A stretch of 33,161 nucleotides of DNA from Pseudomonadota bacterium (lineage in GTDB: Bacteria > Desulfobacterota > Desulfobacteria > Desulfobacterales > Desulfobacteraceae), in assembly GCA_018821715.1 (NCBI GenBank), contig JAHJLN010000227.1:1-33161 (forward strand), given 5' to 3'. A program made the translations under genes and the position numbers. Numbering within the stretch: the first letter of the stretch is position 1; every line of letters starts with the position of its first letter. The notes below the pieces were generated by a model. That model saw only the letters and a program-made list of their open reading frames with translations. It had not been told where the DNA came from and made no database searches. Shown piece after piece: positions 1 through 33,161 of this stretch.

Positions 1-102
1 AAAAATCCCCAAACTACCGTTGTTGTTATAGAGGAAGTAGAAACAGATAATTGGGGAATTGGTGGTGAGACCATTACTGTCAGAAGAAAACGTGGTCAAT
101 AA
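1..102 (+). CDS. Tautomerase family protein, C-terminal fragment
   Basis: The window opens inside a gene; the first reading frame runs 33 codons to a TAA at 100-102. The residues VVVIEEVETDNWGIGGE match what I know of the C-terminal part of 4-oxalocrotonate-tautomerase-like proteins, where a (V/I)IxEV strand is followed by NWGxGG. These are small enzymes that use an N-terminal proline as base, which lies outside the window, so activity cannot be judged. The last residues are basic (TVRRKRGQ). The family call rests on a short segment and is moderately sure. Confidence 0.65.
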   Translation, partial: KNPQTTVVVIEEVETDNWGIGGETITVRRKRGQ

Positions 103-488
103 TATAAGGATCGCATTTTAGCAGATTCTGAAAAATTCTTTTCCGGGATCTGACTGAAATGATTTTTTGATGTAAAAAATTTAATATGAGCTTGTCATAT
201 CCATTCCAGTATCTCACCAGGCATGTTGCAACTTTTTTTGTTGCGAGTTTGATCCGCCTGATCCCACATGACCCCGCGCCCGCCTTTCGTATGGGCCGAT
301 AATAGATCTGAGTAGGTACCAGGCCTATGAAAAAGAAAATACATGCAAGAATTATATTCTGTGAAATTAAAACTCTATAAGAAAAAAGTTTTATGTGTCA
401 TATTATGTATAGTTAATGAATATCCGGATTCTTAGGCCTTACTTGAAAAGACAGATTCGAAATTTGTGAATACTAAAAGGAATAATCC
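103..488. other. Intergenic region without a recognisable gene
   Basis: This 386-base gap is AT-rich with stops in all frames. A short GCAAC/GTTGC inverted repeat around a T7 loop sits at about 227-245, too short to call a terminator. I see no tRNA, no clear promoter pair and no coding frame; a 17-codon frame starting near 327 has no support. Confidence 0.5.
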
Positions 489-698
489 ATGCCGATTTTT
501 GAATTTGAGTGCAAAGATTGTAGTAATCAATTTGAAACAATAACAAAGGGTCAAGAAAAAACATGCTGCCCCCAGTGCAATTCATGCAATTTAAAAAAAC
601 TGATTTCAACCTGTGGTAGAATATCAGATGATTCCAGATGCAACTGGGATGATCCTAGCCTGCCAAGTAAGAAAGAGTTTCAACGAGAAAGATTTTAG
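489..698 (+). CDS. FmdB-type zinc-ribbon small protein
   Basis: This is a 69-residue protein starting MPIFEFECKDC, the typical opening of the FmdB/CxxC_CXXC_SSSS family: a short beta strand, CxxC (C8, C11), then a second CxxC in CCPQC, forming a zinc-ribbon fold. A purine-rich AAAAGGAA sequence lies just upstream of the ATG. The family was named after a putative regulator of formamidase and is widespread in anaerobes; its biochemical role is not established. The tail after the ribbon is charged and probably disordered. It stands alone, about 110 bases before the next gene, so the context gives no clue to its function. Confidence 0.85.
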   Translation: MPIFEFECKDCSNQFETITKGQEKTCCPQCNSCNLKKLISTCGRISDDSRCNWDDPSLPSKKEFQRERF

Positions 699-810
699 CA
701 TAGAGGGTAAATGATAAAACATGAGATACAAAATCAATGAAAATATTGTATAACAAATTGCTACACTCTGCGCTGACCTATAGGTGCAGACAATATCGAG
801 GTGGTCAGTC

Positions 811-1767
811 TTGAACAGAAAGTATTGGATATTAGTAGTAGCGGTGGGGCTTGTTTTATTGATTTTAGGAGTGATATTGAAGCAGTGCAAACCGCCAGCA
901 ACATCAACTGCTGCAAAGCCGGAATCGTCTGTCTCAATCATGCAACCCGTAAACCTCGGCCCTGTTATAAACACTAAGTTACGCGAAGCAGAGGCTTCAT
1001 TTACAGCCGATGGCAAGACGATGTATTTCAATTGCGAGATGCGTAAAGGCTCAGGGGGCAACGACATTTGCGTGTCTTATCTTATCGGCCCGTTGGAAGA
1101 GGGACAATGGAGCACGCCCCAGATTGTAGCTCCGGGTGTGATCTCTCGGACCGATACGTTTGAAGTCGAGCCTATCATATCCCCGGACGGGAAAACGCTT
1201 TTTTTTATGGGCAGCGGTCGTTTGGGGGGGATTGGCGGGAATGATATCTGGTTCAGCGAGAATACCAACGAAGTGTGGCAATTGCCCAAGAGTCTGGACC
1301 CACCCATTAACGGAGTATTCGATGACCATTGTTTCTTTTTAAGTACAGATGGGAACGAAGCCTTCTGGACTTCGACCCGACCAGGAGGATTTGGCCGTAA
1401 CGACATTTGGACGGCGAAAAAGGTGGATGGTGTCTGGCAGAAAGCTGTTAACCTGGGCAAGAATGTGAATTCTAAATATAGTGAGCACCATTCCGTACTC
1501 TCTCCGGACGGAAAGTCTCTTTATGTCACCTCTTCCCGCCCGGGTGGACTAGGTGCTGATGACATCTATGTAACAACAAGGGACAACTTTGGGCTTTGGA
1601 GCCCCCTGGTGAACCTTGGATCACCTGTTAACTCTGACAAGAATGATCGCTGTGCTTCGTTCACACCAGATTTTCGCTTTTTCGTTTTCGACTCAGATCG
1701 GGTGGGGGGCCACGGCAGCAAGGATCTTTGGTGGGTCTACTACGACCAGATAAAACACATCCGGTAG
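811..1767 (+). CDS. Membrane-anchored PD40 (WD40-like) beta-propeller protein
   Basis: The frame is open from a GTG at 784, but an AGGTGG ribosome site ends six bases before the TTG at 811, so I prefer that start (318 residues). The N-terminus LNRKYWILVVAVGLVLLILG is a signal anchor or uncleaved signal peptide. After it come five repeats of the PD40 type, each with (S/T)xDG(K/N)xxx(F/Y) and then RxGGxGxxD(I/L): SPDGKTLFF, STDGNEAFW, SPDGKSLYV, TPDFRFFVF and an initial TADGKTMYF. Such repeats form the beta propeller seen in TolB and in many envelope proteins. The protein is therefore probably extracytoplasmic, with a binding or structural role; no catalytic motif is visible. It looks richer in GC than the flanking DNA. 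No partner gene is adjacent. Confidence 0.75.
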   Translation: MNRKYWILVVAVGLVLLILGVILKQCKPPATSTAAKPESSVSIMQPVNLGPVINTKLREAEASFTADGKTMYFNCEMRKGSGGNDICVSYLIGPLEEGQWSTPQIVAPGVISRTDTFEVEPIISPDGKTLFFMGSGRLGGIGGNDIWFSENTNEVWQLPKSLDPPINGVFDDHCFFLSTDGNEAFWTSTRPGGFGRNDIWTAKKVDGVWQKAVNLGKNVNSKYSEHHSVLSPDGKSLYVTSSRPGGLGADDIYVTTRDNFGLWSPLVNLGSPVNSDKNDRCASFTPDFRFFVFDSDRVGGHGSKDLWWVYYDQIKHIR

Positions 1768-1777
1768 CCGAACCGAA

Positions 1778-1819
1778 ATTAATGGTTAAACCGGTTAGCC
1801 CTCATGGTATTCCATTAAT
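1778..1819. repeat. 8-bp inverted repeat between convergent genes
   Basis: ATTAATGG (1778-1785) pairs with CCATTAAT (1812-1819) across a 26-base loop that includes AACCGGTT. It lies between the stops of the convergent propeller and serine dehydratase genes and could be a weak bidirectional terminator; no clean T tract follows the stem on the + strand beyond the CTATTTTTT at 1820-1827. Confidence 0.3.
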
Positions 1820-3035
1820 CTATTTTTTCGGCATTTTTTTTTGCCTGATAGGCTTTTGCAAGCCCACCGGCTGAGGTCTCCCGATAGAGCGACGGCAGTG
1901 CCTGCCCTGTTTCTTTCATCACGGAAACCACATTATCAAAGCTGATCTTATGCTCCCCATCGGATAGCAGGGAGAAATGGCAGCAACTCAGTGCCCGGGT
2001 GGCGGCATGGGCGTTTCTTTCGATACATGGAATCTGAACAAGCCCGCCAACAGGATCACAGGTTAATCCGAGATGGTGCTCAAGACCCATTTCCGCAGCA
2101 TACTCGATCTGTCTGGCCGAACCGCCCAGAAGCTGGGTCGCTGCGGCCGCCGCCATGGCGCAGGCCGTTCCCACTTCTCCCTGGCAGCCGACCTCGGCAC
2201 CTGAGATGCTGGCATTGCGCTTGACCAAATTCCCTATCAAACCTGCTGTAGCAAGGGCCTTTAGAATATCAAAACAAGATAAATTGAGCGTATTGAAAAG
2301 ATAATACAGAACTGCAGGAAGCACACCGCTGGCACCACAGGTTGGAGCCGTGACAATGGTGCCTTTTGTGGCGTTCTCTTCTGAAACCGCATAGGCATAG
2401 GCGGCTATCAAACCATTGCTTCTCATGTCTGTTTTTAACATTTTTGCTCTGGAATGAATGGAACGGGCTTTCCGGGCAAGGCAAAGACCGCCGGGAAGAA
2501 TCCCTTCTCTTTCCAACCCTCTTTCTATTGATGTTTTCATGATTTCCCATACTGTTCTGAGAAAATCCCAGATTTCTTTTCCTTCACAGGTTTCCACATA
2601 TCCCCAGAAAGAGTCTCCAGATTCATGAAAATAGCAGAGCAGATCCGTCATGCAGGTTAATGGATAGAGGTGACAAACCGAACGGGATGATTCTTTATCC
2701 ATGAGTGCTCCGCCACCAACACTGTAAACCTCCCAAAAACCGTATCGTTTTTTTACATCATCAAAGGCCTCAAACAGCATTCCATTGGGATGAAGGGGCA
2801 GCTCTTCCTCTTCTTTCCAGACAATTTCAAGGGATCGGGGTAAAATTGCCGCTTCAATCGCCTTGTCGGTTAAGTGTCCTTTGCCTGTGGCGGCAAGGCT
2901 TGCAAAAAGGGTTACCCGATAGTGAGCAGCCTTTGGGTATTTTTGCAAAAAATCGTGGGCTGCACGGCTGGGTGCCATGGTGTGGCTGCTTGAAGGGCCT
3001 ACACCTATACGATAAAGTTCTTTTAAAGATTCCAT
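1815..3035 (-). CDS. sdaA: L-serine dehydratase, iron-sulfur dependent, single chain
   Basis: This 406-residue protein is colinear with bacterial SdaA: an N-terminal beta domain opening with GVGPSSSHTMAP, then a catalytic alpha domain. It converts L-serine to pyruvate and ammonia with an oxygen-sensitive [4Fe-4S] cluster acting as Lewis acid. The three cluster cysteines are present in PTCGASG and in CDPVGGLVQIPC (11 apart, as in the family). It is shorter than E. coli SdaA (about 454). The C-terminus reads YRETSAGGLAKAYQ and then AKKNAEKID; the usual penultimate Cys of the tail (..QCD in E. coli) is replaced and the tail is longer. It is a lone - strand gene, divergent from the RND operon, with only a weak AGGG upstream of its ATG. 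Confidence 0.93.
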   Translation of the reverse strand: MESLKELYRIGVGPSSSHTMAPSRAAHDFLQKYPKAAHYRVTLFASLAATGKGHLTDKAIEAAILPRSLEIVWKEEEELPLHPNGMLFEAFDDVKKRYGFWEVYSVGGGALMDKESSRSVCHLYPLTCMTDLLCYFHESGDSFWGYVETCEGKEIWDFLRTVWEIMKTSIERGLEREGILPGGLCLARKARSIHSRAKMLKTDMRSNGLIAAYAYAVSEENATKGTIVTAPTCGASGVLPAVLYYLFNTLNLSCFDILKALATAGLIGNLVKRNASISGAEVGCQGEVGTACAMAAAAATQLLGGSARQIEYAAEMGLEHHLGLTCDPVGGLVQIPCIERNAHAATRALSCCHFSLLSDGEHKISFDNVVSVMKETGQALPSLYRETSAGGLAKAYQAKKNAEKID

Positions 3036-3065
3036 AACCCTGACTTTGCTCCATCAATAAAATGC

Positions 3066-3163
3066 TGTTGCATATAAAAATATAGGATGGACACCCTTGT
3101 TTGCAATAGTTTTTTTATGCAACAAAAGAATATCCATGGCGGTTGCAGGTTACATTTCGTAAC
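3066..3163. promoter_or_regulatory. Divergent intergenic region with inverted repeats (candidate operators)
   Basis: Between the divergent sdaA and RND operon starts, TGTTGCAT (3066-3073) is repeated in inverted form as ATGCAACA (3117-3124). GTTAC (3149-3153) and GTAAC (3159-3163) form a compact 5-5-5 palindrome. Either could be a binding site for a regulator of the pump operon or of sdaA. No regulator gene for them is present in the window. Confidence 0.3.
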
Positions 3164-3267
3164 ATTCTAAGGCCTTTTCAAAAAACAATTCTTGGTATAT
3201 AGAAAAGATTAAACAAAAATTTTAGTCAATCTATTTGTTGAAATCAGCGAGGAGAATAAAACTGATT

Positions 3268-4569
3268 ATGGAAACATCATCCGGGATAAAAAAATCCACT
3301 GCTTTCTTTTTGAGATTTTTAAGGGTTATTCTGGTTCTGGCTGTTGCTGTCGGACTGGCATACCTTCTTTTTTCGTTGAAAAAAGAGCCTGAGAAAAAAG
3401 AAATCGTTAAAACGCCTCCCAGTGTCAAAGTATTGGTGGCGACACCTGTTTCAAAAGTCATGACCATAGATGCATACGGCACTGTAAAACCAAGAAAATT
3501 AGTAAAGATTGCCGCAGAGGTACCTGGAAGAATCGATTATATCCACTCCTCTTTTATTGAGGGCGGAATGATTCAAAAGGGTGAGCTTATTGCCAGAATC
3601 GATCAGCGATCCTATAAGCTGGAAAGACAGGCAGGGGACGTCAGGATCAGGCAGGCAAAGACGGATATTGAAAGTTTAAACCAGGATATTGAAAATCTGA
3701 AAAATGATATGGCGCTTTCCCTGGCCAATTTAAATCTTGCTCAAAAAGAGCTTAAGCGGATTAAAGCGTTGAATGAAAATCAGTTTGCTTCGAAAAACAG
3801 CCTTGATAAATCAGAGCAGCAATATTTGCAGGCAAAAATCGGATTGCAGAATCTGAGCAACCGGCTTTCATTGACGGGTACCTTAATGGACAAAAAAACA
3901 GCTGCACTGGCAATGGCTCAGGTTGATTTTCAGAAAGCCGACCTTGCATTTACAAAAACAGAGATCAAATCTGAGTTTGATGGCCTTGTTCTGGATAAAT
4001 TTGCAGAAGTCGGAGAATATATCAATCCCGGTCAGGTACTAGGATCGATATATCAAAAAGACAGCCTGGACGTGGATGTAAGTATTCCATTGGAAAAAAT
4101 GAAATGGATTGAATCATTTTTTGAAAATGGAAAAATGCCGGAAGCAAAAGTGATGGTGGCCAATTTTAACAGTATAACCTCTTATGCATGGCTTGCCAAA
4201 GTCGCTCGTGTAAAAGCAAAAATTGACGAAAAAACAAGAACATTGCCCATGACGATTGAAATCATGCAGCCGGAAGCGAAAATAAAAGATATCTTTGATT
4301 TAAAACCAGGGGCATTTGTTAAATGCAGCATTATCGGAGAAACTTACGAGAATATCTTTGTGCTGCCAAGATACCTGTTAAAGCCGGGGGATATTCTTTT
4401 TACAGTAAATGACAACCATTTGAAGATGAAGAAAGTGACTGTCCTGAGAAAGTATGAAGAAGAAATATACATTAACAGCGGACTGAACCCTGGAGATAAT
4501 ATCATTTCTTCACCGCTTCCAGGCGCCCTTGAGGGGATGGCACTCACGATCAAACAAAATGGGAATTAA
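3268..4569 (+). CDS. RND efflux system periplasmic adaptor (membrane fusion protein)
   Basis: This 433-residue adaptor links an inner-membrane RND pump to an outer-membrane channel. The first ATG with a plausible purine-rich site (GAGGAG, 3249-3254) is at 3268, although a TTG at 3235 keeps the frame open. A basic start is followed by one membrane segment (LRFLRVILVLAVAVGLAYLLF). Then come the barrel-sandwich half (GTVKPRKLVKIAAEVPGRI), a long coiled-coil hairpin rich in Q, K and L (about residues 120-220), the second lipoyl half (FDGLVLDKFAEVGEYINPGQ) and a beta-barrel plus C-terminal domain. It ends three bases before the pump ATG, so the two are co-translated. No TolC-like gene is nearby. 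Confidence 0.88.
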   Translation: METSSGIKKSTAFFLRFLRVILVLAVAVGLAYLLFSLKKEPEKKEIVKTPPSVKVLVATPVSKVMTIDAYGTVKPRKLVKIAAEVPGRIDYIHSSFIEGGMIQKGELIARIDQRSYKLERQAGDVRIRQAKTDIESLNQDIENLKNDMALSLANLNLAQKELKRIKALNENQFASKNSLDKSEQQYLQAKIGLQNLSNRLSLTGTLMDKKTAALAMAQVDFQKADLAFTKTEIKSEFDGLVLDKFAEVGEYINPGQVLGSIYQKDSLDVDVSIPLEKMKWIESFFENGKMPEAKVMVANFNSITSYAWLAKVARVKAKIDEKTRTLPMTIEIMQPEAKIKDIFDLKPGAFVKCSIIGETYENIFVLPRYLLKPGDILFTVNDNHLKMKKVTVLRKYEEEIYINSGLNPGDNIISSPLPGALEGMALTIKQNGN

Positions 4570-4572
4570 CGC

Positions 4573-7500
4573 ATGAAAGCATTGGGTAAATGGTCTGTTG
4601 AACACAGGGTTTCTGTGAACCTGATAATGATTTTTCTGATTGTTGCAGGGCTTTATACGGTTTTAAACATGAAACGGGAAATGTTTCCCGTATTTTCCCT
4701 TGATATGATCGATATCGGGGTAACATACCCTGGCGCATCACCCGAAGAGGTTGAAGAAGGGATCTGCATCAAGATTGAAGAGCAGCTCAAGAGCCTTGAA
4801 GATGTAAAAACAATGTATTCCACTGCGCTTGAGGGACATGGATCGGTCACCCTGGAGTTAAATGCAGGAACAGATATCAAGGAAAAACTTGATGAGATTA
4901 AAACACAGATCGATTTGATCGATTCGTTTCCAGAAGAAGCAGAGGATCCTGTTGTCATAGAAATAAAAAACAATGATCCTGCCATTTATCTGGCCATCTA
5001 TGGGGATGCGGATGAAACAGTGTTACGAAATACCGCTGAAAAGATAAGAGATGAGCTTGTGGAAACAGAGGTGATCTCCCTTGCAGGTCTTGTGGGTGTC
5101 AGAGATTATGAGATATCAGTTGAAGTGTCTGAAGAAAATCTGCGACGGTTTAACCTCTCTTTTGATCAGGTTGCTGCAGCTGTAAAAACCGGGAGCCTTG
5201 ATCTGCCCGGCGGCAAAATCAAGACACAGGGGGGGGAATTTCTGGTTAGGACCAAAGGAAAACTTTATACGGGCGAGGAGTTTGAACAGATTCCGGTTGT
5301 GACAAGGGAAGACGGGACGACCATAAGACTTGGCGATATTGCAACGGTCATTGACGGGTTTGAGGATTCCGATGTCAAGGCAAGATTTAATGGAAAACCG
5401 GCTGCCCTTGTTGTTGTCAGGCGTACTGACAGCCAGGACACTATTGCGATTTCAAAAACAGTAAAGGAATATATCAAAACCCATAAAGATTCCCTTTCCC
5501 AGGGGATCACCCTGGGCTATTGGTTTGATATGGCTGAAATGGTTCAGGACAGGATCGATCTGCTGCTTAAAAACGGAACACAGGGCATAATACTGGTGTT
5601 TATCGTATTGGCGCTTTTCCTTGATCTCGGCCTTGCTTTCTGGGTGGCGTCGGGCATCCCCATATCCTTTATGGGGGCTTTTCTTGTCCTGGATTATTTT
5701 GGGGCATCCATCAACATGCTGTCTTTGTTTGGATTTATCATGACACTGGGTATCCTGGTGGATGATGCGATTATTATAGGGGAGAATGTCTATACCCATT
5801 ATAAAATGGGTAAATCAGCCAAAAATGCCGTGATTGACAGTATGGAACAGATCGGGGCGCCGGTTGTAATGGCGGTAGCCACGACCATTGTTGCCTTTTT
5901 ACCGCTGATGCATATTACCGGGATTATGGGAAAGTTTATTTCCATTATGCCCCAGGCCGTTATCTGTATCCTTGCCATATCCCTTTTGGAAGCATTTATC
6001 ATCCTGCCTGCCCACCTGAATCATGCGCTTGCCCCCTCTAAAACAAATAAAGCAAAGATTTACCAGATCTTTTTTTTCTGGCTGGAATGGTTGAAAAAAG
6101 ACATTTTTGATGGACATAAATGGGTTCGGGACAGAATTGAAAACGCTCTGGATAACTTTATTTATTCAATCTATACTCCGGGTTTGAAATATTGTGTAAA
6201 AAACAGGTACTTTACCCTTGCCATCGGGTTCGGGATATTAATTGTCAGCATGGGGCTTCTGGCCGGCGGACATGTGCCCTTTGTCTTTTTCCCGAAAACC
6301 GACAGCAACTGGATTATTTCTGAAATCATTTATCCTCTGGGAACACCTTTTGAAGCCACGGAAAAAACCATCAAGAAAATTGAGAAAGGTGCCTTTGAAC
6401 TGAACGAATTTTTCAGAGACCGGGTGGTTGACAGGCAAGATTTGATTGTGAATAATTTTTCACTGGTTGGGGTTATTCCCCGAAGGGACTGGAAGCCGGG
6501 CGTGTATGGCGGCCATTGTGGAGAAGCCTGGCTAGAGATCCAGCCGGCTTCTGAACGGCCTGATATCTCGGCACCCGAGGTGACAGCCAAATGGCGGGAG
6601 CTGACAGGAGACATCCTTGGCGCAGAGCAGCTCACCTTTTCAATTATCGGCGGTGGCCCTGGCGGAAATCCCATTGAGATTCAACTGGTTGGCAATGACC
6701 TGGAACAATTGGAACATGCAGCAGATGAATTAAAGGATGCCATCGCCAAATACCCGGGAACCTTTGATATTACGGATAATTTTCGGCCCGGTAAAATGGA
6801 AAAACGGATTCATATCAAAAAAGGGGCTAAATCCCTGGGGGTCAGCATGGCGGATATTGCCACCCAGATCCGGCAGGCATATTATGGGGATGAAGTTTTG
6901 AAAATCCAGAGAGGCAAGGATGATATCAAGGTAATGGTGCGATATTCCCAAAAAGAAAGAGAATCTGAATCCAGCATTGATGAGTTGAGAATCAGAACCC
7001 GTGACGGCAGGCAGATCCCCTTGAACCAGGTGGCGGATATAGAAATGAAAAGAGGGTATTCAACCATTCAAAGGGTGGATCGAAAACGAATTATTACGGT
7101 TATTTCCGATATTAATGAAGATATTGCCAATGCAAGGGAAATTGTTGAAGACCTTAAAATGAATTATTTAAGTATTCTTGCCAACCGGTTTCCAGGGGTG
7201 ACTTATGACCTGGAAGGCCAGGCCAAAAGGACCGAGGAATCCATTGACAGCCTGAAGGTTGGATTTTCCCTTGCAGCAATGATCATGTTTTTATTGCTGG
7301 CCAGCCAGTTTCGGTCCTATATCCAGCCGGTCATCATTATGACGGCCATACCATTCGGCTTGATCGGTGCTATTATCGGGCACTTTTTTATGAAGATTGA
7401 TATCACGATGATCAGTATTTTTGGAATTGTGGCCCTGTCTGGAATCGTTGTGAACGACTCATTGATTATCATTGATTTTATCAATTCAAATGTCAGGGAA

Positions 7501-7773
7501 GGCAAAAAAGTTTTTGATGCGGTTATTGAGTCCGGGCAAAACAGGTTCAGGCCGGTGTTGCTGACCTCAGTCACAACAGTTGCAGGCCTTTTCCCGCTTC
7601 TTCTGGAAACCAGTTTCCAGGCACAGTTTTTAATTCCAATGGCGGTAAGTATCAGTTTCGGCCTGATTGCAGCCACTATTTTAACCCTGGTTTTTGTTCC
7701 GTCTTTGTATGTGGTCATCCAGGATATCACAGGCATTTTTATTGTCAGGGAAAATGGAAGTAATTTAAAATAA
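4573..7773 (+). CDS. RND-family efflux pump, inner-membrane transporter
   Basis: This 1066-residue protein has the full AcrB-like layout: TM1 at residues 12-30, a large periplasmic loop, TM2-6 (about 330-480), TM7 near 540, a second periplasmic loop and TM8-12 (about 880-1050). The TM4 proton-relay acidic pair is present in LVDDAIIIGENVY (D397, D398). In TM10, where AcrB has an essential Lys, this protein reads SGIVVNDSLIIIDF with no Lys, as in several RND subfamilies outside the classical drug pumps. Substrate cannot be inferred. There is no good Shine-Dalgarno before the ATG, so translation is probably coupled to the adaptor gene three bases upstream. A methyltransferase gene follows after 18 bases. 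Confidence 0.92.
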   Translation: MKALGKWSVEHRVSVNLIMIFLIVAGLYTVLNMKREMFPVFSLDMIDIGVTYPGASPEEVEEGICIKIEEQLKSLEDVKTMYSTALEGHGSVTLELNAGTDIKEKLDEIKTQIDLIDSFPEEAEDPVVIEIKNNDPAIYLAIYGDADETVLRNTAEKIRDELVETEVISLAGLVGVRDYEISVEVSEENLRRFNLSFDQVAAAVKTGSLDLPGGKIKTQGGEFLVRTKGKLYTGEEFEQIPVVTREDGTTIRLGDIATVIDGFEDSDVKARFNGKPAALVVVRRTDSQDTIAISKTVKEYIKTHKDSLSQGITLGYWFDMAEMVQDRIDLLLKNGTQGIILVFIVLALFLDLGLAFWVASGIPISFMGAFLVLDYFGASINMLSLFGFIMTLGILVDDAIIIGENVYTHYKMGKSAKNAVIDSMEQIGAPVVMAVATTIVAFLPLMHITGIMGKFISIMPQAVICILAISLLEAFIILPAHLNHALAPSKTNKAKIYQIFFFWLEWLKKDIFDGHKWVRDRIENALDNFIYSIYTPGLKYCVKNRYFTLAIGFGILIVSMGLLAGGHVPFVFFPKTDSNWIISEIIYPLGTPFEATEKTIKKIEKGAFELNEFFRDRVVDRQDLIVNNFSLVGVIPRRDWKPGVYGGHCGEAWLEIQPASERPDISAPEVTAKWRELTGDILGAEQLTFSIIGGGPGGNPIEIQLVGNDLEQLEHAADELKDAIAKYPGTFDITDNFRPGKMEKRIHIKKGAKSLGVSMADIATQIRQAYYGDEVLKIQRGKDDIKVMVRYSQKERESESSIDELRIRTRDGRQIPLNQVADIEMKRGYSTIQRVDRKRIITVISDINEDIANAREIVEDLKMNYLSILANRFPGVTYDLEGQAKRTEESIDSLKVGFSLAAMIMFLLLASQFRSYIQPVIIMTAIPFGLIGAIIGHFFMKIDITMISIFGIVALSGIVVNDSLIIIDFINSNVREGKKVFDAVIESGQNRFRPVLLTSVTTVAGLFPLLLETSFQAQFLIPMAVSISFGLIAATILTLVFVPSLYVVIQDITGIFIVRENGSNLK

Positions 7774-7791
7774 TGGATAGAGACCTGTAAA

Positions 7792-8664
7792 ATGGATACC
7801 ATATTTAATAAAGAGTTTTGGATCAACGAGTGGGAAAAGGATAAAACCAGCGATACCTACAGTGTCCACAGGGGGTTTTCCACCCCGGAATACTGGGATA
7901 AGGCTGCCGGCACGTATAACCAGAATAAAAAAGAAGTCCGGAACCGTCGGCTTGAAAAAACATTGGCGGCATTTAAGCGAAATAATCTGTTGTTTAAGGG
8001 AATGTCTGTTCTTGAAATCGGGTGCGGAACCGGCATGGTTTCGATAGCACTGGCAAAAAAAGGAGCCAGGGTGACAGCCCTTGATTTTTCTGAAGGCATG
8101 CTGGAAAAATTCAGACAGGATATCACGCCTGATATAAAAAAAAATATCACTATTCTGTGTGAAGACTGGCATAAAATGGATATTAAAGAAAAGGGGTGGG
8201 AAAAAAAATTTGATCTTGTGATCGCTTTCATGTCACCGGGTGTGGCAACTCCTAAAGCCTTTTTTAAAATGATGCGCTGTTCAAAAAAAGGATGTGCCAT
8301 ACGGGGGTGGGCTTCAAAAGGAACACACCCGATCCTGGCCGATTTATGGGAAAAAATAATGGGAACGTCCCTTGAAGATAAGCCCCAGAGTATTTTGTAC
8401 AAGATCAATCTCTTGTTTTCATTGGGTATTTTCCCTGAGATTACCTTTGATACCATTGCGTGGAGCCAGAACACGACGGTAAAAGAAGAATTTGACCGGC
8501 AGAAAGCTTTTTTCCAAAAAATAAGCAATAAACCCGATGATGAGCTTGAACTTATTCTCCAAGATTCTCTTGAGGCCATATCAGAGGGCAATCGTATTGT
8601 TAGAACGCATAAGGGCCTTACTGCCACTGCTGTCTGGCAGATGAATCCTGGTGCAATCCCATGA
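7792..8664 (+). CDS. Class I SAM-dependent methyltransferase
   Basis: This 290-residue protein has a Rossmann methyltransferase core. Motif I is VLEIGCGTGMVSIALAKKGA (about residues 72-91), followed by the acidic end of strand 2 in VTALDFSEGML and a motif near KFDLVIAFMSPGV (about 141-153). The N-terminal 60 residues, starting MDTIFNKEFWINEWEKD, form a helical cap seen in small-molecule methyltransferases of anaerobes. The methyl acceptor is unknown. It lies 18 bases after the RND pump and overlaps the upstream extension of the next frame, so it probably belongs to the same transcript. Confidence 0.82.
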   Translation: MDTIFNKEFWINEWEKDKTSDTYSVHRGFSTPEYWDKAAGTYNQNKKEVRNRRLEKTLAAFKRNNLLFKGMSVLEIGCGTGMVSIALAKKGARVTALDFSEGMLEKFRQDITPDIKKNITILCEDWHKMDIKEKGWEKKFDLVIAFMSPGVATPKAFFKMMRCSKKGCAIRGWASKGTHPILADLWEKIMGTSLEDKPQSILYKINLLFSLGIFPEITFDTIAWSQNTTVKEEFDRQKAFFQKISNKPDDELELILQDSLEAISEGNRIVRTHKGLTATAVWQMNPGAIP

Positions 8665-8686
8665 TCATATACTTAGGAGTCAAACT

Positions 8687-9271
8687 TTGAAAACCGTCAT
8701 TGTATACGCCCACCCATGGGATAAAAGCTACAACTTTTTTATCCTGCAGTCCCTGGTTGAAGGCCTTGGGCAAAGCGGCCATGATATTGATCTTATTGAT
8801 CTTTACAAGGAAGGCTTTAACCCGGTTTTAGGAAAAGAGGAGTTGTCTCTTTACAGTCAGGGGAAATTTGCAGATCCAAGGATCGGTGAATATCAGAAAA
8901 GACTTGAGCAGGCAGAACACCTGTTTTTTGTTTTTCCGGTCTGGTGGTATGATGTCCCGGCAATATTAAAAGGTTTTTTAGACAGAGTATTATTGAAAAA
9001 CTGGGCCTATGAATATTCTCCTGCCGGACTGCCAAAAGGAAAGCTTGCCTTCATTAAAAATGCCACTGTCATCACCACCATGAAATCACCGGGCTGGTAT
9101 TATCGGTTGATGTACGGAAACTCAATAAAAAATAGTTTTATCAAGGGAACATTGAAATTCTGTGGAATTAAAAAAATCAAATGGATAAAGATTGGTAACA
9201 TCGAAAATATCGGCTCACAGAAAAGAATATCTCAGCTTGAAAAAATAAAAGGCTATGCAACCGCCCTATAA
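8687..9271 (+). CDS. Flavodoxin-fold NAD(P)H oxidoreductase (NQO/MdaB/KefF type)
   Basis: An AGGAG (8675-8679) lies seven bases before a TTG at 8687, which begins MKTVIVYAHPWDKSYNF, exactly where family homology starts; a GTG at 8651 would add 12 unlikely residues. The 194-residue protein has the flavodoxin-like fold of NAD(P)H-quinone reductases: the FMN/FAD phosphate loop region YAHPWDKSYN, the strand and loop FVFPVWWYDVPAILKGFLDRVL, and a later GWYYRLMYGNS segment. It probably reduces a quinone or similar acceptor in the cytoplasm. Its end overlaps the start of the ferric-reductase-like gene by 17 bases, which argues for a shared redox function. Confidence 0.85.
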   Translation: MKTVIVYAHPWDKSYNFFILQSLVEGLGQSGHDIDLIDLYKEGFNPVLGKEELSLYSQGKFADPRIGEYQKRLEQAEHLFFVFPVWWYDVPAILKGFLDRVLLKNWAYEYSPAGLPKGKLAFIKNATVITTMKSPGWYYRLMYGNSIKNSFIKGTLKFCGIKKIKWIKIGNIENIGSQKRISQLEKIKGYATAL

Positions 9272-10595
9272 AAGAACCGGTTTTAAAAAAATAATTTGTA
9301 TGGTTATTTTTTTCCTGGTGCTGGGAGCCGGCTGTACCATTCCCTTTTATTTTGAATCGCCGTCCATCCTTTACAAGTTTGGTATGGCCAAGCGATTGCT
9401 TCGTGCAGGAAAGATTTTTGGAATACTGGCAGGTATCCTTCTGGTTTTTCAACCGATTTTTATAGCCCGATTTTCTTTTATTGACAGAATTTTTCCCCAG
9501 GATAGGCGCTGCCGGTTTCATAAGCACACTGCCATTGTACTGACAGGCGCGGCGATCCTTCATCCCATGTTTGTTTTATGGGCTGAGAATTTTTCCTTTT
9601 TCCCGATGGAAATAAGATATTGGCCTGAGTTTTTAGGGATAGGTCTGCTATCCCTTGTCTGCGTGATGACAAGTATTTCTGTTTTTAGAGGTGCTGTTCA
9701 CCTAAGATGGAATAAATGGTTTTTAGCGCACAGAATACTTGCGCCATTAATTTTAATTCTGTTTTTTATCCATGTGTTGAATGTCAGCAAGTCTTTTGAG
9801 TCAGGTTTGCCAAACCATATTCTTTTGCTGACGGTTTTTTTTACCACTTGTTGTTTTATTATAAAATGGCTTTTTTCGACTGCTTTTTTTAAAAAACCAT
9901 TTCGGGTAATTTCTGTTACACCTGCAGCCAAAGATGCCTGGGCAGTTAATGTAAAGCCTTTATCCGGAAAGGTTTTCCCATATATTCCAGGTCAGTTTGC
10001 CTATATTACACCTGTTGGCAACCGCATGGCCAGAGAAGAGCATCCTTTTACCATTGCGTCTTCTTGTTTTACAACGGATCATCTCCAGTTTGTAATTCGT
10101 TCATGCGGTGAGTTTACAGACAAGATTGAGTATCTTAAGCCGGATGATATCCTTCTGATTGATGGCCCCTACGGGCAGTTCAGCCATGTCCTGGTGAAAG
10201 AAAAATTACCCGTGATTATGATAGCAGGCGGTATCGGTATCACCCCCATGTTGAGCATGCTCCGATTTATGGCCCATTCTCAGGATCCCCGGAAAGTTGT
10301 GTTGATCTGGAGCAATAGAACACGGGATCATATTATATTAGCTGAAAAACTTTCAGGTTTGACCCGAAAAATGAAACATCTGGTTATCCACCATGTGATC
10401 ACCCGGGATTCTTTTGGCCAGGTATCTTGTGAGAGGATAGATGAACAAAGTTTAGGATTAATGCTCTATGGTTTTGACCGGCAGGCGGCTGTTTTTTTAT
10501 GCGGTCCGCCTGCCATGGTTGCTGTGGTAAAAAAACTGTTAAAGGTGTTGGGATTTTCCGGTTCCAGGGTTTACACCGAATCATTCCTGCTATAG
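9255..10595 (+). CDS. Ferric-reductase-like transmembrane flavohaem oxidoreductase
   Basis: This 446-residue protein joins an N-terminal six-helix haem-binding membrane domain to a C-terminal ferredoxin-reductase-like FAD/NAD(P)H domain. His residues H89 (or H91) and H103 in one helix, and H159 and H173 in another, are each about 14 apart, as expected for two stacked haems. The flavin domain shows the FAD motif HPFTIAS, the nucleotide motif GGIGITPML and the terminal CGPPAMV. Electrons would pass from NAD(P)H through FAD and the haems across the membrane to ferric iron or another acceptor. Its start lies inside the end of the quinone-reductase-like gene. The DtxR and feo genes nearby support a role in iron reduction, but this is inference; NADPH-oxidase-like or cytochrome-reductase roles are possible. 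Confidence 0.85.
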   Translation: MQPPYKRTGFKKIICMVIFFLVLGAGCTIPFYFESPSILYKFGMAKRLLRAGKIFGILAGILLVFQPIFIARFSFIDRIFPQDRRCRFHKHTAIVLTGAAILHPMFVLWAENFSFFPMEIRYWPEFLGIGLLSLVCVMTSISVFRGAVHLRWNKWFLAHRILAPLILILFFIHVLNVSKSFESGLPNHILLLTVFFTTCCFIIKWLFSTAFFKKPFRVISVTPAAKDAWAVNVKPLSGKVFPYIPGQFAYITPVGNRMAREEHPFTIASSCFTTDHLQFVIRSCGEFTDKIEYLKPDDILLIDGPYGQFSHVLVKEKLPVIMIAGGIGITPMLSMLRFMAHSQDPRKVVLIWSNRTRDHIILAEKLSGLTRKMKHLVIHHVITRDSFGQVSCERIDEQSLGLMLYGFDRQAAVFLCGPPAMVAVVKKLLKVLGFSGSRVYTESFLL

Positions 10596-10676
10596 ATTAT
10601 AGACATTGGAACACCTCTGAAACTATTTTTTTATATCCATATTTAGCACTAATCATTTAAGCCAGGGAGACAGACC

Positions 10677-11264
10677 ATGAAAAAAATATTGATAACAGCC
10701 TTTTTCCTTTTCCTGACAGCATTTTCAGGAACCAGCCAGGCAAATCATTGGATCCTTGACCCGGATCATTCCGAAGTGCGGTTTGAAATTCAGCATATTT
10801 TTTCAACCATTAGCGGGCGGTTCTCCGATTTTAAAGGGGAACTGGAGTTTAACCCGGAGAATCTTGGCACCAGCAGGTTTGATTTCAGTGTGGCGGTAAA
10901 GAGCATCAACACCTTAAATAATAAGCGAGACACACATTTGAGATCAAAGGATTTTTTTGATGCCGGCAACTTTCCCGTCATGACGTTTACATCCTCTGGA
11001 ATTACTCATTTAAAGGATAATCTGTATGCACTGGAAGGGAAAATGAAAATCAAAGATGTAACCAAACCTTTGAAAATACAATTCTTTTATTATGGCCCGA
11101 AACAGCATCCGTTTGATGACAAATCCATGGTAGCAGGTTTTAGCACTTCTTTTGTTCTTAACCGACTTGATTATCATGTGGGAAACGGGAAATTTTTAAG
11201 CCTTGGGGTTGTGGGAGATGCTGTCAGGGTAGAAATTTCTTTGGAAGGATTAAGAAAAAAATAG
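10677..11264 (+). CDS. YceI-family periplasmic lipid-binding protein
   Basis: This 195-residue protein has a Sec signal peptide (MKKILITAFFLFLTAFSGTSQA, cleavage probably before NHW at about residue 23). It is followed by the YceI beta-barrel signature: ILDPDHSEVRFEIQH, then FSDFKGELEFNPEN, DTHLRSKDFFDAGNFPVMTF and a C-terminal GVVGDAVRVEISLEG. YceI proteins are lipocalin-like barrels that bind isoprenoid chains such as polyprenyl pyrophosphates or quinones. A GGGAGA site lies upstream. It follows the ferric-reductase-like gene by about 80 bases and ends 19 bases before the convergent DtxR gene. A role in handling quinones for the neighbouring redox proteins is possible but not shown. Confidence 0.92.
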   Translation: MKKILITAFFLFLTAFSGTSQANHWILDPDHSEVRFEIQHIFSTISGRFSDFKGELEFNPENLGTSRFDFSVAVKSINTLNNKRDTHLRSKDFFDAGNFPVMTFTSSGITHLKDNLYALEGKMKIKDVTKPLKIQFFYYGPKQHPFDDKSMVAGFSTSFVLNRLDYHVGNGKFLSLGVVGDAVRVEISLEGLRKK

Positions 11265-11283
11265 AAGGATTTTTTTTAATGCT

Positions 11284-11697
11284 TTAACCCTGGGCGGGAT
11301 TGCAATGGGGACAAAGATCGATTTTTTTTACAAAATCCCTGAACTTTTGAAAGGTCAGTTTATTCATTGCATGTTCCATCTGGCAGGCAGTTCGGTCTGC
11401 GGTTTCTTCATCAACCGCCAGTATCCTGTATAAAAAATCTTTTAAAAAGATATGGCGGCGTTCTATTTCCAAGGCGATTTTTTTACCTTCAGGGGTTAAG
11501 GTGACATACCCATAAGGCTCGTAATTGACAAGGTTGTTTTCTGCAAGTTTTTTTAGCATACCGGTAACAGAACCGCGTTTGATATCCATCTTCTCGGCAA
11601 TATCCTTTGACCGGGCCACAGTTTTTGTTGTCTGCAGGTCAAGTATGGTTTCAAGATAATCTTCCAGACTTTCTGACAGCGGTTCTTTTTTGATCAT
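11284..11697 (-). CDS. DtxR/MntR-family metal-dependent repressor
   Basis: This 137-residue protein has an N-terminal winged helix (SLEDYLETILDL, then RSKDIAEKMDIKRGSVTGMLKKLAENNLVNYEPYGYVTLTPEGKKIA) typical of DtxR/MntR/TroR regulators. A short dimerisation and metal-binding domain follows, with the E-RRH and DxxxAxxxAxxMEH pattern (ERRHIFLKDFL, CQMEHAMNKL). The C-terminal LCPHCNPAQG is a feature of the short deltaproteobacterial types. There is no SH3-like third domain, so it is of the two-domain class. It is divergent from feoAB, and it probably senses Fe(II) (or Mn) and represses feo and perhaps itself. A GGAG site lies before its ATG. Confidence 0.9.
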   Translation of the reverse strand: MIKKEPLSESLEDYLETILDLQTTKTVARSKDIAEKMDIKRGSVTGMLKKLAENNLVNYEPYGYVTLTPEGKKIALEIERRHIFLKDFLYRILAVDEETADRTACQMEHAMNKLTFQKFRDFVKKIDLCPHCNPAQG

Positions 11698-11728
11698 ATC
11701 TTTTCTCCAATTAATTTATCACCATATG

Positions 11729-11755
11729 TTTATAATTAATTATTTAGTAAGTCAA
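11729..11755 (-). promoter_or_regulatory. Candidate promoter of the DtxR-family gene
   Basis: Read on the - strand, TTGACT (11755-11750) is followed after 15 bases by TATAAA (11734-11729), about 30 bases before the ATG. A perfect 12-base palindrome ATAATTAATTAT (11732-11743) covers the -10 side, so it could be an autoregulatory operator. The AT-richness makes chance matches likely. Confidence 0.4.
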
Positions 11756-11788
11756 ATATTTATTTTGTATGCATGTCTTATTTTTTTA

Positions 11789-11817
11789 TTGACAGTATTA
11801 AAAGTTAGGTTTATATA
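11789..11817 (+). promoter_or_regulatory. Strong sigma-70-like promoter of feoAB
   Basis: TTGACA (11789-11794), an ideal -35 box, is followed by a 17-base spacer and TATATA (11812-11817). Transcription would begin about 50 bases before the feoA start. GTTAGGTTTATATAAC (11804-11819), an imperfect palindrome with GTTA/TAAC ends, covers the -10 box and is a candidate site for the divergent DtxR-family repressor. Confidence 0.6.
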
Positions 11818-11871
11818 ACATTTAATCTTTTAAAAACTTAATATTCCATTAAAAACAAAGGAGAGCAAGGT

Positions 11872-12105
11872 TTGGGAAAAAAGAATTTACGGCAGATGAA
11901 TCTTAATCAAACCGGTATCATTTGCCGTGTAAAAGCAAACGGCGAGCTTGGCAGGCGGCTCAGAGACATGGGATTGATCCCTGGCAAAGAAATCAAAGTA
12001 CAGGGCAGGGCACCGCTAAATGATCCGGTTTCCTTAAGAATCATGGGATTTACATTAACGCTTCGGAACAACGAAGCTGACCATATTGAAGTGGAGGTAC
12101 AATAA
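11872..12105 (+). CDS. feoA: FeoA, ferrous iron transport accessory protein
   Basis: This 77-residue SH3-like protein starts at a TTG preceded by AAAGGAGAGCAAGG. The core shows the family features: a hydrophobic strand (TGIICRVKANGELGRRLRDMGLIPGKEIKV) and a second half (DPVSLRIMGFTLTLRNNEADHIEVE). FeoA binds to and modulates FeoB. Its end lies one base before the feoB ATG, so the two are translationally coupled. Confidence 0.93.
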   Translation: MGKKNLRQMNLNQTGIICRVKANGELGRRLRDMGLIPGKEIKVQGRAPLNDPVSLRIMGFTLTLRNNEADHIEVEVQ

Positions 12106-12106
12106 A

Positions 12107-14311
12107 ATGGGCACAGCAATCGTGCTGGCAGGAAACCCGAATTCCGGCAAAACAACGCTGTTTAATGAGTTGACAGGGGGCAGACAGCATGTGGGAAATT
12201 ATCCCGGTGTCACCGTTGAAAAGAAGCAGGGAATCTATGAGAGTGAGAGTGGAAAGTTTGATATCATCGATCTTCCCGGCACCTATTCTTTGACAGCCTA
12301 TTCTCTGGAGGAAGTGGTTGCAAGGGATTTTTTAGTGAATGAAAATCCGTTGATGATCATCAATATTGTTGATGCATCCAACCTTGAAAGAAATCTTTAT
12401 TTGACAGTCCAGTTTATGGAAATGGGGGTTCCGGTTTGCATTGCACTGAACATGATGGATGTTGCAAAAAAAAGAGGAATTGAAATCGATATTGACAAGC
12501 TTTCAAAACTCTTGAAAGTTTCAGTTGTTCCGACCATTGCCAGGAGCGGAAAAGGCAAGAAAGAACTCATGCAAACCGTTGCTGAAAAAGCGCATCAACC
12601 TGTGGAGCCCTTAATGATTTCCTATGGCCGGGATATTGATACCGCACTTGATAAAATGACGGCAATTATCCAGTCAACTGGGTTTTTAACCGATCACTAC
12701 ATCCCCAGATGGACGGCATTGAAATATCTTGAGAATGATCAGCAGGTCATTGAGAGGGGTTACAAAGAAGATATGGCCGTGGCTTTGAGACTGGATCGTA
12801 TGGTTCAGGAGGCGACCTGCCACATTGCAGCCACCCTTGATGCGCATCCTGAAGGCATTATTGCAGATCAGCGATACGGATATGTCAATTCAGTACTCAA
12901 ACAGGGGGTTATCAGGTTTTATCAGGATGAAAACAGGCTAATGGTTTCGGATAAAATAGACAGGATTGTTACCAACAGGTTTATAGGTCCTGTTATTATG
13001 CTTGCCGTATTAATGGGGCTTTACCAGTTTACTTTTACCTATAGCACAATTCCCGTCACCTGGCTGGAGAGTATTTTCGGTTGGATTTCCGGTATGGCAG
13101 AACACGTGTTGCCCGATGGGATGCTAAAATCATTAATGATTTCAGGAATCATAGACGGGGTTGGTGGCGTATTGGGATTTGTGCCGTTAATTATGTTCAT
13201 GTTTCTGGGTATTTCTTTTCTTGAGGACACAGGATACATTGCCAGGATGTCTTTTATGCTTGACCGGGTATTCAGGATGTTCGGCCTTCATGGAAGCTCT
13301 GTCATGGCATTTATTGTGTCAGGCGGAATTGCAGGAGGATGCGCGGTTCCAGGGGTTATGGCCACCAGGACCCTCAAATCCCCAAAAGAACGTCTGGCAA
13401 CCCTGTTAACAGTCCCCTTCATGAATTGCGGTGCAAAATTGCCCGTGTTTGCGCTGTTGACGGCTGCTTTTTTTTCTGAAAAAAAGGCGTTGGTTATGGT
13501 GTTAATTACCATGATTTCCTGGATTGGGGCGCTTTTGGTAGCATGGGGATTGCGATCTACAATTATACGGGGGGAATCCACACCATTTGTAATGGAACTT
13601 CCGCCATACAGGTTGCCGACCTTGAAAGGGCTTTTAATTCATACACTGGAAAGGACCTGGCAATATGTTAAAAAGGCGGGAACGGTAATCTTGTGTATTT
13701 CCATTGTTCTGTGGGCCATGATGACGTTTCCGCAACTCAATCAAACCCAGGCGCAAAAATTTGAAGAGAAAAGGGCTGACATCCTTTTGGCTGTGCCTGT
13801 TCAGGTGTTAAATGAGATAAACACTCCTGGGGGAAAAAAGATGACGGCAAAAGCGGTTTTTGTCAAAGAGCGTCTTTTGCGACTTGACCTTGAACAGGCC
13901 CAGGCAGCACTGAAAAATTCTATTGCCGGCCGTATCGGGATAGCGGTTGAAGGTGTGACCCGGTTTGCCGGTTTTGACTGGCGGACAAACATTGCTTTGA
14001 TCGGCGGATTCGCGGCAAAAGAGGTTGTTGTGTCCACGCTTGGTATTGCCTATTCCTTAGGAGAAGTTGATCCTGAAGAGACGACTTCTCTTTCGGACAA
14101 GCTGAAAACAGAAGATGGCTGGGGACCTTTGACTGCATTCAGCCTGATGCTGTTCACAATTTTTTATTCCCCTTGTTTTGTAACGGTTGTCTGTATTGCA
14201 AAGGAAACAGGATCATGGCAGTGGGGTGCATTTTCAGTTGTTTTCAATACAACACTTGCCTTGACCCTATCCATCATTTTTTACCAGGTTGGAAAGGTTG
14301 TAATTGCTTGA
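12107..14311 (+). CDS. feoB: FeoB, ferrous iron transporter with G domain
   Basis: The ATG at 12107 has a GGAGG nine bases upstream and begins MGTAIVLAGNPNSGKTT, so the open extension back to 12086 is not used. The 734-residue protein has the N-terminal GTPase (G1 GNPNSGKTT at residues 9-17, switch region HVGNYPGVTVEKK, G3 DLPGTYSL, G4 NMMD). A helical GDI-like domain and the polytopic membrane domain follow, with the two Gate motifs (GGIAGGCAVPGVMATRT and VPFMNCGAKLPVF, each with a conserved Cys). It imports Fe(II) across the inner membrane. It is preceded by feoA and followed by the small Cys-rich partner, a standard feo operon. Its neighbour DtxR is the likely iron-responsive repressor. 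Confidence 0.96.
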   Translation: MGTAIVLAGNPNSGKTTLFNELTGGRQHVGNYPGVTVEKKQGIYESESGKFDIIDLPGTYSLTAYSLEEVVARDFLVNENPLMIINIVDASNLERNLYLTVQFMEMGVPVCIALNMMDVAKKRGIEIDIDKLSKLLKVSVVPTIARSGKGKKELMQTVAEKAHQPVEPLMISYGRDIDTALDKMTAIIQSTGFLTDHYIPRWTALKYLENDQQVIERGYKEDMAVALRLDRMVQEATCHIAATLDAHPEGIIADQRYGYVNSVLKQGVIRFYQDENRLMVSDKIDRIVTNRFIGPVIMLAVLMGLYQFTFTYSTIPVTWLESIFGWISGMAEHVLPDGMLKSLMISGIIDGVGGVLGFVPLIMFMFLGISFLEDTGYIARMSFMLDRVFRMFGLHGSSVMAFIVSGGIAGGCAVPGVMATRTLKSPKERLATLLTVPFMNCGAKLPVFALLTAAFFSEKKALVMVLITMISWIGALLVAWGLRSTIIRGESTPFVMELPPYRLPTLKGLLIHTLERTWQYVKKAGTVILCISIVLWAMMTFPQLNQTQAQKFEEKRADILLAVPVQVLNEINTPGGKKMTAKAVFVKERLLRLDLEQAQAALKNSIAGRIGIAVEGVTRFAGFDWRTNIALIGGFAAKEVVVSTLGIAYSLGEVDPEETTSLSDKLKTEDGWGPLTAFSLMLFTIFYSPCFVTVVCIAKETGSWQWGAFSVVFNTTLALTLSIIFYQVGKVVIA

Positions 14312-14327
14312 AAAAAGGAGTTTTCTA

Positions 14328-14495
14328 ATGGATGAGATTATTGTCGGTATTATTATAGCAGTGGCCATTGTTTTTATGGTTAAATATTTTATCACTACAT
14401 ATCAAGGAAAGAAATCCTGCGGTTGCAGTACCGGGTGTTCATGTTCATTTCCAAAAACATGTCAATCGGATTTTCAAAGGATACATAAGAAATAA
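14328..14495 (+). CDS. FeoB-associated Cys-rich membrane protein
   Basis: An AAAGGAG (14314-14320) lies seven bases before the ATG at 14328, giving a 55-residue protein. It has one N-terminal membrane helix (IIVGIIIAVAIVFMVKYFI) and a Cys cluster KKSCGCSTGCSCSFPKTC, the signature of the small 'FeoB-associated Cys-rich' family found directly after feoB in many anaerobes. It may assist iron handling at the FeoB cytoplasmic side; no activity is established. It is only 16 bases downstream of feoB and clearly in the same operon. Confidence 0.9.
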   Translation: MDEIIVGIIIAVAIVFMVKYFITTYQGKKSCGCSTGCSCSFPKTCQSDFQRIHKK

Positions 14496-14574
14496 GCCCG
14501 GTAAAACCCATTCCATCTTTTATTTTGTTGAAGCAGTATCGGTATGAAGAAAGGTATGGAATTTATTTTTTAAG

Positions 14575-14603
14575 TTGTCAGATAGGACACATTATTATAA
14601 TAA
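14575..14603 (+). promoter_or_regulatory. Candidate lon promoter
   Basis: TTGTCA (14575-14580) is followed by TATAAT (14596-14601, 15-base spacer) or TAATAA (14598-14603, 17-base spacer). It lies about 55 bases before the lon ATG. No CIRCE or other heat-shock operator is visible. Confidence 0.45.
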
Positions 14604-14653
14604 AGGTAGTATTCATCGTTAGCATGGTATCAATTTTTCTTGAGAGGTGGTTT

Positions 14654-17053
14654 ATGACTGATGACGACAAGCCGATTACACCAGAAATAGTCGAAGACGA
14701 GAAAGAAAACAAAGACGGCCAACTGGTTCAGCAAATCACAAAGCCGGATATTTTATATCTTATTCCCATTACAGGCCGCCCGCATTTGCCTGCGCAGGTT
14801 CAACCCCTTATGGTCAACAAGATCAGGTGGGAAGGGACACTGTCAAAAGCATCCAAAGATTCAAAAAATCTTCTGGGCCTGGCCTATTTGTCAGAAGTAA
14901 AAGGCAAATATGTATATAAAGAGGATTTTCCAAAAGTGGGCTGCGTTGTCAGGATGATGAATATCGTGGATGTGCAGGGGAATATCCAGTTTATTGCCCA
15001 GGGCCTTGAAAGATTTCGAATCAAGCGGTTTCTTTCTGACAAACCGCCTTTTGTGGTTCAAGTGGAGTATTTTGAAAAAATAAATGAAAACGAAGATGAG
15101 CTCAAAGCCTATGCCATTGCTATTATCAATGCCATCAAGCAATTGCTCTCATTGAATCCCTTATACTCTGAAGAAGTAAGGCAGTATCTGGGAATGTTCA
15201 GCCCGGACCAGCCGTCCCCGTTGACGGATTTTGCCGCAGGCATTACCACTGCATCAGGTGATGACCTTCAGGAAGTTTTAGAGCTTGTATCTGTCCTGGG
15301 CCGGATGAAAAAAGTAATGATGCTTTTGCAAAAAGAGATTGAAATCGCCAAACTTCAAACCAAGATTCAAAAAGACGTTAATACCCAGGTAGATGAAAAT
15401 AAACGAAGGTTTTTCTTAATGGAACAGCTCAAAGCCATTCAAAAAGAACTTGGGCTGCAGAAAGATGATAAAACATCGGATGTGGATAAATTCAAAGAAA
15501 AATTTGCAAAGTTAAGCCCGCCTGAACATGTAGTAAAACGGTTTGATGAAGAGATTGAAAAATTATCTGTTCTTGAGACAGGCTCTTCTGAATACGGGGT
15601 CACCAGAAATTATCTGGATTGGATTACCACTTTTCCATGGGGGGTCTTTTCCGAGGATAATATTAATATTGAGCGGGCAGAGAAGGTTCTTGACCGGGAT
15701 CATGCAGGACTGTCAGATGTCAAAGAAAGAATCATAGAATTTTTTGCTGCCGGCATTTATAAAAAAGATATTGCAGGGTCTATCATCCTGTTTGTCGGCC
15801 CTCCCGGTGTCGGTAAAACCTCCATTGGAAAATCAATTGCAGAGGCGGTTGGAAGAAAATTTTACCGGTTCAGCCTTGGCGGAATGAGAGATGAAGCCGA
15901 GATTAAAGGGCATCGAAGAACTTATGTGGGGGCATTGCCCGGAAAACTGGTCCAGGCCTTAAAAGATTGCAAAGTGGCAAATCCGGTGATCATGCTCGAT
16001 GAAGTGGATAAAATCGGAATGTCTTACCAGGGTGATCCTGCATCTGCCCTGCTCGAAGTCCTTGATCCTGAACAGAATTCCGAATTTCTCGACCATTACA
16101 TGGACCTTCGGATTGATTTGTCAAAAGTTTTATTTATCTGTACGGCCAATCAGCTTGATACCATTCCAAGGCCGCTTCTGGACAGGATGGACCGGATTAA
16201 TCTGTCCGGCTATATTACTGAAGAAAAAATGTTGATTGCCAGAAAACATCTGTGGCCAAAGCTTTTAAAGCGGAACAACCTGACATCCAAAATAATCACC
16301 ATAACCGATCCGACCATCCGCTACATTATTGAGGGACATGCCAGGGAAGCCGGGGTCAGAAGTCTTGAAAAGCTTTTAAATAAAATCATCAGAAAAAGCA
16401 TTGTGACCATATTAAAAGAAAAGAAAGAGAAAATAAGGATCAGTATTAAAGTCCTGGAGGACTTGTTAGGGCCTCCGGTTTTTCAGCATGAAAAGCAGAT
16501 GTCAGGCGTAGGCGTAGTAACCGGGCTTGCCTGGACCCAGCTTGGCGGTGCAACCCTTCCCATTGAGGCGGTGCGGGTTCATGACAAAACCCCTGGGTTT
16601 AAACTGACAGGAAAGCTTGGTGAGGTGATGCAGGAGTCAGCCGCAATTGCCTATAGCCATGTCTGGGCAAATCTGACGTCCTTTAAAATCAGTAAAAAAT
16701 ATTTTGATAATGCCTTTATCCATATCCATGTACCCGAGGGAGCAACCCCGAAAGATGGCCCCAGTGCAGGGGTCACTATAGCAACCGCACTTGTTTCCCT
16801 TGCCACTGGAAAAGCGATCAAACGTCCCCTTGCCATGACAGGAGAAATTACGTTGACCGGTGATGTTCTTCCTGTGGGCGGTATTAAAGAAAAAATTATT
16901 GCTGCACGGCGGTCAGGAATTAACGAAATTATTCTGCCGCAAGGGTGTATGCCTGAGTTTAAGACCCTTCCGGAGCACATTAAAGAGGGCATTACCTTTC
17001 ATTTTGCAAAAAAATACAAAGATGTGTTTAAGATTGCATTTAATGGCCTCTAA
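14654..17053 (+). CDS. lon: Lon ATP-dependent protease
   Basis: The frame is open from 14525, but GAGAGG lies six bases before the ATG at 14654, giving MTDDDKPITPE and 799 residues, the usual Lon length. The N-terminal substrate-binding domain is at about 40-300 (ILYLIPITGRPHLPAQ). The AAA+ domain has Walker A GPPGVGKT (382-389) and Walker B VIMLDEVDK (D449, E450). The serine protease domain has S704 in DGPSAG and the catalytic Lys K747 in GGIKEKI, 43 residues apart as in E. coli Lon. It degrades misfolded and regulatory proteins in the cytoplasm. The last 11 bases overlap the start of the following glycosyltransferase gene, an unusual pairing for lon. Confidence 0.96.
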   Translation: MTDDDKPITPEIVEDEKENKDGQLVQQITKPDILYLIPITGRPHLPAQVQPLMVNKIRWEGTLSKASKDSKNLLGLAYLSEVKGKYVYKEDFPKVGCVVRMMNIVDVQGNIQFIAQGLERFRIKRFLSDKPPFVVQVEYFEKINENEDELKAYAIAIINAIKQLLSLNPLYSEEVRQYLGMFSPDQPSPLTDFAAGITTASGDDLQEVLELVSVLGRMKKVMMLLQKEIEIAKLQTKIQKDVNTQVDENKRRFFLMEQLKAIQKELGLQKDDKTSDVDKFKEKFAKLSPPEHVVKRFDEEIEKLSVLETGSSEYGVTRNYLDWITTFPWGVFSEDNINIERAEKVLDRDHAGLSDVKERIIEFFAAGIYKKDIAGSIILFVGPPGVGKTSIGKSIAEAVGRKFYRFSLGGMRDEAEIKGHRRTYVGALPGKLVQALKDCKVANPVIMLDEVDKIGMSYQGDPASALLEVLDPEQNSEFLDHYMDLRIDLSKVLFICTANQLDTIPRPLLDRMDRINLSGYITEEKMLIARKHLWPKLLKRNNLTSKIITITDPTIRYIIEGHAREAGVRSLEKLLNKIIRKSIVTILKEKKEKIRISIKVLEDLLGPPVFQHEKQMSGVGVVTGLAWTQLGGATLPIEAVRVHDKTPGFKLTGKLGEVMQESAAIAYSHVWANLTSFKISKKYFDNAFIHIHVPEGATPKDGPSAGVTIATALVSLATGKAIKRPLAMTGEITLTGDVLPVGGIKEKIIAARRSGINEIILPQGCMPEFKTLPEHIKEGITFHFAKKYKDVFKIAFNGL

Positions 17054-17705
17054 TGCGGTTATTGTTTTTTTAAAAGTCCCGGAAAAAGGCCAGGTAAAAA
17101 CAAGGCTTTCCGAATGTTTGAGCCAGACCTTTGTACTGGCGCTTTACAAAGGATTTGTCAGTGATATTTTAGAGACAATAGAAACTGCAGGGGACAAGTT
17201 TCTTTACTTCTGGCCGCCTGGGGGAAAAAAAAGACTTATCAACTTCCTGGGAAACAGGTATGTTTTTTTTCCCCAACAAGGGCAAGATCTTGGAGAAAGG
17301 ATGGCCAATGCCTTTGTGGATACATTTAAAAAAGGATATACCCAGGCCATATTAATCGGTACAGATATACCCGAACTTGGCAAAGAAGTCATTGCCCAGG
17401 CCTGCGAAATCCTTGAATCCGAAGATGCCGTGATCGGGCCTTCCGATGACGGCGGGTATTATTTGATCGGCTTTCGTAACACCACCTTCTCAAAAATGAT
17501 TTTTACTCAAATCGACTGGTCTACCAAGGCAGTGCTGGATCAGACCCTCAGGGCCATGAACCAAAGATCTATTGACTGCAAGCAGCTCTTGAAGCTGAGT
17601 GATATTGATACGCATGAGGATTTAACCGCGCTGGCGGACAGGGTAAAAAAAGGGGGAAAAATAGGAACAAGAACGCTTGAAATTCTTAGCTCATATGAAG
17701 CCTGA
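17043..17705 (+). CDS. TIGR04282-type glycosyltransferase (rSAM/selenodomain-associated, transferase 1; DUF2064)
   Basis: An ATG at 17043, inside the end of lon, begins MASNAVIVFLKVPEKGQVKTRL, where the family homology starts (220 residues). The protein shows the DUF2064 GT-A fold features: KxPxxGxVKTRL near the N-terminus, QGQDLGERMANAF, the IGTDIPEL acidic motif and GPSDDGGYYLIG. NCBI and TIGRFAMs place such proteins next to a radical SAM protein of the ArsS/selenodomain group, and some are called arsenosugar biosynthesis glycosyltransferases. No radical SAM gene is present in this window. It overlaps the next gene by 11 bases, and both are probably translated from the lon transcript. The actual sugar acceptor is unknown. 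Confidence 0.85.
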   Translation: MASNAVIVFLKVPEKGQVKTRLSECLSQTFVLALYKGFVSDILETIETAGDKFLYFWPPGGKKRLINFLGNRYVFFPQQGQDLGERMANAFVDTFKKGYTQAILIGTDIPELGKEVIAQACEILESEDAVIGPSDDGGYYLIGFRNTTFSKMIFTQIDWSTKAVLDQTLRAMNQRSIDCKQLLKLSDIDTHEDLTALADRVKKGGKIGTRTLEILSSYEA

Positions 17706-18399
17706 TATTTCCATTGTCATACCGGTATTAAATGAACATGCAGTGATAAACAAGACCATTAAGGTGCTTTATCATCAGCAGTTTTCAGGAATTTTCGAAG
17801 TAATTGTGGTGGATGGCAGCAAGGATGGCAGCACCATTAGTCGTATTCAAAACAAAGCGGTCATAAAAATCATTTCCCCCCCGGGAAGAGGCCCTCAGAT
17901 GAATTCCGGCGCTCGAATGGCTTCAGGAAAAATAATCTTGTTTCTCCATTGCGATACAATCCTGCCTGAAGGTGCATTGAATGCTGTGCTGGACATTATG
18001 AAAAATCAGTTGGTAAAAGCCGGCGCATTTGATCTTTCCATTGATGCAAAAGGTTTTTTTTACAGAATGATTGAAAAAACAGCCTCTTTTCGTTCCCGTA
18101 TTACAAAAATTCCCTATGGAGACCAGGCTATTTTTATCAGGAAAAATTATTTTTTTGAGATTGGACAATATCGCAACATCCCGATTATGGAAGATGTTGA
18201 ATTAATGCAAAGAATAAAAAAGGCCAAAGGCAGTATCCGGATTATAAATAAGCAAACAACAACGTCTGCAAGAAGATGGGAACAAGAAGGTGCACTGCGC
18301 TGCACTCTCAGGAACTGGATGATTCTAACCTTGTTTTTCTGGGGCGTCAAACCTGAAAAACTGGCAGCGTTTTATAAACCTGAAATCGATCGGAAATAA
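17695..18399 (+). CDS. TIGR04283-type family 2 glycosyltransferase (rSAM/selenodomain-associated, transferase 2)
   Basis: The ATG at 17695 begins MKPDISIVIPVLNEHAVI (234 residues); a TTG at 17677 is possible but adds residues without homology. It is a GT-A family 2 enzyme: IVIPVLNE, EVIVVDGSKDGS, GRGPQMNSGARMASGKIILFLHCDT (acidic metal site in HCDT) and YGDQAIFIRKNYF, then IPIMEDVELMQRIKK with the catalytic-type ED. The GRGPQMN signature is characteristic of the TIGR04283 group that pairs with TIGR04282. No membrane helices for lipid-linked substrates are seen except a hydrophobic C-terminal stretch (WMILTLFFWGVKPEKLAAFY). Its start lies within the end of its partner gene. Confidence 0.87.
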   Translation: MKPDISIVIPVLNEHAVINKTIKVLYHQQFSGIFEVIVVDGSKDGSTISRIQNKAVIKIISPPGRGPQMNSGARMASGKIILFLHCDTILPEGALNAVLDIMKNQLVKAGAFDLSIDAKGFFYRMIEKTASFRSRITKIPYGDQAIFIRKNYFFEIGQYRNIPIMEDVELMQRIKKAKGSIRIINKQTTTSARRWEQEGALRCTLRNWMILTLFFWGVKPEKLAAFYKPEIDRK

Positions 18400-18499
18400 G
18401 GTTAAAGTATATTTTTGTTTCAGGTAATGAAAACTTTTTGTATTTTTTTTGTTAAATTTTAACTTATTGTTAGATTTTCTGCGTTATTAAGTAATTTTT

Positions 18500-18531
18500 A
18501 TATTGACAAACAAAAATTAAGTCAATATGTA
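18500..18531 (+). promoter_or_regulatory. Promoter of the molybdenum hydroxylase operon with an overlapping 8-bp palindromic operator
   Basis: TTGACA (18503-18508), 17 bases, TATGTA (18526-18531) is a good sigma-70-type promoter about 45 bases before the first hydroxylase gene. A perfect inverted repeat ATATTGAC (18500-18507) and GTCAATAT (18521-18528), with 13 bases between arms, covers the -35 box and runs into the -10 box. That is the geometry of a repressor site. No regulator gene is seen in the island, so the cognate protein must be encoded elsewhere. Confidence 0.6.
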
Positions 18532-18575
18532 AAATATGAATTACTATACCAAAGACTAACCGAAGGGGACTATCA

Positions 18576-19127
18576 ATGCCTAAAACATCTAAGGGTACCA
18601 AGAAAACCATTGCTACGCCACCAACCGAGATAAAGATCAAGATCAATGGGTGCTGGCATAATTTTGAACCTGAGCGGGGTGATATTACATCGACAATGAC
18701 GCTCTCCTATTTGCTGAGAGAGAAGCTGGGCTTCACCGGGCTCAAGGTTGCATGTGACGAAGGTGGTTGCGGTGCCTGCACTGTGATCATGGATGGCAAG
18801 GCCATCTTGTCCTGCATGATGCTGGCGGTTCAGGCCAATGGGCATGAAATACTTACCATCGAAGGACTTGAAAAGAATGATCCCATAGTGGCAGCATTTG
18901 CTGAACAATGCGAACCCGGATATGGTACTGCCCTTCAGTGCGGAATTTGTACACCCGGCTTTGTGATGAGCACCAAAGCCCTACTTGATGAAAATCCCGT
19001 GCCGACCATGGGTGAAGTAAAAGAAGCCCTTTCCGGTCATATCTGTCGTTGCGGATGCTACGCTGGTATTGCCCAAGCCGTAACGCACGCTTCAGAAAAA
19101 ATTGCGAAAAAAGGAGAAGTATCATGA
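18576..19127 (+). CDS. Molybdenum hydroxylase small subunit, two [2Fe-2S] clusters (CoxS/XdhC-like)
   Basis: This 183-residue protein carries electrons between the molybdenum centre and the flavin subunit. The plant-ferredoxin-type cluster is bound by C60, C65, C68 and C80 (CDEGGCGAC, then SC). The helical distal cluster domain is bound by C122, C125, C157 and C159 (CGICTPGF, then HICRCGCY). The usual family motif is CRCTGY; here an additional Cys (C161) follows the pair. The first 18 residues (KTSKGTKKTIATPPTE) are an extra basic tail. A GAAGGGGA lies before the ATG. The stop overlaps the start of the large subunit (ATGA), so the two are made together. Confidence 0.93.
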   Translation: MPKTSKGTKKTIATPPTEIKIKINGCWHNFEPERGDITSTMTLSYLLREKLGFTGLKVACDEGGCGACTVIMDGKAILSCMMLAVQANGHEILTIEGLEKNDPIVAAFAEQCEPGYGTALQCGICTPGFVMSTKALLDENPVPTMGEVKEALSGHICRCGCYAGIAQAVTHASEKIAKKGEVS

Positions 19128-21490
19128 AGCAGCCCTACACACCGCGGCCGAACTCGAATCGCAAATTTGTCGGTGGTTACCGACCCAAAATTGATGCCTG
19201 GGAAAAGGCCCGGGGGAAAGTAGAATATGTCGATGACATAACACTCAAAACTCGGTTCCCCGGTATGCTTTATGCCAAGGTCCTGCGCAGCCCCCATGCC
19301 CATGCCCGCATCACGGACATTGATGTGAGCCGGGCTGAACAGCTTCCCGGCGTTGTCTCCGTGATGACTTACAAGGACCCGGAATTCACCTCACTTCGGC
19401 CCACCAACGCTGGTTGGACCGATGGCGTAGATACGGTATCCTATGATAGGAAGATGTGGCGGGACTTCAATGATCGTCGAGTGCTGGGCGACTATGCCTG
19501 CTGGGTTACAGATGAAGTAGGCGCTGTTGTGGCCGCCGAAAGCGAAGAAATCGCTGATGAAGCAATTCGATTGATCGATGTCCAATGGGAGGTGCTTCCC
19601 TTTGTCCTTGATCCCATCGAAGCCATGAAGCCGGGGGCTCCCCTGATTCATCCGGATATGACACAGACCAATGTTTTGCCCCCGGAAAAAATGGGGGGAG
19701 ATGATGTCTTTTTGAACAAAGGCGACGTTGATGCCGATTTTGCAGAAGCCGAGGTGGTTATCGACGGTACCTCGATCCATCACAACGCCACACAGGCATC
19801 CCTTGATAATTGGTGTTGTCTTGTTGACTGGACAGAGGAAAAATTCACCCTCTACTCCAATTCCTTTGAAGCGGATCAAACACGCATGCATATCAGTGAA
19901 ATGCTCGACCTGCCGTTGCACAAGGTAACCGTGATCAGTTCCTATGTCGGCGGTCAGTTTGGCCGGGGAGATACCGGGGAGCAGCCTTTTTTCCTTTTTA
20001 CAGCCATTCTTTCCAAAAAAACAGGCCGTCCTGTAAAGTTCAGACATACCCGTCGGGAAAGTTTCCACGATTCACGTCAACCCTCCATCTATTATGGAAA
20101 GGTTGGTGCTAAAAAAGACGGTACCATCACCTCCTTGTACTTTAAATCCATCGGCAATACCGGTGCCTATGCAGATCACTCTATTTTTGCGCTGAAATTC
20201 GCTCCCCTGGAAATCTCGGAAGTGTCTTTTGCCCATATACCCAATGTGAAACTGGAATCCTATGCTGTTTATACCAACAAACTGCCTGCCTGTATGATGC
20301 GGGGCGTCGGGAATTCTCAGTTTAATCTTATTTTCGGACACATCGTCGACCTGCTGGCTGAAAAGCTGGATATGGATCCCATTGATCTTTGCATCAAAAA
20401 TTTCGGACACGAATGGGAAACCCTTCCGGATAAAAGTTTGATGGAAGTGCTTAGGCAGGGCGCCGAAAAGATCGGATGGCGTAAAAAGCGCAACAAACCC
20501 GGTCAGGGACCAACCTATGACAAGACCAAGAAACGAGGAGTAGGGTTTTCACTGCATCCGGCATGGCATGCGGAATGGCAGGAAGTTCGACGGGGACATA
20601 TTCCGATTTCCATTATCCTGAATCCTGACGGTACTGTAATCCTCAACGCACCCACCGTTGAAACCGGAACCGGCTCGAATACCTGCAATGTTCTGGGGTG
20701 TGCAGAAGCCTTGAATTTTCTGGGCGTTACGCCCGAGAAAATCCTCTGGAATCACGTGGTGAATACAGATACCAGCCTGAAAGACTGTGTGCAGACCGAC
20801 AGCTCCGTATCTTATCTGCAGTCTGAAGTGATCGCCGCTGCTGTGGAAGAGCTTAAAAAAGAGATTTTCGACAGAGCGGAGCCTGTTCTCAAGGCCAAAT
20901 CCAAGGATCTGGACATTGTTGACGGCCGAATTTTTGTCAAGAAAAACCCGGACCAGGGTCTTACCGTGAAAGAACTGCTGTTTCAAGGTGATCTGGTGCC
21001 CATCGTGGTAACCAAGAGCAAATTGGCCAATGCTGAAAAAACAGGTGTTCCTTACTTTGCCAATTTTGCCGAAGTGGAAGTGGATACAGATACTGGAAAA
21101 GTTGACGTACTGCATCTGGTGGTCATCAACGACTGCGGAACAGTCATGTTTGCTTCCGGCGCAGAAGCCCAGCAGGTGGGGGGCCAGGTTATGGGTATGG
21201 GTGAGACCCTGACGGAAGAAATCATTTATGACGAAACAACCGGAGTCCCCCTCAATTTTAATTTTATTGATTACAAGATTCCAACCATAGTGGACATGCC
21301 TGATATTGATCCCATCCTTCTTGAGATCTGGAAGGGAGCGGGAGAATACGGCGCATGCGGAATCGGCGAAGGCACCCTGACATGCACACCGCGGGCCATC
21401 ATGAATGCAATCTATAATGCCATTGGTGTCAGAATTAATGATATTCCGATCAAGCCCGAGAAAGTACTCCGGGCTCTGGGAAAGGTTTAA
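19124..21490 (+). CDS. Molybdenum hydroxylase large subunit (xanthine dehydrogenase/CoxL family)
   Basis: The ATG at 19124 has AAGGAG eight bases upstream and overlaps the previous stop; the frame is open from 19049, but that part is a shadow of the small subunit. The 788-residue protein begins with the a/b hammerhead domain (RKFVGGYRPKIDAWEKARGKVEYVDDI). It has the molybdopterin-cytosine-dinucleotide-type motifs GGQFGRG (276-282), CMMRGVGNSQ (390-399) and, near the end, GIGEGT, whose E749 corresponds to the catalytic Glu of the family. It would hydroxylate a carbon of an N-heterocycle, aldehyde or aromatic compound with water as oxygen source. GGQFGRG has Gln-Phe where CO dehydrogenases have their active-site loop on a different motif, so a CO dehydrogenase is unlikely. 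The substrate is unknown; the downstream TRAP transporter suggests an imported organic acid. Confidence 0.92.
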   Translation: MKQPYTPRPNSNRKFVGGYRPKIDAWEKARGKVEYVDDITLKTRFPGMLYAKVLRSPHAHARITDIDVSRAEQLPGVVSVMTYKDPEFTSLRPTNAGWTDGVDTVSYDRKMWRDFNDRRVLGDYACWVTDEVGAVVAAESEEIADEAIRLIDVQWEVLPFVLDPIEAMKPGAPLIHPDMTQTNVLPPEKMGGDDVFLNKGDVDADFAEAEVVIDGTSIHHNATQASLDNWCCLVDWTEEKFTLYSNSFEADQTRMHISEMLDLPLHKVTVISSYVGGQFGRGDTGEQPFFLFTAILSKKTGRPVKFRHTRRESFHDSRQPSIYYGKVGAKKDGTITSLYFKSIGNTGAYADHSIFALKFAPLEISEVSFAHIPNVKLESYAVYTNKLPACMMRGVGNSQFNLIFGHIVDLLAEKLDMDPIDLCIKNFGHEWETLPDKSLMEVLRQGAEKIGWRKKRNKPGQGPTYDKTKKRGVGFSLHPAWHAEWQEVRRGHIPISIILNPDGTVILNAPTVETGTGSNTCNVLGCAEALNFLGVTPEKILWNHVVNTDTSLKDCVQTDSSVSYLQSEVIAAAVEELKKEIFDRAEPVLKAKSKDLDIVDGRIFVKKNPDQGLTVKELLFQGDLVPIVVTKSKLANAEKTGVPYFANFAEVEVDTDTGKVDVLHLVVINDCGTVMFASGAEAQQVGGQVMGMGETLTEEIIYDETTGVPLNFNFIDYKIPTIVDMPDIDPILLEIWKGAGEYGACGIGEGTLTCTPRAIMNAIYNAIGVRINDIPIKPEKVLRALGKV

Positions 21491-21500
21491 GGAGAAAAAG

Positions 21501-23792
21501 ATGACGCTCAGAAACTTCAAACACATATCAGCTTCGTCTCTCAAGGAAGCCACGGCCATCTTGTCCAGGGGAAATGGAAAAGCAGTTGCCATTGCGGGCG
21601 GGACAGACTTGCTGGGAGTACTTAAAGACAAAATTCATGCCCAGTCTCCTGAGGTCGTGGTGGATCTCAAGACTATTCCAAGACTGAACTATGTGAAGGC
21701 AACAAAAACAGGGCTTTGCATCGGCGCCCTGACCACCCTCACAGACATATGCAAAAATGAAACAATCCAGGACCAGTATGCATTGTTGGCACAAGCCGCC
21801 AGATCCGTGGCTTCCCCCCAGCTTAGAAATATGGGTACCCTTGGCGGCAACATCTGCCAGGAGCCCAGATGCTGGTATTATCGTGCTCCCGACGATTTGT
21901 TTCATTGCCTGAGAAAAGGCGGCAACAAATGCGGTGCACTCCTTGGGGAGAATCGATATCATTCGATTTTCGGCAGCGTGAGGGTGGCACAACCTGCCTG
22001 TTCTGAAACCTGCCCTGGAAATATCGAAATCCCGGCTTACATGGATTATGTCCGCAAGGGAGACCTTCGCAGCGCCGCTCTGATCATACTTGCAAATAAC
22101 CCCATCCCGGCGATTACCGGCCGGATATGCCCGCATTTATGTGAATCCAAATGTAACCGTTCCGAGTTTGATGAAGCTGTTTCCATTCGGAATGTTGAAC
22201 GGGTTGTGGGGGACTATATTCTTGACAATGCAGCAGAATTGTTACCACCACCCACAAAGCAGCTTAAGAAGAGTGTGGCCGTTGTGGGTGCAGGTCCTGC
22301 CGGCATATCTGCGGCATATTATCTTAGAAAAGCCGGATACCAGGTCACAGTGTATGACAAAATGCCGGAAGCAGGCGGTATGCTAACCTATGGTATTCCG
22401 GCCGACCGTCTTGCCAAAGATGTCGTTAAAAAACAGATCAGCGCCTTTGAGGCCATGGGCATTGAATTCAAGTTCAATGTCACGGTGGGTCAAGAGGGCG
22501 TCACCCTGAAAGACCTTCGGACAAAATTCACAAGCGTGTTTCTGGCTTCAGGTGCATGGGGAGAGAGAACCCTTCCTATGGAAAAAGCAGAACTTCTCAC
22601 CCCGGGTATTGATTTTCTGGCCTCCATGGGACTGGGTAAAAAACCCGCCATCGGCAAAAAAGTGCTGGTCGTCGGCGGTGGCAATGTGGCCGTTGATGTT
22701 GCCGTTACTGCCAGACGTCTGGGTGCAGAGCAGGTCACCATGGTCTGCCTGGAATCCCGGGACACCATGCCGGCATTTGAAGAAGAAATCGCAGAGGCCC
22801 TCCATGAAGGCGTAACCATCCAGACGACTTTTGGTCCCAATAAAATTATGGAAAAAAAGGGCAGCCTCACCGGGATGGAAGTTGTCAGCTGCACATCGGT
22901 GTTTGACGAGAAGGGTCAGTTTAATCCCAAGTTTGATCCTTCTGTAAAACAGATCATTGAGGCTGACCAAATCATCCTGGCCATCGGTCAATCAACTGAT
23001 ATCTCCTATGCCGGAGATAAGATAAAAAACAACCGAGGCTGGATTGTCATTAATGAAGAGACCCGAGCCACAAACATGAAAGGCGTTTATGCCGGTGGTG
23101 ATATCACCTCAGGTCCTGCGTCCGTCATCCATGCCGTTGCTGCCGGGCGTAAAACCGCTCATTCCATCGCCAAGATCACGCCTGAAACCAGTATGCCCAT
23201 GGGACAATCCCTTGAGGTGCATTGTGCAAGCCATGATAAATGTTCGAGAACCTTGAACATAAACGGTCCTGACGACATTCGCTCCGAAGCTGCCCGTTGC
23301 GTGAACTGTGGGTGTATTGCGGTGAATGCATCCGACATGGCGCCGGCTCTCATGGCACTGGGAGCAAAGATCAAAACTACCAAAAGAACGCTTGCCGCAG
23401 ATGATTTTTTTGCTGCAAACATAATGAAGTGCACTGTTCTTGAGCCTGATGAACTTGTAGAGGAAATACAAATTCCTGCCCCGGCAAAAACAAACCGGCA
23501 GGGCTACAAGAAATTTAGAATACGGAATGCAATTGATTTTCCCATTGTCAGTATGGCCTATTCCTTCAGTTATGACGGCCAGGTCATTAAAGATGCCAAT
23601 ATTGTATTCGGCGCCGTGGCTCCTATTCCATTGAGAGCCCAGGCAGTTGAAGCGTATCTTGAAGGCAAACCAGCCAGCGATGAAACGGCCATAGCAGCGG
23701 GTGAGGTTGCAGTGGTGGAAGTTAAGCCGCTTTCTAAAAACATGTTCAAAGTGCAAGTTGTGAAAGCCTTGCTCAGGAAAATGCTTGTGTGA
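21501..23792 (+). CDS. FAD subunit of molybdenum hydroxylase interrupted by a GltD/NfnB-like oxidoreductase module
   Basis: The ATG at 21501 follows AAGGAG, giving 763 residues against about 320 for a normal FAD subunit. Residues 1-158 are FAD_binding_5: AIAGGTDLLG, then GTLGGNICQEPRCWYYR (112-128) and a Cys-rich loop (C136, C144) ending GENRYHSIFG. Residues 160-600 are a foreign module: Fer4_20-type cysteines C167, C171 and C210, C214, C218; a flavin Rossmann motif VVGAGPAG (261-268); an NAD(P) motif VVGGGN (390-395); and the closing AGGDITSG (531-538). At 594-605 the GltD-type tail RSEAARCVNCGC runs directly into IAVNASDMAPALMALGA, the resumption of the normal FAD subunit, followed by the CO_deh_flav_C domain to the end. 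The product should hold two flavins and at least one [4Fe-4S] cluster, exchanging electrons between the molybdenum centre and NAD(P)H. It is separated from the large subunit by 10 bases. Confidence 0.9.
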   Translation: MTLRNFKHISASSLKEATAILSRGNGKAVAIAGGTDLLGVLKDKIHAQSPEVVVDLKTIPRLNYVKATKTGLCIGALTTLTDICKNETIQDQYALLAQAARSVASPQLRNMGTLGGNICQEPRCWYYRAPDDLFHCLRKGGNKCGALLGENRYHSIFGSVRVAQPACSETCPGNIEIPAYMDYVRKGDLRSAALIILANNPIPAITGRICPHLCESKCNRSEFDEAVSIRNVERVVGDYILDNAAELLPPPTKQLKKSVAVVGAGPAGISAAYYLRKAGYQVTVYDKMPEAGGMLTYGIPADRLAKDVVKKQISAFEAMGIEFKFNVTVGQEGVTLKDLRTKFTSVFLASGAWGERTLPMEKAELLTPGIDFLASMGLGKKPAIGKKVLVVGGGNVAVDVAVTARRLGAEQVTMVCLESRDTMPAFEEEIAEALHEGVTIQTTFGPNKIMEKKGSLTGMEVVSCTSVFDEKGQFNPKFDPSVKQIIEADQIILAIGQSTDISYAGDKIKNNRGWIVINEETRATNMKGVYAGGDITSGPASVIHAVAAGRKTAHSIAKITPETSMPMGQSLEVHCASHDKCSRTLNINGPDDIRSEAARCVNCGCIAVNASDMAPALMALGAKIKTTKRTLAADDFFAANIMKCTVLEPDELVEEIQIPAPAKTNRQGYKKFRIRNAIDFPIVSMAYSFSYDGQVIKDANIVFGAVAPIPLRAQAVEAYLEGKPASDETAIAAGEVAVVEVKPLSKNMFKVQVVKALLRKMLV

Positions 23793-23803
23793 ACGTTCTC
23801 TCT

Positions 23804-23837
23804 CCCTGATGATCTCATCGGTCATCCAGGGGGGGGG
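23804..23837. other. Short bulged hairpin and nine-G run after the hydroxylase genes
   Basis: CCCTGATGA (23804-23812) can pair with TCATCCAGGG (23822-23831) with one bulge. It is followed by a run of nine G rather than T (23829-23837). It may mark the 3' end of the hydroxylase mRNA but is not a standard intrinsic terminator. Confidence 0.3.
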
Positions 23838-23868
23838 TGATTGACGGAAAGGTATGAATAAATATTAT

Positions 23869-23983
23869 TTGACAGCATTTTTTTAAAGAAGATAAGTTTT
23901 TGGCTTAAGTTGTGGCATATGCTTTTGTACAATTAGTTCAAGATAGTTGGAACATTGACCAGACACATGGTAATGGTTGTCAA
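23869..23983 (+). promoter_or_regulatory. Leader of the TRAP genes with candidate -35 box and repeated TTGAC/GTCAA elements
   Basis: The 235-base gap before dctP holds TTGACA (23869-23874) with a weak -10 GATAAG (23891-23896). Further TTGAC copies lie at 23841-23845 and 23955-23959, and an inverted GTCAA at 23979-23983. TTGAC/GTCAA is also the core of the palindrome before the hydroxylase genes, so the same regulator could act here. The spacing (19) differs from the upstream site (13), which weakens the case. Confidence 0.35.
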
Positions 23984-24027
23984 ATTGGTTAAATGTTAAC
24001 AAATCATCAGCAAAGGAGATAGGTAGA

Positions 24028-25080
24028 ATGAAACGACGCGAATTTATTAAAAAAGTTGGAGTAGGAACTGCTACAGCGATAGCTGCAACAGCAGTATCGG
24101 TACCATCTGCAATTGCGGGGAAAAAAACAACCATCAAATGGCGGATGCAGACCTATGCTGGCAATGCCTTGGCCGAACATGTCATTAAACCGTCCATTGA
24201 CGCGTTTAATAAAGCTGCCAACGGGGAGATGATTATCGAGCTGTATAATGCCGATCAACTTGTGCCCCAGGGTGAATTATTCAGGGCAGTTGCCAAGGGT
24301 ACTATTGACGCTGCCCAGAGTGACGATGACTCAATGGCAGCCCCGGTTGATATCTCTGTATTTGCAGCATATTTTCCCTTTGCTACCCGCTATTCCCTGG
24401 ATGTTCCAGCACTTTGGAACTGGTGCGGCTTGAATGAAATCTGGGAAGAAGCATATTCTAAAATTAAAGGCGTCACCTGGTTGAGCACCGGTGCCTGGGA
24501 TCCCTGTAACTTTTCAACCTCCAAGCCGATAAAAAGTGTTGCAGACCTTAAAGGCCTGAGAGTATACACTTTCCCCACAGCGGGGAAATTTTTGCAGCAA
24601 TTCGGTGTCATCCCCATGTCTCTGCCCTATGAGGACGTACAGATGGCAATACAGACGGGTGAACTTGACGGTGTCTGCTGGTCCGGAATTACCGAGGTTT
24701 ATACGGTTGGCTGGGCCGATGTCTGCAAGTATTATCTCACCAATCCCATAGCAGGTGCATGGGCTGGTTCATACTTTGCAAACAGTGATAAATGGGATGC
24801 CCTGCCCGAGCACCTGAAAACATTGTTCAAGCTCAGCATGGACAGTTCACACTACTACCGTCAACACTGGTACTGGTATGGAGAAGCAAAATACCGTACC
24901 AGAGGCGGCAAGATGGCACTGACCACCATCCCTGAAGAAGACTGGAAGTCTGTCGAGGCGGCAGCTTACAAATTATGGGATGAGGTTGCAGCCAAGAGTC
25001 CAAGAGATGCCAAGGTAGTGGCTATTCTAAAAGAATATGCCAAGACCATGGAAGCAGCCGGACCTCCATACCGGTATTAA
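24028..25080 (+). CDS. dctP: TRAP transporter substrate-binding protein, DctP family
   Basis: AAAGGAGATAGG lies before the ATG at 24028 (350 residues). The signal peptide MKRREFIKKVGVGTATAIAA has a twin-arginine-like RREF start and probably ends at SAIAG, so the protein may be exported folded. The mature part is a DctP-fold receptor of the subgroup linked to mannitol/chloroaromatic-type TRAP systems (WRMQTYAGNALAEHVIKPSIDAFNKA; DLKGLRVYTFPTAGKFLQQFG; YEDVQMAIQTGELDGVCWSG). The Arg in GLRVYTFP is in the position that contacts the substrate carboxylate in this family. It binds an organic acid in the periplasm and hands it to DctQM. The ligand cannot be named, but the adjacent hydroxylase suggests it is that enzyme's substrate or product. 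Confidence 0.92.
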   Translation: MKRREFIKKVGVGTATAIAATAVSVPSAIAGKKTTIKWRMQTYAGNALAEHVIKPSIDAFNKAANGEMIIELYNADQLVPQGELFRAVAKGTIDAAQSDDDSMAAPVDISVFAAYFPFATRYSLDVPALWNWCGLNEIWEEAYSKIKGVTWLSTGAWDPCNFSTSKPIKSVADLKGLRVYTFPTAGKFLQQFGVIPMSLPYEDVQMAIQTGELDGVCWSGITEVYTVGWADVCKYYLTNPIAGAWAGSYFANSDKWDALPEHLKTLFKLSMDSSHYYRQHWYWYGEAKYRTRGGKMALTTIPEEDWKSVEAAAYKLWDEVAAKSPRDAKVVAILKEYAKTMEAAGPPYRY

Positions 25081-25120
25081 GAAAATAGCGGTCAGACAGT
25101 AATTAATATTAATATGGCAC

Positions 25121-25164
25121 CAGACTTCCCTGTCTTTAAATCATAAACAAGACAGGGAAGTCTG
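25121..25164 (+). other. Perfect 16-bp hairpin between dctP and dctQ
   Basis: CAGACTTCCCTGTCTT (25121-25136) and AAGACAGGGAAGTCTG (25149-25164) are exact reverse complements around a 12-base loop. It lies 40 bases after the dctP stop and has no T tract downstream. This fits an mRNA-stabilising or attenuating structure that lets the receptor be made in excess over the membrane subunits. Confidence 0.8.
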
Positions 25165-25182
25165 ATCCGGAATAATCCGATA

Positions 25183-25236
25183 TTGAGCAATTATTTGCCA
25201 GGAGATGTATTGAAGCGTAAATAATTGCTCAATTTT
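25183..25236 (+). other. Second perfect 14-bp inverted repeat before dctQ, terminator-like
   Basis: TTGAGCAATTATTT (25183-25196) and AAATAATTGCTCAA (25219-25232) are exact reverse complements. The 22-base loop contains AGGAG. The right arm is followed by TTTT (25233-25236), so it could act as a partial terminator, or the AT-rich arms could be a protein-binding site. It is 39 bases before dctQ. Confidence 0.65.
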
Positions 25237-25271
25237 CTCAAGCATAGAGGAACTGAATTTAAAGGTGCAGC

Positions 25272-25781
25272 ATGTTTAAACCAATTAAAATTTTTGTACG
25301 ATCCGTTGATGCTACGAACACAGTTGTTGGTATTTTTGCAATGTATCTGATTTTTGCCCTGGGCGGCATCCTGTTGTTTGAATCTGTATCCAGAACCATC
25401 TTTGACCTGCCCCACATCTGGGCTGTGGAAATAGCGCAGTTCATTATGGCCGCTTATTACCTGCTCGGCGGCGGATACTCCATGATTATTGACGGACATG
25501 TCAGGATGGACCTGCTCTATGGCCGGTGGACAAAACAGAGAAGGGCTGTGGCCGATCTTATTACCGGCCCCATCCTCATTTTTTACATGGTGGTTCTCCT
25601 TATCGGCTCCCTTTCCAGCCTTGATTATGCCATTGAATATAACCAAGTCAACTATACTCCGTGGGGGCCGCCGCTGACTCCCATCAAGTTAATCATGACC
25701 ATTGGAATAGTACTGATGCTTTTGCAGTGCATTGCAGAATGGTTCAAAGACCTTGCGACTGCCATGGGGGAGAAAATATAA
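25272..25781 (+). CDS. dctQ: TRAP transporter small permease, DctQ family
   Basis: This 169-residue protein has four membrane helices (about 17-39, 55-75, 93-115 and 135-157) in the DctQ arrangement. The family segments are ESVSRTIFDLPHIWAVEIAQFIMAAYYLLGGGYSM and GHVRMDLLYGRWTKQRRAVADL. It forms the stator-like partner of DctM and docks the receptor. The AAAGGTGC before the ATG is its ribosome site. The stop overlaps the dctM start by one base (TAATG), so the two are coupled. Confidence 0.92.
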   Translation: MFKPIKIFVRSVDATNTVVGIFAMYLIFALGGILLFESVSRTIFDLPHIWAVEIAQFIMAAYYLLGGGYSMIIDGHVRMDLLYGRWTKQRRAVADLITGPILIFYMVVLLIGSLSSLDYAIEYNQVNYTPWGPPLTPIKLIMTIGIVLMLLQCIAEWFKDLATAMGEKI

Positions 25782-27106
25782 TGAGTCATGAATTAATTGC
25801 TTTTATGATCTTCTCTTCTATGATTCTCATGCTCCTCACAGGGCAACGCGTCTTTGCCGCCATCGGTGGTGTGGCTGCTCTCTTTTCTCTTCTTCTATGG
25901 GGGAATGGCGGCGTAGAGATGCCGTTCAACGCAAGTTTTGTGCTGTTGAACTGGTATCCCCTCCTGACCTTGCCCCTGTTTATTTACATGGGGTACATGT
26001 TTTCAGAATCAGGGATCGCAAGTGACCTCTATCGCATGTTCCACGTCTGGACCGGACCGGTAAATGGCGGTCTGGCTATCGGAACCATCGGCCTGATGGT
26101 GGTCATATCTGCCATAAACGGCTTGAGTGTGGCCGGCATGGCCATTGGTGCCAGTATTGCCATGCCGGAAATGCTGAAACGGGATTATGACAAGGTAATG
26201 GTAACCGGCGTTATTCAGGCCGGCAGTTCTCTTGGTATCCTGGTCCCGCCGAGTGTGGTTCTTGTCCTCTATGGAATGATCGCAAGGCAGAACGTCGGCC
26301 GGTTATGGATGGCCGGTGTTTTCCCCGGTCTTTTGCTTGCATTTTTGTTTATTGCCTATATTCTTATCCGATGCAAAATGAATCCATCGCTGGGACCGGC
26401 TTTATCCCTGGAGGAACGACAAAAGATCTCCTGGAAGGAAAGGTTTGTCCTGCTAAGGGCCGGGATAGTTCCCATCCTCATCATGGTTTCCATGACCGGA
26501 CTTTTCCTGGCAGGTGTCACAAGCCTGGTTGAATGTTCAGCTGCTGGCGCGGCCGCCACAACACTGGCAGCCGTCATCAAGCGCAGGTTAACCTGGGAGG
26601 TCATGCAGGACACTCTGCGCAATACGCTGAGTGTCAGTTGCATGTTCATGTGGGTTATCCTAGCAGCCCTTTGTTTTGGGGCTGTCTTTGACGGCCTTGG
26701 CGCTGTGCATGCTATAAAAACCCTATTTCTGGATCAGTGGCATTTAAGCCCGTGGGGCGTATTGATCATGATGCAGGTGAGTTATATACTGATGGGGATG
26801 TTCCTGGATGATACAGCCATGCTTATCATTGTTGCGCCTCTTTACGTCCCTTTGGTTATCAGCCTAGGGTTTAACCCGATCTGGTATGGCGTTCTTTATA
26901 CTATCACCTGCCAGATTGCTTACATGACGCCTCCTTTTGGGTATAACCTGTTTTTGATGAAGGCCATGGCCCCTCCGGAGGTAACATTGGCAGATATCTA
27001 CCGTTCCATTATTCCCTTTGTGCTGGTCATGATTTTTGGTCTGACCCTGGTCATCATTTTCCCCCAGATCGCTTTATGGCTGCCCAATGCATATTTTGGT
27101 AAATAA
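25781..27106 (+). CDS. dctM: TRAP transporter large permease, DctM family
   Basis: The ATG at 25781 overlaps the dctQ stop; the upstream open frame is a shadow of dctQ. The 441-residue protein has about 12 hydrophobic segments and the family features PLFIYMGYMFSESGIASDLY, GAGSS-like VIQAGSSLGILVPPSVVLVLYG and MFLDDTAMLIIVAPLYVPL, with the TPPFGYNLFLMK loop near the end. It is the sodium-driven elevator subunit that moves the substrate across the inner membrane. It completes a standard P-Q-M operon. A degraded copy of its own C-terminus follows 17 bases after its stop. Confidence 0.93.
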   Translation: MSHELIAFMIFSSMILMLLTGQRVFAAIGGVAALFSLLLWGNGGVEMPFNASFVLLNWYPLLTLPLFIYMGYMFSESGIASDLYRMFHVWTGPVNGGLAIGTIGLMVVISAINGLSVAGMAIGASIAMPEMLKRDYDKVMVTGVIQAGSSLGILVPPSVVLVLYGMIARQNVGRLWMAGVFPGLLLAFLFIAYILIRCKMNPSLGPALSLEERQKISWKERFVLLRAGIVPILIMVSMTGLFLAGVTSLVECSAAGAAATTLAAVIKRRLTWEVMQDTLRNTLSVSCMFMWVILAALCFGAVFDGLGAVHAIKTLFLDQWHLSPWGVLIMMQVSYILMGMFLDDTAMLIIVAPLYVPLVISLGFNPIWYGVLYTITCQIAYMTPPFGYNLFLMKAMAPPEVTLADIYRSIIPFVLVMIFGLTLVIIFPQIALWLPNAYFGK

Positions 27107-27123
27107 TTTTTAAAAACAAATCC

Positions 27124-27219
27124 ATGGTATTATTTATGCCCTTTGTATTGCTGATGTGTGTTGACCTGGCTCATATTATGATGTTCCCCCAGACTGCTCT
27201 GTGGTTACCCGAGCTGTAG
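27124..27219 (+). pseudogene. Vestigial C-terminus of a second dctM
   Basis: An in-frame stretch ending in TAG at 27217-27219 translates to MVLFMPFVLLM..., then MMFPQTALWLPEL. The end of the intact DctM reads IIPFVLVM..., then VIIFPQIALWLPNAYFGK. The match of PFVL(L/V)M and FPQxALWLP with equal spacing is far beyond chance for a 31-codon reading frame. It shows that a related dctM once lay here and was lost, or that the gene end was duplicated. There is no ribosome site, so translation is unlikely. Confidence 0.75.
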
Positions 27220-27248
27220 AATGGAAAAAAAATCAGGAGTTCTTTTGA

Positions 27249-28289
27249 ATGAAATATTATGAAAAAGCAAAAATAAAAGCCGTTCCGGTCCAGGACGCTG
27301 TGGGAAAGGTTCTGCTCCATGATATCACTCAAATTGTGCCGGACCTCTTTAAAGGATCGTCTTTTCGTAAAGGCCACATCATTACCGATGCAGACGTGGA
27401 AGCACTGCTGAATCTGGGTAAACAAAATATTTATGTTGCAGGTCTCAATGGTGAAGTTCATGAAAATGACGCTGCCCTGCGCATTGCCCGGGCCGCCATG
27501 GGAAATGGAATTGATATCAGCATGCCAAAAGAGGGAAAGGTGGGTTTTAGCGCCAATACCTGCGGGCTGCTCAAGGTCAATGTCCAGGCCCTTGAAAAAT
27601 TAAATGGGGTAGAAGATGTTATCTTTGCTACCCTGCACACGGACCAGCCGGTTGAGGTAGGTCAGGAGCTTGCCGGAACCCGGGTCATTCCTTTGTCCAT
27701 AGATGAAAAAAAGGTTGAGGAAGCTGAAATCCTGTGTAAAAAATATTTTCCGATCATTGAAATCAAACCATTTGCCAAGCTGGATGTGGGTCTGGTGGTA
27801 ACCGGATCAGAAGTCTTCAGCGGACGGATCAGGGATGGGTTCGGCCCGGTGGTTGCCAAAAAGTTTAAAGATCTTGGCAGCAACATCACCCGGAAAATCA
27901 TTGTGTCCGATGAGATTTCCATGACTGTATCCGCCATTAAGGACTTATTGGCAGAGGGTGCCCAGATGATCGCGGTAACAGGCGGCATGTCTGTGGATCC
28001 GGATGATCTGACGCCGGCTGCCATCCGGGCGGCAGGAGGTGAGATCGTCTTTTATGGTGCCCCGGTGCTGCCCGGTGCCATGTTTATGCTGGCCTATATC
28101 GGAACAGTGCCGGTCATTGGTCTTCCCGGGTGCGTCATGTACCACAGGGCCTCTATCTTTGACCTGGTGGTACCCAAACTCCTTGCCGGAGACACACTTA
28201 AAAAAACAGATATTGTTAAAATGGGGCACGGGGGATTTTGTGCAAGCTGCAAAGAGTGTCGATTTCCCTCTTGCAGTTTTGGAAAATAA
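27249..28289 (+). CDS. MoeA-like molybdopterin-binding protein with C-terminal Cys cluster
   Basis: This 346-residue protein has CAGGAG upstream of its ATG. The N-terminal part (VPVQDAVGKVLLHDITQIVPDLFKGSSFRKGHIIT) is like the MoeA leader domain. The central MoCF_biosynth domain shows DVGLVVTGSEVFSGRI and VTGGMSVDPDDLTP, the nucleotide and molybdopterin site of the MogA/MoeA fold. The end, GFCASCKECRFPSCSFGK (about 330-346), holds four Cys (CxxCxxCxxxxC), which could bind a metal or Fe-S cluster. Such proteins accompany molybdenum hydroxylases and are thought to insert or activate the cofactor. The XdhC-like gene follows after 17 bases, so these belong to one maturation operon with the hydroxylase genes. 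Confidence 0.87.
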   Translation: MKYYEKAKIKAVPVQDAVGKVLLHDITQIVPDLFKGSSFRKGHIITDADVEALLNLGKQNIYVAGLNGEVHENDAALRIARAAMGNGIDISMPKEGKVGFSANTCGLLKVNVQALEKLNGVEDVIFATLHTDQPVEVGQELAGTRVIPLSIDEKKVEEAEILCKKYFPIIEIKPFAKLDVGLVVTGSEVFSGRIRDGFGPVVAKKFKDLGSNITRKIIVSDEISMTVSAIKDLLAEGAQMIAVTGGMSVDPDDLTPAAIRAAGGEIVFYGAPVLPGAMFMLAYIGTVPVIGLPGCVMYHRASIFDLVVPKLLAGDTLKKTDIVKMGHGGFCASCKECRFPSCSFGK

Positions 28290-28306
28290 AGATAAAATAG
28301 TTATCC

Positions 28307-29359
28307 ATGGAATCATTAACCCAACCCATACTTGATTGTTTAAAACAGGGCATTCCCTTTGCCCTGGCCACCATAATTGCTCACAAGGGTTCCACTCCCA
28401 GAACATCCGGCAGTAAAATGGTGGTCCTTTCTGATCGAAGTCTGTTTGGCACTATTGGCGGCGGCCTGGTGGAAGCCCGTGTCATGGATGCCTGCATTGA
28501 TATGATGAGTGTGCCCCAGTGCAGAATCATTGAATTTACCCTGGACCAGAAATTGAAAGACGGACTGGACATGGTCTGCGGCGGGAACTTAACTGTATGG
28601 ATTGAGACCTTTGGTTCCCACCCATCCCCTTCCCTGATACAGATATTTGCCACCATGGCGGCTCAGGAGAAGGCCGGAAAAAAAGCAGTGGTCATTTCAA
28701 AAATCAATGGATTCTCCGGCGCATCTTTTACCACTGAAAAATGCCTTGTTCTGCCCGATGGAACCATCATCGGTACCAACATGATTCCCAAGGTTCTGTT
28801 TGATGCCGTCTGTAGCAACCAATTTTCAGGTGCTGCTCCCATGATTCAAAACTATGGTCTGGAAGAGTTCATTGTTGAGCCGAGCCAGACCTGTGATACC
28901 CTTTATATATTTGGTGCAGGTCATGTGGGGTTCCAGTTGGCAAAGATGGCCCACTTAACTGAATTTCGTACCATCGTGGTGGATGACAGAGAAGAATTTG
29001 CCAATCAAAAACGATTTAAACATGCCCAGACCGTCCTGGTGGTAGATAAATTTGCCAATGCCTTTGATACCCTGTCCATTGACAAGAATGCCTATATTGT
29101 CATCCTGACCCGGGGGCATCTCCATGACCAGACCGTTCTTGAAGCAGCACTTAAGACCGAAGCCCCTTACATCGGGATGATCGGCAGCTCTCGAAAACGG
29201 AACCAAATCTATGCAAACCTTACAAAAAAGGGAGTTTCAAAAGCATCCCTTGACCAGGTCTATTCTCCCATTGGACTTGATATTAATTCAGAAACTCCGG
29301 CTGAAATCGCTGTCAGTATCATCGGTCAAATCATTCAGGTCAGGGCTCAGATGCGATGA
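28307..29359 (+). CDS. xdhC: XdhC/CoxI-family molybdenum cofactor maturation protein
   Basis: This 350-residue protein has the two family domains. The N-terminal XdhC_CoxI segment includes ALATIIAHKGSTPRTSGSKMVV and FGTIGGGLVEARV, with Cys in MVCGGNLTVWIE. The C-terminal XdhC_C Rossmann domain has YIFGAGHVGFQLAKMA, VVDDREEFAN, ILTRGHLHDQTVLEAAL and YIGMIGSSRKR. XdhC proteins bind the molybdenum cofactor, help its sulfuration and deliver it to the hydroxylase large subunit. The stop overlaps the next start as ATGA. This is the clearest sign that the island's hydroxylase needs a dedicated, sulfurated cofactor. Confidence 0.93.
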   Translation: MESLTQPILDCLKQGIPFALATIIAHKGSTPRTSGSKMVVLSDRSLFGTIGGGLVEARVMDACIDMMSVPQCRIIEFTLDQKLKDGLDMVCGGNLTVWIETFGSHPSPSLIQIFATMAAQEKAGKKAVVISKINGFSGASFTTEKCLVLPDGTIIGTNMIPKVLFDAVCSNQFSGAAPMIQNYGLEEFIVEPSQTCDTLYIFGAGHVGFQLAKMAHLTEFRTIVVDDREEFANQKRFKHAQTVLVVDKFANAFDTLSIDKNAYIVILTRGHLHDQTVLEAALKTEAPYIGMIGSSRKRNQIYANLTKKGVSKASLDQVYSPIGLDINSETPAEIAVSIIGQIIQVRAQMR

Positions 29360-30513
29360 CCCTGCCAATGCCTCCGGCCATGGCCCTTTCCGCCGTGATT
29401 CCGGCGGCTGGATTTTCCTCCCGTATGCACCAATATAAACCGTTGCTCAAGCTTGGGGGCAAGCCCATGATTGAGGTAGTGATTCGCCTTTTTCAACGCT
29501 GCGGTATCCTTGATATTATAGTGGTCACCGGCCATAACCAGGATCTTTTAAACCCCATCGTCCAAAAGGTTGGTGCCAGATCCGTGTTTAACCCGGATTT
29601 TAAAACCGGCATGCTGGGTTCCATCCAAAAAGGTGCTGGACAAATTTCTTCAAAAAGTCGGGGATTTTTTCTGCTGCCCGTGGATATCCCGGCCATCCGG
29701 CCTGTCACTATTCAGACCCTTATCCTATCCTTTGAAAAATCGGGTGAAAACATCATCATTCCAGAATTCTGCCATACTCCGGGTCATCCCCCCCTGATTC
29801 CGGCCCGACTAATCCCCAAGATCGTTTCAATGGGTTCGGATTCAAATCTGGGGAAACTGTTGCTTTCCCAAGACAATCGCCTGGTTCGCCACCCTGTCCA
29901 TGATCGGGGCATCCTGCTGGATGCAGACACCCGGGAAGACTATGAGATCCTGGCCCAAAAATATCAGCAGATGAATATTCCGGATAAGGCAGAATGCCAG
30001 TCCATTATCCAATGGGTTCTTCCAGGGGAAATCGCTCTTCAGTCTCATCTTACCCGTGTAGCAGAAACTGCTCTGAAACTGGGTCATGCTGTTGAGAGAG
30101 GGGAGGGGGGGATCGACAAAACATACAAGAAAAGCCGGTTGAACCTGGACCTCATCCAGGCCGCAGCTCTGCTCCATGACATCAAACGTAAAGAAAAAAA
30201 TCATGCCCAGGCCGGCAGTCGATTGCTTAAGGCCTTGGGATTTCCTCAAGTTGCCGACATAGTAGCAGAGCACATGACCATCCAACCTGGAAATCTGATA
30301 ACAGAAAAGGAAATAGTTTATTTGGCAGATAAGCTCTGCCACGGCAACCGGGTGGAGCCCGATTATACCAAACGGTTTAAAGAGAAGATCAAACAGGCCC
30401 CGGATGCTGAAATCAGAATTTTCAGACGATATAAAGCAGCCAAACAAATACAGGCCTGCATTGAAGCGGCTACAGGACAATCCATCCGCACCATTCTCCA
30501 AAATACTCCCTGA
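29356..30513 (+). CDS. MocA/MobA-like nucleotidyltransferase fused to an HD domain
   Basis: This is a 385-residue two-domain protein. Residues 10-200 form an NTP-transferase domain: AVIPAAGFSSRMHQYKPLLKLGGKPM (a MocA-type LAAGxSxRMGxxK loop with His at the usual Gly), the metal site in LPVDIPAIRP and GHPPLIP. This part resembles MocA, the CTP:molybdopterin cytidylyltransferase that makes the dinucleotide cofactor of xanthine-dehydrogenase-type enzymes. Residues about 229-370 form an HD domain: SHLTRVAET (first His), ALLHDIKRKE (HD pair at about 273) and YLADKLCHG (last Asp). HD proteins are metal phosphohydrolases, so a step on a nucleotide or phosphorylated cofactor is possible. The gene is coupled to the XdhC gene by ATGA and ends 15 bases before the convergent Usp gene. 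Confidence 0.88.
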   Translation: MTLPMPPAMALSAVIPAAGFSSRMHQYKPLLKLGGKPMIEVVIRLFQRCGILDIIVVTGHNQDLLNPIVQKVGARSVFNPDFKTGMLGSIQKGAGQISSKSRGFFLLPVDIPAIRPVTIQTLILSFEKSGENIIIPEFCHTPGHPPLIPARLIPKIVSMGSDSNLGKLLLSQDNRLVRHPVHDRGILLDADTREDYEILAQKYQQMNIPDKAECQSIIQWVLPGEIALQSHLTRVAETALKLGHAVERGEGGIDKTYKKSRLNLDLIQAAALLHDIKRKEKNHAQAGSRLLKALGFPQVADIVAEHMTIQPGNLITEKEIVYLADKLCHGNRVEPDYTKRFKEKIKQAPDAEIRIFRRYKAAKQIQACIEAATGQSIRTILQNTP

Positions 30514-30528
30514 GGGTAATTTCCGGGG

Positions 30529-31020
30529 TTATTTCTGGGGAAGCCGCACAACCAGCACTGGTATTTTACTGTTTTTGACGACTTTTCTGGCCGTTCCGCC
30601 GATAAGGGCATCCATGAGGATATTATATCCGTAACTGCCCATCACAACCATATCAGCATTTATTTCTTTAGAGGTGTTGATGATTTCTTCGGTTGGATTT
30701 CCACTTTTTATAAGGATGTCTTCAACCAGAAGACGGCAGGAATCAATCTGGGAATCCATCTCCTGGCAAAATTCTTCAATTTTTGATTTTATTTTGTTGG
30801 TTAAAAAATCAAGCTTTTCTGATTTTACTCTTTCCCATTCTTTTCGTCCCAGCATTCCTCTGATCTGGAATTCGACAGTATGATTCATTTCTTCCATGAC
30901 ATAGAGAAACGTTACCATGGCATCGTAGCGTTGTGCCAGGTCTGCAGCATAATAAAAAGCATGTCTGGCGCTCTCGGAAAGATCAGTTGCATAGAGTATT
31001 TTTTTAATCTTAGGGATCAT
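30529..31020 (-). CDS. Universal stress protein, UspA family
   Basis: This 163-residue protein has a strong AAGGAGG eight bases before its ATG. It starts MIPKIKKILYATDLSESARHAF and has the ATP-binding loop VVMGSYGYNILMDALIGGTARKVV, which fits the G-x2-G-x9-G pattern except that the last position is Gly-Thr. It is likely an ATP-binding stress protein in the cytoplasm, with no known partner. It is convergent with the nucleotidyltransferase-HD gene, and its promoter must lie in the 31021-31251 gap. Confidence 0.92.
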   Translation of the reverse strand: MIPKIKKILYATDLSESARHAFYYAADLAQRYDAMVTFLYVMEEMNHTVEFQIRGMLGRKEWERVKSEKLDFLTNKIKSKIEEFCQEMDSQIDSCRLLVEDILIKSGNPTEEIINTSKEINADMVVMGSYGYNILMDALIGGTARKVVKNSKIPVLVVRLPQK

Positions 31021-31184
31021 TTTGGCCTCCTTATGGGGTGTAAAAAAAATTTGGATCAGGACTTGTTAAAATTGAATTCTTTTACTTATTAATACTCACT
31101 TGTTCCTATTTTTCAAGGTTTGAGTCTCATTTGTTTAAGATTAATTTTAAGATGTCCTGATATAAGGGTTCTTAATTTCCCCTA

Positions 31185-31213
31185 TTGACATAACGGGGAT
31201 ATGGTTTTAAAAA
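31185..31213 (+). promoter_or_regulatory. Candidate promoter of the histidine phosphatase gene
   Basis: TTGACA (31185-31190) is followed after 17 bases by the weak -10 box TAAAAA (31208-31213), about 40 bases before the next ATG. CCCC (31179-31182) and GGGG (31195-31198) flank the -35 box symmetrically. No other structure is seen in the 231-base gap except T-rich runs. Confidence 0.4.
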
Positions 31214-31251
31214 TTGTACTGAACGGTCGGTTAAGTGAAAGTTAGAATGAT

Positions 31252-31872
31252 ATGTCCCTTTACAAAACATACACGCCCGGATCAAAAATACTTCCGGCTG
31301 ATCTCTTAGGTCAATCCTCAGCTGTAAAACCCCTTATATTCCTTCTACGCCACGGAAGGATTCAGGGATATGAAACAAAGCGCTTTATCGGCCGGACCGA
31401 TGTGCTGCTGGATGATCTTGGCAGAGAACAGGGTCTGTTCTGGCAAACTGCCTTGTCAGGCATGGGGTTTGATGCAGTTTACTCTAGCACATTGAAACGA
31501 TGTATGGACACAGCCTCTCTTGTCTGTCCGGAGCACAAGATTTATATCGAGTCCCGGCTCAATGAAATTAATATGGGAACCTGGGACGGCAAATCCTTTG
31601 ATGAAATACGGCAGGCCATGCCCAAAGAATTTGAAAAACGGGGCCAACAGATGGACAGCTTCAAGCCGCCCGGCGGAGAAAGCTTTCAGGATTTGCAGGA
31701 TCGGGCATTGCCATTTTTTGATGAGATAAGAAAAAAACAGGTCGGCCGCATCCTGCTGGTGACCCACGCCGGGGTGATCCGGGTGATACTGTGCCGAATT
31801 ATGGGTCTTCACCCCAAAGACCTTTTTAAAATCGATCTCGAATATGGTCAGTTGTTTATCATCTCTTTTTAG
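31252..31872 (+). CDS. Histidine phosphatase family protein (phosphoglycerate mutase/CobC-like)
   Basis: This 206-residue protein has the RHG signature FLLRHGRIQGYETKRFIGRTD, with the nucleophile His H34. It continues with VYSSTLKRCMDTA, the second catalytic region ESRLNEINMGTWDGKSFDEI and the final VTHAGVIRVI. The 25 residues before the core are extra. The GRTD..LDDLG segment resembles alpha-ribazole phosphatase (CobC) and related small-molecule phosphatases, but the substrate is not certain. The ATG lacks a good ribosome site. It is a single gene between a Usp gene and the kinase gene. Confidence 0.88.
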   Translation: MSLYKTYTPGSKILPADLLGQSSAVKPLIFLLRHGRIQGYETKRFIGRTDVLLDDLGREQGLFWQTALSGMGFDAVYSSTLKRCMDTASLVCPEHKIYIESRLNEINMGTWDGKSFDEIRQAMPKEFEKRGQQMDSFKPPGGESFQDLQDRALPFFDEIRKKQVGRILLVTHAGVIRVILCRIMGLHPKDLFKIDLEYGQLFIISF

Positions 31873-31885
31873 AGCCCTACCCTTG

Positions 31886-31951
31886 AAGTTAAAAAATAAT
31901 TTGGTACAGGCTATGCAAAACAGCCAAATTGATGGCATGTGCACAGCCTGA
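31886..31951. other. Imperfect inverted repeats after the phosphatase gene
   Basis: AATTTGG and CCAAATT flank a loop at about 31898-31930, and CAGGCT/AGCCTG extends at about 31908-31951. They form overlapping alternative stems in the convergent gap before the kinase gene. No T tract follows cleanly, so this is only a possible terminator region. Confidence 0.25.
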
Positions 31952-31998
31952 ATCCCTAAATTAAATAAACGATGCCGGCATCTATACCAGCTTTGATC

Positions 31999-32979
31999 TT
32001 ATATCAGCCTTTTAATCCTTGTCCATGCAGCTTGTGGGATCTGTGCACCCATGACCTGGCAAACCTCATATCCGCAGGCAGATGCAATCCGACCGCTTTT
32101 TTCAATGGAAAATCCATGGGCGATTCCAAAAAGAAATCCTGCAGCCCATAGATCTCCTGCCCCGGTTGTATCAACAGGGGTATTCCCGGATTGGGCATTT
32201 ATCTTTGTGATCGTATTCTTGTACGAGACATAACTGCCTCTTGCACCCACTTTCAAGACAGCATATGTGACGTGTTGAGATAATTTTTCAAGCGCTTTTT
32301 GTTCATCACTGTATCCGGTATATGCTTTTGCCTCATCTTCATTGGCAATAAGGATATCAACAAAGTCTTTAATAATATCTTCAAGAATGTCCCTGGAGGC
32401 ATTCACCACTTCAAAGCTTGCCAGGTCAAGGGCGATCAGAGATCCGGCATCTCTGGCTGCTGTTAATGCAGCCATCATTAAATCTTTGTTGAATAAAAGA
32501 TATCCTTCAATCATGGAAATGGCCGAATCTTTAAACATGTCGGAAATGATTGATTTTGGATCAAGTTTAGTGGAGGCACCAAGAAAAGTGAACATGGAGC
32601 GCTGGGCATCCGGTGTGATAATTGAAAGGGAATTGCCTGTTGGTGTGTCACAAACTGAAACCAAGGGCTCAACCCTGCAGTCATGCAGTTCTTTTACGAA
32701 ACTCTGGCCATAGGCATCATTCCCCCGACTGCCGATAAATCTGGCATCACCGCCAAGATTGCCGATACCGACAATTGTATTGCAGGCAGCACCTCCTGGA
32801 ACAATTACCGGCGGTTGGCTTGTTTGGGATAAAATTTGCATGATCTCTTCATGTTCAACAAGGGTCATCCCCCCCTTTTCCTTTTTAAGATCCATTAGAA
32901 ACCGGTCAGATTCATTGATTAAAATGTCAACAAGCGTATTTCCAATTCCCGTAATTCTTGTAGGTTTTTTTTCCGGCAT
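31999..32979 (-). CDS. PfkB-family kinase, adenosine-kinase-like
   Basis: This 326-residue protein has the ribokinase/PfkB fold. The first signature, PGGAACNTIVGIGNLGGDARFIG, contacts substrate; NEDEAKAYTG holds the NxxE metal motif; the second signature, PVDTTGAGDLWAAGFLFGIA, has the catalytic base Asp in GAGD (about residue 277). The opening TGIGNTLVDILINESDRFL matches the adenosine kinase/carbohydrate kinase group common in Desulfobacterota. It would phosphorylate a nucleoside or sugar with ATP. A CTGGAG lies before the ATG. It is a lone - strand gene. Confidence 0.92.
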   Translation of the reverse strand: MPEKKPTRITGIGNTLVDILINESDRFLMDLKKEKGGMTLVEHEEIMQILSQTSQPPVIVPGGAACNTIVGIGNLGGDARFIGSRGNDAYGQSFVKELHDCRVEPLVSVCDTPTGNSLSIITPDAQRSMFTFLGASTKLDPKSIISDMFKDSAISMIEGYLLFNKDLMMAALTAARDAGSLIALDLASFEVVNASRDILEDIIKDFVDILIANEDEAKAYTGYSDEQKALEKLSQHVTYAVLKVGARGSYVSYKNTITKINAQSGNTPVDTTGAGDLWAAGFLFGIAHGFSIEKSGRIASACGYEVCQVMGAQIPQAAWTRIKRLI

Positions 32980-33161
32980 GTTTTCTCCAGGAGTTTAAAG
33001 TTTGTTTGTGCTCTATTTTGTAAAGTTGCAGTTATAATTTGCATCAAAGAATAAAAATTGTGAGATATTTGTCAAGTGAATAATGCTTGTGTTAAAAAAA
33101 ATAAAAATTATAGGTCAGGGAGGCACGGTAACATTGACAAAGTAAAAATAAAAACTTATTA
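32980..33161. other. Upstream region of the kinase gene
   Basis: This AT-rich region holds the kinase ribosome site (TCTCCAG, seen on the + strand just before 32995). Read on the - strand it also holds a CTTGACAAAT at about 33067-33076 that could be a -35 box; no clear -10 box is visible. No gene is present before the window ends. Confidence 0.35.

Follow-up and report, generated by a model that had tools for sequence, protein, structure and literature searches.

How does an oxidoreductase of the GltD type come to lie inside the FAD subunit of a molybdenum hydroxylase, and what would it do there? The question is raised by one gene in the stretch of DNA analysed here (33,161 nucleotides, hereafter the window). 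Read directly from the sequence, this gene opens with an ATG at 21501, preceded by AAGGAGA, and runs for 763 residues with no internal stop to a stop codon at 23790-23792, bearing out the coordinates, frame and length given in an earlier note on this DNA.

The subunit genes follow the order [2Fe-2S], Mo, fused FAD (Table 1), with ten bases between the stop of the Mo subunit and the ATG of the fused gene. AAGGGGA precedes the ATG of the small subunit (18576), and the start of the Mo subunit (ATG 19124) is our choice: it overlaps the small-subunit stop, in a frame that is open from 19049. Subunits with Fer2/Fer2_2 and with MoCoBD domains thus share an operon with the FAD subunit, as in holoenzymes of the xanthine oxidase family. 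Downstream of the FAD gene come a TRAP transporter (DctP, DctQ, DctM) and then three Mo-cofactor helpers. An FNR-like ORF lies at 9255-10595, 8 kb upstream of the operon.

Table 1. Features of the operon, with the parts of the fused gene listed separately (positions are those of the window)
Feature	Position	Strand	Length or basis
Small subunit, two [2Fe-2S], 183 aa	18576..19127	+	Pfam Fer2 + Fer2_2
Large Mo subunit	19124..21490	+	Pfam Ald_Xan_dh_C, MoCoBD_1, MoCoBD_2
Fused FAD subunit with nested GltD module	21501..23792	+	763 aa
FAD subunit, first half (residues 1-158), with C124, C136, C144	21501..21974	+	TIGR03195 match 3-157
Inserted GltD/NfnB-like module (residues 159-604)	21975..23312	+	Fer4_20 + Pyr_redox_2; AlphaFold/Foldseek
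Junction C-V-N-C-G-C (residues 600-605)	23298..23315	+	alignments
FAD subunit, second half (residues 605-763)	23313..23789	+	CO_deh_flav_C 669-762
TRAP solute-binding protein DctP, Tat-type signal	23977..25080	+	
TRAP small permease DctQ	25272..25781	+	
TRAP large permease DctM	25661..27106	+	
MoCF_biosynth-domain protein, probable Mo-cofactor accessory protein	27249..28289	+	
XdhC-related maturation factor	28307..29359	+	NF045664, above cut-off
DVU_1551-family NTP transferase, MocA-like	29356..30513	+	NF045665, above cut-off

The insertion and its place in the host domain

Along the chain, Pfam finds FAD_binding_5 (residues 5-120), Fer4_20 (163-242), Pyr_redox_2 (258-549) and CO_deh_flav_C (669-762). 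The first and the last of these, both above cut-off, become contiguous without the insert, as in FAD subunits of the xanthine oxidase family. When residues 159-601 were removed and the excised chain was aligned by phmmer to solved FAD subunits, it matched 5y6q_B (query 11-317 of 320, E 2e-41), PaoB (5g5g_B, 23-317) and the beta subunit of 4-hydroxybenzoyl-CoA reductase (HBCR; 1rm6_B, 26-280), each in a single stretch that crosses the former insertion point. The FAD subunit is interrupted after residue 158 and host sequence picks up again at C605. Pfam and the excised alignments therefore agree with the earlier note, which had described a GltD/NfnB-like oxidoreductase nested at these boundaries in an XdhB/CoxM-type FAD subunit on a single chain. 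Of the two GxGxxG loops that it placed at 263-268 and 391-394, the second is corrected to G392-G394. Its full Fer4_20 domain does not hold, since the match covers positions 28-110 of a profile of 113; it is incomplete because the first CxxC (C600/C603) comes only at the module's C-terminus.

The insertion is real and conserved, and it is no assembly join. Full-length fused proteins, 23 of them with the window's included, could be aligned from two phyla. A frameshift, an assembly join or a chimeric MAG might be suspected from the fragmented assembly of the window (447 contigs) and from two relatives, G013 and G396, whose genes are split by a frame change, but it is almost certainly not the explanation, as the 23 open frames share the same junction in many assemblies of both phyla. 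The frameshift or assembly join against which the earlier note had cautioned is thus excluded, relatives keeping the frame open across the junction. AlphaFold gave residues 1-763 (8-row alignment) a mean pLDDT of 42.3 and a pTM of 0.35.

The first 158 residues had been described as half of a normal FAD subunit. They are indeed half of one, but an HBCR-type [4Fe-4S] loop had been overlooked. The window protein carries the four cysteines of an HBCR/PaoB-type FAD subunit (C124, C136, C144 and C605); we take cysteines 122, 138, 146 and 155 of HBCR, and 119, 129, 138 and 157 of PaoB, to be the ligands of the extra [4Fe-4S] cluster. In the phmmer alignments of the excised chain, C605 aligns with the fourth loop cysteine of HBCR beta, PaoB and 5y6q_B. 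C144 aligns with PaoB C138, and with HBCR C138 in the printed alignment, in which the gaps are shifted, while C136 aligns with a cysteine of 5y6q_B and falls two positions off its PaoB partner. Unfused relatives of about 330 aa have a plain loop at this point (for example RYHSIFGGSVKGGCIAVHPSD), one example reading YHSIFG-GSVKGG-C-IAVHPSD where fused proteins read YHSIFG-insert-RCxNCGC-xAV; one unfused relative (L126) is without the fourth loop cysteine. In the fused proteins YHSIFG, or a closely similar motif, precedes the whole insert, and the last cysteine of the loop follows it. By alignment, these flanks place the insertion point inside the ligand loop of the HBCR/PaoB-type cluster, between its third and fourth cysteines.

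The insert itself has the Fer4_20 cluster residues (seven cysteines and Glu/Gln) and the two Rossmann glycine loops of a GltD-like module: C167, C171, C210, C214, C218, E233, C600 and C603, together with the loops for FAD and NAD(P). Residues 159-604 follow the GltD order, except that the first CxxC of the two-cluster domain is found at the end (C600, C603), directly before G604-C605. None of the 23 fused proteins departs from the others at eleven cysteines (C124, C136, C144, C167, C171, C210, C214, C218, C600, C603 and C605), at E233 or at the glycines of the two nucleotide loops; C119 varies. We infer that C600 and C603 would belong to the distal cluster of the GltD module and C605 to the cluster of the FAD subunit.

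Of 39 unfused GltD-like proteins (some of them cut by the compared stretch), 33 have an RCxxC motif no more than 120 residues beyond the module, often with further cysteines following, and EA.RC..CGC recurs in 9bov_A and 9n5u_A, in low-scoring second alignment stretches. Because the unfused proteins carry RCxxC too, the placement of both module ends at a single cluster appears older than the fusion, and this GltD subfamily probably had it already beforehand. AlphaFold of residues 159-605 alone, from an alignment that took in six of the 23 GltD loci found in viral contigs, reached a pLDDT of 72.5, with both ends, C600 and C603 included, below 50; the viral contigs scanned held no FAD-subunit relative. 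In Foldseek this model ranked NfnABC, StnABC, NfnI and NfnAB highest, followed by glutamate synthase and dihydropyrimidine dehydrogenase (DPD).

Distribution and history of the fused gene

Since GltD-like proteins are common, and the whole-protein query matches somewhere in 58 of 58 relatives' genomes, residues 1-158 were used as an N-terminal query. With the whole-protein query, one match over all of the protein or nearly so is found, among the 58 genomes, in G000, G023, G019, G004, G016, G017 and G012; G009 has a full-length fused frame of 795 aa, and the copies in G020 and G022 end within a few bases of the contig end. A collection-wide genome scan, which reaches close relatives only, gave full-length close copies (83-87% identity) in five named records: three Desulfobacula, one uncultured proteobacterium and one titled Bacteroidales, which we take as a binning error. 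The genus is accordingly called Desulfobacula here.

The phyla searched with the N-terminal query were the window's own and Bacillota (NCBI name), the phylum of the MAG titled Hespellia. Within the same order, 129 of 291 genomes match; among the matches listed, the best six places, in six genomes, are fused, and no further open frame above 600 aa occurs. Across the phylum the query matches 86 of 395 genomes (E <= 1e-20), and nine besides the window's carry an intact fused gene (G644, G610, G322, G510, G639, G487, G451, G662 and G339); it is split in G396 and cut off in G627, and the long frames of G690, G609, G350 and G390 are without the GltD module. Eight of 398 Bacillota genomes match (E <= 1e-25), three of which hold four fused genes. 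We divided the fused genes into classes A (10 rows, window included), B (9) and C (4, Bacillota). The Rosetta-stone idea of a separate GltD gene beside unfused relatives was rejected, with no GltD-like ORF (E <= 1e-6) in the fetched stretch, often a short contig, at any of 61 unfused loci.

In a tree of 62 GltD modules, where the comparison set comprised the well-matching GltD proteins of relatives and two Hespellia proteins, the 23 inserts group as a single clade (100/99, recovered in 100% of 200 bootstrap trees). For the FAD subunits, a tree of 81 proteins has A (98/94) and C (99/99) as clades, and the nine B rows fall within a 29-row clade (99/99) whose other 20 members are unfused. Among the latter, L129 branches from within a group of seven B rows (99/90) and has a loop of 17 residues, versus 3 to 6 in the other unfused loops. 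On an earlier 73-row FAD set (A and B) the fused label takes four changes, and at least three, and a single clade of all fused FAD subunits (19 of these 73 rows) was rejected by the AU test (p 0.00114). L064 (cut off) and FAD rows shorter than 250 aa or at 110 bits or less were left out of the trees, and the same row rules removed the split genes L051 and L110 and the cut genes L052 and L112.

Some rows change place between the trees: L097 and L098 fall in B by the FAD tree and beside A and C by the GltD tree, and L049 falls in A by the former and outermost by the latter. Modules of class B go down to 39% identity with the window's. Identity to the window's Mo subunit is 28-32% in B and C, and in the same range for most unfused enzymes; within B, the Mo subunits of fused and unfused enzymes are closely similar in a quick tree, whose long-branch warning concerns how the B-holding group joins another group. 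One genome, G610, carries a fused and an unfused enzyme of this class side by side in the set (L098 and L114). One fusion followed by loss or exchange of the cassette is probably the history behind these trees, which several cassette transfers into unfused genes would fit as well.

A candidate electron path and its rivals

We consider it quite probable that the GltD module, nested at the HBCR-type cluster loop, forms a linear wire from NAD(P)H to Mo that makes a separate carrier dispensable. The module would hold one FAD and two [4Fe-4S] clusters, and both its ends would be anchored at the distal cluster (C167, C218, C600 and C603), two residues before C605; these distal ligands are assumed by carrying over the assignment from DPD. 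Electrons would then run from NAD(P)H through FAD, the proximal [4Fe-4S], the distal [4Fe-4S], the HBCR-type [4Fe-4S], the second FAD and two [2Fe-2S] clusters to Mo, or in reverse. In addition, the module would occupy the expected ferredoxin dock of HBCR, so that a separate carrier would no longer be needed, and since electrons leave Nfn for ferredoxin at the corresponding distal cluster, the fusion would directly join two ferredoxin-facing ends. The single line is modelled on DPD, a solved precedent in which, according to the available part of PMC8097209, NADPH feeds FAD, several [4Fe-4S] clusters in line and then FMN. DPD differs from the window protein in its second half, where a DHODH-like FMN domain and a ferredoxin domain follow one another along the chain in place of a nested FAD subunit of a Mo hydroxylase.

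That NAD(P)H feeds Mo directly, as proposed in the earlier note, would be the natural reading of a nested module with this fold and these glycine loops, and the module is predicted to use NAD(P)H. The motif compared for NADH versus NADPH is CLE in nine of the ten class A proteins and in four of four of class C, the tenth of A (L049) having YRRT; in class B, YRRT/S is found in 7/9 and CLE in 2/9. The CLE motif may hint at NADH over NADPH, and it stays a hint because unfused GltD proteins show both motifs.

As to direction, we lean slightly towards substrate reduction (reductive dehydroxylation). The rival with the best prospects, to which we give a little below even chances, is oxidative use, in which a substrate or aldehyde would be hydroxylated at Mo and the electrons would leave to NAD(P)+ via the GltD module. 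Most members of the xanthine oxidase family are hydroxylases, the NCBIfam model that the Mo subunit matches best is XdhA (421 bits, short of its cut-off of 780), the adjoining TRAP importer suggests catabolism, and PaoB shares the cluster loop. Against this, the best solved relative of the Mo subunit is the alpha subunit of the reductive HBCR (1rm6_A, 254 bits; next 176). The extra cluster is no proof of reductive use, as PaoB has it too and yet oxidises aldehydes. Against the wire itself counts that the [4Fe-4S] cluster of PaoB is considered not to lie on the main electron path.

Flavin-based bifurcation as in NfnAB, also raised in the earlier note, fares worse. As in Nfn, electrons from NAD(P)H at the GltD module would be split at the inserted flavin (or the complex would confurcate), one branch leading to ferredoxin docked on the exposed [4Fe-4S] junction and the other into the Mo chain. 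NfnABC, StnABC, NfnI and NfnAB are nearest to the insert by fold and sequence, and E233 aligns with the Glu of NfnB/NfnL (4ylf_B, 5jca_L); however, the NfnABC/StnABC chains carry Lys at this position and, according to the same portion of PMC8097209, the Glu is also a ligand in glutamate synthase. Moreover, no NfnA/NfnS-like [2Fe-2S]-FAD partner was found among the operon genes scanned, and the cysteine order suggests a single cluster line with one visible exit route from the inserted flavin. We therefore regard bifurcation as quite unlikely. In a broader proposal, the cassette arose once and serves quite different Mo hydroxylases in two phyla as an interchangeable part for electron input. Since ferredoxin could also reach the cluster at which it sits, NAD(P)H, ferredoxin and the Mo substrate would meet at a three-way junction, and the complex, capable of bifurcation or confurcation, would represent a novel kind of flavin-based bifurcating enzyme; this, too, seems quite unlikely. 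That the module is a relic with a regulatory or structural role and no part in electron transfer is very unlikely: one lineage at least seems to have lost it (L129, unfused among fused class B) and it is broken in G013 and G396, but its cluster cysteines, E233 and nucleotide-loop glycines persist throughout the 23 proteins despite the low identity reached in class B.

Substrate leads, known systems and meaning

The DctP of the window matches the ethanolamine-binding Csal_0678 (4uab_A) with 472 bits, the next match having 70 bits. Csal_0678 binds ethanolamine through Glu220, as given in the available parts of PMC12410723 (also PMC10132767 and PMC4646407). The Glu of a GITE motif is retained in the window's DctP, and our guess is that it corresponds to Glu220, the chain count differing by three. 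Of the nine genus genomes with a close-type fused gene, eight have a DctP match (E <= 1e-60); in the ninth, G004, the contig stops after the fused gene. Of the 17 other genus genomes, among which G009 and G022, with more distant or cut-off fused genes, were counted, one has such a match (G018, partial; Fisher p 5e-5 for the contrast). This co-occurrence is not independent evidence, because in seven of the eight genomes DctP is linked on the contig of the fused gene; in G023 it lies on another contig and is 61% identical.

In G132 (class A) the cluster adjoins genes for a putrescine transporter like PotFGHI and for an ornithine carbamoyltransferase, and the DctP of G009 resembles solved proteins weakly at best (87 bits to 2zzv, taken here to be a lactate binder). 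An amine as substrate is thus a lead. EutB (ethanolamine ammonia-lyase) was rejected as the partner of an ethanolamine-type transporter: it is present in 2 of 26 genus genomes, of which one (G004) also carries the fused gene, and hence has no link to it. No common pathway was found among the neighbours of the other fused clusters scanned.

Among known systems, HBCR (HcrB) and PaoB share with the window the FAD subunit with an extra cysteine loop and the three-subunit layout, but both are without a GltD module, and HBCR is fed by ferredoxin. The window enzyme is not HBCR proper, as it scores below the cut-off of all three NCBIfam equivalogs (TIGR03193, 127.7 against 257.8 bits; TIGR03194, 377 against 994.55; TIGR03195, 153.5 against 404.55). 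The accessible text of PMC12771579 names reduced ferredoxin as the electron source of HBCR. The same text describes urolithin C dehydroxylase (Ucdh) as an HBCR-like Mo enzyme that takes its electrons from NADH, with a FAD subunit described without a GltD module. The insert, in turn, shares with GltD-like proteins (NfnB/NfnL, GltD and the large subunits of NfnABC and StnABC) the fold, the two-cluster Fer4_20 cysteines and the FAD and NAD(P) loops, and with NfnB/NfnL the Glu position. Unlike them, it is nested in a domain of another enzyme, and its RCxxC runs straight into a host cysteine.

In E. coli, XdhD-YgfM and YgfK likewise bring a Mo hydroxylase relative and a GltD-containing protein together in one gene cluster, and the earlier note had taken YgfK and YgfM for the same functions on separate polypeptides. 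This parallel does not hold: in the accessible part of PMC12507026, XdhD-YgfM reduces urate to yanthine in assays, and YgfK, with SsnA and NAD(P)H, acts on yanthine as a separate reductase and is not reported there as an electron donor of YgfM. Table 4 of PMC6147048, in the portion available, gives GltD fusions for the DMSO reductase family and none for the xanthine oxidase family, possibly covering Mo-binding subunits only. We found no description of a GltD module in a FAD subunit of the xanthine oxidase family in the searchable open literature, outside which most subscription papers lie.

Taken globally, the modules are known, their nesting at a metal-cluster loop is unusual, and the inserts are of one origin, probably with later loss or exchange. 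The window offers a clear example of one redox enzyme, 446 residues long, housed within the domain of another, its N- and C-terminal ends both at a metal cluster. This large natural insertion suggests an answer by anatomy to the question of the donor, with the donor enzyme placed inside the ligand loop of the presumed ferredoxin-docking cluster. Because closely similar Mo subunits of class B are paired with fused as well as with unfused FAD subunits, what the donor contributes would be open to test on a single chemistry.

Likely loss, splitting and apparent replacement of the GltD module

One unfused FAD subunit, that of genome G616 (locus L129), sits nested among the class B fused proteins in the FAD-subunit tree. 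The spacing from YHSIFG to the last cysteine, where fused proteins carry the GltD module, is 17 residues in this protein, versus 3 to 6 in other unfused proteins. This 17-residue stretch is likely a scar left by a lost GltD module. In two further genomes, G013 and G396, the fused gene is split by a frame change within the GltD module, which may reflect either a sequencing error or decay.

Genome G012 carries a divergent fused gene with 49% identity to that of the window and a different NAD(P) motif. Behind it lies a remnant containing stops, with 82% identity to the window's GltD module. One copy has apparently been replaced by another in this genome.

Coordinates of the features discussed
Feature	Location	Remark
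Unfused FAD subunit, G616	L129 6088-7167	
Split fused gene, G013	L051 10138-12515	frame change
Split fused gene, G396	L110 3020-5355	frame change
Divergent fused gene, G012	L049 8072-10528	
GltD module remnant, G012	L049 about 10640-10840	after divergent fused gene
TRAP binding protein	window 23977-25080	adjoins Mo enzyme; similarity to Csal_0678
Two glycosyltransferase-family genes	window 16860-18399	just upstream of Mo operon; TIGR04282 + TIGR04283
Fused protein, Bacillota	L201 2191-4920	910-aa frame
End of glycyl-radical enzyme gene	L198 11521-12237	directly upstream of G902 fused cluster
[2Fe-2S] + Mo subunits, single frame, G132	L086 6713-9580	956-aa open frame

Genes flanking the molybdenum operon

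The window's TRAP binding protein bears a very strong resemblance to the ethanolamine binder Csal_0678 (472 bits, the next match reaching 70). The ethanolamine ammonia-lyase EutB was not seen in 24 of the 26 genomes of the window's genus. Upstream, both glycosyltransferase genes exceed the cut-off of their arsenosugar-type families.

Bacillota proteins and subunit organisation

In the Bacillota fused protein of L201, a long stretch that is rich in Gly and Ala and probably disordered stops about 50 residues ahead of the EARRCLNCGC end of the insert. In the Bacillota genome G902, the terminal part of a gene for a glycyl-radical enzyme lies immediately upstream of the fused cluster.

The G132 locus is neighboured by PotFGHI-like genes and an ornithine carbamoyltransferase. 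Here, the [2Fe-2S] and molybdenum subunits form a single frame, and therefore the complex as a whole would consist of two chains.
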